A stretch of DNA of 64,000 bases from assembly GCF_026625885.1 (NCBI RefSeq), contig NZ_CP113068.1:3720001-3784000 (forward strand). The letters run 5' to 3'. The position numbers were made by a program, and so were the translations under genes. The notes beneath the pieces are model-generated. The model did no database searches. It saw nothing but the letters and a program-made list of their open reading frames with translations, and was not told the origin of the DNA. The DNA is from Roseateles sp. SL47 (GTDB taxonomy: Bacteria > Pseudomonadota > Gammaproteobacteria > Burkholderiales > Burkholderiaceae_C). This document shows positions 1 through 64,000 of this stretch, piece by piece (position 1 is the first letter of the stretch; every line of letters begins with the position of its first letter).

Positions 1-152
1 GCCAATGGCGTTGCTTCATGCGGATCTCCTTGTGTTCTGCGTGGAGCGCGATGGGGGGGCAGGGTGCGTGCCCGAGCCATCAAGCTTGTGTCGCGAGAAT
101 AGGAGTGCGCGATGTCTTCATCAAGAACACAATGAAGGACATCAAAAAGAAA

Positions 153-184
153 AAACCCCGGAAGACTTTCGTCTACCGGGGTTT
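153..184 (-). terminator. Rho-independent terminator of tRNA-Ser
   Basis: Read on the minus strand this is a GC-rich stem (ACCCCGG with CCGGGGT, extended by AGAC/GTCT) around a short GAAA-like loop, followed by a T-rich run (TTTTTTCTTTTT). It lies just downstream of the tRNA-Ser gene and is its natural terminator. Confidence 0.85.
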
Positions 185-195
185 GCTCAGGTGTG

Positions 196-286
196 TGGCG
201 GAGAGAGCGGGATTCGAACCCGCGGTGGGCTATTAACCCACACACGCTTTCCAGGCGTGCGACTTAAACCACTCATCCATCTCTCC
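196..286 (-). tRNA. tRNA-Ser(GGA)
   Basis: The reverse complement folds as a class II tRNA. The acceptor stem GGAGAGA pairs near the 3' end with TCTCTCC, and CCA is encoded at the 3' terminus (positions 198-196). The anticodon loop reads CTGGAAA, giving anticodon GGA, and the T arm contains GGTTCGAATCC. The length of 91 nt with CCA and the long variable arm (GTGTGGGTTAATAGCCCAC region) fit serine tRNA. A terminator hairpin follows directly. Confidence 0.96.
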
Positions 287-335
287 GAAGCCCGCCATCA
301 TAGCGCAGTTTTTGAGAGTGAAAAGAAAGTTCTCA

Positions 336-1262
336 TCACAAATTCTTTTTTCCGTTCTTGAACAGCGCCATCGCCGTGCCGATGAGGCCCGACACCTCGC
401 TCATGTTGCCCGGCACGATCATGGTGTTGTTCTTCTGGGCCAGTTGCGCGAAGGCCTCGACGGCCTTTTCGGCCACCTTCAACTGCACCGCATCTTCACC
501 GCCCGGTTGTTGAATGGCGGCGGCAATTTTTCGGATGGCGTCGGCGCTGGCGTCGGCCACTGCCGTGATGGCGGCGGCTTCACCCTGGGCCTTGTTGATT
601 TCGGCCTGCTTCTCGCCTTCGGAGCGGGCGATGGCAGCTTCCCGCTCACCGGTGGCGATGTTGATCTGCTCCTGGCGGCGGCCTTCGGAGGCGGCGATCA
701 GCGCACGCTTTTCACGCTCGGCCGTGATCTGGGCCTGCATCGAGCGCAGGATTTCGGCGGGCGGGGTCAGGTCCTTGATTTCATAACGCAGCACCTTCAC
801 GCCCCAGTTCAGCGCGGCCTCGTCCAGTGCCTGCACCACGGCGCTGTTGATGATGTCCCGCTCTTCGAAGGTACGGTCCAGTTCCATGCGGCCAATGACC
901 GAGCGCAGGGTGGTCTGCGCCAGCTGCGTGATGGCCACGATGTAGTTGCTGGAGCCATAACTGGCGCGCATGGCGTCAGTCACCTGGAAGTACAGAATGC
1001 CGTCCACCGTCAGCTGGGTGTTGTCCTTGGTGATGCAGATCTGGCTGGGGACATCCAGCGGAATTTCTTTCAGCGAATGCTTGTAGGCCAGCCGGTCCAC
1101 AAACGGCACCAGGATGTTGAGGCCGGGCGTGAGCGTGGCGTGGTAGCGCCCCAGGCGTTCCACCACCCAGGCGTTCTGCTGGGGGACGACCTTGACCGAG
1201 CGGATGATGAAGACCACCACCACAATCAGCAGAACCAGTGCAACGATTTCCATGAAACTCAA
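336..1262 (-). CDS. SPFH/Band 7 (paraslipin/QmcA-type) membrane protein
   Basis: This 308-residue protein has one N-terminal transmembrane helix (residues about 4-22, ALVLLIVVVVFIIRS). A Band 7/SPFH domain follows (VVPQQNAWVVERLGRY, then PFVDRLAYKHSL and the conserved D-PSQ-CITKDN segment). A long Ala/Glu-rich helical region (about 180-265) resembles the flotillin/paraslipin coiled coil. Family members assemble into ring-like membrane scaffolds and are usually paired with NfeD proteins. An NfeD gene lies 271 bp upstream on the same strand, which supports the call. Its length matches E. coli QmcA (about 305 residues). The exact physiological role, probably membrane-domain organisation or protease regulation, is inferred only from the family. 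Confidence 0.93.
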   Translation of the reverse strand: MSFMEIVALVLLIVVVVFIIRSVKVVPQQNAWVVERLGRYHATLTPGLNILVPFVDRLAYKHSLKEIPLDVPSQICITKDNTQLTVDGILYFQVTDAMRASYGSSNYIVAITQLAQTTLRSVIGRMELDRTFEERDIINSAVVQALDEAALNWGVKVLRYEIKDLTPPAEILRSMQAQITAEREKRALIAASEGRRQEQINIATGEREAAIARSEGEKQAEINKAQGEAAAITAVADASADAIRKIAAAIQQPGGEDAVQLKVAEKAVEAFAQLAQKNNTMIVPGNMSEVSGLIGTAMALFKNGKKNL

Positions 1263-1533
1263 ACTCCTCTAAAAAGTAGAGAGACCACAGGCACAACACA
1301 CAACACACAAGATCAAGATGCCAGGACCCAGCGCACGTGTTCACCGATGCCTGTGAGGCTGCGGGCTCGCGCGAGGCTGGCGCTGTAGCGCTGCAGGCCT
1401 GACCATGAGCCGGCGATGGCAGCCCCGCGACACACCGGTGGGCGCATGTCGCCCGCTGCGGTGTGGGCCTGGCGGCCTGCGCCAGGGGCCGTGCTGCGCG
1501 ACCTTCGGCGTGGGTCTGCCGTGGGTCTGGCGA

Positions 1534-1965
1534 TCAGGCGGCTTCCAGCATGAGGCAGGCCCCTTCCACCGCGCGGATGACATGACGCCCGGAATGCGGA
1601 GCGCCGTTGCCGATAAAGCGGGCCTGCCAGGCCGCGCCGCGATACTTCACCTCGGCCGTGCCGTCCGCCCGCCAGTGATGGACATCCAGGCTCTGGCCCA
1701 CATCCATATTCACATTCGGATTGGCCGTGGCCGGAATACGCGGGTGGCGGACCTGGCGCCGGTGCCACCAGGTGACCGCGCCGCCACCCACCACGGCGGC
1801 CAGCACCATCTGCAGGCTGAAATCCAGGCCGACATGTGCCGCCAGCGCCGCTGCGGCTGCGCCCAGGGCGAGCATCAGCAGATAAAACGTGGTGCCGCTG
1901 GCGAGTTCCGCCGCGATCAAGCCGCCGCACACCACCCACCACCAGGTGGACAGGCTCCAGTCCAT
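1534..1965 (-). CDS. NfeD family membrane protein
   Basis: This is a short (about 143 aa) NfeD-like protein. Two or three hydrophobic segments (TWWWVVCGGLIAAELAS, FYLLMLALGAAAAALAAHV, LQMVLAAVVGGGAV) are followed by a soluble OB-fold-like tail (NVNMDVGQSLDVHHW...AEVKYRGAAWQARF). I set the start at MDWSLSTW because GGAGG sits 5 nt upstream of that ATG on the minus strand. An ATG seven codons earlier lacks such a site. NfeD proteins bind SPFH partners, and here the gene precedes the SPFH gene in the same direction, so a two-gene operon is likely. Confidence 0.9.
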   Translation of the reverse strand: MDWSLSTWWWVVCGGLIAAELASGTTFYLLMLALGAAAAALAAHVGLDFSLQMVLAAVVGGGAVTWWHRRQVRHPRIPATANPNVNMDVGQSLDVHHWRADGTAEVKYRGAAWQARFIGNGAPHSGRHVIRAVEGACLMLEAA

Positions 1966-2209
1966 GTCAGCCTCCGGATGTTTCAAGCATCCCTGTTGTA
2001 TTGATGAAAGAAAGTGTACGCCTCGGGCCGCGCCGAACGGGGCTTCTTCCTATCCTCCCTTGGGGTGATGGGCTGGGGGTGTTGAACGTCCTGTTTGTGC
2101 GACGTTCACGGCATAGTTTCGGCTTAAAGACCACCGGACACTTGCGTGACCTGGGGTTGGCCCTACACTTCGCGCCTTTCCTGTTTGACCCCGCTTCGCC
2201 GGAGGCCCC

Positions 2210-4474
2210 ATGACGCCGCGTTTCCGCTTCCCCATCGTCATCATTGACGAGGACTACCGCTCCGAGAACACCTCGGGTCTGGGCATCCGCGCCCTGGCCG
2301 ACGCCATCCAGAAGGAAGGCTTCGAAGTGCTGGGCGTCACCAGCTATGGCGACCTGAGTCAGTTCGCCCAGCAACAGAGCCGGGCCAGCGCCTTCATCCT
2401 GTCGATCGACGACGAAGAATTCAGTTCCGGGCCCGAGCTGGACCCGGCCGTGCTGAACCTGCGCAAGTTCATTCAGGAGATCCGCTTCAAGAATGCGGAC
2501 ATCCCGATCTATGTGTATGGAGAAACCCGCACCTCCCAGCATTTGCCGAACGACGTGCTGCGTGAGTTGCATGGCTTCATCCATATGTTCGAGGACACCC
2601 CGGAATTTGTGGCCCGCCACATCATCCGTGAAGCCAAGAGCTACCTGGACGGGCTGGCGCCTCCCTTCTTCAAGGCGCTGATGGACTATGCGCAGGACGG
2701 GTCCTACTCCTGGCATTGCCCGGGGCATTCCGGTGGCGTGGCCTTCCTGAAGAGCCCGGTGGGCCAGATGTTCCACCAGTTCTTTGGCGAGAACATGCTG
2801 CGCGCCGACGTCTGCAATGCCGTGGAAGAACTGGGCCAGTTGCTGGACCACACCGGCCCGGTGGCCGAGAGCGAGAAGAATGCCGCCCGCATCTTCAATG
2901 CGGACCATTGCTTCTTTGTCACCAACGGCACGTCCACCTCCAACAAGATGGTCTGGCACCACACGGTGGCGCCCGGGGATGTGGTGGTGGTGGATCGCAA
3001 CTGCCACAAGAGCATCCTGCACAGCATCATCATGACCGGCGCGGTGCCGGTCTTCATGACGCCCACGCGCAACCACTACGGCATCATCGGCCCGATTCCG
3101 GAGCAGGAATTCGAGCCGGAGACCATCCGCAAGAAGATTGCCCGCAATCCGCTGCTGGCCGGGGTGGATCCGAAGACGGTGAAGCCGCGCATCATGACGC
3201 TGACGCAGAGCACCTATGACGGCGTGCTCTACAACACCGAAACCATCAAGAGCAAGCTGGACGGCTGGATCGACACGCTGCACTTCGACGAAGCCTGGCT
3301 GCCGCATGCCGCGTTCCACAGCTTCTATGGCTCCTACCATGCCATGGGCAAGCACCGCGCGCGGCCCAAGACGGCCATGGTGTATGCCACCCAGTCCACC
3401 CACAAGCTGCTGGCCGGGATTTCGCAGGCGTCTCAGGTGCTGGTGCAGGATTCACAGAATGTGAAGCTGGATCGGCATCTGTTCAATGAAGCCTACCTGA
3501 TGCACACGTCCACCAGCCCGCAATACTCGATCATCGCGAGCTGCGACGTGGCCGCCGCCATGATGGAGCCTCCCGGCGGTACGGCGCTGGTGGAAGAGTC
3601 CATCTCCGAAGCGCTGGACTTCCGCCGCGCCATGCGCAAGGTGGAGAAGGACTACGGCAAGGACTGGTGGTTCAAGGTCTGGGGCCCCGAAAAGCTCGCC
3701 GGGGAGGGCGTTGGCAAGCCCGCTGACTGGATGTTGAAGACCAACGAGAAGTGGCACGGTTTCGGCCCGATCGAAGACGGCTTCAACATGCTGGACCCGA
3801 TCAAGTCCACCATCATCACGCCTGGGCTGGACATGAGCGGCAAGTTTGCCAAGACCGGCATCCCGGCCAGCATCGTGACCAAGTTCCTGGCCGAGCATGG
3901 GGTGGTGGTGGAGAAGACGGGGCTGTACTCGTTCTTCATCATGTTCACCATCGGCATCACCAAGGGACGCTGGAACACGTTGCTGACGGCGCTGCAGCAG
4001 TTCAAGGACGACTACGACCGCAATGCGCCGATCTGGCGCATCCTGCCGGAATTCGTGGCGGCTTTCCCGCGTTATGAACGCATGGGGCTGCGCGACCTCT
4101 GCCAGAGCATCCATGAGGCGTATGCATCCGGGGATATCGCCCGCCTGACGACCGAGGTGTATTTGTCGGACCTGGAGCCGGCCATGAAGCCCAGCGATGC
4201 GTATGCGCATATCGCCCATCGCAAGACGGAGCGGGTGGAGATCGACCATCTGGAGGGCCGCGTGACCACCGCGCTGCTGACGCCATACCCCCCGGGCATC
4301 CCGCTGCTGATCCCGGGCGAGCGCTTCAACCGCAAGATCGTCGAGTATCTGAAGTTCACCCGTGACTTCAACGCCAAGTTCCCAGGCTTTGCCACCGATG
4401 TGCATGGTCTGGTGGCAGAGAAGGGCGAGGACGGTCGTTCGCGCTATTACGTGGATTGCGTGGTGGGCGGCTGA
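2210..4474 (+). CDS. Orn/Lys/Arg decarboxylase, PLP fold-type I (acid-inducible type)
   Basis: This 754-residue enzyme has the large inducible-decarboxylase architecture. An N-terminal response-regulator-like wing domain (FPIVIIDEDYRSEN..., residues about 1-135) precedes the PLP aminotransferase-fold core. The core carries the Schiff-base lysine in TQSTHKLLAG (Lys399), and a C-terminal domain ends the protein. Other core signatures are SWHCPGHSGG near the start and NGTSTSNK for cofactor phosphate binding. Family enzymes decarboxylate lysine, ornithine or arginine to the polyamine or diamine. Substrate specificity cannot be read from sequence alone. The start has GGAGG four bases upstream. It appears monocistronic and ends before a terminator shared with fabI. 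Confidence 0.93.
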   Translation: MTPRFRFPIVIIDEDYRSENTSGLGIRALADAIQKEGFEVLGVTSYGDLSQFAQQQSRASAFILSIDDEEFSSGPELDPAVLNLRKFIQEIRFKNADIPIYVYGETRTSQHLPNDVLRELHGFIHMFEDTPEFVARHIIREAKSYLDGLAPPFFKALMDYAQDGSYSWHCPGHSGGVAFLKSPVGQMFHQFFGENMLRADVCNAVEELGQLLDHTGPVAESEKNAARIFNADHCFFVTNGTSTSNKMVWHHTVAPGDVVVVDRNCHKSILHSIIMTGAVPVFMTPTRNHYGIIGPIPEQEFEPETIRKKIARNPLLAGVDPKTVKPRIMTLTQSTYDGVLYNTETIKSKLDGWIDTLHFDEAWLPHAAFHSFYGSYHAMGKHRARPKTAMVYATQSTHKLLAGISQASQVLVQDSQNVKLDRHLFNEAYLMHTSTSPQYSIIASCDVAAAMMEPPGGTALVEESISEALDFRRAMRKVEKDYGKDWWFKVWGPEKLAGEGVGKPADWMLKTNEKWHGFGPIEDGFNMLDPIKSTIITPGLDMSGKFAKTGIPASIVTKFLAEHGVVVEKTGLYSFFIMFTIGITKGRWNTLLTALQQFKDDYDRNAPIWRILPEFVAAFPRYERMGLRDLCQSIHEAYASGDIARLTTEVYLSDLEPAMKPSDAYAHIAHRKTERVEIDHLEGRVTTALLTPYPPGIPLLIPGERFNRKIVEYLKFTRDFNAKFPGFATDVHGLVAEKGEDGRSRYYVDCVVGG

Positions 4475-4644
4475 ATCAGAGCGGTGCAGCGGTTCTGAAA
4501 CGGTTCTGAAGCCTGAAGCCGGATCCAGACGTGGAGCGGGGAAGGGCAGGGAAGAGGCCAGGAAGGGGGCGATGCGGCGCCCCTGTCTGACGCCGGTTCA
4601 GCGGTTGACGGCTGGTGTACGACGTTCTTTTACCCCTCCAGATA

Positions 4645-4676
4645 AAAAAATGGCCTCCAACAAGGAGGCCATTTTT
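4645..4676. terminator. Bidirectional Rho-independent terminator
   Basis: A perfect stem AAAATGGCCTCC / GGAGGCCATTTT with an AACAA loop is flanked by A-runs on one side and T-runs on the other. It can terminate the decarboxylase from the left and fabI from the right; the two genes converge here. Confidence 0.93.
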
Positions 4677-4691
4677 CTTGGTGGGTTCGGA

Positions 4692-5474
4692 TTATTCGGT
4701 GCCAGCCAACGCGCTGTGGCTGAAACCGCCGTCTACATAAATGATTTCCGAGCTGATGCCGGCCGACAGGTCGGACATCAGGAATGCGGCGGTATTGCCC
4801 ACATCCTCGATGGTGACGTTGCGACGGATGGCGGTGGTGGCTGCGAACTGGTTCAGCAGCTTGCCAAAGTCCTTGATGCCGGAGGCGGCCAGGGTTTTGA
4901 TGGGGCCAGCGGAGATGCCGTTGACCCGGATGTTCTTCGCCCCCAGGTTGTAGGCCAGATACCGTACGCTGGCTTCCAGCGAGGCCTTGGCCAGGCCCAT
5001 GGTGTTGTAGTTGGGCACATAACGCTCGGCGCCCAGATACGAGAGGGTCAGCAGGGCTGAACCGGGGCGCAGGCGGGCGTGGGCTGCCTTGGCCATGGCC
5101 GGGAAACTGTAGGCGGAAATGTCGTGCGCAATGCGGAAGTTCTCGCGCGACAGGCCGTCCAGGAAGTCCCCGGCAATGGCCTCACGCGGCGCGAAGCCGA
5201 TGGAATGCACAAAACCGTCAAACTCCGGCCAGTGTTCACCGAGTTGGGCGAACATGCGCTCGATCTGGGCGTCGTCGCCCACGTCGCAGTCAAACACCAG
5301 CGAGGAGCCAAATTCAGCGGCAAACTCGGTGATGCGGTCCTTGAAGCGCTCACCTACGTAGCTGAAAGCCAGCTCAGCGCCTTCGCGATGGCAGGCCTTG
5401 GCGATGCCATAGGCGATGGAACGGTTGGACAGCACGCCCGTGATCAGCAGTCGCTTTCCAGCGAGAAATCCCAT
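4692..5474 (-). CDS. fabI: Enoyl-ACP reductase (NADH), FabI
   Basis: This 260-residue short-chain reductase catalyses the last step of the fatty-acid elongation cycle (enoyl-ACP to acyl-ACP). It has the FabI-specific nucleotide motif [17 protein letters not shown] at residues 11-27. The catalytic residues Tyr146, Tyr156 and Lys163 fall at the same positions as in the E. coli enzyme ([22 protein letters not shown]). The length is typical. It is transcribed toward the decarboxylase and shares the terminator at its 3' end. It is the classical triclosan target family; no resistance-type substitution was assessed. Confidence 0.97.
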
Positions 5475-5851
5475 GTCTGCTCCTGGTATTCATGGATTCG
5501 AGAGAGGCCAGGATTCTCGCATGCAAGCACACCGGATGCTGCTGCGCCTTGTCGGCATAGTGTTTGCATAGTACACTTGCGGCTTCACTGATTGCAGTGA
5601 GCGCGTTGTGAACGCGGAGGTGTGTGCCCGGTGGTGTATCCGGTGTAGCCAAGATGCATGCTAGGTGCACCCCAGATTCACGCGAAATTGCACTAAACGG
5701 ACGCGAAAGCGTATGGAGTGGGCGGATTCATCCAGCCCATTTTTTTTGCTTGTCCGTTGTTGGTGTGAGAAGGTGGTCGCTGGAAGTGAGCCGCTAAGGT
5801 GGTGCTCCCCGAGTCGTCTCACAAGATCTTTACAAGGTAGATAAGTCGTTG
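5475..5851. other. Intergenic region between fabI and the rimP operon
   Basis: This 377-bp non-coding stretch lies between divergent genes and must hold both promoters. I cannot assign -35/-10 boxes with confidence. A terminator-like hairpin sits at 5719-5747 on the + strand, so an attenuated leader or a small RNA is possible. No open frame here looks like a real gene. Confidence 0.5.
5719..5747 (+). terminator. Terminator-like hairpin in the rimP leader
   Basis: TGGGCGGA / TCC-A-GCCCA forms an eight-pair stem with one bulged A and a TTCA loop, followed by eight T residues (5740-5747). It lies about 105 bp upstream of rimP in the sense direction. It could be an attenuator of the rimP-nusA-infB leader or the end of a short transcript starting in the fabI-rimP gap. 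Confidence 0.6.
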
Positions 5852-6559
5852 ATGAGTTTGAGCTGGCAAGCCGTTGTTGAAAAAACCGTGACCGGGCTGG
5901 GTTACGAGGTGGTGGGCTGCGAACGCAGCGCCGGAGGCTTGCTACGCGTCTACATCGACAAACCCCTTGTTCAGCAAGCTGCCGAAGACGGCACGGTGAC
6001 CTGGCAGGAGCCGGAAACGGCCGTGAATGTGGAAGACTGCGAACGCGTGACGCGCCAGCTCCGCTACGTGCTGGAAGTGGAAGAGTGCGATTACCAGCGG
6101 CTGGAAGTGTCCACCCCTGGCATGGATCGCCCGCTGAATCACCCGATCGATTACGCCCGTTTCCACGGCATGGAAGTGGAAATCACCTTGCGTGAAGCCT
6201 TCCAGGGCCGCAAGAAATACCGCGGTGTGCTGGCCACGCCCGATGACGCCGCCCCTGATTTCGCTGCACCCGCCTCGGACTGGCGCGTGATCTTCAGCGA
6301 CGGCAAGCAGGAGCAGGCGCTCGACTTCAGCCTGGACGAGGTGCGCTCGGCCAAGCTGGTCCCACAGATCAGTTTCAAGGGTCGTCCGGCGGCAGCGCCT
6401 GGCGGCAAAACCCCGGCGGGCGCAGGCCCTTCGGCGGGCAAGTTGGAAAAGACGGGTTTGGCGCCCCAGGCTTCGAAGGCTGCGAAAGCATCGAAGAAGA
6501 AGAGCAATGCCAAGACCCGGCAAACGGATGACAAGGTTGACGGAGGTCTCGATCAATGA
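5852..6559 (+). CDS. rimP: Ribosome maturation factor RimP
   Basis: RimP helps assemble the 30S subunit. The N-terminal domain runs from [18 protein letters not shown] to about residue 90, and the family signature [11 protein letters not shown] lies near residues 90-100. The Sm-like C-terminal domain follows (YRGVLATP...WRVIF). The protein is about 235 aa, longer than the usual 150-200. The extra length is a Lys/Ala/Gly-rich tail after about residue 170 ([14 protein letters not shown]), probably disordered. The ATG at 5852 directly follows a TTG, and I prefer the ATG. Its stop overlaps the nusA start as ATGA, indicating translational coupling. Confidence 0.95.
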
Positions 6560-8034
6560 ACCGCGAACTGTTGATGCTGGTGGACGCCATTTCGCGCGAG
6601 AAGAGCGTGGAGCGCGACGTGGTGTTTGGTGCCGTGGAAGCGGCACTGGCTTCGGCCACCAAGAAGTTGTATGGCGGCGAGGTCGACATCCGTGTGGCCA
6701 TTGACCGCGACACCGGCGAGTACGAGACCTTCCGCCGCTGGCATGTGGTGCCCAACGAGGCCGGCCTGCAGAACGCCGATGCCGAGATCCTGCTGTTTGA
6801 AGCGCAGGAGCAGATTGCCGACATCGAGGTGGACGACCACATCGAAGAAGGCGTGGAATCCGTGCCCATCGGCCGGATCGGTGCCCAGGCCGCCAAGCAG
6901 GTGATCCTGCAGAAGATCCGCGACGCCGAGCGCGAGCAACTGCTGAACGACTTCATGTCGCGCGGCGAAAAGATCTTCGTGGGTACGGTCAAGCGCCTGG
7001 ACAAGGGCGACATCATTGCCGAGTCCGGCCGGGTGGAAGGCCGCCTTAAGCGCGGCGAAATGATCCCCAAGGAAAACCTGCGCACCGGTGACCGCGTTCG
7101 CGCCGTCATCCTGGGCGTGGACCCCACCCAGCGGGGCCCGCAGATCATGCTCTCGCGCTCGGCGCCGGAGTTCATGAAAGAGCTGTTCGCCCAGGAAGTT
7201 CCTGAGATTGAACAGGGCCTGCTGGAGATCAAGAGCTGCGCCCGCGATGCCGGCAGCCGCGCCAAGATCGCCGTGGTCTCGCATGACAAGCGTGTGGACC
7301 CGATCGGCACCTGCGTCGGCGTGCGTGGCTCGCGTGTCAACGGCGTGACCAACGAACTCGCCGGCGAACGCGTGGACATCGTGCTGTGGTCGGAAGATCC
7401 CGCCCAGTTCGTGATCGGTGCGCTTGCTCCGGCCAACGTGCAGTCCATCGTGGTGGACGAAGAGCGTCATGCGATGGACGTGGTGGTGGACGAGGAAAAC
7501 CTCGCCATCGCCATCGGCCGTGGCGGCCAGAACGTGCGTCTGGCGTCCGAGCTGACCGGCTGGAAGATCAACATCATGACGGCCGAGGAATCGGCCGCCA
7601 AGCAGGCTGAGGAATCCGAATCGGTCCGTCGCCTGTTTGTGGAAAAGCTGGATGTGGACGAAGAGGTCGCCGACATCCTGATCGCTGAGGGCTTTGCCAG
7701 CCTCGAAGAAGTCGCTTATGTCCCCATGCAGGAAATGCTGGAGATCGAAGCCTTCGACGAGGACACCGTCAACGAGCTGCGCACCCGCGCCAAGGATGCT
7801 CTGCTGACGATGGAGATCGCCCGTGAAGAGAAGGTCGAGGAAGTGTCTCAAGACCTGCGCGACCTCGAAGGCATCACCCCTGAGCTGCTGGCGAAACTGG
7901 CCTCTGGTGACATCCACACCCGCGACGACCTGGCCGATCTGGCTGTGGACGAGCTGGTTGAAATTTCCTCCCTCGACGAGGCAGCGGCACGCGCTTTGAT
8001 CATGAAGGCGCGCGAGCACTGGTTCAGCGCATAA
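6556..8034 (+). CDS. nusA: Transcription termination/antitermination factor NusA
   Basis: NusA (492 aa, close to the 495 of E. coli) binds RNA polymerase and nascent RNA. Visible parts are the N-terminal RNAP-binding domain ([31 protein letters not shown]), the S1 domain (about 135-200), two KH domains ([22 protein letters not shown] and the [18 protein letters not shown] region), and two acidic C-terminal helix-hairpin repeats ([24 protein letters not shown] and [18 protein letters not shown]). It overlaps rimP by four bases and precedes infB by 53 bp, the standard operon order. Confidence 0.98.
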
Positions 8035-8087
8035 CACCCTGCGCCGCACCAGACCGCTCCGCCCACACAAGATTTAAGGATTCAACA

Positions 8088-11075
8088 ATGGCCGTGACTA
8101 CCGTCGCCCAGTTGGCCGCAGAGCTGAACAGGCCTGCGACCACACTGCTGGAGCAGCTTCAAGCTGCGGGCGTCAAGAAGGCGTCCGCCGAGGACACCCT
8201 CAACGAAAGCGACAAGGAACGTCTGCTGGAGCACCTGCGCGTTGCGCATGGCACCGGCGGCGCCGAGCGCAAGAAGATCACCCTGACCCGCAAGTCCACC
8301 AGCGAGATCAAGCAGGCAGATGCCTCTGGCAAGGCTCGCACCATCCAGGTGGAAGTGCGCAAGAAGCGCGTGTTTGTAAAGCGTGACGACAACATGGATG
8401 AGGCTGCTGCCGCTGCTGCGGAAGAAGCCGAACTGAAGCGTCGCGAAGAAGAAGCCCAGGCTCAGGCCGAATCCCTGCGTCAGCAGGAAGAGGAACTGGC
8501 CCGCAAAATGCGTGAGCGCGAGGAAGCCGAGCGGGCTGCCCGCGAAGCGGAAGAGAAGCGCCGCGAGGAAGAGCGTCTGGCCCGTGAGGCCGAGGCGCGC
8601 GCCGCAGCGGAAGCTGCTGCCAAGGCAGCCGCTGAAGAAGAGGCGCGTCGCGCCGAGGAAGCAAAGGCCAAGGCCGCCCAGGCCAAGGCTGTTGCCAAAA
8701 CCAACGAAAAGCCCCTGGAGAAGTCTTTGGAACAAACGGCCGACAAGGTCGTCGAGAAACCTGTTGCGGCTGCTCCCGCGCCTGCGCCTGCCCCTGCTGA
8801 AGCAGTGGCGGCCAAGCCGGTCCTGCGAGTCGTCAAGGCCGCCGACAACGGCGCCGACGAAAAGGCCCGTCAGGCCGAACTGGAACGCCGCCGCAAGGCT
8901 GCCGAGGCCGAAGCGGCCGCCATTCGCGCCATGATGAACGCACCCAAGAAGGTGCTGGTCGCGAAGAAGGAAGAGCCCAAGCCGGAAGCCGCTGCTGCTG
9001 CCGCCGGTATCAAGGGCACGATTCACAAAAAGCCGGCCGGCGCGCCGGGTGCTGCTGGCACCACCGCTGCGGCCGGTGCCGGCGCCAAGCCGGGCGACAA
9101 GAAATCGGTCAAGTCCGAGAAACTGTCGTCCAGCTGGGCCGATGACGCCAAGAAGCGCGGTGGCGCGGCCAAGGGTCGCACCGATGCGCCTGCGGGTGCC
9201 GGTGCTGCCCGTCCGGCAGGCTGGCGCGCGCCCAAGGGTGCGGGGGCCGGCCGCCGTGGCGACCGCAATGACCGTGGCGCTCCGTCCAACTTCGTGGCAC
9301 CGACCGAACCGGTCATCCAGGAAGTGCATGTGCCGGAAACCATCTCGGTGGCCGATCTGGCTCACAAGATGTCGGTGAAGGCGTCCGAGGTCATCAAGCA
9401 CCTGATGAAGCTGGGTCAGATGGTCACCATCAACCAGCAGCTGGATCAGGAAACCGCCATGATCCTGGTCGAGGAAATGGGCCACAAGGCCTTGCCGGCC
9501 AAGCTGGACGATCCCGATGCCTTCCTGGAAGAAGAGGGCGCCGCCGCCGAAGCGCAGCACGAACTGCTGCCTCGCGCACCGGTCGTGACCGTGATGGGTC
9601 ACGTGGACCACGGCAAGACCTCGCTGCTGGACAGCATCCGCCGCGCCCGTGTGGCGGCTGGCGAAGCGGGCGGCATCACGCAGCACATCGGCGCTTATCA
9701 CGTCGATACGCCGCGCGGCATGATCACCTTCCTGGACACCCCGGGCCACGAGGCGTTCACCGCCATGCGTGCCCGCGGCGCCAAGGCCACGGACATCGTC
9801 ATCCTGGTGGTGGCGGCGGACGATGGCGTGATGCCGCAGACCAAGGAAGCGATCCACCATGCCAAGGCGGCGGGCGTGCCCATCGTCGTGGCCATGAACA
9901 AGATCGACAAGCCCGATGCCAACCCTGAGCGCCTGAAGAGCGAGCTGGTGGCCGAAGAGGTGGTGCCGGAAGAATTCGGTGGTGACTCGCCGTTTGTCCC
10001 GGTGTCGGCCAAGACCGGCCAGGGCATCGACGAGCTGCTGGAACAGGTGCTGCTGCAGGCTGAAGTGCTGGAACTCAAGTCGGCCAAGGATTCCCTGGCC
10101 AAGGGTCTGGTGATCGAAGCCAAGCTGGACAAGGGCCGCGGCCCGGTGGCGACGGTGCTGGTGCAGTCCGGTACGCTCAAGCGTGGCGACGTGGTGCTGG
10201 CCGGTTCGACCTATGGCCGTGTGCGCGCCATGCTGGACGAAGACGGCAAGCCGGCCAACGAGGCGGGTCCGTCCATCCCGGTGGAAATCCAGGGTCTGAC
10301 CGAAGTGCCGCAGGCCGGTGATGAATTCATGGTGCTGTCCGACGAACGTCGTGCCCGTGAAATCGCCACCTTCCGCGCTGGCAAGTACCGTGACGTCAAG
10401 CTGGCTCGCCAGCAGGCCGCCAAGCTGGAGAACATGTTCTCCGACATGACGGCTGGCGACGTGCAGACGCTGCCGCTGATCATCAAGGCCGACGTGCAGG
10501 GTTCGCAGGAAGCGCTGGCAGCCTCGCTGCTCAAGCTCTCGACCGACGAAGTCAAGGTGCAGATCGTGCACGCGGCCGTGGGTGGTATCAGCGAATCGGA
10601 CGTCAACCTGGGCATTGCCTCCAAGGCGGTGGTCATCGGCTTTAACGTGCGTGCTGATGCCGGTGCGCGCAAGCTGGCCGAGCACAATGATGTCGATCTG
10701 CGTTACTACAACATCATTTACGACGCTGTGGATGATGTGAAGGCGGCGATGGCTGGCATGCTGGCGCCTGAGCAGAAGGAAGAGATCATCGGCATGGCCG
10801 AGATCCGTACCGTGTTCGTGGCTTCGAAGATCGGCACGGTGGCTGGTTGCATGATCACCAGTGGTCATGTCACCCGCAGCTCTCGCTTCCGTCTGCTGCG
10901 TGAGAACGTGGTGGTCTACACCGGCGAAGTCGAGTCGCTCAAGCGCCTCAAGGACGACGTCAAGGAAGTGCGCGAAGGCTTCGAGTGCGGTATCAAGCTC
11001 AAGAACTACAACGACATCAACGAAGGTGATCAGTTGGAATTCTTCGAGATCAAAGAGGTCGCTCGGACGCTCTAA
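8088..11075 (+). CDS. infB: Translation initiation factor IF-2
   Basis: This 995-residue GTPase delivers initiator fMet-tRNA to the 30S subunit. It has an N-terminal IF2_N module ([14 protein letters not shown]), a long Glu/Ala/Arg-rich low-complexity linker (about 100-390), and a second IF2_N module ([23 protein letters not shown]). The G domain carries GHVDHGKT near residue 504, DTPGHEAF near 550 and NKID near 604, followed by the C1/C2 domains. The low-complexity linker creates very long antisense open frames that are not genes. It is the third gene of the rimP operon and is followed by a strong terminator. Confidence 0.98.
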
Positions 11076-11145
11076 CCCACCGCGCCTCAGCCAACGCTCC
11101 CGGGGCCCCTTGGGGGCAGGGGCGGCGTGACTGGGGGCCCAACAG

Positions 11146-11172
11146 AACCCCGCCTGGACGTCAGGCGGGGTT
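11146..11172 (+). terminator. Rho-independent terminator after infB
   Basis: AACCCCGCCTG / CAGGCGGGGTT is an eleven-pair stem around a GACGT loop, followed by a T-rich tail (TTTGTGTTTG). It separates rimP-nusA-infB from rbfA and may act as a partial terminator, since rbfA-truB often belong to the same operon. Confidence 0.88.
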
Positions 11173-11221
11173 TGTGTTTGATTGAAACCCGTTTTATTGT
11201 TTTGGATGATTGAGGTCGGAT

Positions 11222-11602
11222 ATGCGTCATAAGCGATCGATTCCTAACCGCGGCCTGCGCGTGGCGGACCAGATCCAGCGCGATCTGGCCGAGCTGATCC
11301 GCGATCTGAAGGATCCGCGTGTGGGTATGGTCACGGTCAACGCCGTCGAGGTGACACCGGACTATGCCCATGCCAAGGTCTATTTCTCGCTGCTGGTGGG
11401 CAACCCGGACGACACGCAGGAGGCGCTGAATGAAGCGGCCGGTTTCCTGCGCAACGGGCTGTTCAAGCGGCTGCAGATCCACACGGTGCCCAGCCTGCAT
11501 TTCCATTTCGACCGCACCACCGAGCGTGCAGCCGAAATGAGCGCCCTGATTTCCAAGGCCAACGCCAGCCGTGCGCTGGACGATGAAACGCAAGAAGACT
11601 GA
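11222..11602 (+). CDS. rbfA: 30S ribosome-binding factor RbfA
   Basis: RbfA is a small KH-fold protein acting late in 30S maturation. This copy is 126 aa, with the typical opening [56 protein letters not shown] chose the ATG at 11222 because GAGG lies six bases upstream; an in-frame TTG four codons earlier has no such site. It follows the infB terminator by 50 bp and precedes truB by about 30 bp. Confidence 0.96.
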
Positions 11603-11632
11603 TCGCCCGTCCGTCGCCCGCCCCAGGATTGA

Positions 11633-12622
11633 ATGGCAGCCCCGCCGGGCTGTGTTGCAGTAGTCATGAACGCCGTCGTTCCCCGCCCCAAGATCGAAAA
11701 GCGCGCCGTCCACGGTGTGCTGATGCTGGACAAGCCGCTCGGCCTGTCCAGCAATGACGCTTTGCAGAAGGTCAAACGCCTGATGCGGGCGGAGAAGGCC
11801 GGCCATACCGGTACCCTGGATCCGTTGGCCACCGGCCTGCTGCCGCTCACTTTTGGTGCGGCCACCAAGTTCAGCCAGGTCAGTCTGGAAGCGGACAAAG
11901 GCTACCGTGCCACCCTGCAACTGGGCGTCACCACCACCACCGGTGATGGCGAGGGCGAGGTGCTGCAACGGCGTCCGGTGGACGTGACGCTGGCGCAGAT
12001 CCAGTCGGCCTGCGACGCCTTCAAGGGTCCCATCTCCCAACTGCCTCCGATGTATTCGGCGCTCAAGCATCAGGGCCGTGCCCTGTACGAGCTGGCCCGC
12101 GAAGGCATCACGGTGGAGCGTCAGCCCCGCCAGATCACGATTCATGCGCTCGACATCGTCCAGTGGCAGGCTGAGGCCTCGCTGCTGGTGATGGACGTGC
12201 GCTGCACCAAGGGCACCTACATCCGCACCCTGGCCGAAGACATCGGCGAGCGCCTCGGCTGCGGGGCTCACCTGGCGGCGCTGCGCCGGACCGGCAGTGG
12301 TCCGGTCAGCGTCGAGCAGGCCGTCACGCTGGAACAGCTGGAAGCCATGGACGACACCCGTCGCCTGGCCCAGTTGACCGCGCCCGACAGCCTGCTGGGG
12401 GAGTGGCCCGAGGTGGTTTTGAGCAATGAGGAGGCTGGCCGCTTCCTCTCCGGCATGCGTCGTCGTGTGGCGCTGGCCGATGCCCCGCAGGTGCGGGTCT
12501 ACGGCCAGATGCCGCGTGCGTTTCTGGGCAGCGGGCACATTGCCGGTGGCGAGCTGATCGCTGACCGGCTGCTGAGCCCGGCCGAAATCGCCTCCATGCT
12601 CATGCAGGCTTCCGCCGGCTGA
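11633..12622 (+). CDS. truB: tRNA pseudouridine(55) synthase TruB
   Basis: TruB makes the universal pseudouridine 55 in the T loop of tRNAs. The catalytic aspartate lies in HTGTLDPLATGLLP, and KGTYIRTLAEDIG and the C-terminal PUA-like part are present. From the first ATG the protein is 329 aa. The second ATG at 11666 (MNAVVPRPKIEKR) is equally plausible and would drop 11 atypical residues. The first ATG has AGGA at acceptable spacing, so I kept it, but the choice is uncertain. Confidence 0.95.
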   Translation: MAAPPGCVAVVMNAVVPRPKIEKRAVHGVLMLDKPLGLSSNDALQKVKRLMRAEKAGHTGTLDPLATGLLPLTFGAATKFSQVSLEADKGYRATLQLGVTTTTGDGEGEVLQRRPVDVTLAQIQSACDAFKGPISQLPPMYSALKHQGRALYELAREGITVERQPRQITIHALDIVQWQAEASLLVMDVRCTKGTYIRTLAEDIGERLGCGAHLAALRRTGSGPVSVEQAVTLEQLEAMDDTRRLAQLTAPDSLLGEWPEVVLSNEEAGRFLSGMRRRVALADAPQVRVYGQMPRAFLGSGHIAGGELIADRLLSPAEIASMLMQASAG

Positions 12623-12703
12623 GCCCCCAGGCCGCACGACCGATTCACCGATTCCCAAGAACTTCAGAGTCTCCGAAGAAAGCCCGAAAGCGAAAGCCTC
12701 ACC

Positions 12704-14527
12704 ATGAGCAAGCAAATCCGCAACATCGCCATCATCGCCCACGTCGACCATGGCAAGACCACCATGGTGGACCAGCTCCTTCGCCAGAGCGGCACCTTCG
12801 CCGAGCACGAGAAGGTCGTCGACACGGTGATGGACAACAACGCCATCGAACGTGAACGTGGCATCACCATCCTGGCCAAGAACTGCGCCGTCAGCTGGAA
12901 GGGCACCCACATCAACATCGTGGACACCCCCGGACACGCGGACTTCGGCGGCGAAGTGGAGCGTGCGCTGTCCATGGTGGACGGCGTGGTGCTGCTGATC
13001 GACGCCCAGGAAGGCCCGATGCCGCAGACCCGTTTCGTCACCAAGAAGGCACTGGCCCTGGGCCTGAAGCCGATCGTGGTGGTGAACAAGGTCGACAAGC
13101 CGGGTGCCAAGCCCGACGCCGTGATCAACGCCGCTTTCGACCTGTTCGACAAGCTGGGCGCCACCGATGAACAGCTGGACTTCCCGGTGGTGTATGCCTC
13201 GGGCATCAACGGCTGGTCGTCGCTGGAAGAGGGCGCTCCGGGCGAGAAATGGGGCGAAGACATGTCGGCCCTGTTCGACACCATCCTGAAGCATGTGCCG
13301 TCGCAAAGCGGTGATCCGGCCGCTCCGCTGCAGCTGCAGATTTCCGCGCTGGACTTCTCCACCTTCGTCGGCCGTATCGGCGTGGGCCGCATCAGCCAGG
13401 GCACACTCAAGCCGTCGATGGACGTGCTGGTGATGGAAGGTCCGGACGGCAAGACCACCAAGGGCCGCATCAACCAGGTGCTGACGTTCCAGGGTCTGGA
13501 ACGTGTGCAAGCCACCGAAGCCGGCCCCGGCGACATCGTGCTGATCAACGGTATCGATGAGATCGGTATCGGGGTGACCGTGACCAGCCCGGCCAATCCG
13601 GCGCCGCTGCCGATGCTGAAGGTGGACGAGCCGACGCTGACGATGAACTTCTGCGTCAACACCTCGCCGCTGGCCGGCCGTGAAGGCAAGTTCGTCACCA
13701 GCCGCCAGATCTGGGACCGCCTGCAGAAGGAACTGCAGCACAACGTGGCTCTGCGCGTGAAGGAAACCGACGAAGACGGCATCTTTGAGGTGTCCGGCCG
13801 CGGTGAACTGCACCTGACCATCCTGCTGGAAAACATGCGCCGTGAAGGCTATGAGCTGGCTGTGTCCAAGCCTCGTGTGGTGTTCCAGGACATCGACGGC
13901 GTCAAGAACGAGCCGATCGAGCTGGTGACCGCCGACGTGGAAGAAGGCCATCAGGGCGGCGTGATGCAGGCCCTGGGCGAGCGCAAGGGTGAGCTGGTGA
14001 ACATGGAGCCGGACGGCCGTGGCCGTGTGCGCCTGGAATACCGCATCCCGGCCCGTGGCCTGATCGGTTTCAGCAATGAATTCCTGAACCTGACCCGCGG
14101 TTCCGGCCTGATCTCCAACATCTTTGACGGCTACGAGCCGCACAAGGGTGACATCGCCGGCCGCAAGAACGGCGTGCTGATCTCCATGGACGCCGGTGAA
14201 ATCTTCACCTATGCCCTGGGCAAGCTGGACGACCGCGGCCGCATGTTCGTCAAGCCGAACGACCCGGTGTATGAAGGCATGATCGTGGGCATCCACAGCC
14301 GCGACAACGACCTGGTGGTGAATGCCACCCGGACCAAGCAGCTGACCAACTTCCGTGTCAGCGGCAAGGAAGACGCCATCAAGATCACCCCCCCGATCGA
14401 ACTGACGCTGGAATACGGCGTGGAGTTCATCGAGGACGACGAGCTGGTGGAAATCACCCCGAAGTCGGTGCGTCTGCGCAAGCGGTTCCTGACTGAAAAC
14501 GAGCGCAAGCGCGCTCAGCGCAGCTGA
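12704..14527 (+). CDS. typA: Translational GTPase TypA/BipA
   Basis: This 607-residue ribosome-associated GTPase of the EF-G/LepA superfamily is involved in 50S assembly and stress or cold adaptation. G motifs are [15 protein letters not shown] near the N-terminus, [25 protein letters not shown] and NKVDKPGA. The TypA-specific C-terminal region includes [34 protein letters not shown]. It follows truB by 81 bp and ends before a strong terminator. Confidence 0.98.
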
Positions 14528-14551
14528 GACCCTGACCGGCTGAGCCTGATA

Positions 14552-14580
14552 AAAGCGTCGCCTAGCGACGCTTTTTTTTT
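14552..14580 (+). terminator. Rho-independent terminator after typA
   Basis: AAAGCGTCGC / GCGACGCTTT with a CTA loop runs into ten consecutive T residues, 25 bp after the typA stop. Confidence 0.95.
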
Positions 14581-14741
14581 AGCCCGAATGACCTTTTGCT
14601 CTGGGAGCGGGCCGGGGAATCCGTCAACAATGCGGCTTCTGCGCCGCCCGGTAGAGGGTGTTATGGTGCGGGCCGCGTGTTGACTAAAGAAGAGCCGGGC
14701 GCCCTAAGGGTGTGCCGGCAGACAAGTGGAGAATTGACGTC

Positions 14742-15848
14742 GTGATTCCGTCGCTGCAATCCGAAGGTTTTGTCCTGGCCGAAGTGAATGGCTGCCTGGG
14801 GGTGATTACCCTGAACCGGCCGCAGGCGCTTAATGCGCTGTCGCTGTTCATGATTCGCGACCTGACCACATTGCTGACCGCCTGGGCGGCCGAGCCCGGC
14901 ATCCAGGCGGTGGTGGTGTTGGGGGCGGGCCGTGAGGGCAAGCCTGCGGCGTTTTGCGCGGGCGGCGACATCCGGTTCTTCCACCAGGCCGCGCTGGCGG
15001 GTGATGCGGCGCTGGAGGCGTTCTTCACCGAGGAATATGCGCTCAACCATCTCATCCACCAGTTCCCCAAGCCCTACATCGCCCTGATGGATGGTGTGGT
15101 GATGGGTGGCGGCATGGGCATCAGCCAGGGGGCGAAGCTGCGGGTGGTGACCGAGCATTCCAAGCTGGCCATGCCGGAAACCAACATCGGTCTGTTCCCG
15201 GATGTGGGGGGCGGTTATTTTCTGTCCCGCTGCCCGGGATACAGCGGCGAGTGGATGGCGCTGACCGGTCAGGCGATCGGCGCGGGGGACGCGATCGAAC
15301 TGGGGCTGGGTGACGTGTTTGTGAAGAGCAACGAACTGCCGGCCATCATCGATGCCTTCCGCCACGGCATGCAGGACAGTGCGGAGCATGTCGTGGCCAC
15401 GGTGATGGAACGGGCGGACCTGGCGCCCCTGGCGGAGCACTGGGAGTCGCGCAAGAAGATCAACCAGCACTTCAGTGCCGCATCGTTGCCGGCGCTGATG
15501 GCGTCGCTGGCCGCCGACGCGGACCCGTGGGCGCAAGGGACGCTGGAGGTGCTGAAGAAGCGGTCTCCGTTGATGATGGCGGTGACACTGGAACAGATCC
15601 GTCGTGCGCGGGGCATGAGCCTGGCGGACGACCTGCGGATGGAGCGGGATCTGGTGCATCACTGCTTCCACCTGCGGCCGGGTGCGGCCAGCGAGACGGT
15701 GGAGGGCATTCGCGCGCTGGCGGTCGACAAGGACCATGCGCCGAAATGGAATCCGCCGACGGTGGATGCGCTCGATGCAGGCGAGGTGGCGAAGTTCTTC
15801 GTCAGCCCTTGGGGGGCAGACGCGCATCCGTTGAAGGGCTTGGGGTGA
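14742..15848 (+). CDS. Enoyl-CoA hydratase/isomerase family; 3-hydroxyisobutyryl-CoA hydrolase type
   Basis: This crotonase-fold protein of about 368 aa is longer than ordinary enoyl-CoA hydratases (about 260) and fits the hydrolase subfamily acting in valine catabolism. Features are LGVITLNRPQALNALSLFMI, the oxyanion-hole segments AFCAGGDIRFF and GVVMGGGMGISQGAKLRVVTEHSKLAMPETNIGLFPDVGGGYFLSR, and a C-terminal extension (LRMERDLVHHCF...GIRALAVDKDHAPKWNPP). The GTG at 14742 is preceded by GGAGA at nine bases. An earlier in-frame GTG at 14712 has an AAGGG that is too close. The exact substrate is inferred. Confidence 0.85.
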   Translation: MIPSLQSEGFVLAEVNGCLGVITLNRPQALNALSLFMIRDLTTLLTAWAAEPGIQAVVVLGAGREGKPAAFCAGGDIRFFHQAALAGDAALEAFFTEEYALNHLIHQFPKPYIALMDGVVMGGGMGISQGAKLRVVTEHSKLAMPETNIGLFPDVGGGYFLSRCPGYSGEWMALTGQAIGAGDAIELGLGDVFVKSNELPAIIDAFRHGMQDSAEHVVATVMERADLAPLAEHWESRKKINQHFSAASLPALMASLAADADPWAQGTLEVLKKRSPLMMAVTLEQIRRARGMSLADDLRMERDLVHHCFHLRPGAASETVEGIRALAVDKDHAPKWNPPTVDALDAGEVAKFFVSPWGADAHPLKGLG

Positions 15849-16308
15849 GCCGCTGCGCACCACCGGTTACGCTGATTGGCGGGGCAGATAGAGCTCAGCC
15901 ACCGGGGCGGCACCCAGGCCTTCGGCAATACATGGTCCGCTGGCTGCCTGACCATCCCAAGCGATATCTATCCTAGATTTCTGGCGTCTATGGGGCAGAT
16001 CAAATCGTGCCACGATGTTCTCGTCGATGGCGATTGATCACCTGCTGTGACGTGCCGTCCCGCTGCTGACCAGCGCCGCTTTGACCCTCATCTACGTGGG
16101 AACGTTGGCGGTCAGGGCGCAGCCTCTGGCTCCCGGGATTCAGCGCTTCCGATGTGCCGCTTGGGTGGATCGGGCGCGGATTCACTGCACGTCTTCCCTC
16201 AACCCGCAGGCCTCCCATTTGCCCCAAACTCCGATCTGCCGACGTTGAATCAACCCCTCGGCAACCGCCCAGTCACGAGCTGACGACCTCGAGCGATCAG
16301 GAGCGCAC
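15849..16308. other. Intergenic region with no recognisable gene
   Basis: This 460-bp stretch lies between the hydrolase and the histidine kinase gene. Several short frames exist on both strands, but none has a good ribosome site, typical codon use or a recognisable domain. It presumably contains the kinase promoter. Confidence 0.5.
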
Positions 16309-17877
16309 ATGTCGGATACGCATCGGCAGCCGGAGCAGCCGGAGCCGCAGGCCATGGAGGTCGAAGACGAAGACATCCGTCGGCTCCGGCAGGCGGGGGA
16401 CGCCACGTATCGTCACCTTGTCGAAGGTGTCCTGGACTACGCCATCTTCCTGCTCACCCCCGCCGGACACGTTGCCACCTGGAATGCCGGTGCTCAGCGT
16501 ATCAAGGGCTACATCGCGGAAGAAATCATCGGCAGACACTTCTCGGTCTTCTATACCGCTGCCGACGTCGCCGCAGGCTGGCCGAACAAGGAACTGGTGC
16601 TCACGCGCGAGCGCGGGCGGGTCGAAGATGAAGGCTGGCGCGTCCGCAAGGACGGCTCCTCGTTCTGGGCCAATGTCGTCATGACGGCCATTTACGGCGG
16701 CCACAACGAGTTTCTCGGCTACGCCAAAGTCACCCGCGATCTCAGTGACCGTCGCCGCATGGCCGCGCTGCTGGATGAAGGTCGGCGCATGACGGAATTC
16801 ATCGCCATGCTCTCGCATGAGTTGCGCAATCCGCTGTCGCCGATCATGAACGTGCTGGCCATCATGTCGCACGAGCCGCAGAGCCCTCGCTCCCAGTGGT
16901 GCCTCGATGTGGCCGCCAAGCAGGTGCGGCAGATCAATCGCCTGGTCGAAGATCTGTTGGACGTCAGCCGCGTCACCACCGGCAAGGTAAGCCTCACCAT
17001 GGAACGCCTGGACCTCGTTGAGGTGGTGAAAGAGGCCGTGGAGGGCATGCGTCCCGCGCTCGATGAACGCGGCCACATCTTTGTGGCGCACTGGCCCCAG
17101 CACCCCGTCTGGATGCAGGGCGACCGGACCCGGCTGATCCAGTTGGTGTCCAACCTGCTGAACAACGCCGCCAAGTTCACCCAGCTGCCGGGCGACATTC
17201 AGTTGACCCTCCACCTCGATGGCGGCCAGATCTTTCTGGCTGTCTCCGACAACGGCATCGGCATGGAAGAGGACACGCTCAAGCGCGCCTTCCAGCCCTT
17301 CTCACAGGCGGAGAGCCGCTACAGCCGTGGGGAAAGCGGTTTGGGCCTGGGGCTGGCGCTGGTGCGCAGCATCGCCCAGCACCATGGTGGTAGCGCCGAA
17401 GCGTCGAGCGCAGGGTTGGGGCAGGGCGCCGTGGTCACCGTCCGGCTGCCGCTGGACAGCGGCGAAGCAGCCAGCCGGGGCGATCTGGCTGCGGGCCACA
17501 CCCTGAGTGCCGCACCCGTGGGCGATCCCAAGCGCCTGTTGATCATCGACGACAACATCGATGCCGCCGACAGCCTGGCCCTGCTGCTGCGCACCTTCGG
17601 CCATCAGGTGCAGACCGCCCATGATGGGCTGCGCGCGCTGGAGTTGATGCGGCAGGAGACGCCCGACGTGGTGTTGCTGGACATCGGCATGCCGATGCTC
17701 AGCGGGCTGGAAGTCGCTCGTGAAGTGCGCAGCGACCCGACCTTGTCCGGCATCCGCTTGGTGGCGGTGTCGGGTTATGGGCAGCCTCAGGACAAGCTCG
17801 CTGCTCGCGTGGCCGGGTTCGATGACCATCTGGTCAAGCCGGTGGTCTTGGAGGATGTTTTGCAGGCGCTGCACTGA
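16309..17877 (+). CDS. Hybrid sensor histidine kinase (PAS-HisKA-HATPase-REC)
   Basis: This is a 522-residue soluble hybrid kinase with no transmembrane segment. A PAS domain (about 32-145, LVEGVLDYAIFLLTPAGHVATWNAGAQRIKGY) precedes the dimerisation domain with phospho-acceptor His170 in AMLSHELRNPLSP. The catalytic domain has the N box (LVSNLLNNAAKFT), G1 (VSDNGIGM) and G2 (GLGLGLALV). A C-terminal receiver has Asp458 in VVLLDIGMPML and the acidic pair in LIIDDN. The start has AGGAG five bases upstream. There is no adjacent response regulator, so its output partner is unknown. The signal is probably intracellular (redox, light or a small ligand), which is inference. Confidence 0.93.
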   Translation: MSDTHRQPEQPEPQAMEVEDEDIRRLRQAGDATYRHLVEGVLDYAIFLLTPAGHVATWNAGAQRIKGYIAEEIIGRHFSVFYTAADVAAGWPNKELVLTRERGRVEDEGWRVRKDGSSFWANVVMTAIYGGHNEFLGYAKVTRDLSDRRRMAALLDEGRRMTEFIAMLSHELRNPLSPIMNVLAIMSHEPQSPRSQWCLDVAAKQVRQINRLVEDLLDVSRVTTGKVSLTMERLDLVEVVKEAVEGMRPALDERGHIFVAHWPQHPVWMQGDRTRLIQLVSNLLNNAAKFTQLPGDIQLTLHLDGGQIFLAVSDNGIGMEEDTLKRAFQPFSQAESRYSRGESGLGLGLALVRSIAQHHGGSAEASSAGLGQGAVVTVRLPLDSGEAASRGDLAAGHTLSAAPVGDPKRLLIIDDNIDAADSLALLLRTFGHQVQTAHDGLRALELMRQETPDVVLLDIGMPMLSGLEVAREVRSDPTLSGIRLVAVSGYGQPQDKLAARVAGFDDHLVKPVVLEDVLQALH

Positions 17878-17952
17878 TCTGCAGCGCAACTCCGGGCGAC
17901 TTCCGTGGCCGCGATGCCCTCGGCTCCGCGAAGGCCTCAATGCCTCAACGCA

Positions 17953-18261
17953 TCAAGGCCACAGGCACCGCAGCCACTGAGGCCGCCACGACAAGGTCAT
18001 GGCCACCGTCAGCACTGCGGCGGCCAGCAGCATGAACCACACCAGCACCGCCATGGAGGCATGGTCTGCCGTCAGGCACAGCCCCAGCGATGCGGCCAGT
18101 GCCAGGCTGCCCAGCACGCGAAGCAGCCGTACCACGGGAGCGGGCTGAGGACGCTGGCCCTGCGCCTGTTCCCAGTGCACATCCATGGCCAGCGCGAGCC
18201 AGCCAAAGCCCACAATCGCCGCTCCAGCGGCGGCCAGTTGAAGCAGCAGCGGATCAACCAT
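17953..18261 (-). CDS. DUF3325-type small membrane protein (iron-uptake associated)
   Basis: This protein of about 102 aa has three hydrophobic segments (LLLQLAAAGAAIVGFGWLALAM, LLRVLGSLALAASLGLCL, MAVLVWFMLLAAAVLTVAM). The ATG at 18261 overlaps the end of the PepSY gene by eight bases (ATGGTTGA), implying coupled translation. Proteins of this type are the third member of DUF3649-PepSY-DUF3325 clusters commonly found beside siderophore receptors. The family call rests mainly on the context, size and topology. The molecular function is unknown. Confidence 0.75.
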   Translation of the reverse strand: MVDPLLLQLAAAGAAIVGFGWLALAMDVHWEQAQGQRPQPAPVVRLLRVLGSLALAASLGLCLTADHASMAVLVWFMLLAAAVLTVAMTLSWRPQWLRCLWP

Positions 18262-19966
18262 GGCTGACCTCCGCCGAAGCCAGGCGTCCGGCCGGGTCGG
18301 CACTCGGGGCCGCTGGCGACGGTGGAGGAACGAGCGCCGCCTGATCGCGAGCCCGCAGCCCCAACCGGCGCGCCGCCAGCAGACAAACGCCACTCAACAC
18401 CAGCAGGCTCAGGTCCACTCCGGCCACCGGCCAGTAACCGGTGGAGATCGTGCGCAGCAGATGGTCCCCGGTGCTCACCGCATTGGCCACCACCGCCGCG
18501 ATGGCGATCAGGGCCACCACCCCGCATTGCTCCCGCCAAGCAGGATTCATGCGGCCTTGGGCCACCGCCCCGCCACGCAGGAAGGCATGCACCATGGCCA
18601 GCGCCCACACCCCCCAGAACACACGCTGCTCCCAATCACCTTTGCCCATCAGGTTCTCCGGCAGCAGCCGGTTGGACAGCAGCATCGCCACGGTGGCGAT
18701 CAGCATGCCGGTCATCGTGGTCACCGCCAGTGCATCCACGATCCGGCTGCCCTGGCCGCCGGCCTTGGCATGCTGCGCCTTGCGCTTTTCCACGAAGAAG
18801 ATGAAGCCTGTGGCGATGCAGACGCAACCGGTCAGCCCGCCCAGCACATAAAGCCAGCGCAGCAGCCAGTGGCGGAAGTGCTGCAGATGCAGGCCTTCCA
18901 GGAACTCATTGGTGCTGTCCACCGCCGTACGCGGTGGGTCTTCCCGCAGCAGTTCGCCAGTGCTGGCTTTGAAATGAATGCCTTCGCCGGTCAGCGCCAC
19001 ACGGTCGGTGCCCGCCCGGTAGACGCTGACGTAGGCATTGGCATCACCCGGGTGCTGCACTTGCAGATAGCCCACGTCACCCGCCATGCCCTTGGCCTGC
19101 CAGCGTTGCTGCGCCTGGGCCACCATCGCATCCACCGAGGCCATCGGCGCGGCCACCCCAGCAGGATCATGCGGCAGCCCGGTCTCGGAGGCTTCGATCT
19201 TCTCGCTCAACTCATGCAGCGGATTCAGCTGCGTATGGGCCACCGGAAAATAGAGGCCCGCAAAGATCACCAGCCCGGTGAAGGCAAAGAAGAAGTGAAA
19301 GGGCAGGGCGACAACACCGGTCAGGTTGTGCAGGTCCAGCGTGTTGCGCTGCGTGCTCTTGTTGCGCCGGAAGGTGAAGAACTCGCGGAAGATCTTGCGG
19401 TGCATCACCACGCCGCTCACCAGCGCGGCCAGCATCATCAGCGCCGCAAAACCCACCACCCAGGTGCCGAGATCCTTCCAGGTGACGTTCAGGCTGTAAT
19501 GCATGGGGTAGAACCACTGGCTGCCGATGGCCAGCTGGCTCTGCGGCAGCAGCTTGCCGTCGCGCGGGTCCATGGCATGCACGGCCCAGAGCGTTTCTTC
19601 CGGGTCCTTGGCATTCGGTACTGCAAAGCCCGCAAACACCGTGGCCACCGGGTCCCGATGGGTGGTGTAGACCCCCCAGGTCCGCACCACATCGAAGTGA
19701 GCCGGCAGCGGCCCGTTCACCCGGTCCTGGATGCCCGCCACGACGGCGGGGTCCGGTTGCATCTCCTCCAGCGCCGGCTTGAGCAACTTGTCAAAGGACG
19801 GCATGGGTTGCGGGTCAAAGCGCGATTGCGGGATCGACCAACGGTCGATCTCCCGGTCAAACACCGACAGCGACCCGAAGAAGAACACCACGATCAGCAC
19901 AAAGCCCAGCACCAGGCCGAACCAGGTGTGCAGCCAGGCCATGGAAAGACGGAAGCTCTGGAACAT
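18254..19966 (-). CDS. PepSY-associated transmembrane protein (putative ferric-siderophore reductase)
   Basis: This membrane protein of about 570 aa is of the PepSY_TM family. The first helix lies in SMAWLHTWFGLVLGFVLIVVFFFGSLSVFD, and paired helices surround periplasmic PepSY-like segments (HAMDPRDGKLLPQSQ, GIHFKASTGELLRED). Conserved histidines are in FYPMHYSLN, LDLHNLTGVVALPFHFFFAFTGLVIF and LEGLHLQHFRHWLLRWLYVLGG. Relatives are thought to reduce ferric siderophores at the inner membrane using haem ligated by such histidines. The ATG at 19966 has GGAGG seven bases upstream. It sits between DUF3649 and DUF3325 genes under a Fur-like box. Confidence 0.9.
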   Translation of the reverse strand: MFQSFRLSMAWLHTWFGLVLGFVLIVVFFFGSLSVFDREIDRWSIPQSRFDPQPMPSFDKLLKPALEEMQPDPAVVAGIQDRVNGPLPAHFDVVRTWGVYTTHRDPVATVFAGFAVPNAKDPEETLWAVHAMDPRDGKLLPQSQLAIGSQWFYPMHYSLNVTWKDLGTWVVGFAALMMLAALVSGVVMHRKIFREFFTFRRNKSTQRNTLDLHNLTGVVALPFHFFFAFTGLVIFAGLYFPVAHTQLNPLHELSEKIEASETGLPHDPAGVAAPMASVDAMVAQAQQRWQAKGMAGDVGYLQVQHPGDANAYVSVYRAGTDRVALTGEGIHFKASTGELLREDPPRTAVDSTNEFLEGLHLQHFRHWLLRWLYVLGGLTGCVCIATGFIFFVEKRKAQHAKAGGQGSRIVDALAVTTMTGMLIATVAMLLSNRLLPENLMGKGDWEQRVFWGVWALAMVHAFLRGGAVAQGRMNPAWREQCGVVALIAIAAVVANAVSTGDHLLRTISTGYWPVAGVDLSLLVLSGVCLLAARRLGLRARDQAALVPPPSPAAPSADPAGRLASAEVSHG

Positions 19967-19980
19967 GGGTCGACCTCCGT

Positions 19981-20292
19981 TCAAACCAGGGCGTGCTGCA
20001 CCAGCGCAGCCGCCCCTGCCATCACGCCCGCGCCCACCAGCAGCACGGCCCACACGCGGGCCACGCTGCGGGCGGCAAAGGCCCACAGGAACACCACCAG
20101 AAACACCAGCATGCCCACCATGGCCGACAAGTGCTCGGCGTCATGGAAGGACATGCCGGCGGCGTAGGCCCCCGCGATCAGCAGGGCCACAAAGCCCCAG
20201 GAGAAGACATATCCGCCGCCGACCGCCGCGCCGATGCGCAGGATCAGGGGCAGGGCCAGCGTGAAGCGGCTCAAGGTGTTGGACGTATTCAT
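19981..20292 (-). CDS. DUF3649-type iron-uptake membrane protein
   Basis: This protein of about 103 aa has three helices (LALPLILRIGAAVGGGYVFSWGFVALLIAGAYAAGM, LSAMVGMLVFLVVFLWAFAARSV, WAVLLVGAGVMAGAAALVQHAL). The start at MNTSNTLSRF is the first ATG that gives a normal opening; a longer in-frame extension would be basic and atypical. It is the first gene of the operon, with the PepSY gene 14 bp downstream and a Fur-box-like element 74 bp upstream. The function within iron acquisition is unknown. Confidence 0.82.
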   Translation of the reverse strand: MNTSNTLSRFTLALPLILRIGAAVGGGYVFSWGFVALLIAGAYAAGMSFHDAEHLSAMVGMLVFLVVFLWAFAARSVARVWAVLLVGAGVMAGAAALVQHALV

Positions 20293-20365
20293 GGTGTGGT
20301 GGCGGCAAGACGGCGGCTTCCGGGACAAGAGTCGCACCGGCCGAAGCCTGGAGTGTCCTACACAA

Positions 20366-20380
20366 TGAGAATGATTCCTA
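20366..20380. promoter_or_regulatory. Putative Fur box
   Basis: TGAGAAT-G-ATTCCTA is a 7-1-7 imperfect inverted repeat close to the Fur consensus TGATAAT-N-ATTATCA. It lies between the DUF3649 operon and the divergent cyclotransferase gene, nearer the former. Iron repression of the DUF3649-PepSY-DUF3325 operon is the natural reading. Confidence 0.72.
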
Positions 20381-20503
20381 ACAAGCCGCACAGAAAAAAC
20401 GGGAATGTCGATGGGGGATTCCGTTGGGTGGGCGCTTTGCGATCAGTCGTCCGGGCCGGTGGGCGGAATCGTGTAGATTGCGGGGCCTCCCACTGGAACT
20501 CTC

Positions 20504-21337
20504 ATGCGCACCATCCTGTCTTCCATGGGCCGCAGGGCCTTGATCTCCTGGGCTGGCAAGTGCCTGCTGGCCACTGGCGCGCTGGCGCTGCACCTCCAGG
20601 CGCCGGCGGCGGACGCCAGCATCCCCATCTACACCGTCAAGGTGGTCAAGGCGTATCCGCACGACCGTGGGGCCTTCACCGAAGGCCTGTTTTTCAAGGA
20701 AGGCTTCCTCTACGAGAGCACCGGCCTGAAGGGCCACTCCACCATCCGCAAGGTGAAGCTGGAGACCGGTGAGGTGGTGATGGACACCAGCCTGCCGGCC
20801 GAAGTGTTTGGAGAAGGCATCACGCACTGGGGGGACCGCATCATCGGGCTGACCTGGACGGACCAGGTGGGCTATGTGCTGGACGCGAGCAACTTCAAGC
20901 TGTGGCGCAAGTTCAGCTATGGCGGCGAGGGCTGGGGCATCACGCAGAACGGCCGCGAGCTGATCATGAGCGACGGTACGCCGGAGCTGCGATTCATCGA
21001 TCCGGTGTCGTTCAAGGAAACCCGCCGTGTGCGGGTCACCGCCGGTGGCAAACCGGTGGAGAAGCTCAATGAGCTGGAATGGGTGGACGGCGAGGTGCTG
21101 GCCAACATCTGGCAGACCGAACGCATCGCGCGCATCGACCCTGCCAGTGGCAAAGTCACCGGGTGGATCGACCTGACCGGGCTGATGCCGGAGCGCAACC
21201 CCGAGGCGCAGGGGGAGGACGTGGCCAACGGCATCGCCTACGACGCCAAGACCAAGCGCCTGTTCGTGACCGGCAAACTCTGGCCGAAGCTGTTTGAGGT
21301 TCAGCTGGTCAAGGGCGGCGCCGGCCCGCGGCGCTGA
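20504..21337 (+). CDS. Glutaminyl-peptide cyclotransferase (bacterial/plant beta-propeller type), exported
   Basis: This 277-residue protein has an N-terminal signal peptide (RRALISWAGKCLLATGALALHLQAPAADA). It then carries the Glu_cyclase_2 family pattern: VVKAYPHDRGAFTEGLFFKEGFLYESTGLKGHSTIRKV, FGEGITHWGDRIIGLTWTDQ, GEGWGITQNGRELIMSDGT, LNELEWVDGEVLANIWQTERIARIDP, and ANGIAYDAKTKRLFVTGKLWPKLFEV. Family enzymes convert N-terminal glutamine of peptides to pyroglutamate, probably here in the periplasm. It stands alone, divergent from the iron operon. Confidence 0.93.
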   Translation: MRTILSSMGRRALISWAGKCLLATGALALHLQAPAADASIPIYTVKVVKAYPHDRGAFTEGLFFKEGFLYESTGLKGHSTIRKVKLETGEVVMDTSLPAEVFGEGITHWGDRIIGLTWTDQVGYVLDASNFKLWRKFSYGGEGWGITQNGRELIMSDGTPELRFIDPVSFKETRRVRVTAGGKPVEKLNELEWVDGEVLANIWQTERIARIDPASGKVTGWIDLTGLMPERNPEAQGEDVANGIAYDAKTKRLFVTGKLWPKLFEVQLVKGGAGPRR

Positions 21338-21365
21338 GGTGGCTGGGCCGCAGGCCCCAGCCGTC

Positions 21366-21827
21366 TCAATCCATCTGCTTGCGCAGCATCACCGCCTTGT
21401 CGCGGTAGTACTGGGCCGACGCCTTGTTGCCCTCGGCATCAAAGCGGGTGGCGGCTTGGTCGGCTGCCTTGGCCGCCTCTTCAAAGGCGCTGATCGCAGG
21501 CCAGCGTTCATCCGTGGCCGGCAGCTTGCCCTGCTGGAAATGGCCGGCCAGGAAACCCTGGTTGGGCTCTTCCACCACGCCCAGCAGCATGTCGCCCTTG
21601 GAAGCGCGGCCCAGGAACATGCGTTTGACGCTGCTGCCTTGCTGCTCCTTCAGAATGCCCAGACCATCGGCGTTGTCGCCGATGCACGCACCCTCCCAGC
21701 GGACCGCCGCAGCGGACCATCCTTCGGGCAGGGTCTGGACCCGGCAGGCGGCCCAGGTGGCTGGGCTGGCGGCGGCCAGCAGCACGGAGCAGAGGGACGT
21801 GAGGAGCAGGGAGGAACGTGAGCGCAT
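21366..21827 (-). CDS. Hypothetical exported protein
   Basis: This is a protein of about 153 aa with a clear signal peptide at the chosen start (RSRSSLLLTSLCSVLLAAASPATWA|ACRV). The mature part contains a Cys pair (ACRV...GACIGDN). The C-terminal helical stretch is rich in Ala/Lys/Asp (ISAFEEAAKAADQAATRFDAEGNKASAQYYRDKAVMLRKQ) and may form a helical hairpin. I recognise no family. It converges with the cyclotransferase gene. Confidence 0.65.
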   Translation of the reverse strand: MRSRSSLLLTSLCSVLLAAASPATWAACRVQTLPEGWSAAAVRWEGACIGDNADGLGILKEQQGSSVKRMFLGRASKGDMLLGVVEEPNQGFLAGHFQQGKLPATDERWPAISAFEEAAKAADQAATRFDAEGNKASAQYYRDKAVMLRKQMD

Positions 21828-22135
21828 GAGGACTGCAGTGAACAACAGGATGAAGCCAGGATAGCTGCAGCACAGGCGCCGCGGCAGGGGGGAAGGTCTC
21901 CAACTGCAACCAGGTGACCCGCCAACAACATCCGCTTGCAGAAGACATCGCAGGGGTGCGGCTCGTGTGCAAAAGTGCGCGGTGCGGCCCCGGGTCACTG
22001 CGGATAAGTCTGCGGGCTTGAGGCACCCTCTGGATCAGCCTTGCTGCGGGGATCGGAATTTCCGGATCTTTACTGCGGGAATCCGGGAGAATCCCCGGCT
22101 TCGGATCGATCCCGATCCTCTCCCAAGCATCCGGA

Positions 22136-23398
22136 ATGAACCACAACACTCCGAGCCGCGCGACGGCCTGGTGGATTTGCGCCCTGGTGGCTGCAGCGCT
22201 GTACGGCAACTACTACGTCTATGACTCGATCGGCCCGGTGGCCGATGCCTTGCAGACCCAACGGGGGTTCAGTGATGCCCAGGTGGGCCTGCTCAATGCG
22301 GTCTACAGCCTGCCCAACGTCGTGTTGATCCTGCTCGGCGGCGTGCTGGTGGACCGATTCGGAGCCGCCAAGGTGACCTTGGGCACCGCCGCGATCTGCT
22401 TTGCCGGTGCGCTGCTGACGGCGCTGAGCCCCAGCTTTGAAGGCATGGTCGCCGGACGCTTGCTGTTCGGCATCGGGGCCGAGACGTTTGGCATCTCCAC
22501 CTTGGCCGTGCTGGCTCAATACTTTGCCGGCGGCAATGTGGCTTTCACGATGGGCCTGGCCTTGTCGCTGGGGCGGCTGGGGTCGTATTCCACCGACATG
22601 TCGCCGACCTGGTTCCCGCATGCCTACGCGCAAGGCTGGCAACCGCCGCTGCTGATTGCGGCGGCGATGGGCGCAGCGTCGCTGGGCGCATCGGTGTTGT
22701 ATTGGTGGCTGGACCGCCGCGTGGAGGCGTCGGCCAAGCATGACGTCCAAGCTCAAGCGCAGCCCTTCGTGTGGCGGGACCTGCTGCATTTCGGCAAGGC
22801 CTATTGGTATCTGCTGATCCTGTGCGTGCTCTGGTATAGCGTGATCCTGGCGTTCCGCAGCACCTTCTCCATCAAGTACTTCCAGCATGTGCACGGGCTG
22901 GATCTCGCAGCCGCCGGGGAACTGAACAGCTATGTGTTCCTGGCGGCCGTGTTTGCGACACCGGCCTTCGGCTGGTTGTGTGACCGGGTCGGACGGTATG
23001 CCCCGTTCCTGGCCTTCGGGGCGGTGCTGCTGCCGATTGCATTGGCGGTGATGGTGCTGAGTTCCGGTGGCTTGGAGGTGTCCACCGCGCTGATGGGCAT
23101 CAGTTACTCGTTGGTGCCGGCCGTCATGTGGCCGCTGGCCAGCAAGGTGGTGGCCCCCGCACGTTTCGGGACGGCCATTGGCTTGATGTGGGTGGTGCAA
23201 AACGCCGGCATTGGCGGCGCCAATCTGGTGGCCGGCTGGCTCAATACACGTGCGGGCGCCAGTGCGCAAAATCCGGCCGGTTATGACGCGATGATGTGGT
23301 TCTTCGGCACCTGCAGCCTGGTGGGCGCGGTGTTTGCGCTGGTGCTGTGGGCCACGGCGGGCCGCAAGCATCAGGAGCTGCAGGCTCGGCAGGCCTGA
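22136..23398 (+). CDS. MFS transporter
   Basis: This 420-residue protein has about twelve hydrophobic helices. The loop signature between helices 2 and 3 is GGVLVDRFGAAKV, and GWLCDRVGRYAPF lies in the equivalent place of the second half. The N-terminal pattern (YGNYYVYDSIGPVADALQTQRGFSDAQVGLLNAVYSLPNVVLILLGG) resembles the MFSD1-like branch. The substrate cannot be assigned. It is a single gene with no obvious partner. Confidence 0.9.
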   Translation: MNHNTPSRATAWWICALVAAALYGNYYVYDSIGPVADALQTQRGFSDAQVGLLNAVYSLPNVVLILLGGVLVDRFGAAKVTLGTAAICFAGALLTALSPSFEGMVAGRLLFGIGAETFGISTLAVLAQYFAGGNVAFTMGLALSLGRLGSYSTDMSPTWFPHAYAQGWQPPLLIAAAMGAASLGASVLYWWLDRRVEASAKHDVQAQAQPFVWRDLLHFGKAYWYLLILCVLWYSVILAFRSTFSIKYFQHVHGLDLAAAGELNSYVFLAAVFATPAFGWLCDRVGRYAPFLAFGAVLLPIALAVMVLSSGGLEVSTALMGISYSLVPAVMWPLASKVVAPARFGTAIGLMWVVQNAGIGGANLVAGWLNTRAGASAQNPAGYDAMMWFFGTCSLVGAVFALVLWATAGRKHQELQARQA

Positions 23399-23424
23399 AC
23401 TCCGCAGCGCCTGAGCCGCTGAGC

Positions 23425-23520
23425 CACTGAACGCCCGAGCCACTGAACGCCCGAGCCACTGAGCGCCCGAGCCACTGAGCGCCCGGGCCACTGAGCGCCC
23501 AAGCCACAGAGCGCCCGAGC
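23425..23520. repeat. 16-bp tandem repeat, six copies
   Basis: The unit CACTGARCGCCCGAGC is repeated six times head to tail with one or two substitutions per copy, and a partial unit precedes the array. It starts 27 bp after the MFS stop codon. Each unit resembles half of a GC-rich hairpin. It is too short and gapless to be a CRISPR. Confidence 0.9.
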
Positions 23521-23580
23521 GCCCGGGTCCTTGACCGCACATCCGAGTCGTCGCGGGAGCGACCACTCGGCAGCGGCCTC

Positions 23581-23724
23581 TCACACCCCCGCACTCCCAC
23601 CTTCCATCACGCGCCACATGGCACTGGAGGCCCGCAGGCCGCTGCGGGCAAAGCTCGCCTTGAATGCGGGGCCGATACGGCGAAGGGCGGCACACACCCG
23701 TGTGAGCAGGGTCAGAGCAATCAT
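23581..23724 (-). CDS. Small hypothetical protein (possible)
   Basis: This is a 47-codon frame beginning MIALTLLTRVCAALRRIGPAFK and rich in Ala/Arg. AGGAG lies six bases upstream of its ATG, the main reason for listing it. It has a short amphipathic or hydrophobic N-terminus. No family is recognised, and it could be spurious. Confidence 0.3.
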   Translation of the reverse strand: MIALTLLTRVCAALRRIGPAFKASFARSGLRASSAMWRVMEGGSAGV

Positions 23725-24273
23725 GAACTTCTCCTTGGACATCCTCTGCAGCGGGTTTGCTGCGTTGGCATGGTTCAAAGCGTGCGCCTGCACGGAGTGG
23801 TGCGCTTTGCCTTGAATCAAGGTCAGAGGCGCATGGCTCGTGTTCTCGGCTCAGGCCTGCGATTGGTCAACACCTAGAACGGCAGTGGACAAAGTGCGCC
23901 CTTTGCCGTGCGCCACCTCACAACTGTCCGCACAAACCTCGATTTTGTTTTTTATGTATCGCTGCTTGGTGAGTGGTGCTTGCCAATTTCACTTTATTCA
24001 ATGTGGCGGTGGCCGTCATATTGATTGCAGGTAACGGATCTTCTTATTTATCAAGGACCGTACCTTCTTTAGTTTTTGGGCAGTCGTTATCCTGACGCTG
24101 TCGCGAAATCAGAAGGCGATCGAAATTCGGGTTCATCAAGGCAAAAAATATTGCTGAGCCGGCTCCCCAACCGGTTTGTTTCGAGTCGCCCGCTTCGCGT
24201 TCCTATTGGTGTTTTTGACTCCTGGTCTCCCTCGTGGGATCAGGCCTGGCCCCGCCGTGGCCGTTTGCCGGAA
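23725..24273. other. Upstream region of the cycloserine-like cluster
   Basis: This stretch of about 550 bp is AT-richer than its surroundings (for example the T-rich run near 23940-23960 and 24035-24075) and probably carries the promoter of the cluster. No convincing gene, RNA or repeat was seen. The 9-bp operator-like half-site found in the exporter/regulator gap was not seen here. Confidence 0.5.
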
Positions 24274-25050
24274 ATGTCATCAATGAACGGGTTTTTTCAA
24301 CCGCTTGTCAGTCAGGTGGAAATATCCAGAGCGTCCCCGGACTGGTGCTTTGAGATACTGTGTGAGTTGGAGTCAAGGCTTGCTGGAGATTCCGGATTTC
24401 CCTGCGTTTTCTCAAAGAATGCCTTCAAGAAGAAACTCATTAAATTCATCTTCGTTGAAGGGGTCGATGCCGCAGGTATTCGCCATCTGGCCGAGGGCTT
24501 GAAGCAATATGTGGAACTGTCCCGCCAATGGGATGGAGCCTTGGACACTGCTTATCCACTGATCGTCGCGTTTTCACGTGACGTCATTCAGGCCGATGCC
24601 GTGGCGGCCTATCACGCCTTTGGCTGGCGCGTGCTGCAGGCGCTGCACGAGGTGGACCCCGCACCATGGCCACAGGGTGTTGGCCAGGACCCGAATGCGG
24701 CGGACTGGTCCATGTGCTTCAACGGCATGCCCCTGTTCTGCAACATGAGCAACCCGGCGCACCTGGCGCGCAAGAGTCGCCATCTGGGCCGCCATTTCAT
24801 GCTGGTCATCAACCCGCGGGACCGCTTCGATGTCTTCGCGGGCAACACCCCCGGTGGCCGGAAGGTCCGCGCCAACATCCGCCAGCGCATCGAACGCTAC
24901 GACGGCCAGCCGCATGCACCGCAGCTCGGCTTCTTCGGTGCCGAGAGCCGTGAGTGGTGGCAATACGGGCTGTTGGATGACAACAGCGCCCGCCAGGACC
25001 AGTGCCCCTTCCTGTTCCGTTCTTCCACAAGGACCTCTCGCCATGATTGA
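24274..25050 (+). CDS. dcsA: DcsA/GntA-like heme-dependent guanidino N-hydroxylase (YqcI/YcgG family)
   Basis: This protein of about 258 aa has the YqcI/YcgG family pattern. FPCVFSKNAFKKKLIKFIFVEG lies in the N-terminal third, and CFNGMPLFCNMSNPAHLARKSRHLGRHFMLVINPRDRFDVFAG toward the C-terminal half. Members include DcsA of D-cycloserine synthesis, which hydroxylates the guanidino nitrogen of L-arginine, and GntA of guanitoxin synthesis; both are heme-dependent. Immediate overlap (eight bases) with a DcsB-like gene and the downstream dcsD/E/G homologues argue for the arginine N-hydroxylase role. The start could be 24274 or 24283; an in-frame extension further upstream looks non-coding. The symbol follows from context plus family and is inferred. 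Confidence 0.82.
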   Translation: MSSMNGFFQPLVSQVEISRASPDWCFEILCELESRLAGDSGFPCVFSKNAFKKKLIKFIFVEGVDAAGIRHLAEGLKQYVELSRQWDGALDTAYPLIVAFSRDVIQADAVAAYHAFGWRVLQALHEVDPAPWPQGVGQDPNAADWSMCFNGMPLFCNMSNPAHLARKSRHLGRHFMLVINPRDRFDVFAGNTPGGRKVRANIRQRIERYDGQPHAPQLGFFGAESREWWQYGLLDDNSARQDQCPFLFRSSTRTSRHD

Positions 25051-25861
25051 ACTCATCGTTTCTCAAGGCCGTGTGGCCGACCGCGCCCCGCGCATGATCG
25101 AAGGTGCCGCACGCACCGCCCAGGCGCTGAGCCAGCGCTACGGCATGGCAACGCGCACGGTTGGCTGCCCCCAGCCCGCTGCACAGGACGACTGGCGCGA
25201 AAGCCTGCCGCAGGCTCGTGAGACGCTGAAAGGCCTGCAGGCCGCCGTGCAGGCGAGCGTCCGTCAAGGGCCGTTGACGGTGATGCTTTCCAACACCTGC
25301 TCGGCCAGCCTGGCCAGCCTGCCGGTGGTGGCCCGTGAGCATCCGGACGCCGTGGTGCTCTGGATCGACGCACACGGGGATTTCAACACCCCGGACACCA
25401 CCGATTCCGGCTATTTGGGCGGCATGGTGCTGGCGGGGGCCTGCGGGCTGTGGGACAGCGGCCATGGTGCCGGTCTGCAGCCGCGCCAGGTGGTGCTGGT
25501 CGGGGCGCGCGATATCGACGATCAGGAGCGGGCCCTGCTGGCAGATGCCGGGGTGCGCATCCTGCCCCCCGCCGCCGTCACGCCCGAAGCTGTGCTGGCG
25601 GCCATCGGCGATGCACCGGTGTGGGTGCACATCGACTGGGATGTCTTGGATCCCGGCCATCTACCCGCCGACTACTCGGTCCCCAACGGTTTGCATCCCC
25701 ACCAGATTCGCGCCTTGTTCGAGGCGATTCCGGCCGCGCAACTGCGTGGCATGGAACTGGCCGAGTTCAATGCTTCGCTCGATGAAGCGGTGAATGCCTC
25801 CGCGCTGGCGGTGATCCTGGACATCGTCGCGCCGGTGTTTCAGCGGCTCGGCGCTGCCTGA
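25043..25861 (+). CDS. dcsB: DcsB-like N-omega-hydroxy-L-arginine amidinohydrolase (arginase superfamily)
   Basis: This 272-residue ureohydrolase-fold protein would release hydroxyurea and ornithine from N-hydroxyarginine. Metal ligands are Asp109, His111 and Asp113 (IDAHGDF) and Asp198 and Asp200 (HIDWDVLDP). The segment equivalent to the arginase GGDHS motif reads SNTCS, placing Cys86 where canonical arginases have a histidine ligand. As far as I recall this substitution is characteristic of DcsB and leaves a mononuclear Mn site. The ATG overlaps the end of dcsA by eight bases, with AAGGA nine bases upstream. Confidence 0.9.
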   Translation: MIELIVSQGRVADRAPRMIEGAARTAQALSQRYGMATRTVGCPQPAAQDDWRESLPQARETLKGLQAAVQASVRQGPLTVMLSNTCSASLASLPVVAREHPDAVVLWIDAHGDFNTPDTTDSGYLGGMVLAGACGLWDSGHGAGLQPRQVVLVGARDIDDQERALLADAGVRILPPAAVTPEAVLAAIGDAPVWVHIDWDVLDPGHLPADYSVPNGLHPHQIRALFEAIPAAQLRGMELAEFNASLDEAVNASALAVILDIVAPVFQRLGAA

Positions 25862-26035
25862 GCGCGTTGAGGGGCAGGTCGCAAGCAGAGCCGCAGCGGC
25901 CCCGCCGCCCAGCCTCCGCTGACCTGCCACCGACCCGCGACCGACCCGCATCCACCCCACACCCAAACGGACCCACGCATCCCCTCAATCCCTCCCCCCT
26001 CAGACCAATCTCCAACCACCCTCAAGGACACCCTC

Positions 26036-27043
26036 ATGGCTCTCTACAACAGCATCCTCGACACCATCGGCCGTACCCCCATCGTCAAACTGCACCGGGT
26101 CGCGCCACCGCATGTCAGCCTGTATGTGAAGGTTGAATCGTTCAATCCAGGCGGCTCGGTGAAGGACCGCCTCGCCCTGGCGGTGGTGCTGGACGCCGAA
26201 TCCAAGGGTCTTCTCAAGCCTGGTGACACCCTCTGCGAGTGCACCTCCGGCAATGTTGGCATTGCACTGGCCATGGTGGCGGCGGCGCGAGGTTATCGAT
26301 TCGTGGCGGTGATGTCCGATTCCTACTCCCTCGAGCGGCGCAAATTGATCCGGGCGTATGGCGGCAAGGTGCTGCTGTTCCCGGCGGCGCTGGGCAGCAG
26401 TGGTGGCAACCGCATTGCCGATGAACTGGCCGACCGCCACGGCTGGTTCCGTGCCCGCCAGTTCGACAACCCTGCCAACCCGGCCTATCACCGCGAGACC
26501 ACGGCTGCCGAGATCCTCAGCGACTTTGCGGGCAAGCGCCTGGACTACTTCGTCACCGGCTTCGGCACCACCGGCACCCTGACCGGGGTGGGCCAGATGC
26601 TGAAGCTGGCGCGGCCGCGCGTGCGTGTGGTGGCGGCAGAACCGGCCAATGCGGCGGTGTTGGCCGGGCAGGCGTGGAATGTCCATCAGATCCAGGGTTG
26701 GGCCCCCAACTTCGTGCCCAGTGTGCTGGACCCGAGCGTGATTGATGAACTGCGGCCCATTGACGAGCGGGTGGGGCGTGACACCTCACGCCGCCTGGCC
26801 GCCGAGGAGGGGATTTTTGTCGGCATCTCTGCCGGGGCCACAGTGGCCACGGCCCTGGACGTGGCGCGAGGCGCGCCTGAAGGCTCCGTGCTGCTGGCCA
26901 TGCTGCCCGACACCGGCGAGCGATATCTCTCCACCTTTTTGCTGGAGGGCATGAATGAGGGATCGGACGACGAGTGGCTGAGCGCCCTCGGCGGTCCGTC
27001 CGTCGCCACCTTGGTGGAAGCCGCCGCGCCGCAAACCGTCTGA
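26036..27043 (+). CDS. dcsD: DcsD-like O-ureido-L-serine synthase (cysteine synthase family)
   Basis: This 335-residue PLP fold-type II enzyme is of the OASS family. The Schiff-base lysine lies in NPGGSVKDRLA and the substrate-binding loop reads CTSGNVGIALAMV, where CysK has TSGNTG. Other signatures are the MSDSYSLERRKLIRAYGGKVLLFP segment, GFGTTGTLTGVGQML and GISAGATVATAL. In the D-cycloserine pathway this enzyme joins hydroxyurea to O-acetyl-L-serine. It can be confused with a housekeeping cysK, but it lies between the hydroxyurea-forming dcsB and the serine acetyltransferase dcsE. AAGGA lies seven bases before the ATG. The 174-bp gap before it is C-rich and holds nothing evident. Confidence 0.9.
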   Translation: MALYNSILDTIGRTPIVKLHRVAPPHVSLYVKVESFNPGGSVKDRLALAVVLDAESKGLLKPGDTLCECTSGNVGIALAMVAAARGYRFVAVMSDSYSLERRKLIRAYGGKVLLFPAALGSSGGNRIADELADRHGWFRARQFDNPANPAYHRETTAAEILSDFAGKRLDYFVTGFGTTGTLTGVGQMLKLARPRVRVVAAEPANAAVLAGQAWNVHQIQGWAPNFVPSVLDPSVIDELRPIDERVGRDTSRRLAAEEGIFVGISAGATVATALDVARGAPEGSVLLAMLPDTGERYLSTFLLEGMNEGSDDEWLSALGGPSVATLVEAAAPQTV

Positions 27044-27070
27044 GTGGCCGGCCCGCGCAGCACCCGGCTT

Positions 27071-27090
27071 CTCATCTCATCTCATCTCAT
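27071..27090. repeat. Pentanucleotide repeat (CTCAT)4 upstream of dcsE
   Basis: Four perfect CTCAT units lie in the 69-bp gap between dcsD and dcsE, about 20 bp upstream of the AGGAG of dcsE. A length change by slippage would alter spacing, not frame. Confidence 0.8.
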
Positions 27091-27112
27091 CCCATCCCTC
27101 CAGGAGTTGCCC

Positions 27113-28639
<1,527 letters not shown>

Positions 28640-28649
28640 GGTGCCCACC

Positions 28650-29396
28650 ATGACCCCAACCGTTCCCACCCTGGCGCTCGTCACCGGCGCCAATCGCGGC
28701 ATCGGCCTGGAAATCGCCCGGCAACTGGCCGAGCAGGGCGTGCGCGTCCTGCTCACCGGTCGTCGTGCTGGCGCGGCTGCAGAAGCGGCCCGCCAGCTCA
28801 GCGCAGAAGGCCTGGATGTGGAAGCCCTGGTGCTGGATGTCACCCACCCGGCCAGCATCGCGGCAGCCGCGCAAGGCGTGCAGCAGCGTTATGGCCGCCT
28901 CGACATCCTCGTCAACAACGCCGCCATCCGCATCGAACCTTACGGCCGGTGCCCGTCGCAGCAGCCGCTGGACCAATGGCGCGAAACCTTCGACACCAAC
29001 CTCTTTGGCGTCGTGGCGGTCACCCAGGCCTTCCTGCCGCTGTTGAAGGCCTCTCCGGCGGCCCGCATCGTGAATGTGTCCAGCCTGCTGGCTTCGCTGG
29101 GCACGCACAGCGACCCGGCCTCTTATGCCTACAGCGACATGTTCAAGTCGCTGCCGGCCTACAGCGCCTCCAAGAGCGCCATCAACTCATGGACGGTCCA
29201 CCTGGCCTACGAGCTGCGGGACACCGGTATCAAGGTCAATGCCGTGCACCCGGGCTACACCAGGACGGACATGAACGATGGTGCCGGTGAGCAGGAGCCC
29301 CGGCAGGGTGCGCTCACCAGTGTGCGCATGGCCCTGCTGGGGCCCGACGGCCCCACCGGCCAGTACGTGCACCTGGGGCGCCAGATTCCGTGGTGA
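28650..29396 (+). CDS. SDR family NAD(P)-dependent oxidoreductase
   Basis: This 248-residue classical short-chain dehydrogenase has the cofactor motif TGANRGIGLEIARQL, NNAAIR, a catalytic Ser in IVNVSSLLAS, YSASKSAINSWTVHLAYEL and the PGYTRTDM segment. It resembles carbonyl-reductase-like SDRs. It starts 10 bp after dcsE with GAGG at acceptable spacing and precedes dcsG, so it is in the operon. It has no counterpart among the reactions known for D-cycloserine formation, and its substrate is unknown. Confidence 0.9.
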   Translation: MTPTVPTLALVTGANRGIGLEIARQLAEQGVRVLLTGRRAGAAAEAARQLSAEGLDVEALVLDVTHPASIAAAAQGVQQRYGRLDILVNNAAIRIEPYGRCPSQQPLDQWRETFDTNLFGVVAVTQAFLPLLKASPAARIVNVSSLLASLGTHSDPASYAYSDMFKSLPAYSASKSAINSWTVHLAYELRDTGIKVNAVHPGYTRTDMNDGAGEQEPRQGALTSVRMALLGPDGPTGQYVHLGRQIPW

Positions 29397-29498
29397 CGCT
29401 CCGGCGGCCAGGGCGCTGACGCCCACGCCAACCCCGTCGAGCCACGCGCTTCGCCCGTCGTGGCACCGAGGGCCTGCCATTCCAATTCAGATCGATTC

Positions 29499-30413
29499 AT
29501 GATGAAAACTCTCGCTTTGGTCACCAGTGCCGGCAGCCTGCCGATTGATGTCGACATGCCGCTGCTGCTGCAGGCTTGCCGCAGCCTCGGCCTGCACGCC
29601 GAGGTGTGCGATTGGGAAGACCCCGATGTGCCGTGGGGCCGCTTCGATGCGGCGGTTTTGCGATCGCCGTGGAACTATGTGGATGCCTTGCCCGCCTTCA
29701 TGGCCTGGTGCGATCGCGTCGCGCCGGTCACGCGGCTGTTCAATCCGCCTCAGGTGGCACGCTGGTCGCTGGACAAGCGCTACCTCTCCGATCTGGCGCG
29801 CCTGGGTGTGCCGGTGGTGCCCTCGTGTTTTGTCGCGCCGCAGGACAACGTGGATGCGGTGTTGCACGGCTTCCTGCACGACTTCCTGAAGTCCCAGCCG
29901 CAAGCGGCCGAGATCGTGGTCAAGCCCACGGTCGGCGCCTACTCGCGGGACGTGCAGCGATTCCACCGCGACCGCCTCGACCTGGCCGCCGGCTACATCC
30001 GCACGCTCCACGCGCGGTGCCATCAGGTCATCCTGCAGCCCTACCTCTCGTCCATCGATCGTGATGGCGAAACCAATCTCGCCTTCTTTGACGGTCAGTA
30101 CAGCCACGCCATCCGCAAGAGCGCCATGCTGATGGCCGATGGCACGGTGCATGTGCCCACCCAGGACCTGCGCCAGGCCCGCGACGCCGATGCCGACGAG
30201 CAGGCGGTGGCCGGTGCAGCCTTGCGCGCCGCCGCGCTGCATCTTGGGCTGCGGGAACCGCTGCTGTATGCCCGTGTGGATCTGGTCCGCAACGACGAGG
30301 GCCAGCCGATGGTGCTGGAGCTGGAGATCTGTGAGCCCTCGCTGAACCTGCCGTTTGCCGAGGGCAGCGCCCTGCGCTTTGCCCAGGCCATGGCACGCCG
30401 TGTGGGCCATTGA
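29499..30413 (+). CDS. dcsG: DcsG-like cycloserine synthetase (ATP-grasp)
   Basis: This protein of about 304 aa is an ATP-grasp-type ligase. Its N-terminus (LALVTSAGSLPIDVDMPLLLQACRSLGL), the segment DWEDPDVPWGRFDAAVLRSPWNY, VVKPTVGAYSRDV, the FFDGQYSHAIRKSA loop and the metal-site region VDLVRNDEGQPMVLELEICEPSLNL all fit the O-ureidoserine cyclase DcsG. DcsG closes the isoxazolidinone ring with ATP. It is the last gene of the dcs operon and converges with the MFS exporter. Two consecutive ATGs (29499, 29502) are possible starts, and neither has a strong ribosome site. Confidence 0.88.
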   Translation: MMKTLALVTSAGSLPIDVDMPLLLQACRSLGLHAEVCDWEDPDVPWGRFDAAVLRSPWNYVDALPAFMAWCDRVAPVTRLFNPPQVARWSLDKRYLSDLARLGVPVVPSCFVAPQDNVDAVLHGFLHDFLKSQPQAAEIVVKPTVGAYSRDVQRFHRDRLDLAAGYIRTLHARCHQVILQPYLSSIDRDGETNLAFFDGQYSHAIRKSAMLMADGTVHVPTQDLRQARDADADEQAVAGAALRAAALHLGLREPLLYARVDLVRNDEGQPMVLELEICEPSLNLPFAEGSALRFAQAMARRVGH

Positions 30414-30487
30414 CGTTGTGCTCACGGTTCGCTCCCGCTTGAGGCTCGGCTGAATGACGGCCGACTTGCCGCGGACCGGTTTCGGCC

Positions 30488-31687
30488 TCACTGCTTGCCG
30501 AAGGCTTCCGCCGGTCGCGTTGGCAGTTCGCTGATGGCGAGCTCCGGCGAGCGGCGGCCCAGCAGGGCCAGGGTGCCGGCTGTCAGCACCAGGCCGAACG
30601 CGAGCAGCGCGGTGGCTGTCCCATACCGGTCCGCCACCAGCCCGGTGAAGATCACCGGCACGCTGAAGCCGACATAGGCCATCAGGAAGTAGGCCGCGCT
30701 GGCGCGTGTTTTCTCCGCGCCGGCGGCTTCGGCGGTGCCTGCCAGCCCACCCAGATACACAAAGCCATAACAGGCACTGCTGGCCGCCAAGGCGCCCAGC
30801 AGCACCGCCACCAGCATGCCCGACCATGCGCCCCAGGCCAGCAGCGCATACGCCGGCACCAGCACCAGCAATCCGATGCGGACGGCCTGTCGAGGTGGCT
30901 GCCGGCGTGCGGTGGGCTGGAACAGCAGCCCGCAGCTGATGGCCAGCATCGTTGCCAGCCCGGAATACCGCGAGAGCCCGTGCGGGGCCAGCACCGACGG
31001 CAGGATGGAGATGACCAGGCCGGTGGTGGCCCAGCACAGCAGGATGGCCGCGCCAAACCACAGGCCGTCCGAAGTGAAGTAGGGCAGGCGCAGCATCGGC
31101 GCCTTCGGCCCCTGCCGTGGCGCCGTCTCGGGCAACTGCCACACCAGCACAGCGGACGCGGCCACCCCCGCCAGATGCAACCAGAAGCTGGGGGGTGCCA
31201 CCGTCTCCCGCATCATCAGGCAGAGGCTGGTCAGCACCGGGCCCAGCCCGAAACCGATGGACGTGCTGGCTGTCACCCAATTGGCGGCGCGGGACGCACG
31301 TGCATGGCCAAACAGCTCCAGCATGTAGGCGGTGGCGGTGGCGGACATCAATGCCGTGCCCGTCCCCAGGATGAATCGCGCCAGGGCCAGGGTGGTGACA
31401 TGGGGAAACGCCATCATCAACAGCGTGCCCAGCGCCGAGAACACCAGCGCCAGCAGCATCACCCGTCGCCGGCCGATACGGTCCGACAGCCCGCCCAGCC
31501 CCAGCAGCACCGGCAGCACTCCCGCCACATAGAACGAAAAGGCAATGGTGGTGGCCATCACGCCCACACCGTCCGCTTGTGCATAGGTGGCGTACAGAGG
31601 CGCCTGGAGGTTGACGCCGGTGGTCATCACGCACAGCGCCACGGCCAGCCAGGCCGGATGTCGTGTGCTGGGTTGTTGGGGTCCCAT
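30488..31687 (-). CDS. MFS efflux transporter of the dcs locus
   Basis: This 399-residue protein has about twelve helices. The MFS loop signature is LGGLSDRIGRRRVMLL between helices 2 and 3, and TGLVADRYGTATALLAFG lies in the last third. It resembles drug-efflux-type MFS proteins. It is convergent with dcsG and divergent from the MocR regulator, with a perfect inverted repeat in the gap. Product export and self-resistance is the likely role, which is inference. Confidence 0.88.
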   Translation of the reverse strand: MGPQQPSTRHPAWLAVALCVMTTGVNLQAPLYATYAQADGVGVMATTIAFSFYVAGVLPVLLGLGGLSDRIGRRRVMLLALVFSALGTLLMMAFPHVTTLALARFILGTGTALMSATATAYMLELFGHARASRAANWVTASTSIGFGLGPVLTSLCLMMRETVAPPSFWLHLAGVAASAVLVWQLPETAPRQGPKAPMLRLPYFTSDGLWFGAAILLCWATTGLVISILPSVLAPHGLSRYSGLATMLAISCGLLFQPTARRQPPRQAVRIGLLVLVPAYALLAWGAWSGMLVAVLLGALAASSACYGFVYLGGLAGTAEAAGAEKTRASAAYFLMAYVGFSVPVIFTGLVADRYGTATALLAFGLVLTAGTLALLGRRSPELAISELPTRPAEAFGKQ

Positions 31688-31781
31688 ACCTGCAAAAGCT
31701 CCCTCGTTGGCCTTGTTTCTGGAGGTGCGCCCCTAGACCGGTGGGTCCTGGGGCCTGCCTGCATTGCAGGATAGCCAGGAC

Positions 31782-31833
31782 ATGGGTACAAACACAGGCA
31801 CAGTTCGACCATTCCGGAACCATCTGTACCCAT
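31782..31833. promoter_or_regulatory. Inverted-repeat operator candidate for the MocR regulator
   Basis: ATGGGTACA (31782-31790) and TGTACCCAT (31825-31833) form a perfect 9-bp inverted repeat with a 34-bp spacer, giving centre-to-centre spacing of about four DNA turns. It sits in the 182-bp divergent gap between the MFS and MocR genes, where autoregulatory MocR sites usually lie. Confidence 0.65.
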
Positions 31834-31869
31834 CCGTTTTAGAAACAGTTTCCACCGCTGAGCCCGACC

Positions 31870-33261
31870 ATGAATCTCCAGATCCAACGTGACTCCGACA
31901 CCCCGCTGGCCGACCAGGTGGAGCAGGGCCTGCAGGCCCATATCGGTCGGCGTGTCTACGCGCCCGGAGCCCGGCTGCCCTCCATTCGCAGCCTGGCCAG
32001 TGACCTGGGGGTGAGCCGTAATACAGTGATCGAGGCCTATGACCGGCTGGTCACGCGCGGCCTGGCCCGGTCGCAACCGGGCTCGGGTTATTACGTGGAA
32101 GACGGCGCCGTCCGCTTCCCGTCGGCCGGCATGGCCAACCCGCGGGATGCGGAGAGCGTTACTGATGAGCTCTGGCATCTTTTCCGGGAGCAGAACGACA
32201 GCGTGAAGCTGGGCTGTGGCTGGTTGCCGGACAGCTGGCGCGAGAGCGAAGACATGGCCTATGCCATCCGCCAGACCGTCCGGCGGGACCGCAGCGGGCT
32301 GTTTGACTACGGCACGCCGCTGGGCAGCCCCAGCCTGCGCAAGGCCCTGAGCCGGCGCCTGTATGCCATGGACATCGAAGCCCCGGCCAATCAGTTCCTG
32401 CTGACCAGCGGCGCCAGCCAGGCGCTGGACCTGCTGGTGCGCCTGCTGCTGCGGCCCGGCGACACGGTGCTGGTGGAGACGCCGGGCTACTACAACCTGT
32501 TCGGGCTGCTCAAGCTGCAGGGCATCCAGATGGTTGGTGTGCCGCGCACCGCCAACGGGCCGGATGTGGAAGCCTTGGAGCGGCTGCTGGAGACCCACAA
32601 GCCCAAACTGTTCTTTGTCAACGGCGTCTTCCACAACCCGACCGGCAGCACCATCTCGGTGGCCACGGCCCACCGCATCCTGCAACTGGCGGAGCGGCAC
32701 GATTTCAATGTGGTGGAAGACGACATCTATGCCGACTTCCAAAGCAGCGCCACACCTCGCCTGGCGGCGCTGGACCAATTGAACCGGGTGATCTACATCG
32801 GCAGCTTCTCCAAAAGCTTGTCGTGCTCGCTGCGGGTGGGCTTTGTGGCGGCGGCGCCGTCGCTGATCAAACGGCTGGTCGACTTGAAGATGCTGACCAG
32901 CATCACCTCGTCCCGCTTTGCAGAGGAGGTGCTGGCCGTGATGCTGGAGAACGGCAGCTATCGCAAGCTGGTGGAGCGGCTGCGGCGCCGCCTGGACCGT
33001 CAATTGGCCGTGGCCAGCCGATTGCTCACCACCGCCGGATGGCAGTTGTTCTGTCGCCCGACCGGCGGCATGTTCTTGTGGGCACGTTGGCCGGGCGTGG
33101 ACGACGCGAATGAACTGGTCAAACGCGCGGCCGCGCGAGGCGTGAGTTTTTCCGCAGGGTCTGTCTTCACCCCGGATCTGGCCATGTGCCCCTGGCTGCG
33201 CATCAACGTCAGTTATGTGGACGACCCGCGCGCCATGGCCTTCCTGAACAAGCCGATGTGA
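31870..33261 (+). CDS. MocR/PdxR-type GntR transcription regulator with aminotransferase-like PLP domain
   Basis: This 463-residue protein has a GntR winged helix (residues about 8-75, PLADQVEQGLQAHIGRRVYAPGARLPSIRSLASDLGVSRNTVIEAYDRLVTRGL). A fold-type I aminotransferase-like domain follows. PLP contacts are visible in TSGASQALDLLVRLLLRPGDTVLVETPGYYN, NPTGS, VEDDIYADF and the lysine in GSFSKSLS. MocR proteins bind PLP and sense its adducts. It is divergent from the MFS exporter, so it likely controls that gene and perhaps the dcs operon. A sensing role for cycloserine, a PLP-reactive antibiotic, is an inference. Confidence 0.92.
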   Translation: MNLQIQRDSDTPLADQVEQGLQAHIGRRVYAPGARLPSIRSLASDLGVSRNTVIEAYDRLVTRGLARSQPGSGYYVEDGAVRFPSAGMANPRDAESVTDELWHLFREQNDSVKLGCGWLPDSWRESEDMAYAIRQTVRRDRSGLFDYGTPLGSPSLRKALSRRLYAMDIEAPANQFLLTSGASQALDLLVRLLLRPGDTVLVETPGYYNLFGLLKLQGIQMVGVPRTANGPDVEALERLLETHKPKLFFVNGVFHNPTGSTISVATAHRILQLAERHDFNVVEDDIYADFQSSATPRLAALDQLNRVIYIGSFSKSLSCSLRVGFVAAAPSLIKRLVDLKMLTSITSSRFAEEVLAVMLENGSYRKLVERLRRRLDRQLAVASRLLTTAGWQLFCRPTGGMFLWARWPGVDDANELVKRAAARGVSFSAGSVFTPDLAMCPWLRINVSYVDDPRAMAFLNKPM

Positions 33262-33385
33262 CGGCGCGGTGGCTTATCGCAACTGATTGCCTTCGTCAAT
33301 CACCCCCTGGGCCGCCCCCAAGAGTCCGAAACCTTCAGATACATTCTCGGCACAAATGCTTGTCCGTCGGCTGAGACCGATGACA

Positions 33386-33471
33386 GGCCCCCAGGGCAAA
33401 ACCGGCGCGAGCCGGTGACGCAAAGCTTCCGGTCTCGGAGTGCCTGAAACGGCGCACGAGATAGCGGGGCC
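33386..33471 (+). ncRNA. GEMM-I cyclic dinucleotide (c-di-GMP) riboswitch aptamer
   Basis: The conserved GEMM core is present. AGGGCAAA precedes a P2 hairpin ACCGGC-GCGA-GCCGGT with a GNRA tetraloop (33401-33416), followed by the receptor segment GACGCAAAGC (33417-33426). P3 (TCTCG...CGAGA around a TGAAAC loop) and ATAGCGGGG follow. P1 can form from GGCCCC (33386-33391) and GGGGCC (33466-33471). It lies in the sense direction about 80 bp upstream of cdiB. The class usually binds c-di-GMP; some variants prefer cGAMP, which I cannot exclude. Confidence 0.9.
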
Positions 33472-33473
33472 GC

Positions 33474-33494
33474 CCATGCAGCACTGCTGCATGG
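33474..33494 (+). promoter_or_regulatory. Expression-platform hairpin after the riboswitch
   Basis: CCATGCAG-CACTG-CTGCATGG is a perfect 8-bp stem with a 5-nt loop starting two bases after the aptamer. The following sequence is only moderately T-rich (ATTGCTTCATTGG, then GTTTTG), so it is a weak terminator at best. Ligand-dependent control of transcription or of cdiB translation is possible. Confidence 0.6.
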
Positions 33495-33554
33495 ATTGCT
33501 TCATTGGAAGTTTTGCGCGCCTTGGGTCGGGAAGCACCAACAAGAGCGTGATGG

Positions 33555-35363
33555 ATGAAGCGGCGATATTCGCACCAGCTCGGGGAGGGCCTGGCGGGTG
33601 CAGGCAATTCCAATTTCTTTGTGACCTCTGCGTCGCGGGCTGCCCTGGCCTTGGGGCTGGGCACGGTGGCGGGGCTGGCCTGGGGCCAGGCCTTGCCTGC
33701 GGCCGGCGCGGTGGACCCGGACGCTCAGCGGCAGTTGCAACAGCAGCGGGAATCGCAGCAGCGGCAGTCGCTGGAACGCGAGCCGGACGTGCGCCTGCAG
33801 GCCAGCGCGCCGCCTAGCCGGCAGCGCCTGCGTGAGGACGAATCGCCCTGCTTCGTCATTCAGCAGATCGAGCTCAGGGGCGTCGAGAAGCTGCCGACCA
33901 TTGCACGCATGGTGCGCACCCTGGATGGCCCAGCCGGGGACGATTCACCGATCGGCCGCTGCCTGGGGGCGCAGAGCATTGGCACGCTGGTCACCCGGCT
34001 GCAGGACGCGGTGATCGAAGCAGGCTACATCACCACCCGGGTGCTGGCGGCGCCGCAGGACCTCTCCACCGGCCGCCTGGTGCTGACGGTGGTCCCCGGC
34101 CGGGTTCACCGCATCCGCTTGCGCGAAGGCAGTTCACGGCAGGTGAGGCTGGCCAATGCGCTGCCCATTCGCGAGGGCGACGTGCTGAACCTGCGGGACA
34201 TGGAGCAGGCGCTGGAGAACCTTCAGCGCGTGCCGGGCGCCCAGGCGGACATCCAGGTGCAACCGGCGCAGGACAACAGCGAGCCGGGCTGGAGTGACCT
34301 GGCCGTCAGCTATCAGGGGGGGCGGCAATGGCGCTGGCAATGGTCACTGGACGACAGCGGCAATGAATCCACCGGCCGTTATCCGCTGTCACTCACGGCT
34401 TCACTCGACCACCCGCTCACCCTCAATGACCTGTTCTATGTGACGGTCAGCCGCGATACGAGTGAACTCAATCGGCGCCTGCATGACAAACCCGGTCCAC
34501 TTCCTGGAACCGGAGGCCATGTGGTGCATTACTCGCTGCCGTGGGGGCACACGCTCATCAGCAGCACTTTCAGCCGCAATGGCTATCAGCAGGTGGTGAT
34601 TGGCGCCAACCAGCGGTATGTGTATCGCGGCACCAGCAGCAATGGCGAGGTCAAGCTGACGCGCATGCTATGGCGGGATGCGCAATACAAATTCAGCGGC
34701 TTTGCCAAGGTCCTTGGGCGCTCCTCGCGCAATTACATCGACGACACCGAGGTGGAAGTGCAGCGCCGCCGCGTGGGTGGTTGGGAAGCGGGGGTGACGC
34801 TCAAGCGGCAGGCGGGCGCCGTGTCCAGTGATGCCGAGTTGAGCCTGAAGCGAGGCACGGGGGCCTTCCATGCACTGGAAGCTCCGGAAGACGCTTTTGG
34901 AGAAGGCAGTTCGCGCATGAGCCTGCTGCAGGGCAGCTTCAGCGTGGCTGGCGCGGTGCCGCTGGGGCAGCGCAAGTTGCAACTGAGCACGCAATGGCGT
35001 GGGCAATACGCACTGCGCCCCTTGACACCGCAAGACCGCTTTGCGATCGGGGGCCGCTACACGGTGCGTGGATTTGGCCCAGATGCTTCGCTGTCGGCTG
35101 ACAACGGGTTGCTGACCCGCAATGAAGCCGAATTGCCGCTGACGGGCATGGCTTCGCTCTACCTCGGCCTGGATGCCGGCGTGGTGTCCGGCCCCAGCGC
35201 GGGCCGACTGGCTGGCAAGCGCCTGATGGGTGCCGTCATCGGCACCCGTGTGCGGGCCGAAGGCCTGTCTCTGGATCTCTTTGCTGGCACGCCTGTGCAG
35301 CAACCCTCCAATTTCCCTGTCGCCCGTTTCACGGCCGGCTTCTCTTTGAGCTATTCGCGATGA
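33555..35363 (+). CDS. cdiB: Two-partner secretion outer-membrane transporter (ShlB/FhaC/CdiB family)
   Basis: This 602-residue TpsB protein exports the following CdiA across the outer membrane. It has a signal peptide (AALALGLGTVAGLAWGQA, about 28-45) and a Gln/Arg-rich linker helix region. A POTRA_2 domain follows (CFVIQQIELRGVEKLP... and VTRLQDAVIEAGYITTRVLAAPQDLSTGRLVLTVVPG), then ShlB-type POTRA (IRLREGSS..LPIREGDVLNLRDMEQALENLQRV) and a C-terminal barrel. The barrel carries the hallmark GGRYTVRGF of loop L6 and ends in an aromatic-Ser-Arg. Its stop overlaps the cdiA start as ATGA. A GEMM riboswitch precedes it. Confidence 0.95.
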   Translation: MKRRYSHQLGEGLAGAGNSNFFVTSASRAALALGLGTVAGLAWGQALPAAGAVDPDAQRQLQQQRESQQRQSLEREPDVRLQASAPPSRQRLREDESPCFVIQQIELRGVEKLPTIARMVRTLDGPAGDDSPIGRCLGAQSIGTLVTRLQDAVIEAGYITTRVLAAPQDLSTGRLVLTVVPGRVHRIRLREGSSRQVRLANALPIREGDVLNLRDMEQALENLQRVPGAQADIQVQPAQDNSEPGWSDLAVSYQGGRQWRWQWSLDDSGNESTGRYPLSLTASLDHPLTLNDLFYVTVSRDTSELNRRLHDKPGPLPGTGGHVVHYSLPWGHTLISSTFSRNGYQQVVIGANQRYVYRGTSSNGEVKLTRMLWRDAQYKFSGFAKVLGRSSRNYIDDTEVEVQRRRVGGWEAGVTLKRQAGAVSSDAELSLKRGTGAFHALEAPEDAFGEGSSRMSLLQGSFSVAGAVPLGQRKLQLSTQWRGQYALRPLTPQDRFAIGGRYTVRGFGPDASLSADNGLLTRNEAELPLTGMASLYLGLDAGVVSGPSAGRLAGKRLMGAVIGTRVRAEGLSLDLFAGTPVQQPSNFPVARFTAGFSLSYSR

Positions 35364-38300
35364 ACCGACTTCAGTACCGGATTGTTTTCAACAAGCAGCG
35401 GGGCCAACTGATGGCCGTGGCGGAGACAGTGCGCAGCCAGAGCAAGGCGGCGGGGCAGACCGGCCATCCATCCCTGCGCGCAGTGAAGTCCGCAGACGGG
35501 GTGGAACCCACCGCTTGCGGCCCGCCCAGCCTCATCGCCATCGCGGCGGCGTTCGCCGTGGGCGCGGTGCTGACGCTGCTCCCGGTGCCGCCCGCCCAGG
35601 CGCAGGTCAAGGCGGATCCCAACGCACCCAAGAATCAACAGCCAACGGTGCTGACGGCACCCAACGGCACGCCCTTGGTCAACATCCAGACGCCGAGTTC
35701 GTCGGGCGTCTCCCGCAACACCTACAGCCAGTTCGATGTGAACGGCCAGGGCGTCATCCTGAACAACTCCCGCACGGACACCAGCACGCAACTGGGCGGC
35801 TGGGTGCAGGGCAATCCGTGGATGGCCAAGGGGGAAGCGCGGGTCATTCTGAACGAGGTCAACAGCAGCGCGCCCAGTCAGCTCAAGGGCTATGTGGAGG
35901 TGGCGGGGCGCCGGGCGGAGGTGATCATTGCCAATCCGGCCGGCATCCAGGTGGATGGCGGGGGCTTCATCAATGCAAGCAGCGCCACGCTGACCACGGG
36001 CACCCCTCGTTTCGATGCCGCCGGCCATGTGACCGGCTTTGGTGTGCAGGGGGGATTGATCCGCATCGACGGCGCCGGGCTGGATGGCAGCCAGACCGAC
36101 TACACGGCGCTGCTGGCCCGCGCGGTGGAACTCAATGCCGGGTTCTGGGCCAAGGAGGCGCGTATTCAGACCGGCACAGAAGTGATGCCGGTGGTGTCAG
36201 CGGGTGGCGCGGACGCCGGGCAGGGCGCTGGTGAGGCACTGGCCCCGACGGGCGAGCGGCCGCGTTATGCACTGGACAGCACCGCGCTGGGCGGCATCTA
36301 TGCGCAGCGGATCACCTTGGTGGGCACCGAGGCCGGGCTGGGGGTGCGCCAGGCCGGGCAGATGGTGGGCGGTCAGTTGAAGCTGGATGTCAACGGGTGG
36401 CTGGACAATAGCGGCACCCTGTATGCACAGGACGGCGGGGCTGATGCGCTCCATGTGAATGCGACTTCCGGCGTCCACAACAGCGGCACGATGGCAGCGC
36501 GGGGCTCGACGACGGTGAGCGGCGCCCAACTTCAGGGTGAGGCCGAGAGCCTGACGGCGGCCGGACTGAACGAGGACGGCACGCTGGTCGTTGGTAGCGG
36601 CACCTTGAGCCTGCGGGCGGGGGACAGCCTGAGGCAATCCGGTCAGATGCTGGCGGGGGACCGCGTAGAGGTCCAGGCCAAGGCTGTTGATGTGTCGGGC
36701 GCTTCGGTGCAGGGGCGCCAAGTATCCCTGCAAGGGGACGTGCTGCGCGCGGACGGCGCGCAACTGGCTTCCACCGGCGCCATGCAGTTGCAGGCGACGG
36801 GTGGCTTGTTTGCCACACAGGCAGCCCTCCAGGCTGGCGACTTGACCGTCAGCGCCGCAACCCTTCAGCTAGAAAAGAGCGAGCTGTCTTCCGCTGGCAC
36901 TCTGACGCTCACCACCAGCGGGCTGTTGAACACCCGTGGCGCCTTGGTGGCCGGGGATCTTCTGCAGATCACCGCAGGTGAAGCGGACAACCAGGGCGGT
37001 GAATGGCTGCACCTGGGGGCACAGCGCTTCAACGCGACGGTTGCGGGCACACTGACCATGACGGGTGGACGCCTGGCGACCAATGCCCAGGACATGACCG
37101 TGAACGCCGGCCAGCTCACGGGTGCGCAGGCCAGCCTGGAGCACTACGGCACGGGTGTGTTCAGTGTCACGGCCGCGTCGGCGGACCTGGGAGGTGCACA
37201 GCTCACGTCTTACGGAACGCTGGATCTGCAAACCCAGTCGCTGCAACTGGATGCGGTGGATGCGTTGGTGCGGGCCGTCCACTTGCAGGCCGATACCGTG
37301 TCCCTTCGGCAGGCCCTGGTACGCAGCGCCAGCACGGCGAGTGTCACGGGCGCCGTCATCGACCATCGTGGTGGGCAACTGGTCGGTGACCAGGGTGTTT
37401 CCATCACCGCCTCAACATCGTTCCTCAACGATGGCGGGCAGATCCATGCCGCCAGCGGTTCGGTGGATATCACTGGTGATGCCGACATCAGCAATCGCGC
37501 AGGGGTACTGGCCGCGCAGGGCACGGTCAGTGTTGCCGGTGTCTCGCTGACCCAGGCGAATGGGGCCTCGATCAGCGGGAAGGATGTGAAGCTCCAGCTG
37601 CGAGGTTCCTTCAGTCAGGATGCAGTGGGTGCGGACACGGCCAGCTCCTCGGTGGCGGCCGCACGCGACCTGAACATCCAGGCTGACACCATGACGCAGG
37701 CGGGCGTAATGCGTGCAGGCAACGCCCTGGTACTGTCGGTGGCGCAGACAGCCGCGTTGGGCGGCTCCATCTACAGCCAGGGATCGCTCCAACTGCACGC
37801 TGGCGGTGCGGTGACCGTCAACGGGCTGCTGGGGGCGCAGGAAAGCGTCACGGCGACAGCCTCGCGCTTCACCACCAGCGCCACATCCACCGTGGCGGCG
37901 GGCCTTGGTACAGATGGGCAGATCAACACCTCGGGTGCCCTGAACATCAGTGCAGCGGACGAACTGCGCCTAGCGGGCCTGCAGTTGGCGGGGCATGCCC
38001 TCTTGCAGGGCGCGCGGCTGGATCTCACCAGCACGCAGCTCTCCACCGGCAGCTTGATGCTGCGCTCCGGCGGCGCGTTGATCACCGAGGGGGCCACGCT
38101 GCAGACTGGTCAACTGGGCGTGCAGGCCACGGATTGGCGCAACAGTGGCGGCAAGGTGGCCGTCAGCGGCACCGAGTCACTGCAGGTGACGTTGGTCGGA
38201 AACCTGAACAACCGCCAGGGCAGCCTGCAAACCAACAGCGCGCAAGCTTCGCTCACGGCCGCCAGCGTGGACAACACCGGCGGCGTGATCAGCACCAGCG

Positions 38301-41300
38301 GCGGTCTGTTGAGTCTGCAGGCCGACCACTGGCAGAACCAGTCCGGCGTGCTGGCTGGTGCCGGGGCGGTGACTGCACGGGTCGGAGAACTACTCAACGC
38401 GGACGGTCAATGGAGCGGCCAAATCCTGACGCTGGATGCCGACCGGCTGAGCAACGTCGGCAGTGGCCTGATCTCGGCGTCCCAGACGTTGCAGGTCGAC
38501 GCCGGGGAACTGCACAACAGTGGCACCTTGTATTCCCATGGCAACCTGGGCATCAGCAGCCGGGGTGTGCTGGAGAACAGCGGCCTGATTCGTGGTTTTG
38601 GCGTGTCCACGCTGCAGGCGGATCAACTTCTACAGGGCGGCACGGTAGCATCGCAGGGCAACCTGACGGCCACGGCGCGTGAGATCAGCAGCGCCGGCAC
38701 GTGGGCGGCGGGCCTGCAGGCCGACAACACCTGGGCGGCGACGGGTAATCTGACCCTGTCCGTACAGGACAGCCTGCAGCACAGTGGCACCGCGATCGCA
38801 GCGGGGCTCCTGCAGATGACCGGCGCGCAACTGCAACTGCAGGGCAGCCAGGCGCGGGCCCGCGAAGTTGCCTTGCTCTCCCAGGGGGACCTCCGACTGG
38901 ATCACGCCACGATGGCGGTGAATGGTGTGATGTCCCTGGGGGCACAGTCCACGCTGAATACGGAAGGTGCGAGCCTCAGTGCGGCGGATGTGACCCTGGC
39001 GGCGGCGGACTGGCGTCATGCCGGTGGAACCTTGTCGCAGACCGCCGCAGCAGGGCGATTGCAGGTGGATGTGGCCGGCCAGCTCGACAATACGGGCGGC
39101 AAGATCGAAGCCAATGCGGCCACCGTGGACCTGCGCGCCGCTACGCTGAACAATGCCCAAGGCAGCATCATGCATGCGGGTGCCGGTGGTCTCCGGCTGG
39201 CGGTGGGTACCCTCTACGGCGCCCGGGGTGAACTGCTCAGCAATGGCGCACTGACACTGACCGCCAACGGTGGCGTTGATGTCAGCAACGCTCGGGTCCA
39301 GGCACAGCAGGTGGTGCTGGCCGCGGATTCGCTTCAAAACCAGGCTGGACAAATCACCGGCGTGGTGGGTGTGCAGCTCACCGTGGCCCAGAGGCTGGAC
39401 AACACCAGTGGCCTGCTGCAAAGCGGTGGCGACCTGCGGCTGCAGGCGGGGACCCTCGAGAACCGGGATGGGCAGATCGACGGTGAGGCGGTTCACCTCT
39501 CCGGCAGCGACCTGAGCAACACGGGGCAGGGTTTGGTGAACGCACGCCAGGCGCTGCACATCGAGGCCGGTCAATTCACCAGCACGGGTTCGCTGCAAGC
39601 GGGAGACACGCTGTCCGTGAGCACCGAAGTGGCTTTTGTCCAGGGTGGGCTGCTCTATGCACAGCGGGCGGTGACGGTCCAGGCCGGTGGCCTGTTGACC
39701 CAAACCGGACTGCTGGCCTCCGCTGACGCCGTCACCCTCCATGCGCGGGACCTGGCGGGCAGCGGCCAGATCGTGGCCGGTCTCCGTAACGACAACACCT
39801 TGGGAACATCCGGTGATCTGACCGTGGTCGGGACGGGCGCTGTGCAGCACAGCGGGCAGTTCCTTGCGGCGGGGGCGCTGTCTGTCACGGGCGCTTCGTT
39901 GTCCTTGCAGGGGAGCCAGTCCCAGGCGCAGGCCGTGGCCATGCGGGCCAGCCAAGGGGATCTCCGTCTGGAGGGCGGTGCCGTCATCACCTCCGGGCTG
40001 CTGGACCTGCAAAGCAACAGCACCCTGGATTCCAGTGGTGCGGCGCTGAGCGCAGCGTCGGTGAATCTACAGGCGCAGGACTGGCGAAACATCGCCGGCC
40101 AGCTGGCGCAGACGGATGCGGCAGGCATCTTGAACGTCGCCGTGCAGGGTCTGATCCAGAACCAGGACGGCCGCATTGCCGGCAATGTGAGCGACCTGAC
40201 GCTACAGGCATCACAGATCAACAACACCCATGGCGCGGTGGTGCATGCGGGTGCGGGTGTGTTGACGCTGCGCGCCGATCAACTCGACGGCAGCCAGGGG
40301 CAGATTCTCTCGGCCGGAAGCATTGCGCTGTCGGTGACGGGCGCGGCGGACCTTTCGGCGGCGACGACGCAGGGCCAAGGCATCACGTTGGAGGCTACCA
40401 GCCTGAACCATCAAGGCGGCCAATGGCTCAGCGCGGGCGGCACACGCCTGGCGGTGACGGGCGCCATGGACAACACCCATGGGCAGATCCAGTCCGCCGC
40501 AGATGTGGTGATCCATGCGGGCAACGTGACCAACCAGGACGGCCAGTTGAGTGGACAGATGCTGGACCTCACCACCGGCACCCTGAACAACGGCGCCAAC
40601 GGCCTGGCACTGGCGCAGCGAGGTTTGACACTCACCGTCGACCGACTGACCAATGTCGGTTCCTTGCAGTCCCAGGGTACGCTGGCCTTGAACGTGACTG
40701 GCACCATGGGCAATGCCGGGCAGATCTACAGCCAGGCGGACGCCATCGTCTCCGTGGGCGGCGTGCTGACACATTCCGGCCTGTTGGCAGCACAAGGTTC
40801 GCTGACGGTATCCGCAGGGGCCATCAACAGCGCTGGCGTGCTGGCCGCAGGCTTGAAGCCGGACAGCACCCTGGCCGGCCAGGGGCATCTCAGCCTTCAG
40901 GCACAACAGACGCTGCAGCACAGTGGCGCCACCATCGCCGCAGGCCAGTTGGACGTGAGCGGCGCGGCCCTGCAGTTGCAGAACAGCCAGATTCAGGGGC
41001 AGTCCGTCCATCTGACGGCGGCATCGGGCGGGCTTCAGATGGATCACGCCATTGTGGCGTCCGGCGGCGACCTCACGCTGCACAGCCTGGCGGGCATGCT
41101 GGTGACGGATGATGCGACCCTGAGCGGCGCCTCCGTGAACCTGCGCGCGCAGGATTGGCGCAATTTGGGTGGCACGGTGGGGCAATTGAGCGCCAGCGGT
41201 CAACTGGTGGCCGAGGTCGCAGGTAGCCTGAATAACGAGCGTGGCGCCATTGAAGCCACGGGCGGCGCCCTGACGCTGACGGCTCAGTCGATCACCAACA

Positions 41301-44300
41301 GCGACGGACGCATTGCACAGGCCGCCGCTGGCGCGCTGACCGTGCGAGCCGGCAGCCTTCAAGGGCAGCAAGGCGAGTTGCTGACCAATGGCACGCTGAC
41401 GCTCCAGGCGAACGGCGCGGTCAGCCTGGCCCAGGCGCTGACGCAAGCGCGGGATCTCTCTTTGACGGCGGCATCACTGGATCATCAGGGGGGCCAACTG
41501 CTGAGCACCGGCACCGCCAACCTGCAGGTCCAGGGGCAGGTCAACAACACCGGCGGCACGATGGTGAGCGGCGCGCTGATGGACCTGCACGCCGGCAGCC
41601 TGGTGAACAACACCGGTGGCCTGATGCAGAGCGGTGGCGGGCTCCAAGCCCGTGTCGACGGCACGCTGGAAAACCAGGGCGGCAGGCTCCGCTCGGGCGG
41701 GGACCTGCTGATCACCAGCGCACGCCTGGACAACCGAGGTGGCGAGGTGGGTTCGGATCGCACCCTGACGGCGCAGATCACCGGCGACCTCCTGAACACG
41801 GGCGGGAACCTCATAGCGCAGCGCGCGCTGACGGTAACCGCCAGCACGCTTGGCAATCAGCACGGTCAGATCGCCAGCCTGCAAGACGGCGTGACGATGA
41901 CAACCCAGGGTCAGCTCGACAACACTGGTGGCCTGGTCCAGGCGCAGGGAGGCCTGAAGGTGCGCACCAACGGCGGCGCATTGATCAACGCGCGTGATGC
42001 TGCGGTGACCACCTCGACGGGCATTCATGCCCAGGGTGGGATGACCATCGAAGCGGGCGCCCTCAGCAATGAATCAGGAATCAGCGCGGCGGCTGGCGCC
42101 AGCCTGACATCGTCCAGCCTGACCAACCGGGGGGAGATTTCGAGCGGCACGACGTTGCAGCTGATCACAGCAGGCACCTTGAACAACCAAGGGGGGCGTC
42201 TGATCAGCCTGGGCACGTTGGACGCCACAGGGCAGCAGGTACTGAACCAGGGTGGGCTTCTTTATGGTGGCCAAACCTTGACGGTCCAGGCCGCCACGCT
42301 TCTGGACAACATCAATACCAGTGGCACGGGCCAGGGCCTGCAGGGCGGAGCGGTGACGCTGCGCGCCGAGCAGGTGGACAACCGCGCTGGGCAGGTGCTG
42401 GCGAACGGAGATTTGCAGATCACCGCCCATCAATGGGTGAACAACAGCGGGGGACAGCTCGGCGCGGGTGGGCGACAGGTCATTGGCGATGGTGGCGCGG
42501 TCAGTGCCAGCGCCTTGTTGATGAACAACGTCGGCGGTCGTGTCTGGTCCGGGGGCGACTTCAACTTGACCGCACGGCAACTAGCGGACGGAGTGGCCGG
42601 GCAGATCAGCAGTGGTGGCAATCTGGGGCTGAGCCTGCAGGGTGACCTGACCTATGGCGCGGGTAGCCAATTGGCATCCACGGGCAATACCGTGCTGACG
42701 GTGACTGGCAACTTCACCAACCAGGGTGTCCTGCGCAGCGGCGGCACCCTCTCCGTGAGCGCTGCCAAAATCGATAACCAGGCCAGCGGCGAACTGAGCG
42801 GCGTGGTGACGCTGCTCAGTGCTGGAGGATCGCTGACCAACCGCGGGCTCATTGATGGCGACGGCGTGTCATTGACGGCTGGCCAGTTGATCAATGTGGG
42901 AACCGGGCGGATCTATGGCGGCGACATCGTCCTGACGGGCGGCTCGCTCACCAACGATGCGGAGAATGGGCAGGCGGCGGTGATTGCCGGACGCTATTCG
43001 CTGGATGGTCAATTCACGGGAGACATCAACAACCGCAATGGGGCGTTGATCTTTGCCGATGGGGGCCTGCAGATCACCGGGCAGAACCTGCTGAACGAGA
43101 ACGCCACCATCCAGGCCTCGGATTGGTTGGTGCTTTCGCTGCGGGGGGGCTTGACCAACAGCACGGTCTACGAGGGCATGGGGACCGGCCAGGGTGCGGG
43201 GCAGGGCGTCTTGGCCAGCAAGGCCTTCATCAGCAGCGGCGGCGACATGGCCATCACCGCAGGAAGTCTACTGAACAGCGGTGCGACCATCGAAGGGCGT
43301 GGCAACCTCACGCTGGTGTCTGCGGACATCAAGAATGTGAATCCTTATCTGAAATGGACGGTTTCCACGAGCGCGGGGGAGCCTTCCGTGATGATCTCCT
43401 ACTACATGGTGGGGCAGCTCTATGAAGACCGATCCATCACGATCAAACTGAATGGCCGGAATCCCGACGATGTGGTGAATGATTTCATCAAAGCCAACGA
43501 TGATCGCCGGCTGGAGCGGTACTTCCTGAGTGGCGGCACCACCACGGCGGTCACGCAGAGCTCAGCCGCGCAAATCATTGTGGGAGGGATCTTGACGGTG
43601 GTGGGCGGCACCATCACCAACGACATGAGCCGCGTGGTGGGGGCCAATGGGGTCTCCATCACGGCGGACACGGTGAACAACGTGGCGCATACGGTGCAAT
43701 CCGTGGGGACGGACGGTACGGTCACGCAGGTCACCCTGACGCTGCCGACGTCGGCGTCATCGGTGGTCCCCAATGCCTCGCAACCGGGTGTTCGGACCGG
43801 CGCGGGGGCGGTGACGACCGAGGGTGGCGCCACGGGGCAGGCCGCCCAGAGCGCGGGCCGGGCTGGCGGCCTGCCGGGTTTGCTGCAGAAGGCACTCCAT
43901 CAGGTCGACGGCGCCAGTGGCGCGGACACCAATGCCAACGTGAACACGGCCTGGCGCGCTGGCGAAAGCGCTGATCTGCTCACGGTGGATCAGGCCCAGG
44001 GCGCCGCACAATCGATGGCCGCCACGGCGGAACAACGCGAGGGTCGGTCCTTGCTGATTTCCGCGCTGCGCAATGCCACGGCCACACAGACGGATGGCCA
44101 GGCGGATGGCACCACCCGCGCGGCCGTTGCCGCTGAAGCGGTACGGGTTGCCGGGGCGACCAACGCCGCCCAACCTGCGGCCGCGCGGACAACCACACTG
44201 CGTGGCGCCGCGGCCACCTTCAATGGGAAGCCGCTGGCCCGCAGCGTGACCGTGAACCTGACGGTGCCGAACAACAGCCTGTTCAAGCTGCACAGCGAGG

Positions 44301-47300
44301 CCACGTCCAACTACCTGGTGGAGACAGACCCGCGGTTTGCCAACTACCGCGACTGGCTCTCCAGCGACTATCTGTTGGAGCAGTTGGCCATGGACCCAGC
44401 CACCACACAGAAGCGCCTGGGCGACGGGTTCTACGAGCAACGCCTGGTGCGCGAGCAGATCGGCGAGCTGACGGGTACCAGCTACTTGGCGGGTTATGCC
44501 AGCGACGAGGAGATGTACCGCGCGCTGCTGAGCAACGGTGCCAGCTTTGCCAAAGAGCATCAGCTGATCCCTGGCGTGGCCTTGACGGCGGAGCAGATGA
44601 CGCAGCTCACGACCGATCTGGTCTGGTTGGTGGAGCAAGACGTCACCCTGGCCGATGGTTCCGTGCAGAAGGTGCTGGTGCCGCAGGTGTATCTGGTGCC
44701 GCGAGACGGCGACCTGCAGGAGAACGGGGCGCTGATCGCCGGGGATCGGGTACAGATGGCGCTGGCCGGGGATCTCGGCAATGCCGGCACCATTCAGGGG
44801 GGCGACGTCACCGTCCAGGCACAGAACATCAGCAACACAGGCGCGGTGCGAGGCACCAGTGTGGCGTTGAGCGCGCGGGAGGACATCACCAACATCGGGG
44901 GCAAACTTGCGGCGACCGAGGACCTGAGCCTCGTCGCCGGACGGGACATCTCCGTTGGCAGTACCGTGGCCAGTGGGGCGTTTTATGACAAGGGCGTCTC
45001 CACGCGCAGTACGGTTCTGGACCGTGTGGCGGAGTTGAGCGCCGGTGGCGTGATGGTGTTGCAGGCTGGGCAGGATGTTTCGCTGCAGGCGGCCCAGCTC
45101 AAACAAGGCTCGGAGGGGCAGGGGGCCGATGGTGGCATCGTGATCCAAGCCGGGCGGGATGTGAACTTGAGCACCGTGGAGCTCTCCAAGTCGACGTCGG
45201 AGGTCAAGAACGCCAACAACTACCGAAACGAAAGCCTGACGCAGGACAGCGGCACCACCATTGACGCGCAAGGGCTGGTGGCGGTGCAGGCCGGACAGGA
45301 CGTGGTGGCCAAGGCTGCCACCTTGTCGAGCGCGCAGGGTTCGGTGCAACTGCTGGCGGGGCGTGATGTGCAGTTGCTGGCGGGTGAAGCCAATCAGGTC
45401 ATCGAGCAGATGACCCAGAAAAAGAAGAGTGGCTTCCTCAAAAAGAAGACCACCACGACCTACACCAAGACGGACGAGACTGTGGCGGTGGCCTCCACAG
45501 TCTCGGGCAGCACCGTGGAGGTGCGGGCAGGTCAGGACATCGGCGTTCTGGGCTCCAACGTGGTGTCGGATGCTGGCACCTCGCTGGTGGCCGGGCGCGA
45601 TGTGGTGATTGAAGGCGTGACCAACACGCTGGAGAGCGAGAGCTTCAGCAAGACGGTCAAGTCCGGCTTGATGAGCGGTGGCGGCATTGGCTTCACGGTG
45701 GGCAAGCAGTCGCTGGCGCAGACGAAGAAGAGCACCGAGGAGACGAATGCCGGCGCGACCGTCGCGAGCGTGCAAGGCGATGTGAGCATCGTGGCGGGTG
45801 AGGCCTACAAGCAGGTGGGGTCCGCCGTGTCCGCGCCGGCCGGCGATGTGAGCGTGGTGGCCAAGAGCATCGACATCGAAGAAGCCCGCAACACGTCCGT
45901 GCAGAACAGCGAGACGAAGTTCAAGCAGAGCGGGGTGACGGTATCGATCAGCGCACCGGGTGTCTCGGCGGCTTTGGGGGCGGTGTCGGCGGGTGAGCAC
46001 CTCACTCAGACCGAGGACGACCGGATGAAGGCCTTGGCTGCGGCCACTGCCATCTCCAAAGCCATGCAGGCGCAAAAAGAGATCGCTGCATTGTCCAAAT
46101 CGCTTGAGGAAGAGAAGGGCAAGGAGAGCATCAGCGTCAGCATCTCGGTGGGCAGCTCCAAGAGCACCAGCAACCAGGTGAATCAGGCGGACCAGGCGGC
46201 TGGCAGCACGGTGGTGGCCGGAGGCTCCTTGAGCCTGACGGCCACGGGTGCGGACAAGGACTCCAACGTGACGGTGCGCGGCAGCTCGCTCACAGGTCAG
46301 GACGTGATCATCCAGGCGGACAACGCCATTCACCTGGAGGCCGCCAGCAACAGCAACGAGCAGCACAGCACCAACAAGAGCAGCAGTGCTTCGGTGGGGG
46401 TGGGCTTCTCGCTGGGGGCAGACAGCAAAGTCGGCGTCACCGTGAGCGGCAGCGTCTCCAAGGGCAACTCGGACGGCGTGGACACCAGCTACACCACGAC
46501 CGAGGTGAAGGGCGGCAACAGCGTCAGGCTGGAATCCGGGGGCGACACCTCGCTGAAGGGCGCAGTGGTCACGGCGCCGCAAGTGGCAGCCAAGGTCGGC
46601 GGGGACCTCAAGGTGGAGAGCCTGCAAGACACCGCCACGTTTGACAGCAAGAGTACGACGGTCAGCGGCAGTGCCACGTTCACCGGACCCGCCCTGACCG
46701 GAGCCAGCGCCTCATACAGCCAATCCAAGGTTTCTGCGGACTACGCGGCGGTAGGGGCCCAGGCCGGCATCCGCGCGGGTGACGGCGGCTTCAATGTTGA
46801 AGTGGCCGGGAACACCGACCTCAAGGGCGGAGCGATCACCAGCAGCCAGGCGGCCATTGATGCCGGAAAGAATGCATTCAGCACTGGCACGCTGACCAGC
46901 ACGGACATTCAGAACCGCAGCCAGTACAGCGCCACTGCGGTGACGGTCAGTGCCGGGACCAGCGGTGGCATGGCCGGGGCCTACAAGGACAGCGGGGACG
47001 AGCGCAGCACCACCCAGAGCACGATCAGTGCGGGCGCGACCACGATCACGAGTGGAGATGCGGCGAGCCTGGCTGCGCTGGAGCAACTGGACCGAGGCGC
47101 CACCAACGACGCCACGGCCGGCAAGCTGGCGCAGGGGTGGGATGGGCAAAAGCTTGCCGAACAGGCCAAGCTGAATGCACAAATCGTGGCGGACTTTGGC
47201 GCGCAGGCGGCGAAGGAAGTGGGGGACTACGCCAAGCAGCAGACGGCGAAGTACGACCTTGCCAAGCTGCAGGAGTCGGCCATCCAGGATGCGCTGAAGA

Positions 47301-49789
47301 AGGAAGGGAAGACCGAAGACGAGGAACAGCAGCTCAAGGCGCAGCTTGCGCAAGTGCAGGCGGTCATTGCGGAGCAAACGCCGACCTATGAAGCCTGGAA
47401 GGAGGGGGGAAGCGCGCGTGTGGCCTTGCACGCGGTGATCGGAGGCCTCACGGGTGATCTGGCCGGTGCGCTGGGGGCGGCAGGAAGTGCCCTGGCAGCG
47501 CCGGCGCTGAATGACTTCCAGACTGCGGTCAAGGCCGAGTTGGTGGCCGCCGGCATGGATGCCGAGGGCAAGAAAAACGAAGCCACCTTGGCAGATGGGC
47601 TGGCCAAGCTGGCGGCCGGACTGGCCGCGGGTGCCACAGGCGCGGCGTTTGGCACGGCCGGGGGCGTGGCGGGGCTGAATCAGGACTTCAACAACCGGCA
47701 ACTGCACCCTGACCAGATCAGTTTGGTGAAGGAAGAGGCCAAGAAGCTGGCGGGCCTGCAAGGCCTGGATGAAGCCGAGTGGGAGAAGCGCTTGACGCAG
47801 CAACTGCTGCTGCAAAACGACAGCGCTTATGAGGCCGGACGGAACGGGCAGGGCAACGATGCCTTGGCTGAGCAGATCCTGAAGAACCTGGAGCGTGAAT
47901 CCGGGGTGGTGCTGGATTACCGAGGCACGGATGCGTACAGCGACCACACCGCCAACACGGAACACCTGAACCAGACGATTGGCAGCTACGACCTGGCGGG
48001 TGTCCGTCCGTCGGACGGCATCGAGCTGGCCGACGGCACCTGGCAGGCCACCAAGCCTGGCACGACGCCGATGCCCAGTGGCGGCGCCACGGTCACCAAA
48101 ATCCCGGTGGAGGGGTGCTCCACGCCGTATGGCGCCTGCACTTACACCTTCATGTTTGGGAGCGACGTGGCGTACGTCCGGGTGCCGCAGCCCGATGGAG
48201 GGTATCGGCTGTATCAAGCGAGTGAGGCGCAGCAGACCACGCTGGCGGCGCTGCAGTCTAAATACGGGTGGTCGGGTGTTGGCGAGGGGGTGGTTAGCAC
48301 GCTGGGCGGTCTGGTGAGCTTGACCAAGGAACTGGCTTTGTTCCAAGTGGACACGACGCTGGGGACCGTGCGCACGGTCAGCAATGTGGTGGCGAGCGTG
48401 AGCGAAGGCCAGGCCGTGACCCGCGATGTACTGGCCTACGAATCGTCGATGGCCCAGTGGCTGCTCAGCGGGAAGGCCAAGGAGATCACCTTAGGCGATG
48501 TGCTGAAGGTGGTGGTGGATGCAACGCCCTTGGGTATCGGGTTCTCGGCCGGAGAAAAGCTGAGCTCCACCGACCCCGAGACGATCAAGGCCGGGGGCAG
48601 CGAGATCGGAGCCGCATTGACGTATGCGGCGCTGGGGGCTGCCCTGGAACCGGCGGCGATGGCTGCCAAGGGTCTCGTGCAGAAGGTGGACGGGATCGTT
48701 CTGTCCAAAGTGGAACAGGTCGAGGTGCCGGCGCTGTCTCATCTGTCGGAGAAGGTGGATGGGGTGCCGGGGAGCAGTGGCAGCAGTGGCGGCAGTGGCA
48801 GTGGCAGTGGCAGTGGCAGTGGCATCGGTGCTGCAGGGAAGGTGGAAGAGAGTCTTCCGGAGGTGAAGGGACCGAGCGGGGCGGAGGAGGTGACACCGGA
48901 GAAGGTGGCACCGGAAAAGCAGACCGGTGAGGCAACGCCGGACGCCGCGCCGAAGTGCCTGACGCCGCCGAACTGCTTTGTTGCCGGCACGCTGATCCAT
49001 ACGGTGGATGGGCCCAAAGCCATCGAGACGTTTGTGGGTGGCGAGTTGGTGCTGTCGAGGGATGAGTTCACGCAGGCCCCGGGCGTGCGGCCGGTGGTGG
49101 CAACGGTGTCCACCGAGGATCAGCCGATCTTTGAGGTGGTGATCGTTGATGCCGATGGACGGACAGAGGCGCTGCAGACGACGTCGGAACACCCGTTCTG
49201 GGTGACGCATGTGCCGGGGGATGGTGAATCGCTAGAAGAAGGAGCAGGAACAGCTCAATGGGTGCGAGCGGCTTCGCTGGAGCCGGGGATGAGGGTGATC
49301 GACTTACTGGGTCGAGATTTGACCGTTCATGCACAGAGGGCATTGGAACGTAAGGCGACGGTTTATAACATCGAGGTTCATGAACACCATACCTACCACG
49401 TGGGGGGAATGGGGGTGTGGGTTCATAATGCGCCGTGTTGTGAGGTTGGTAATGAAGGAACTGCTGCGAATGGCGGAATATCCGCATCTTTTTCGATCAA
49501 GCAACTTGATAAGAAGTTTAAGCACGCTGAGGATTTTGGGCTTTCAACAACAAAGAAGAATCCTGAAACGCTTGAGCAATATCAGGCAGCTCTTGAGGCA
49601 CACTTAAATGATGCTGCTACTTACCAACATGGTACGTATCAGTATGTTCCGGATTCTGTTGTTTATTTCAACTCAACTACAAACAATGTTATTGTCTTGA
49701 GCAAGGGCGGTGAATTTGTTACCGGTTGGAAGTTGACCCCAGGCTCTCCACAGTTTGAGAACTTTCTAAAGAATTGGATTTTGCGATGA
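35360..49789 (+). CDS. cdiA: CdiA/filamentous hemagglutinin-type TpsA with Hint and colicin D-like tRNase C-terminus
   Basis: This 4809-residue secreted effector begins with an extended signal peptide (ESPR, MNRLQYRIVFNKQRGQLMAVAE), with cleavage likely near AQA (about 80). The TPS secretion domain (about 85-330; NILNNS-like VILNNSRTDT, NPAGIQVDGGGFINAS) is followed by more than 2000 residues of FHA-1 beta-helix repeats. A unique mid-region (about 2980-3110, FANYRDWLSSDYLLEQLAMDPATTQKRLGDGFYEQ) and FHA-2 repeats (about 3150-3600) follow. The last part holds a helical segment, a Gly/Ser linker and a Hint domain (NCFVAGTLIHTVDG to GVWVHNA, about 4537-4693). The final ~110 residues match colicin D-type nucleases (KKFKHAEDFG, GTYQY, FVTGWKL), which cleave tRNA-Arg anticodon loops. 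Confidence 0.95.
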   Translation: MNRLQYRIVFNKQRGQLMAVAETVRSQSKAAGQTGHPSLRAVKSADGVEPTACGPPSLIAIAAAFAVGAVLTLLPVPPAQAQVKADPNAPKNQQPTVLTAPNGTPLVNIQTPSSSGVSRNTYSQFDVNGQGVILNNSRTDTSTQLGGWVQGNPWMAKGEARVILNEVNSSAPSQLKGYVEVAGRRAEVIIANPAGIQVDGGGFINASSATLTTGTPRFDAAGHVTGFGVQGGLIRIDGAGLDGSQTDYTALLARAVELNAGFWAKEARIQTGTEVMPVVSAGGADAGQGAGEALAPTGERPRYALDSTALGGIYAQRITLVGTEAGLGVRQAGQMVGGQLKLDVNGWLDNSGTLYAQDGGADALHVNATSGVHNSGTMAARGSTTVSGAQLQGEAESLTAAGLNEDGTLVVGSGTLSLRAGDSLRQSGQMLAGDRVEVQAKAVDVSGASVQGRQVSLQGDVLRADGAQLASTGAMQLQATGGLFATQAALQAGDLTVSAATLQLEKSELSSAGTLTLTTSGLLNTRGALVAGDLLQITAGEADNQGGEWLHLGAQRFNATVAGTLTMTGGRLATNAQDMTVNAGQLTGAQASLEHYGTGVFSVTAASADLGGAQLTSYGTLDLQTQSLQLDAVDALVRAVHLQADTVSLRQALVRSASTASVTGAVIDHRGGQLVGDQGVSITASTSFLNDGGQIHAASGSVDITGDADISNRAGVLAAQGTVSVAGVSLTQANGASISGKDVKLQLRGSFSQDAVGADTASSSVAAARDLNIQADTMTQAGVMRAGNALVLSVAQTAALGGSIYSQGSLQLHAGGAVTVNGLLGAQESVTATASRFTTSATSTVAAGLGTDGQINTSGALNISAADELRLAGLQLAGHALLQGARLDLTSTQLSTGSLMLRSGGALITEGATLQTGQLGVQATDWRNSGGKVAVSGTESLQVTLVGNLNNRQGSLQTNSAQASLTAASVDNTGGVISTSGGLLSLQADHWQNQSGVLAGAGAVTARVGELLNADGQWSGQILTLDADRLSNVGSGLISASQTLQVDAGELHNSGTLYSHGNLGISSRGVLENSGLIRGFGVSTLQADQLLQGGTVASQGNLTATAREISSAGTWAAGLQADNTWAATGNLTLSVQDSLQHSGTAIAAGLLQMTGAQLQLQGSQARAREVALLSQGDLRLDHATMAVNGVMSLGAQSTLNTEGASLSAADVTLAAADWRHAGGTLSQTAAAGRLQVDVAGQLDNTGGKIEANAATVDLRAATLNNAQGSIMHAGAGGLRLAVGTLYGARGELLSNGALTLTANGGVDVSNARVQAQQVVLAADSLQNQAGQITGVVGVQLTVAQRLDNTSGLLQSGGDLRLQAGTLENRDGQIDGEAVHLSGSDLSNTGQGLVNARQALHIEAGQFTSTGSLQAGDTLSVSTEVAFVQGGLLYAQRAVTVQAGGLLTQTGLLASADAVTLHARDLAGSGQIVAGLRNDNTLGTSGDLTVVGTGAVQHSGQFLAAGALSVTGASLSLQGSQSQAQAVAMRASQGDLRLEGGAVITSGLLDLQSNSTLDSSGAALSAASVNLQAQDWRNIAGQLAQTDAAGILNVAVQGLIQNQDGRIAGNVSDLTLQASQINNTHGAVVHAGAGVLTLRADQLDGSQGQILSAGSIALSVTGAADLSAATTQGQGITLEATSLNHQGGQWLSAGGTRLAVTGAMDNTHGQIQSAADVVIHAGNVTNQDGQLSGQMLDLTTGTLNNGANGLALAQRGLTLTVDRLTNVGSLQSQGTLALNVTGTMGNAGQIYSQADAIVSVGGVLTHSGLLAAQGSLTVSAGAINSAGVLAAGLKPDSTLAGQGHLSLQAQQTLQHSGATIAAGQLDVSGAALQLQNSQIQGQSVHLTAASGGLQMDHAIVASGGDLTLHSLAGMLVTDDATLSGASVNLRAQDWRNLGGTVGQLSASGQLVAEVAGSLNNERGAIEATGGALTLTAQSITNSDGRIAQAAAGALTVRAGSLQGQQGELLTNGTLTLQANGAVSLAQALTQARDLSLTAASLDHQGGQLLSTGTANLQVQGQVNNTGGTMVSGALMDLHAGSLVNNTGGLMQSGGGLQARVDGTLENQGGRLRSGGDLLITSARLDNRGGEVGSDRTLTAQITGDLLNTGGNLIAQRALTVTASTLGNQHGQIASLQDGVTMTTQGQLDNTGGLVQAQGGLKVRTNGGALINARDAAVTTSTGIHAQGGMTIEAGALSNESGISAAAGASLTSSSLTNRGEISSGTTLQLITAGTLNNQGGRLISLGTLDATGQQVLNQGGLLYGGQTLTVQAATLLDNINTSGTGQGLQGGAVTLRAEQVDNRAGQVLANGDLQITAHQWVNNSGGQLGAGGRQVIGDGGAVSASALLMNNVGGRVWSGGDFNLTARQLADGVAGQISSGGNLGLSLQGDLTYGAGSQLASTGNTVLTVTGNFTNQGVLRSGGTLSVSAAKIDNQASGELSGVVTLLSAGGSLTNRGLIDGDGVSLTAGQLINVGTGRIYGGDIVLTGGSLTNDAENGQAAVIAGRYSLDGQFTGDINNRNGALIFADGGLQITGQNLLNENATIQASDWLVLSLRGGLTNSTVYEGMGTGQGAGQGVLASKAFISSGGDMAITAGSLLNSGATIEGRGNLTLVSADIKNVNPYLKWTVSTSAGEPSVMISYYMVGQLYEDRSITIKLNGRNPDDVVNDFIKANDDRRLERYFLSGGTTTAVTQSSAAQIIVGGILTVVGGTITNDMSRVVGANGVSITADTVNNVAHTVQSVGTDGTVTQVTLTLPTSASSVVPNASQPGVRTGAGAVTTEGGATGQAAQSAGRAGGLPGLLQKALHQVDGASGADTNANVNTAWRAGESADLLTVDQAQGAAQSMAATAEQREGRSLLISALRNATATQTDGQADGTTRAAVAAEAVRVAGATNAAQPAAARTTTLRGAAATFNGKPLARSVTVNLTVPNNSLFKLHSEATSNYLVETDPRFANYRDWLSSDYLLEQLAMDPATTQKRLGDGFYEQRLVREQIGELTGTSYLAGYASDEEMYRALLSNGASFAKEHQLIPGVALTAEQMTQLTTDLVWLVEQDVTLADGSVQKVLVPQVYLVPRDGDLQENGALIAGDRVQMALAGDLGNAGTIQGGDVTVQAQNISNTGAVRGTSVALSAREDITNIGGKLAATEDLSLVAGRDISVGSTVASGAFYDKGVSTRSTVLDRVAELSAGGVMVLQAGQDVSLQAAQLKQGSEGQGADGGIVIQAGRDVNLSTVELSKSTSEVKNANNYRNESLTQDSGTTIDAQGLVAVQAGQDVVAKAATLSSAQGSVQLLAGRDVQLLAGEANQVIEQMTQKKKSGFLKKKTTTTYTKTDETVAVASTVSGSTVEVRAGQDIGVLGSNVVSDAGTSLVAGRDVVIEGVTNTLESESFSKTVKSGLMSGGGIGFTVGKQSLAQTKKSTEETNAGATVASVQGDVSIVAGEAYKQVGSAVSAPAGDVSVVAKSIDIEEARNTSVQNSETKFKQSGVTVSISAPGVSAALGAVSAGEHLTQTEDDRMKALAAATAISKAMQAQKEIAALSKSLEEEKGKESISVSISVGSSKSTSNQVNQADQAAGSTVVAGGSLSLTATGADKDSNVTVRGSSLTGQDVIIQADNAIHLEAASNSNEQHSTNKSSSASVGVGFSLGADSKVGVTVSGSVSKGNSDGVDTSYTTTEVKGGNSVRLESGGDTSLKGAVVTAPQVAAKVGGDLKVESLQDTATFDSKSTTVSGSATFTGPALTGASASYSQSKVSADYAAVGAQAGIRAGDGGFNVEVAGNTDLKGGAITSSQAAIDAGKNAFSTGTLTSTDIQNRSQYSATAVTVSAGTSGGMAGAYKDSGDERSTTQSTISAGATTITSGDAASLAALEQLDRGATNDATAGKLAQGWDGQKLAEQAKLNAQIVADFGAQAAKEVGDYAKQQTAKYDLAKLQESAIQDALKKEGKTEDEEQQLKAQLAQVQAVIAEQTPTYEAWKEGGSARVALHAVIGGLTGDLAGALGAAGSALAAPALNDFQTAVKAELVAAGMDAEGKKNEATLADGLAKLAAGLAAGATGAAFGTAGGVAGLNQDFNNRQLHPDQISLVKEEAKKLAGLQGLDEAEWEKRLTQQLLLQNDSAYEAGRNGQGNDALAEQILKNLERESGVVLDYRGTDAYSDHTANTEHLNQTIGSYDLAGVRPSDGIELADGTWQATKPGTTPMPSGGATVTKIPVEGCSTPYGACTYTFMFGSDVAYVRVPQPDGGYRLYQASEAQQTTLAALQSKYGWSGVGEGVVSTLGGLVSLTKELALFQVDTTLGTVRTVSNVVASVSEGQAVTRDVLAYESSMAQWLLSGKAKEITLGDVLKVVVDATPLGIGFSAGEKLSSTDPETIKAGGSEIGAALTYAALGAALEPAAMAAKGLVQKVDGIVLSKVEQVEVPALSHLSEKVDGVPGSSGSSGGSGSGSGSGSGIGAAGKVEESLPEVKGPSGAEEVTPEKVAPEKQTGEATPDAAPKCLTPPNCFVAGTLIHTVDGPKAIETFVGGELVLSRDEFTQAPGVRPVVATVSTEDQPIFEVVIVDADGRTEALQTTSEHPFWVTHVPGDGESLEEGAGTAQWVRAASLEPGMRVIDLLGRDLTVHAQRALERKATVYNIEVHEHHTYHVGGMGVWVHNAPCCEVGNEGTAANGGISASFSIKQLDKKFKHAEDFGLSTTKKNPETLEQYQAALEAHLNDAATYQHGTYQYVPDSVVYFNSTTNNVIVLSKGGEFVTGWKLTPGSPQFENFLKNWILR
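48339..49450. repeat. Parent copy of the ~1.1-kb CdiA/Hint repeat block
   Basis: This part of cdiA recurs almost identically at about 52922-53994, and its Hint portion (from about 48910) recurs at about 50100-50640. The copies share sequence up to the codons for EVGN after the Hint domain and then diverge completely. This marks the toxin-exchange junction. Confidence 0.95.
48771..48823. repeat. AGTGGC hexanucleotide repeat (Gly-Ser linker in CdiA)
   Basis: About eight AGTGGC/AGCAGTGGC-type units encode a Ser-Gly linker just before the Hint domain. The downstream duplicate at about 53355-53372 has only one such unit, so the tract has expanded or contracted since duplication. Confidence 0.9.
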
Positions 49790-50055
49790 GTGATCTGCTA
49801 CTCCGGATGGCGAAAGCATTTGTTGATAACAAGATTGAACCATCCTCGTTCGTTGAAGATTACATTATTCAATGGAAGCGCGAGAGGGACTGCGGGGAGG
49901 GTCTTTTGGATTCTCCGCAAATGAGTGAAGTGCTTTCCAGCATTTTTTGTATAGCGGACATGTTCAATCCGAACGAGGATAAGGAAGACTATGAATTTGA
50001 TGCGGATCAACTGCGACATGAAATTGGTCGTGTAATAGGTGGTATGACTCCGTGA
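49786..50055 (+). CDS. cdiI: CdiI immunity protein, colicin D immunity (ImmD) family
   Basis: This 89-residue acidic protein starts within the cdiA stop (ATGA overlap). It resembles the colicin D immunity protein: LLRMAKAFVDNKIEPSSFVEDYIIQWKRER, then a helical segment ending in ADMFNPNEDKEDYEFDADQLRHEI, close to the family pattern (FxPDADRxxYEID). It would neutralise the colicin D-like tRNase at the end of CdiA by binding it in the cytoplasm. The local GC content is clearly lower than in cdiA, as expected for an exchanged module. Confidence 0.88.
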   Translation: MSDLLLRMAKAFVDNKIEPSSFVEDYIIQWKRERDCGEGLLDSPQMSEVLSSIFCIADMFNPNEDKEDYEFDADQLRHEIGRVIGGMTP

Positions 50056-51027
50056 ATTTGGCAGTTCCAAAGACGGCGGTGCGCCAAAATTGCTCGCACC
50101 GGAGAAGCAGGCCAGTGAAGCAACGCCGGACGCCGCGCCGAAGTGCCTGACGCCGCCGAACTGCTTTGTTGCCGGCACGCTGATCCATACGGTGGATGGG
50201 CCCAAAGCCATCGAGACGTTTGTGGGTGGCGAGTTGGTGCTGTCGAGGGATGAGTTCACGCAGACCCCGGGCGTGCGGCCGGTGGTGGCAAAGGTGTCCA
50301 CCGAGGATCAGCCGATCTTTGAGGTGGTGATCGTTGACGCCGATGGACGGACAGAGGCGCTGCAGACGACGGCGGAACACCCGTTCTGGGTGTCGCATGT
50401 GCCGGGGAATGAACCGCTAGAAGAGGGAGCAGCAACAGCTCAGTGGGTGTGAGCGGCTTCGCTGGAGCCGGGGATGAGGTTGATCGACTTACTGGGTCGA
50501 GATTTGACCGTTCATGCACAGAGGGCATTGGAACGTAAGGCGACGGTTTATAACATCGAGGTTCATGAACACCATACCTACCACGTGGGGGTAATGGGGG
50601 TGTGGGTTCATAATGCGCCGTGTTGTGAGGTTGGTAATGTTGGAATCGATGGGCGGGCGGACTCGGGGTGGACCTCGCGCCAAATCGAATATATTCGGCT
50701 CGTGAGTTAATGCGACGTGTTGAGGAACCCGGGTCATTTCACAATTTCCAGGAATCCTTCAATAAGGATATATTTGCTGGCACACGTACTCAGATCAGCG
50801 ACAGTTATGTTCTGTGCACGAAGGAAGGAACAATAACGCTTCCAGGTGAGCCGATTTGCGGTTGGGTGCATATAAAAATCGGTGAAGGCAAACGGGTTCG
50901 AGAGATTGTTGGGTATACTGAACCCCGTGTCATCGAGGGCACATTTGAGATTGGCGTTAAGCCGTCTGCCTCTGGTCGAACCGAGGTTATTACTCGCAGA
51001 TGCTTCCGTCCGAAGGGGCCGCAATGA
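50056..51027 (+). pseudogene. Orphan CdiA-CT module 2 (Hint plus toxin), broken
   Basis: From about 50100 the sequence repeats the cdiA Hint block (CFVAGTLIHTVDGPKAIETF...HNAPCCEVGN). The arginine codon after WV in the parent is TGA here (50450-50452), a nonsense change in the same frame. After EVGN this frame soon stops (50708-50710). The toxin-like sequence continues in another frame from about 50668 (NRIYSARELMRRVEEPGSFHN...TFEIGVKPSASGRTEVITRRCFRP), so a frameshift also separates Hint and toxin. The toxin domain recurs in polymorphic toxins as I recall, but I cannot name it. It has no start codon of its own and follows cdiI after a TTGGCA scar. Confidence 0.82.
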
Positions 51028-51593
51028 GCATTGAATATTTTTTTGGCGAGCATTCTTTCGCGCTTCTGCCCTTCAACGAAGCAGATGAAGCGTTGGAATG
51101 TTTTGCGTACCCCGGTTACTTGCCTGACCGGTGGATGAATGGAGCCAGCATTCGATTCGATGCGGCGCCCCGTGCATCATGGGTCGGTCACTTTCTCTCC
51201 GGGCGAGAGTCGCCAAATGCAGTGAGCTTCTGCTGTGATCATCCGGATGGGGTTCATGCTTTGGTTATTGCTGGCGGTATTGCCTATCAAGTAGCACCGG
51301 CCAACCCGGCCGATTGGATTGAATTACCCATTCGGCCGGTGATGGGGGGGTGTGCATCGGCGTCGGCCAATGCAGTCGCTCTCTTTGACTATTCCCGTAT
51401 GCTCGTGCTCTATGCGGATGGAGATTCGTGGACGTCTGCCGCAGTCTCATGGGATGGTCTGAAAAATGTTCGAGAGAGAAATGGTGTGCTGTTCGGCGAT
51501 GGTTGGGACGCCGCCGAAAATGAGCCTGCGCCGTTTGAGGTGGATTTAAGGACCAGACGTACGCTTGGCGGTGCCGCACCGCCGTCCCGTTGA
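51024..51593 (+). CDS. Candidate immunity protein for module 2
   Basis: This 189-residue protein begins MSIEYFFGEHSFALLPFNEADEALECFAYPGYLPDRW and overlaps the toxin stop by ATGA, the arrangement also seen for cdiI. It is rich in aromatic and acidic residues with no signal peptide or transmembrane helix, as expected for a cytoplasmic immunity protein. The family is not recognised. Its frame is intact although its toxin is broken, consistent with selection for retained immunity. Confidence 0.7.
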   Translation: MSIEYFFGEHSFALLPFNEADEALECFAYPGYLPDRWMNGASIRFDAAPRASWVGHFLSGRESPNAVSFCCDHPDGVHALVIAGGIAYQVAPANPADWIELPIRPVMGGCASASANAVALFDYSRMLVLYADGDSWTSAAVSWDGLKNVRERNGVLFGDGWDAAENEPAPFEVDLRTRRTLGGAAPPSR

Positions 51594-51859
51594 CCGCAAG
51601 TTCTCGCCGCAAACTGCATCCGGCAATGCCGGAAATGCTCCGACCCAGAACATAGTCTGAACTGGCCGCTGGTTTGCTAGCTCCGGCGGGGTGGACTTCA
51701 GATTCTTCCCTCCTACCGCAAACGTGCCTCTGTGGCGCGGTTATCCCATTAGGGAACGCAGTGCGCGCGTTCGAGGGGCAGATGGCAGCGGGCAACCCGG
51801 GCCTATCGAGTGATTCTGCGGAACGCTTGACGCAACTATTTAATTCGAAAGGCAACTAA
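51594..51859 (+). pseudogene. Toxin C-terminal fragment of module 3
   Basis: One frame ends FEGQMAAGNPGLSSDSAERLTQLFNSKGN at 51859, two bases before the next gene. The upstream piece that looks coding (GGVDFRFFPPTANVPLWRGYP) is in another frame, so a frameshift near 51740 is likely. No Hint sequence precedes it, so this is a 5'-truncated toxin remnant. The family is unknown. Confidence 0.5.
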
Positions 51860-51861
51860 AT

Positions 51862-52278
51862 ATGCACGATCTCTTCGAGATTGGCTTCAGAGAGGCCCTT
51901 TCGGATGAGGCGCTGGCGGACTTTCTTTCTATACACTTTCATCTCTCTAAAGAATGCATCGTCTCCGAAGATGAATATTGGGCGGAGGCATGGGAGGGGA
52001 AGGAACGAATCGGTATCTCCGTCCAAGCTGCGGCAGACGGATTGAAGGCGAACTTATCTGGCGTCTGCTTTCGGGCACTCGATGACATCGCGCTAGGGAA
52101 CATGGCGGCCGAAGCAGCCAGCAAGCTGGGTTCTGAGGCGGTAGTCGGGGACTACCGCAAACACGGCGCAGAGGCGCAGGGTAGCTTCCTCGTCTATTTC
52201 CCAGACGGCTCCGTGTGGGAGGCTGTGGATGCCTCCCGTGGCTCCGTCAGCGACGTCAAGGTTCTACGCCAAATTTAA
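51862..52278 (+). CDS. Candidate immunity protein for module 3
   Basis: This 138-residue acidic protein (MHDLFEIGFREALSDEALADFLSIHFHLSKECIVSEDEYW...) directly follows the toxin remnant and has no signal peptide. It ends two bases before a TTGGCAATG junction scar at 52280. The family is not recognised; the immunity role is inferred from position. Confidence 0.65.
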   Translation: MHDLFEIGFREALSDEALADFLSIHFHLSKECIVSEDEYWAEAWEGKERIGISVQAAADGLKANLSGVCFRALDDIALGNMAAEAASKLGSEAVVGDYRKHGAEAQGSFLVYFPDGSVWEAVDASRGSVSDVKVLRQI

Positions 52279-52279
52279 C

Positions 52280-52735
52280 TTGGCAATGTAGGCGGTGAAG
52301 TCGAAGCTCTGCGGGGACTGGGCGGCACGAACGGCCACGCGCTTGCGGAGACGGTCACTCCTGGCGGTAGCGGACAGGCCTTCGCCGGCCACGGCGTCAT
52401 GAACCGAACAGACACCCTATTCGGGCAAGGGCAGTTTGTTGCGCCCGCAGTTACGACCGTCGTCATGCCTCGCCTGGGCATAACAATCCGGGATTCGACG
52501 GGGCGGCTCTTGGAAAATGTAAGTTCGGTTGATGAGCTGAACCAGGCCATCGCCACCGGCGGGGGCCCTAACGGCCAAATTCTGACTCCTCGAAAGCTGG
52601 TCAACGCCATCCAGCCCGCTGGTCACGCAGCACGCGTGACGAGGCTGCGATCGCGACGGTCACGCTCAACCCGGAGCGGGATGTGGTCGTGACAGCCGAG
52701 CTTCGGAATCAAGATTTTCAGCCAAGAGTTGCATA
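52280..52735 (+). pseudogene. Displaced toxin-like fragment (Stv-type domain candidate), frameshifted
   Basis: Starting from the TTGGCAATG scar, the frame reads LGNVGGEVEALRGLGGTNGHALAETV...FAGHGVMNRTDTLFGQGQFVAPAVTTVVMPRLGITIRDSTGRLLE. This resembles the 'putative adhesin Stv' domain of polymorphic toxins (GHG, then a G-F-VP-GTTV pattern). Near 52635 the plausible coding frame shifts to DEAAIATVTLNPERDVVVTAELRNQDFQPRVA, which ends at a TAA near 52733. No start codon belongs to it. The family call is tentative. Confidence 0.5.
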
Positions 52736-52921
52736 ACTGAGGCGACAACTACCTTGACGCGCGCCGACCTGCGCGGGGCTTCAGTGCTGCTCGACGTTGG
52801 CTGTGAGTTCATCGGATTGCGCTCCATCATGTCTGGCCTGCGGTGCCTGCAGGCCGGGACGGGTTTTCACCACCGCGCCCCGTCGTTCACCATCTGCGCG
52901 TCCTGCCCGAGTAGCCGCGTT
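52736..52921. other. Unassigned spacer between displaced modules
   Basis: This GC-rich segment of about 185 bp has no recognisable coding, insertion-sequence end or junction scar. Its GC content differs from the AT-richer toxin tails. It ends where homology to cdiA (TTTGTTCCA..., parent position about 48339) begins. Confidence 0.4.
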
Positions 52922-53994
52922 CTTTGTTCCAGCACGACATGACGCTGGGGACCGTGCGCACGGCCAGCAATGTGGTGGCGAGCGTGAGCGAAGGCCAGGC
53001 CGTGACCCGCGATGTACTGGCCTACGAATCGTCGATGGCCCAGTGGCTGCTCAGCGGGAAGGCCAAGGACATCACCTTAGGCGATGTGCTGAAGGTGGTG
53101 GTGGATGCAACGCCCTTGGGTATCGGGTTCTCGGCCGGAGAAAAGCTGAGCTCCACCGACCCCGAGACGATCAAGGCCGGTGGCAGCGAGATCGGAGCCG
53201 CATTGACGTATGCGGCGCTGGGGGCTGCCTTGGAACCGGCGGCGATGGCTGCCAAGGGTCTCGTGCAGAAGGTGGACGGGATCGTTCTGTCCAAAGTGGA
53301 ACAGGTCGAGGTGCCGGCGCTGTCTCATCTGTCGGAGAAGGTGGATGGGGTGCCGGGGAGCAGTGGCGGCGTTGCTGCAGGGAAGGTGGAAGAGAGTCTT
53401 CCGGAGGTGAAGGGACCGAGCGGGGCGGAGGAGGTGACACCGGAGAAGGTGGCACCGGAAAAGCAGACCGGTGAGGCAACGCCGGACGCCGCGCCGAAGT
53501 GCCTGACGCCGCCGAACTGCTTTGTTGCCGGCACGCTGATCCATACGGTGGATGGGCCCAAAGCCATCGAGACGTTTGTGGGTGGCGAGTTGGTGCTGTC
53601 GAGGGATGAGTTCACGCAGGCCCCGGGCGTGCGGCCGGTGGTGGCAACGGTGTCCACCGAGGATCAGCCGATCTTTGAGGTGGTGATCGTTGACGCCGAT
53701 GGACGGAAAGAGGCGCTGCAGACGACGGCGGAACACCCGTTCTGGGTGACCCGTGTGCCGGGGAATCAACCGCTAGAAGAAGGAGCAGCAACAGCTCAAT
53801 GGGTGCGTGCGGCTTCGCTGGAGCCGGGGATGAGGGTGATCGACTTACTGGGTCGAGATTTGACCGTTCATGCACAGAGGGCGTTGGAACGTAAGGCGAC
53901 GGTTTATAACATCGAGGTTCATGAACACCATACCTACCACGTGGGGGGAATGGGGGTGTGGGTTCATAATGCGCCGTGTTGTGAGGTTGGCAAT
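52922..53994. repeat. Second copy of the CdiA pre-Hint/Hint block
   Basis: This is nearly identical to cdiA 48339-49450, apart from the shorter Ser-Gly linker and scattered substitutions (for example KEALQTTAEHPFWVTRVPGNQP). Homology ends at the EVGN codons. It provides about 1 kb of homology for recombination with cdiA. Confidence 0.93.
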
Positions 53995-54390
53995 GATGGC
54001 AGTGCTGCCGAGGCCAGTAATTCATTGGCGTTTAAGCCGGGGCAAGATCTCATTCACTTCAACAAACACGGTGGCGAAATCGCGGACGTGCTTGGTCACC
54101 AAAACTACACGCTCGAGCAATATTTGTCTGATGCAAACTCGGTGATTCAAAACGGTAAGTTCGTGCCGGAGTTGAACGGATATGCGGCCATACCCGGAGG
54201 AGCTGGTTCGGCAAAAGGTTTGTTTGTTGGTCTCGATAGAACGACTGGTGAAATCACCACGATGCACTTGAAGTCGGTTTCTTGGTTCGGAATGAAGGCA
54301 CCCAGCCTGGGTTGGCTGGCGCAGCCGAGTAGCGTTCTGACCGACATCGTTGGCCCGAAAACAAACTTGGGTTGGAAATGGCCTTATTGA
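52924..54390 (+). CDS. Orphan CdiA-CT module 4: CdiA stub, Hint and unclassified toxin
   Basis: This 488-residue open frame repeats residues about 4330-4697 of CdiA and then carries a new toxin domain after EVGN. That domain reads LIHFNKHGGEIADVLGHQNYTLEQYLSDANSVIQNG, then GGAGSAKGLFVGLDRTTGEITTMHLKSVSWFGMKAPSLGW. The conserved Lys/His, the T-T-x-H-x-K run and the size are reminiscent of small RNase-like polymorphic toxins, but I cannot assign a family. Its first ATG is probably not used for independent secretion, since no signal or TPS domain remains. It is best read as a silent cassette that can replace the active cdiA end. Confidence 0.85.
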   Translation: MFQHDMTLGTVRTASNVVASVSEGQAVTRDVLAYESSMAQWLLSGKAKDITLGDVLKVVVDATPLGIGFSAGEKLSSTDPETIKAGGSEIGAALTYAALGAALEPAAMAAKGLVQKVDGIVLSKVEQVEVPALSHLSEKVDGVPGSSGGVAAGKVEESLPEVKGPSGAEEVTPEKVAPEKQTGEATPDAAPKCLTPPNCFVAGTLIHTVDGPKAIETFVGGELVLSRDEFTQAPGVRPVVATVSTEDQPIFEVVIVDADGRKEALQTTAEHPFWVTRVPGNQPLEEGAATAQWVRAASLEPGMRVIDLLGRDLTVHAQRALERKATVYNIEVHEHHTYHVGGMGVWVHNAPCCEVGNDGSAAEASNSLAFKPGQDLIHFNKHGGEIADVLGHQNYTLEQYLSDANSVIQNGKFVPELNGYAAIPGGAGSAKGLFVGLDRTTGEITTMHLKSVSWFGMKAPSLGWLAQPSSVLTDIVGPKTNLGWKWPY

Positions 54391-54403
54391 GCAGGAGTAT
54401 TTA

Positions 54404-54769
54404 ATGCGTGTTGAATATATCGAATGGATTTCCAGGGAGGCCGAAGAGGCTGAAGTTGTCGTGAGCCACGGCCACTTTTCCTGCCGCGCATTCTCGCAAC
54501 CCTGCTTGCTTTCGGTGGGCCAAGTATTGGAGCAGCCATTGCACGTTTTTGGCGCAAAGAACATCATGCGGTCTGCCGCTGAAGAACAGAGCATAGAGCT
54601 TCAGGTGGAAGGTGGGCTCGCTCACAAAGTAACTGGGATATTCAAGGACTCGCAAAGTAAGCGGATTATTGTTGGCGGAATAGAAATGGTTCTAGATGAT
54701 TACATTCCTGGTGGTCTTCAAGTCGGCGACATGATTGACTTCGAGTGCGCGCGGATTGACGTTTGGTAG
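54404..54769 (+). CDS. Candidate immunity protein for module 4
   Basis: This 121-residue protein begins MRVEYIEWISREAEEAEVVVSHGHFSCRAFSQPC. AGGAG lies six bases before the ATG, which is why I rejected the longer in-frame extension. It has a beta-rich appearance with several Cys/His. It starts 13 bp after the module 4 toxin and is followed one base after its stop by the scar TTGGCAATG (54771). The family is not recognised. Confidence 0.75.
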   Translation: MRVEYIEWISREAEEAEVVVSHGHFSCRAFSQPCLLSVGQVLEQPLHVFGAKNIMRSAAEEQSIELQVEGGLAHKVTGIFKDSQSKRIIVGGIEMVLDDYIPGGLQVGDMIDFECARIDVW

Positions 54770-54799
54770 TTTGGCAATGGCGGAAGGCCGACACGCCTC

Positions 54800-56091
54800 G
54801 TGGGCACTTCTCAAAACCTCTCTCACACCTGACACCGGAATCGGTCACCATACAGGCCATGATCACACCCCGCATCAAGCCGTCGGCCTTCTGGCGCCGC
54901 CAGGCTTCATCTGACCTATTCGTTCAGGACCGACGTCAGGAGAAGATGGGCAGCTTCATCGCCAACCTCGCGGCGATGGACGAACTGGTGGACTTCGCAG
55001 CAGTTGCAGCTCAGGTGGAGGCAGCCTGCCCACGGCCCGACCGCAGCAAGGGTGGTCGCCCGCCGTACTCCACCGAGATCATGGTGCGGCTGGTGTTCAT
55101 CCAGTCGCTGTACAACTTGAGCGACGAGGAGTGCGAGTACCAGGTGCTGGACCGCATGAGCTTCCAGCACTTTTGCCGGCTTGCAGGCGAGCTGCACATC
55201 CCGGACGCACGCACGCTGTGGCGCTTCAAGCAGCAACTGGCCCAGGGTGGCCTGGGCGGGAGGGCCATCTTCGAGGCCGTGAGCCAGCAACTGCAGGCTC
55301 ACGGCTACATCCCGCGAGGCGGGCAGATCGTGGACGCCAGCATCGTGCAGGCGCCGGTCACGCACACCAAGAGCGAGGAGCGCGAAGCGCTCAATGAAGG
55401 GCAGGCCCCTGAGGGCTGGTCCTCCAAGAAGCTGCGCCACACCGACCGCGCCGCCCGCTGGACGAAGAAGCACGGCAAGAGCCACTACGGCGACAAGGTG
55501 CATGCCAACAGCGACGCGCGCTACAAGCTCATCCGCAAGATCAAGGTCACGCCGGCCAATGTGGACGACGGCCAGACCTTGAAGGACGTGCTGGACCCCA
55601 GCAACACCGGCAAACGCGTGCTGGCCGACCGGGGCTATGACAGCCAGGCCAACCGGGACCTGCTGCGAGAGCAGCAACTGCGAGACGGCATCGGCAGAAG
55701 AGCCCGGCCTGGGCAGCAGAAGCGTCAGCGGCTGGATGCACGCAACACGGCCATCAACCGCATCCGGGCCAGAGGCGAGCACGTGTTCGCGGGCCTGCAG
55801 CAGTTGGGTGGCAAGGTGGTGCGGGCCACGACGCTGGCTCGCAATGAACTGGCGAACACGCTCCAGTGCGTGGCCTACAACGTCAAGCGACTGGTGTGGC
55901 TGGCCGCCCATGAGCCGGCGCATTGAGCGCCGCCAAGGGCGAGGTGCGCCCGCTGAGCCCGCAAAGCGGGAGATGAGGGGCCTGGCGGCCAGCTTCGATG
56001 GCTGAAACGGGCTTGTGCGGCCTCAATCCGAGGCTGCGGACATGCTCGCGCCTTCAGGTGCGGCGAGAACGGGGTTATGAGAAGTGCCCAC
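54800..56091 (+). mobile_element. IS5-family insertion sequence (1292 bp)
   Basis: The ends carry inverted repeats GTGGGCACTTCTCA[A]AACC (54800-54818) and, reversed, GTGGGCACTTCTCA[T]AACC (56091-56073), 18 of 19 matching. They enclose one transposase gene. I see no matching short target duplication next to the ends, so rearrangement after insertion is possible. It separates the module 4 scar (54771-54779) from the tail of another toxin. Confidence 0.9.
54859..55926 (+). CDS. IS5-family transposase
   Basis: This 355-residue DDE transposase has an N-terminal DUF772-type domain (RPPYSTEIMVRLVFIQSLYNLSDEECEYQVLDRMSFQHFCRL). Catalytic segments are IVDASIVQAPVTH (first Asp), VLADRGYDSQANRD (second Asp) and NRIRARGEHVFAGL (Glu). 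The frame is intact and lies inside well-matched inverted repeats, so the element may be active. Confidence 0.93.
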   Translation: MITPRIKPSAFWRRQASSDLFVQDRRQEKMGSFIANLAAMDELVDFAAVAAQVEAACPRPDRSKGGRPPYSTEIMVRLVFIQSLYNLSDEECEYQVLDRMSFQHFCRLAGELHIPDARTLWRFKQQLAQGGLGGRAIFEAVSQQLQAHGYIPRGGQIVDASIVQAPVTHTKSEEREALNEGQAPEGWSSKKLRHTDRAARWTKKHGKSHYGDKVHANSDARYKLIRKIKVTPANVDDGQTLKDVLDPSNTGKRVLADRGYDSQANRDLLREQQLRDGIGRRARPGQQKRQRLDARNTAINRIRARGEHVFAGLQQLGGKVVRATTLARNELANTLQCVAYNVKRLVWLAAHEPAH

Positions 56092-56262
56092 CAGGGGCAG
56101 TATTACAAATTCACCTATTCAGGTGGTGCCATCGTGAAGGTTATTGACCCGGCCACCTATCGCGTGACAGGCTGGCCTGAAGGAAACACAACTTTCTACA
56201 ATCAGGCCGGTCAGCCGATTGTCTACAATCAGGCCACCAAATCGTGGAGTTTGAAGAAATGA
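56092..56262 (+). pseudogene. Toxin C-terminal fragment of module 5, cut by the IS
   Basis: Just after the right IS end the frame reads QGQYYKFTYSGGAIVKVIDPATYRVTGWPEGNTTFYNQAGQPIVYNQATKSWSLKK and stops in an ATGA overlap with the next gene. This resembles C-terminal tails of polymorphic toxins (YYKFTY...VKVVDP-TY pattern). Its N-terminal part is missing or reduced to the residues after the scar on the other side of the IS (GNGGRPTRL). Confidence 0.65.
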
Positions 56263-56765
56263 GCGCGGAGATTGATTGGGAAGCCGCTGTTGAGCCTGGC
56301 CACCGCATGCTCGGTTTGACGTTGGGGATGGATTTCTCTTCCGTTCGCGCGTTGCTGGGGCCTGCCGGCGCTGAGGTCCAGTTTCGCGGCTCCCCTCTAT
56401 TGATCGTGGACGATCAGCAAGAGGGCGCCATCCATCTCCGAGCGGTAGATTTACTGGGGCTGCCGTATGAATGGCAGAACAGCTTGGTGCGTTTGGTATT
56501 TAGTGATGGACGGTTAGTCACCATCACCGCCGACGGCATGATGGGCAATGAATTCTACGCGTACCGGGGCAAATTCAAGGGCAAGGTGGGGCTGGGTTCC
56601 AAGGTTTCGGAATTGCAGGAATTCGGCACTTTTGAATTTGATGACGCGGAAGAGGTATTTTTCTCGGATGGCTGGAAAGGGATGGAGGTATCTGGATCCA
56701 ATGCCTGCGATTTGGAGAAAAGCCCCGACCAGACCATTACTTTCATGAAGGTGTGGTGCAGGTGA
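56259..56765 (+). CDS. Candidate immunity protein for module 5
   Basis: This 168-residue protein begins MSAEIDWEAAVEPGHRMLGLTLGMDFSSVRALLGPAGAEVQF and overlaps the toxin stop as ATGA. It has no export signal. A beta-rich stretch (LVRLVFSDGRLVTITADGMMGNEFYAYRGKFKGKVGLGSKVSEL) resembles small immunity proteins of polymorphic toxin systems, though I cannot name the family. The frame is intact although the toxin is interrupted. Confidence 0.72.
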   Translation: MSAEIDWEAAVEPGHRMLGLTLGMDFSSVRALLGPAGAEVQFRGSPLLIVDDQQEGAIHLRAVDLLGLPYEWQNSLVRLVFSDGRLVTITADGMMGNEFYAYRGKFKGKVGLGSKVSELQEFGTFEFDDAEEVFFSDGWKGMEVSGSNACDLEKSPDQTITFMKVWCR

Positions 56766-56931
56766 GGGGGCTCTATCCCGTTCCGTGTGGAAAGCTGCCC
56801 GTCAATGCGAGGCAACCCGTGCCATCGGGATGACGGGCAAGTGGGTGAGCTTTGACATCCGCAGGTAGGCCACGGTGATGAAGTTCTTGGTCGGGCCTGC
56901 AAAACCCCGCCGACCCGCATGAACACTGGCT

Positions 56932-57576
56932 TTGCGGGTGATCGCTGATATCCAGAACTCCCAGTTTGCGTTGCAATGGGGTGCAGTTCCTGGGAGTTTG
57001 GAGACCACCGCGATGGCGCCCGAAGATTTCTTCCGAGCGCGCTTGGAGACGATGATCGACATGCGCCATGCGCTGGCGGTGCTGGCCACGCGCATGCCGT
57101 GGGAGCAGATCGAGGCATCGCTGGCGCCGCTGTTCTCCCACAAGGAACGTGCCGTTCATGTGGTTGAGGGCGCGGACCTGTTCGGCCCGACGCTGGAGAT
57201 CGCTGGCGCGGGCGTGAGCCAGCGCGGTCGGCCGCGCCTGCCGATCCGGCTGATGGTGGCGCTCCCGTATCTCAAGCATGTCTATGGCGAGAGCGACTAG
57301 TCGGTGGTCGAGCGCTGGGCCCAGGACGTGTACTTCCAGTTCTTCAGCGGCAACCAGTACTTCGAGCCACGCCTGCCCTGTGACGCGACACAAATCGGGC
57401 GCTTCCGCCGCGCGCTCGGTGAGGCGGGCGTCGAACAGCTGCTGAAGACGACCATCGAAGTGGCCGTGGGCATGAAGGCGATCAAGCCGGCGGAGTTCGA
57501 ACGCGTGATCGTTGACTCCACAGTGCAGGAGAAGGCCATTGCGGCCTCCCTGGCCACTGCACACCCTCATGCTTAG
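56932..57576 (+). pseudogene. IS5-family transposase remnant
   Basis: The N-terminal part of a second, different IS5-family transposase is visible (EDFFRARLETMIDMRHALAVLATRMPWEQIEASLAPLF, then GRPRLPIRLMVALPYLKHVYGESD). An in-frame TAG follows at 57298-57300. The frame resumes as VVERWAQDVYFQFFSGNQYFEPRLPCDATQIGRFRRALGEAGVEQLL...IVDSTVQEKAIA. The gene is cut off at about 57560, against the end of the TonB receptor gene. The 166 bp before it (56766-56931) show no gene. Confidence 0.85.
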
Positions 57577-60395
57577 AAGCGATAACTGCCGCTCACGTAG
57601 AAGAACCGTCCGCGCGGATCCGTATAGCTCGGGTCATAACCCGAAATAAAGAAGTAGGCCTGGTTGGAGAACGGCGGCGAGGTGTCAAACAGGTTCTTCA
57701 CCCCCGCCCGCAGGGACAAGGCCTTGGTGGCTTCCCAGCCCCCGGACAAGTCCCACAGCGAATACGCCTTCACCTTGTTCTTCTCCACCACCGTGCCGGT
57801 GTCCGTATCAATGGCGGAGTTCTGATCGGTGTAGCCGCTGTAGAACGTGTTCGCCAGATTCAGGCTCCAATCCCCCCGCGACCAATCCAGATTCAGCCGG
57901 TGCCGCCAGCGCTGCACCACGCCATCGGTCACAAACCGCCCGAGATTGCTGATGTAGGGGTCGCCATCACCCGTTTGCCGCTTGGACGTCAGGGTCCAGG
58001 TGCCGACCAGTTTGGCCGAGAAGCGGCCCCATTCCGTCGCCGCCGAGCGCAGTTGCAAGGTCAGATCCAGGCCGGAGGCCTTTTCCCGGCCCCGGTTTTC
58101 CTTGCGAAGTTCAATGAAGCAGATGCTGGAGTCGGACGCGTCGTAGTCACATCCGGCCAAGCCTTCATCCTCGTTGTAACGGTGCACCAGGGGTTCGTAT
58201 TTGTCCAGGTTGGACAGAATCACGTCATCGCCCAGTGTGCTGATCAGATTGCGCTTCTGGATGTTCCAGTAGTCCACCCCCACGCTCCACAATGGTGAGG
58301 GGTCGGTCAGGAAACCGATGCTGAACTGGCGCGACTTTTCCGGCTTCAGCTTGGGGTTGGATGACGTGCGGGTTTCCCATGCATCCGCACAGAAACTCAA
58401 GTCGTTGTCGTTCTCCGCCATGCATACCGGGTCCGGCAGGATGGAGGTGAAGGACACCTTGGTCGGGCGGTACAGATCGTCCATGGACGGGGCCCGGAAT
58501 CCAGTGCCGGCCGATGCTCTCAGTGTCAGGTCCGGCATCGGTGTCCAGCGCAGGCCCACTTTCGGATTGGTGGTGGAGCCGATGCGTTGATAGCGGTCAT
58601 GCCGCAACGACAACTGAGCCTCCCATCCCTTGGCAAACGGCGCCAACAATTCCCCGTACGCGGCCCAGACCTTGCGAGAGTTGTTGGTGAACTGCGCGTC
58701 GCCGGGGGAGGAGTCGCCCAGGATGTTGTCGGACATCAACAGGTCGCTGGCCGATGAAGCGGCCTTCTCCCGTCGGAATTCGGCACCCAGCGCCACCGCC
58801 AAATCCCCGCCATCCAGCCGAGTCAGCGCGCGGGACACCTTGGCATCCACCGAATCCATCACGCCTCGCGCCCGCCGCACCTCCTGGTCGATGTTCAGGG
58901 ATTTCAACAGCGCCAGCCCCTCGGCGCTGGATGCGCCAAACGGATTGAGCAGGCCGTCCGCATAGGCCTGCAGCGTGGCGTCTTCCGGGTAATAGCCCCG
59001 GACGTCGCGGTCGGAGACCCGGTTCACGCTGTGGTTGTAGCCCCAGTCGTAATCCCAGCCGCTCACGGTGCCGTTCATGCCCACCACCACGCGAGTGCCC
59101 GTGCTGGTCAACTGGCTGGCCCGATTGCCGCCTTCAATCATCCGGGTGCGCACCAGGATGCTGCGGTCGTCCGGCAGGGCATCGGCCAGGCCGGTGGCGG
59201 CCAGTTCCGGAATCTTGGACACATCCAGTTCCGCATCAATCCGGTTGCTGGTGCCGACATACCAGCTGCGCGCGCGGCTGTACGCGTACTCCACAAACGC
59301 CTGGTGGCTGTCGTTGATCTTGAAAACCCCACGGCCCAGGAAGCCGGTTTTCTCGGTTTTGGGATACAGCTCCAGGTCACGCATGTAGTCATACGTGCAG
59401 GCATCTTCCCCACCAATGCCGCTAGGCAGATACAGCGTGTGCGGCGGCTGGCAGTTGGGGGCACTGAGGTTGATGGTGCGGTTGACAATGGGCTTGCCGT
59501 TGATGGTGAAGCCCACGGACTGGAGATAGTCCCGTTGGTCGCTGCTCAGGCGGATGTTGCCGGGGTAGGTGACGCCGGACAGCAAATGCGGCAGGCGCTC
59601 AGGAATTCGCAAGTCGGAAATGAACTGGCGCTGCGAGGTGCGCAAGGCATTGGTGCGCTGGAAGTCCAGCACACCGAAAAGGTTGAAGCCGTCTCGCGAG
59701 ACGTCCCCATAGCCGCCGGAGATGCTGCCGGTGCGCTTGCCTGCGCCGCCTTCGCCGGAGAAGCCGCCATACGCATCCAGCTGCACGCCCTGGAAGTCCT
59801 TTCGGGTGATGAAGTTCACCACGCCGCCGATGGCGTCCGTGCCGTAGAGCGCTGAGGCGCCGTCCAGCAGCACTTCCACACGTTCAATGGCTGCGGCGGG
59901 GATGTTGTTCAGATCCACGCCCTGGTCGTCACCCGGCGACGCAAAGTTGGCCATGCGGCGGCCATTCAGCAGCACCAGGGTGGAGGAGGTGCCCAGTCCG
60001 CGCAGATTGGCGGAGTTCATGCCCATCTGGTCCTTGAACCCGCCCGTGCCGATGCTCACGCCGTCGGTCAAGCCTTTGCTGGCGGCCGAGACGGTGGCCA
60101 TCAATTCGGCCGCCGTGGTCACGCCGGCCTTGGTGATGTCCTGGCGGGTGATGACCTGAACGGGCAGGGCGCCTTCATCGGCCAGGCGTTTGATGGCGGA
60201 ACCGGTGATCTCCACACGCTCCAGCTTGCGCGGCGTGGTGTCGGCGTCTGCAGCGGCGCCCGTGGCTTGGGCCAGCGCGGTGAGCGGCACCAGCAGCGAT
60301 AGACCCGCCGAGAGCCCCAACGCAGCGGCCAGACGATGCCGGGTGGGGCGATGGCGGCCCGGCTGGCGGCGCGCGCGTGTGTGTGAGTGATTCAT
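57573..60395 (-). CDS. TonB-dependent outer-membrane receptor
   Basis: This 940-residue receptor has a signal peptide (LAAALGLSAGLSLLVPLTALAQA). A TonB-box-like/plug region follows (RVEITGSAIKRLADEGALPVQVITRQDITKAGVTTAAELM...NLRGLGTSSTLVLLNGRRMANF...LLDGASALYGTDAIGGVVNFITR, about 55-205). A 22-strand barrel ends in the canonical aromatic (FFYVSGSYRF). The plug type (Gly-rich, NLRGLG) is common in receptors for complex nutrients as well as metals. The ligand cannot be assigned and no sigma/anti-sigma or substrate genes are adjacent. IS remnants abut both sides. Confidence 0.93.
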   Translation of the reverse strand: MNHSHTRARRQPGRHRPTRHRLAAALGLSAGLSLLVPLTALAQATGAAADADTTPRKLERVEITGSAIKRLADEGALPVQVITRQDITKAGVTTAAELMATVSAASKGLTDGVSIGTGGFKDQMGMNSANLRGLGTSSTLVLLNGRRMANFASPGDDQGVDLNNIPAAAIERVEVLLDGASALYGTDAIGGVVNFITRKDFQGVQLDAYGGFSGEGGAGKRTGSISGGYGDVSRDGFNLFGVLDFQRTNALRTSQRQFISDLRIPERLPHLLSGVTYPGNIRLSSDQRDYLQSVGFTINGKPIVNRTINLSAPNCQPPHTLYLPSGIGGEDACTYDYMRDLELYPKTEKTGFLGRGVFKINDSHQAFVEYAYSRARSWYVGTSNRIDAELDVSKIPELAATGLADALPDDRSILVRTRMIEGGNRASQLTSTGTRVVVGMNGTVSGWDYDWGYNHSVNRVSDRDVRGYYPEDATLQAYADGLLNPFGASSAEGLALLKSLNIDQEVRRARGVMDSVDAKVSRALTRLDGGDLAVALGAEFRREKAASSASDLLMSDNILGDSSPGDAQFTNNSRKVWAAYGELLAPFAKGWEAQLSLRHDRYQRIGSTTNPKVGLRWTPMPDLTLRASAGTGFRAPSMDDLYRPTKVSFTSILPDPVCMAENDNDLSFCADAWETRTSSNPKLKPEKSRQFSIGFLTDPSPLWSVGVDYWNIQKRNLISTLGDDVILSNLDKYEPLVHRYNEDEGLAGCDYDASDSSICFIELRKENRGREKASGLDLTLQLRSAATEWGRFSAKLVGTWTLTSKRQTGDGDPYISNLGRFVTDGVVQRWRHRLNLDWSRGDWSLNLANTFYSGYTDQNSAIDTDTGTVVEKNKVKAYSLWDLSGGWEATKALSLRAGVKNLFDTSPPFSNQAYFFISGYDPSYTDPRGRFFYVSGSYRF

Positions 60396-60507
60396 GACAA
60401 GTCTTCCTGGGAGGCCTATGCCCCGTTTGCATCAGTCTAGAAAGACGTGTCCCGGCAGCACACTGGGAGACATACTGTGAAGTCGCGCGGAAACAACTCG
60501 GGTACGT

Positions 60508-60849
60508 TTGTTGACAGTTGGTGCTGAGCGCCTGTGCTTCCATAGCGATCGCGGCAGTCAATACTGCAGCCGGGACTTCCAGGACACCGTGAAGGCCTGG
60601 GGCATGCGCAGTTCGATGTCCCGCAAGGGCAACTGTTGGGACAACGCCCCGACCGAGAGCCTTTGGGGACGACTGAAGACGGCCTGCGTCCATGGCCGCC
60701 GGTTCGCCACGCACGAGGAAGCACGCCAAGTCGTCATGGACTGGCTCGCCTTCTACAACCATTCGAGGCTACATTCGGCGTTGGGCTATCTCAGCCCGAT
60801 GCAGTTCGAGCAACGCTGGCTGGCGGCGCAGTGCAAACCTGCCGCCTGA
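60508..60849 (+). pseudogene. IS3-family transposase (OrfB) C-terminal fragment
   Basis: Only the last third of the integrase-core transposase remains: HSDRGSQYCSRDFQDTVKAWGMRSSMSRKGNCWDNAPTESLWGRLKTACVHGRRF...FYNHSRLHSALGYLSPMQFEQ. This covers the second catalytic Asp and the Glu of the DDE triad. The upstream part is lost; the preceding 110 bp to the TonB receptor start show no transposase sequence. Confidence 0.88.
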
Positions 60850-60885
60850 TGATCGGGTTATGCACTCCGATTTCCAGGGGCAACC

Positions 60886-61135
60886 TCAAGCAGCATCTAT
60901 TTCAAGCGCAATTTGCTGGTGTCCACGTTCAAGCCTCACAAGTTGCTCAGCGCGGAGACGTTCGGCGCACTGGTTCTGGACTTCCTTACCTTCGGCAATG
61001 GCTACCTGGAGCTGCAGCGCAGTCGCACTGGCAAGCCGCTGGAGCTGAAGCACGCCCTTGCGAAGTACGTGCGGCGCGGAACGGATCTGGAGACCTACTA
61101 CTTCGTGCGCGGCTGGCGGGACGAGCACCAGTTCA
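60886..61135 (+). pseudogene. Phage portal protein (PBSX/P2 Q type), 5' part
   Basis: The frame reads SSIYFKRNLLVSTFKPHKLLSAETFGALVLDFLTFGNGYLELQRSRTGKPLELKHALAKYVRRGTDLETYYFVRGWRDEHQF, typical of the middle of P2-like portal proteins. The true N-terminus is missing, replaced by the IS3 remnant. The gene is interrupted by the IS1634-like element and resumes at 63048. Confidence 0.88.
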
Positions 61136-63047
61136 CCCGAGTTCGACACCAAACAGCCGTTTCGAGCACATTCCGCCGGCTGGATCGTTTGGAATCAACG
61201 ACTTAGACGCATGCTGTCGATTTATTTGTAGTGGCACGTTTGCCAATGTTGGGTATTGGCATGCCATGGGTGAATTGGCCACACTCTGGCCATGTTCATC
61301 AAGCTCACCCGATCTGGTTCGCGCACCTACGCGCAGCTGGTCGAGTCGTTCCGCGATGAGCTTGGCAAGCCCCGCCAGCGCACGGTCGCCACGCTCGGCC
61401 GCGTCGATGAGCAGGATGGCCAGGTCGATGCGCTGCTCAATGGCCTGCTGCGCGCCAAGGGCCGCCCCGTCGGCGCGACCGAGAGCCCTCAGGTGAGCTT
61501 CGAGTCGGCGCTGTCGCTGGGCGATGTCTGGGCACTGGATGCGCTGTGGCGCGAACTGGGCTTCGATGGCCTGGCCGCCGTCTTCCGGCGCGCCCGCTTC
61601 ACCACCGCTGTCGAACACGCCATCCGCGTGATGGTCTTCAACCGGCTGTGTGACCCGGAGTCCAAGCTGGGCGTGCTGCGCTGGCTACAGACGGTGAGCA
61701 TGCCGGGCGTTGACGTCGACAAGCTCAGCCATCAACACCTGCTGCGCAGCATGGACGCGCTGATGGACCACCAGACTGCCGTCGATGACTGCGTGGCCCA
61801 GTTGCTGCGCCCGCTCATCGATGAAGACCTGTCGGTCGTGTTCTATGACCTGACCACCATCCGTGCCGAGGGCCTGAGCCAGCAGGATGGCGACGTGCGG
61901 CACTTCGGCATGTCCAAGGAGGGCGTCATCGCCCGCCAGTTCATGCTGGGCGTGGTGCAGACGGCTGACGGCATGCCGATCTATCACGAGGCCTTCGACG
62001 GCAATGCGGCCGAGGCGCCGACGTTGCAGCCCACGCTCAAGAAGGTGCTGGCGCGCTACCCGCATATCCGCCGACTGGTGGTGGTGGCCGACCGGGGGCT
62101 GCTGTCGCTGGACAACATCGAGGCGCTGACGAAGCTGCAGGTGGCGGGTGACCGGCCGCTGGAGTTCATCCTGGCGGTGCCGGGGCGGCGCTATGCCGAG
62201 TTCGTCGAGGTCTTGCAGCCCTTTGCCCAGAAGGCCGCGCAGGCCACGGACGAGATCGTCACTGAGGCCCAGTGGCAAGGCCATCGCCTAGTGGTGGCGC
62301 ACAACCCGGTACGCGCCGCCGAGCAGACCCAGGAGCGCCTGGCACGCATCCATGCGCTGCAGCAGCGCGCCGATCAACTCGCCGGCAAGCTCGACGCGCA
62401 GGATGAGGGTAAGGTCCAACGCGGGCGCAAGCTCTCGGACTCGGGCGCCAAGGCGCGCTTCTTCCACGAGGTGAGCGACGCCCATCTGGCGCGCATCATT
62501 CAGGTCGACCTGAAGTCCGACTTGTTCACCTACGCCATCGACGAGGCCGCGCTGGCCCGGGCGCAGCTGATGGACGGCAAGCTGATGCTGGTGACCAACG
62601 TGCAGGACATGGCCGCCGACGAGGTGGTGAGGCGCTACAAGGCGCTGGCCGACATCGAGCGCGGCTTCAAGGTGCTGAAGTCCGAAATCGAGATCACCCC
62701 GGTCTTCCACCGCCTGCCCGAGCGCATCAAGGCCCACGCCAGCATCTGCTTCATGGCGCTGATCCTGTACCGCGTGATACGCCAGCGTCTGAAGCTGGCC
62801 GGCAGCGATTTGTCACCCGAAGCCGCCTTGGCGGACCTGCGCCGCATCCAGCGTCACACCGTCAGCATCGACAGCAGCGCGCCCATCCACGGCGTGTCCA
62901 CCGTTCAACCCCGCCAGGCCCAGGCCCTGGCCGCACTGCGCATCAAGAAACCGACTATCGACACCCAGTTGACGCTGCTGTAGTGGCAATTCCGAAGGGC
63001 CAACCTATACGGATCAATCACTTACGGCGGTTGGTGTCGAACTCGGG
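61136..63047 (+). mobile_element. IS1634-family insertion sequence (1912 bp) with 6-bp target duplication
   Basis: The element begins CCCGAGTTCGACACCAA (61136-61152) and ends with its exact reverse complement (63031-63047), a perfect 17-bp inverted repeat. AGTTCA is duplicated on both sides (61130-61135 and 63048-63053). Removing the element and one AGTTCA restores the portal reading frame across ...DEHQF-MPGSVFHL. It carries a single intact transposase gene. Confidence 0.96.
61292..62983 (+). CDS. IS1634-family transposase
   Basis: This 563-residue transposase is of the IS4/IS1634 superfamily. The N-terminus is MFIKLTRSGSRTYAQLVESFRDELGKPRQRTVATLGR, and acidic catalytic segments are VVFYDLTTI, LVVVADRGLLSLDNI and ADIERGFKVLKSEIEITPVFHRLPERIKAH. 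The typical C-terminus is SICFMALILYRVIRQRL. The frame is intact, so the element may still be mobile. Confidence 0.93.
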   Translation: MFIKLTRSGSRTYAQLVESFRDELGKPRQRTVATLGRVDEQDGQVDALLNGLLRAKGRPVGATESPQVSFESALSLGDVWALDALWRELGFDGLAAVFRRARFTTAVEHAIRVMVFNRLCDPESKLGVLRWLQTVSMPGVDVDKLSHQHLLRSMDALMDHQTAVDDCVAQLLRPLIDEDLSVVFYDLTTIRAEGLSQQDGDVRHFGMSKEGVIARQFMLGVVQTADGMPIYHEAFDGNAAEAPTLQPTLKKVLARYPHIRRLVVVADRGLLSLDNIEALTKLQVAGDRPLEFILAVPGRRYAEFVEVLQPFAQKAAQATDEIVTEAQWQGHRLVVAHNPVRAAEQTQERLARIHALQQRADQLAGKLDAQDEGKVQRGRKLSDSGAKARFFHEVSDAHLARIIQVDLKSDLFTYAIDEAALARAQLMDGKLMLVTNVQDMAADEVVRRYKALADIERGFKVLKSEIEITPVFHRLPERIKAHASICFMALILYRVIRQRLKLAGSDLSPEAALADLRRIQRHTVSIDSSAPIHGVSTVQPRQAQALAALRIKKPTIDTQLTLL

Positions 63048-63634
63048 AGTTCATGCCGGGCTCCGTTTTTCACCTGCGGGAGGCCGACATCAACCAGGAG
63101 ATCTACGGCCTGCCGGAGTACCTCAGCTCGCTGCAGGCGGCTTGGCTGAACGAGTCGGCCACGCTGTGCCGGCGCCGCTACTACAACAACGGCAGCCACG
63201 CTGGCTTCATCCTCTACATCAGCGACCCCGCGCAGCAGCAAGAGGATATCGACGGGATCAGGGAGGCGCTGAAGAACAGCAAGGGCCCAGGGAACTTTAG
63301 GAACCTCTTCCTCTACTCGCCGAACGGGAAGAAGGACGGCGTGCAGCTCATTCCAGTGAGCGAGGTTGCTGCCAAGGACGACTTCTTCAACATCAAGAGC
63401 GTGAGCCGGGATGATGTGCTTGCGGCCCATCGGATCCCGCCGCAGTTGCTCGGTATCGTGCCCAGCAATACGGGCGGCTTTGGGGCGGTCCTTCCAGCGG
63501 CCAAGGTCTTCGCTCGCAACGAGATTGAGCCGTTGCAGACTAGGTTTCGAACGCTAAACGAATGGCTCGGCGAAGAAGTTGTGACTTTTGCGCCATACGC
63601 TATTGCTTTGACCACTGACGAGGCAGATTCCTGA
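63048..63634 (+). pseudogene. Phage portal protein (PBSX/P2 Q type), 3' part
   Basis: The frame resumes after the IS: MPGSVFHLREADINQEIYGLPEYLSSLQAAWLNESATLCRRRYYNNGSHAGFILYISD, then FRNLFLYSPNGKKDGVQLIPVSEVAAKDDFFNIKSVSRDDVLAAHRIPPQLLGIVPSNTGGFG. This is the strongly conserved C-terminal half of P2-like portals. No other head gene follows, so this is an isolated prophage relic. Confidence 0.92.
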
Positions 63635-64000
63635 TGCGACAGTACAAAGGCAACAGACCTATGACAGTGAATTCAACGCTTGAAATACTCAATAGTTAGT
63701 TGTTTGTCGATTGTTTGGTGGTGAAATGAATAACCTGCTCGAACAAATGCCCAATGAATAACAAAAAATGTTGGAAAGATTAGATTTGGCACCAGCCACG
63801 TCCATCCTAGACTTCCAATTAATTTTGGATCGGGGATTCCATAGGTAGGCAGGCGTGCGACCGCTGCTGCCAATAGGCGGGATCGCCACCCGTGCTTAAT
63901 GAAAATTTTCAAAGGCTGCTGTGCATCGAATGCGGACTTTGCAGTCTTCCCAAAGTTTCTACTGGGGTATCGAAGGTCCATACTATTCAATCACCCTTAT
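63635..64000. other. AT-richer end region without a well-supported gene
   Basis: The last 366 bp have a clearly lower GC content than the rest of the window. One minus-strand frame (63990-63673, 105 codons, MNSMDLRYPSRNFGKTAKSAFDAQQPLKIFIKHGW...) has a hydrophobic stretch (WTWLVPNLIFPTFFVIHWAFV). It could be a small membrane protein, but there is no family match or clear ribosome site. The region may belong to a foreign insertion continuing past the window. Confidence 0.35.

What the first reader, a model, noticed from the sequence alone, without database searches (positions are those of the whole stretch)
24274..33261. Cycloserine-type antibiotic biosynthesis cluster in a betaproteobacterium
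Seen: adjacent genes for a YqcI/YcgG-family protein, an arginase-fold protein, a cysteine synthase homologue, a MetX-like acyltransferase and an ATP-grasp enzyme, with an MFS exporter and a PLP-type regulator. Known: DcsA, DcsB, DcsD, DcsE and DcsG of Streptomyces lavendulae do arginine N-hydroxylation, hydroxyurea release, O-ureidoserine formation, serine acetylation and ring closure. Inference: the five homologues in one tight same-strand block make a cycloserine-like pathway the best reading. This would move a classical actinomycete antibiotic pathway into a Gram-negative lineage.
Basis: partly seen in the sequence, partly recalled or inferred. Interest (0 to 1): 0.93.

Follow-up and report, generated by a model that had tools for sequence, protein, structure and literature searches.

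The report
Racemase-less cycloserine gene cluster in Roseateles
A Roseateles-type Gram-negative bacterium carries a compact gene block that matches five of the six enzymes of the Streptomyces D-cycloserine pathway but has no recognisable gene for the sixth, the racemase that makes the D form, so it would likely make the mirror-image drug L-cycloserine.

Summary
In detail: homologues of DcsA, DcsB, DcsD, DcsE and DcsG lie on one strand at 24274-30413, followed by an MFS exporter and a MocR-type regulator. Against the solved Streptomyces lavendulae enzymes DcsB is 67%, DcsD 80%, DcsE 63% and DcsG 59-60% identical, far above housekeeping relatives. (1) There is no DcsC, the O-ureidoserine racemase: the dcsB-dcsD gap is too short, the single-contig 6.39-Mb genome has only housekeeping dapF in that family, and the same block without dcsC occurs in all 5 of 16 genus genomes that carry it. 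(2) A short-chain dehydrogenase sits between dcsE and dcsG; contig matching suggests it travels with DcsG in actinomycetes too. (3) A two-part motif, GTACC-N(23 or 11)-TATCCTG, occurs in the window only before dcsA and between exporter and regulator, likewise in all five clusters. No second strong D-Ala-D-Ala ligase was found, and DcsG lacks the residues that set the S. lavendulae clade apart. Best reading: an O-ureidoserine-type cycloserine pathway, predicted to give L-cycloserine; D-cycloserine via an unlinked racemase is the main rival. Dcs-type genes in other Gram-negatives are already in databases: a new variant, not a first.

The parts
24060..24094 (+). two-part motif GTACC-N23-TATCCTG upstream of dcsA, predicted MocR operator
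   Evidence: same spacing before dcsA in all five clusters; the pattern was drawn from these alignments
24274..25050 (+). dcsA homologue, YqcI/YcgG family, predicted heme-dependent arginine N-hydroxylase
   Evidence: PF08892 200 bits; AglA E 8e-25; GntA model 51 bits, below its cut-off of 145; no S. lavendulae DcsA sequence was available to compare
25043..25861 (+). dcsB homologue, predicted N-omega-hydroxy-L-arginine amidinohydrolase (hydroxyurea release)
   Evidence: 6lug 390 bits; 179 of 269 identical, Cys86 kept
26036..27043 (+). dcsD homologue, predicted O-ureido-L-serine synthase
   Evidence: 3x43 570 bits; 256 of 319 identical; NCBIfam cysK model also passed
27113..28639 (+). dcsE homologue, predicted L-serine O-acetyltransferase, with a low-complexity insert and a His-rich tail in this strain
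   Evidence: 3vvl 485 bits; 229 of 361 aligned residues identical; NCBIfam PRK00175 MetX model also passed
28650..29396 (+). short-chain dehydrogenase between dcsE and dcsG, role unknown
   Evidence: PF00106; same place in the other four clusters; on contigs of the same length as DcsG for 42 of 104
29499..30413 (+). dcsG homologue, ATP-grasp cycloserine synthetase
   Evidence: NF058666 470 bits, cut-off 360; 6jil 380 bits; predicted model TM 0.94 to 6jil
30488..31687 (-). MFS transporter, predicted exporter
   Evidence: PF07690 99 bits; same place in the other four clusters
31767..31789 (-). two-part motif GTACC-N11-TATCCTG between the exporter and mocR, predicted MocR operator
31870..33261 (+). 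MocR-type regulator (GntR helix-turn-helix plus aminotransferase domain), SFSKS lysine K315 kept
   Evidence: PF00392 and PF00155; K315; 93-95% identical in the other four clusters

Best explanation
The block encodes homologues of five enzymes of the hydroxyurea/O-ureidoserine route to cycloserine but no recognisable O-ureidoserine racemase, and is therefore predicted to make L-cycloserine. Steps, all inferred from homology: DcsA hydroxylates the guanidine of L-arginine; DcsB cleaves N-hydroxyarginine to ornithine and hydroxyurea; DcsE acetylates L-serine; DcsD joins hydroxyurea to O-acetyl-L-serine, giving O-ureido-L-serine; DcsG activates the carboxylate with ATP and closes the ring. With no racemase the L centre would be kept. 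The MFS protein would export the product. The MocR protein, which keeps its PLP-type lysine, likely controls both promoters through the shared two-part motif and may sense cycloserine or PLP. The role of the dehydrogenase is open; it does not look like a stand-in for the racemase, since relatives in the S. lavendulae DcsG clade seem to have it too.
For: Dcs identity of B, D, E, G; DcsA by family only. No dcsC: the dcsB-dcsD gap is 174 bases here and 48-177 in the four sister clusters; one DAP-epimerase ORF in the genome and in each of 16 genus genomes, here a DapF by score; that DapF finds solved DcsC 7vdy at E 1.1e-53, so a DcsC should have been seen. One strong Ddl match per genome, so no counterpart of the S. 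lavendulae resistance ligase (recalled). In 4 of 5 carriers PF01168 finds only Alr and one 240-253-aa protein. DcsG has N82/V145/Y257 where six of seven S. lavendulae-clade proteins have T/D/C. Shared motif.
Against: Racemase families other than PF01678 and PF01168 were not searched, and G000 itself has two further weak PF01168 matches. The only DcsG with known chemistry is reported as D-specific (recalled; NCBIfam and the PDB name it D-cycloserine synthetase), and the window protein passes the model of that name. No product is known. The residue argument rests on sequence; whether other N/V/Y-type clusters lack dcsC is unknown, since I could not read their surroundings. Alanine racemase might turn over O-ureidoserine.
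Confidence: 0.5

Rival explanations
1. The block makes D-cycloserine as in S. lavendulae, and an unlinked racemase (alanine racemase or one of another family) supplies O-ureido-D-serine.
For: Five of the six pathway enzymes are present, DcsG passes the D-cycloserine synthetase model, and G000 has two weak further PF01168 matches.
Against: No second PF01678 protein in any of 16 genus genomes; four of five carriers have just two PF01168 proteins; no second strong Ddl match; a pathway gene would be expected in a block otherwise conserved in order in five species.
Confidence: 0.32
2. The block makes a different end product, with cycloserine or O-ureidoserine as intermediate, tailored by the dehydrogenase.
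For: The dehydrogenase sits inside the operon in all five clusters and shares contig lengths with DcsG in 42 of 104 cases, though DcsABCDEG alone gave D-cycloserine in E. coli (PMC10214352, passage).
Against: It also appears on contigs of four S. lavendulae-clade DcsG proteins, next of kin to a D-cycloserine producer; no substrate for it is evident in the pathway.
Confidence: 0.12
3. A housekeeping set: cysteine synthase, homoserine acetyltransferase, arginase and an unrelated ATP-grasp enzyme that happen to be neighbours.
For: NCBIfam cysK (365 bits, cut-off 351) and PRK00175 MetX (409, cut-off 331) models are passed.
Against: Solved-structure comparisons favour DcsB, DcsD, DcsE and DcsG by large margins; the order is conserved in five genomes.
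Confidence: 0.01

Closest known systems
D-cycloserine (dcs) cluster of Streptomyces lavendulae ATCC 11924
   Same: Homologues of DcsA, B, D, E and G in that order; 67%, 80%, 63% and 59-60% identity for B, D, E, G
   Different: No dcsC racemase and no cluster-borne D-Ala-D-Ala ligase (dcsI, recalled); the exporter was not compared with DcsJ; MocR regulator and two-part motif; T/D/C positions of S. lavendulae DcsG are N/V/Y here
Dcs-type genes of Xenorhabdus, Pseudomonas huanghezhanensis and actinomycetes
   Same: DcsG homologues up to 66% identical among named non-Roseateles sources; many share contig lengths with DcsB or the dehydrogenase
   Different: Their gene order and dcsC state could not be read here
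AglA, GntA and ChmN guanidine N-oxygenases
   Same: YqcI/YcgG family like the DcsA homologue (PMC11177257, passages)
   Different: They serve other pathways (argolaphos, guanitoxin, chalkophomycin); the window protein scores 51 bits on the GntA model, cut-off 145

Membership tests
S. lavendulae-type D-cycloserine (dcs) pathway | DcsB-type hydroxyarginase with its active-site Cys | tested here: met
   390 bits against 82 for the best arginase; Cys86 kept; its role is recalled
S. lavendulae-type D-cycloserine (dcs) pathway | DcsD-type O-ureidoserine synthase rather than CysK | tested here: met
   570 against 289 bits, 256 of 319 identical; no tree built
S. lavendulae-type D-cycloserine (dcs) pathway | DcsE-type serine acetyltransferase rather than MetX | tested here: met
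   485 against 231 bits; 229 of 361 identical; no tree built. 3vvl is taken as DcsE because its REFIPP start is what the published dcsE primer encodes
S. lavendulae-type D-cycloserine (dcs) pathway | DcsG cyclo-ligase | tested here: met
S. lavendulae-type D-cycloserine (dcs) pathway | DcsA-type heme N-hydroxylase | tested here: inconclusive
   family match only; DcsA sequence not available
S. lavendulae-type D-cycloserine (dcs) pathway | DcsC O-ureidoserine racemase | tested here: not met
S. lavendulae-type D-cycloserine (dcs) pathway | Extra D-Ala-D-Ala ligase for self-resistance (DcsI, recalled) | tested here: not met
   one strong PF07478 match per genome in 16 genomes; none in the block
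S. lavendulae-type D-cycloserine (dcs) pathway | D-cycloserine as product | not testable with these tools
   needs chiral LC-MS
Housekeeping CysK and MetX | Nearest solved relatives are cysteine synthase and homoserine acetyltransferase rather than Dcs enzymes | tested here: not met
   the generic NCBIfam cysK and PRK00175 cut-offs are nevertheless passed

The most novel reading that the evidence does not exclude
The racemase-less dcs block is an L-cycloserine pathway, and this form is the older and commoner state of the DcsG family. S. lavendulae D-cycloserine synthesis is a later offshoot, made by adding a DapF-like racemase and a resistance ligase and by remodelling DcsG at positions that are N82, V145 and Y257 here and T, D and C there.
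Probability: 0.3. Interest if true: 0.82.

Novelty: new variant of a known kind. Interest (0 to 1): 0.62.

Why it matters
It gives a concrete genetic candidate for L-cycloserine, an irreversible inhibitor of serine palmitoyltransferase (PMC6148460, passage), and a clean way to ask how stereochemistry is set in this pathway: two DcsG types about 60% identical with a short list of differing residues. It also warns that an automatic 'D-cycloserine synthetase' label assumes a D product that clusters like this may not make, and it offers a testable MocR regulator that might sense a PLP-reactive drug.

Tried and rejected
Considered and rejected: (a) a housekeeping CysK/MetX set, by bit-score margins; (b) a hidden dcsC in the dcsB-dcsD gap, too short in the five clusters, or a second PF01678 protein elsewhere in the genome; (c) the dehydrogenase as substitute racemase, since contigs of four S. 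lavendulae-clade DcsG proteins seem to carry it too; (d) a duplicated Ddl as resistance gene, no second strong match, or a dedicated Alr; the carriers form one clade in quick Ddl and Alr trees (SH-aLRT 98 and 83; the Alr tree has 15 of 16 genomes). My first Ddl/Alr trees picked antisense frames and were discarded.

Led nowhere: getting the S. lavendulae DcsC sequence so as to map dcsC across clusters (solved DcsC 7vdy ranked too low to be printed); reading the neighbourhoods of Xenorhabdus, Pseudomonas or actinomycete clusters (the class, order and phylum draws gave no further cluster; the Lpp search had 0 of 369 genomes over its cut-off, so no enterobacterium to use as a centre). G1048, the only other genome over the DcsG cut-off in those draws, has no other gene of my query set near it; neither have G1146 and G425. 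Three plasmids with DcsB-like genes and one with a DcsA-like gene show no other annotated dcs-type gene close by. Paper searches gave nothing on this locus; of the 181 papers holding 'dcsg' only 20 were listed. The original dcs papers are not held. That L-cycloserine was once isolated from an Erwinia is recalled only. Two collections of the structure job came too early. No model coordinates were laid in the box.
Full report
What is there. The window lies in a single-contig genome of 6,388,479 bases (G000, window at 3720001-3784000). Its genus group includes the genomes held as Roseateles terrae and R. depolymerans (contig lengths and places agree). From 24274 to 30413 six genes run on the + strand: dcsA, dcsB (overlapping dcsA by 8 bases), dcsD, dcsE, a short-chain dehydrogenase and dcsG. 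A convergent MFS transporter and, divergent from it, a MocR regulator follow.

Identity of the enzymes. DcsB homologue: 390 bits to the solved N-omega-hydroxy-L-arginine amidinohydrolase against 82 for the best arginase; 179 of 269 residues identical, Cys86 kept. DcsD: 570 bits to O-ureido-L-serine synthase against 289 for the best cysteine synthase; 256 of 319 identical. DcsE: 485 bits to 3vvl against 231 for the best unrelated entry; 229 of 361 aligned residues identical. The PDB names 3vvl only a homoserine O-acetyltransferase; its REFIPP start is what the published S. lavendulae dcsE primer encodes (PMC10214352, passages). DcsG: 380 bits to 6jil, 470 bits on the NCBIfam DcsG model with cut-off 360, 59% identical to the S. 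lavendulae entry. Its AlphaFold model (mean pLDDT 93.7) matches the two 6jil chains at TM 0.94, and the other 48 chains listed at 0.72 or less by query length. DcsA is assigned by family only (PF08892, 200 bits; AglA E 8e-25). A result against: generic NCBIfam models call the DcsD and DcsE homologues CysK and MetX above their cut-offs, so automatic annotation may hide this cluster. I built no DcsD or DcsE tree.

What is missing. D-cycloserine is made by six enzymes, DcsABCDEG (PMC10214352, passages); one of them is the cofactor-free O-ureidoserine racemase DcsC (PMC8142540 and PMC8225329, passages). The dcsB-dcsD gap is 174 bases in the window and 48, 88, 134 and 177 in the four sister clusters. 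The genome has one DAP-epimerase ORF. It scores as DapF (282 bits, cut-off 114.65), and its neighbours look like a DUF484 protein and xerC (my reading of the translations). Each of the 16 genus genomes has exactly one such ORF. This DapF finds solved DcsC (7vdy) at E 1.1e-53, so a DcsC should have been detected. Four of the five carriers have two PF01168 proteins, Alr and one in a frame of 240-253 residues (probably YggS-like); G000 has two further weak matches. Each genome has one strong Ddl match, the rest being weak matches of other ATP-grasp proteins, so the resistance ligase that I recall from the S. lavendulae cluster has no evident counterpart. What is missing is thus what a D product would call for. 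Other racemase families were not searched.

Distribution. The DcsG model is met in 5 of 16 genus genomes and in 0 of the 44 other relatives. In the class draw 8 of 369 genomes have any match and only G000 passes the cut-off; in the order draw 36 of 399, only G000 passing; in the phylum draw 36 of 398, G000 and G1048 passing, and G1048 has no other gene of my query set near it. These draws overlap. The five carriers share one gene order and form one clade in quick Ddl and Alr trees, which fits one gain followed by vertical descent. The upstream MFS gene occurs in 13 of 16 genomes, 8 of them non-carriers. I fetched 20 kb around it in 6 of those 8 and found no other gene of the region's query set.

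The dehydrogenase. Five of the 42 are under 6 kb, so there the genes must be close neighbours. The set includes actinomycetes, Pseudomonas huanghezhanensis and four of the seven S. lavendulae-clade proteins. Equal length is an indirect sign of a shared contig. The gene lies where dcsF would lie if the order I recall for S. lavendulae is right. Its function is open.

DcsG residues. In a tree of 119 homologues (the 120 listed less one short row) the S. lavendulae protein sits in a clade of seven. Six of those seven have T, D and C at window positions 82, 145 and 257; the seventh, P0102, has S, N and Y. Of the other 112 rows all have Y257, all but P0051 (Q) have N82, and all have V, I or (P0092) T at 145. 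Position 257 begins the strand that carries invariant R259 and D261, and 145 lies in the loop after K142. That these line the substrate site is inferred from ATP-grasp anatomy; no coordinates were available.

Regulation. Aligning the promoters of the five clusters showed GTACC and TATCCTG conserved before dcsA and between exporter and mocR. GTACC-N(5-30)-TATCCTG occurs twice in the 64-kb window, at just these two places, against a mean of 0.01 in 100 shuffles. In the other four clusters it also occurs exactly twice, with the same spacings of 23 and 11; 133 of the 149 loci have no match, and the 16 with one are stretches of carrier clusters. The pattern was drawn from these alignments, so the test is not blind. 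The two spacings differ by 12 bases, about one helical turn. The MocR protein keeps a SFSKS lysine (K315) and is 93-95% identical between species, while DcsG is 74-77%. Control of both promoters by MocR, and sensing of cycloserine or PLP, are inferred.

Comparison with print. DcsG homologues with the names Xenorhabdus and Pseudomonas are in databases, and one paper lists a 'cycloserine' antiSMASH cluster in Xenorhabdus bovienii subsp. africana (PMC10371910, passages). My searches of the held library gave no paper on such genes in Roseateles, and none on this racemase-less form among the papers listed; the original dcs papers are not held.

Verdict. A real cycloserine-type gene set that lacks one defining enzyme of the D-cycloserine pathway; hence filed as a variant and not as a member, with L-cycloserine the predicted product at about even odds.

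Noticed in passing
window 33555-35363 and 35360-49789: Directly downstream lie what look like a two-partner secretion pair: an FhaC-type transporter ORF and a 4809-residue filamentous-haemagglutinin-like ORF with a Hint-like stretch near its C-terminus (my reading, no family scan run).
   Followed up: no
window 27860-27971 and 28337-28639: The DcsE homologue of this strain has an internal Ala/Ser/Pro-Thr low-complexity insert and a Glu-His/Gly-His/Pro-His repeat tail encoded by 6-base tandem repeats; the four sister proteins lack the insert and have other tails.
   Followed up: partly
window 23411-23520: A 16-base tandem array (GAGCCACTGAGCGCCC, 6.2 copies) starts just after the upstream MFS gene.
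   Followed up: no
L125 8729-10039 (G1048): A protein over the NCBIfam DcsG cut-off (377 bits, cut-off 360) with no other dcs-type gene near it, so the model may label proteins outside cycloserine clusters.
   Followed up: partly
L127 7987-8820; L128 9995-10837; L129 9986-10810: DcsB-like proteins, 55-61% identical to the window's, sit alone on plasmids of Pseudorhizobium and Rhizobium without annotated dcsD/E/G-type neighbours; they may serve N-hydroxyarginine handling or resistance.
   Followed up: partly
searches lists (P0201, P0210, P0270, P0276): Close relatives of the dehydrogenase or of DcsB carry the names Pseudomonas poae, Burkholderia lata, Burkholderia ubonensis and Verminephrobacter eiseniae, with no DcsG contig of equal length in the top-120 list: possibly related clusters with a more distant DcsG or none.
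   Followed up: no
L130 9857-10645: A DcsA-like YqcI/YcgG gene (45% identical over 82% of the query) beside a LysE-type translocator on a Thioclava plasmid.
   Followed up: no
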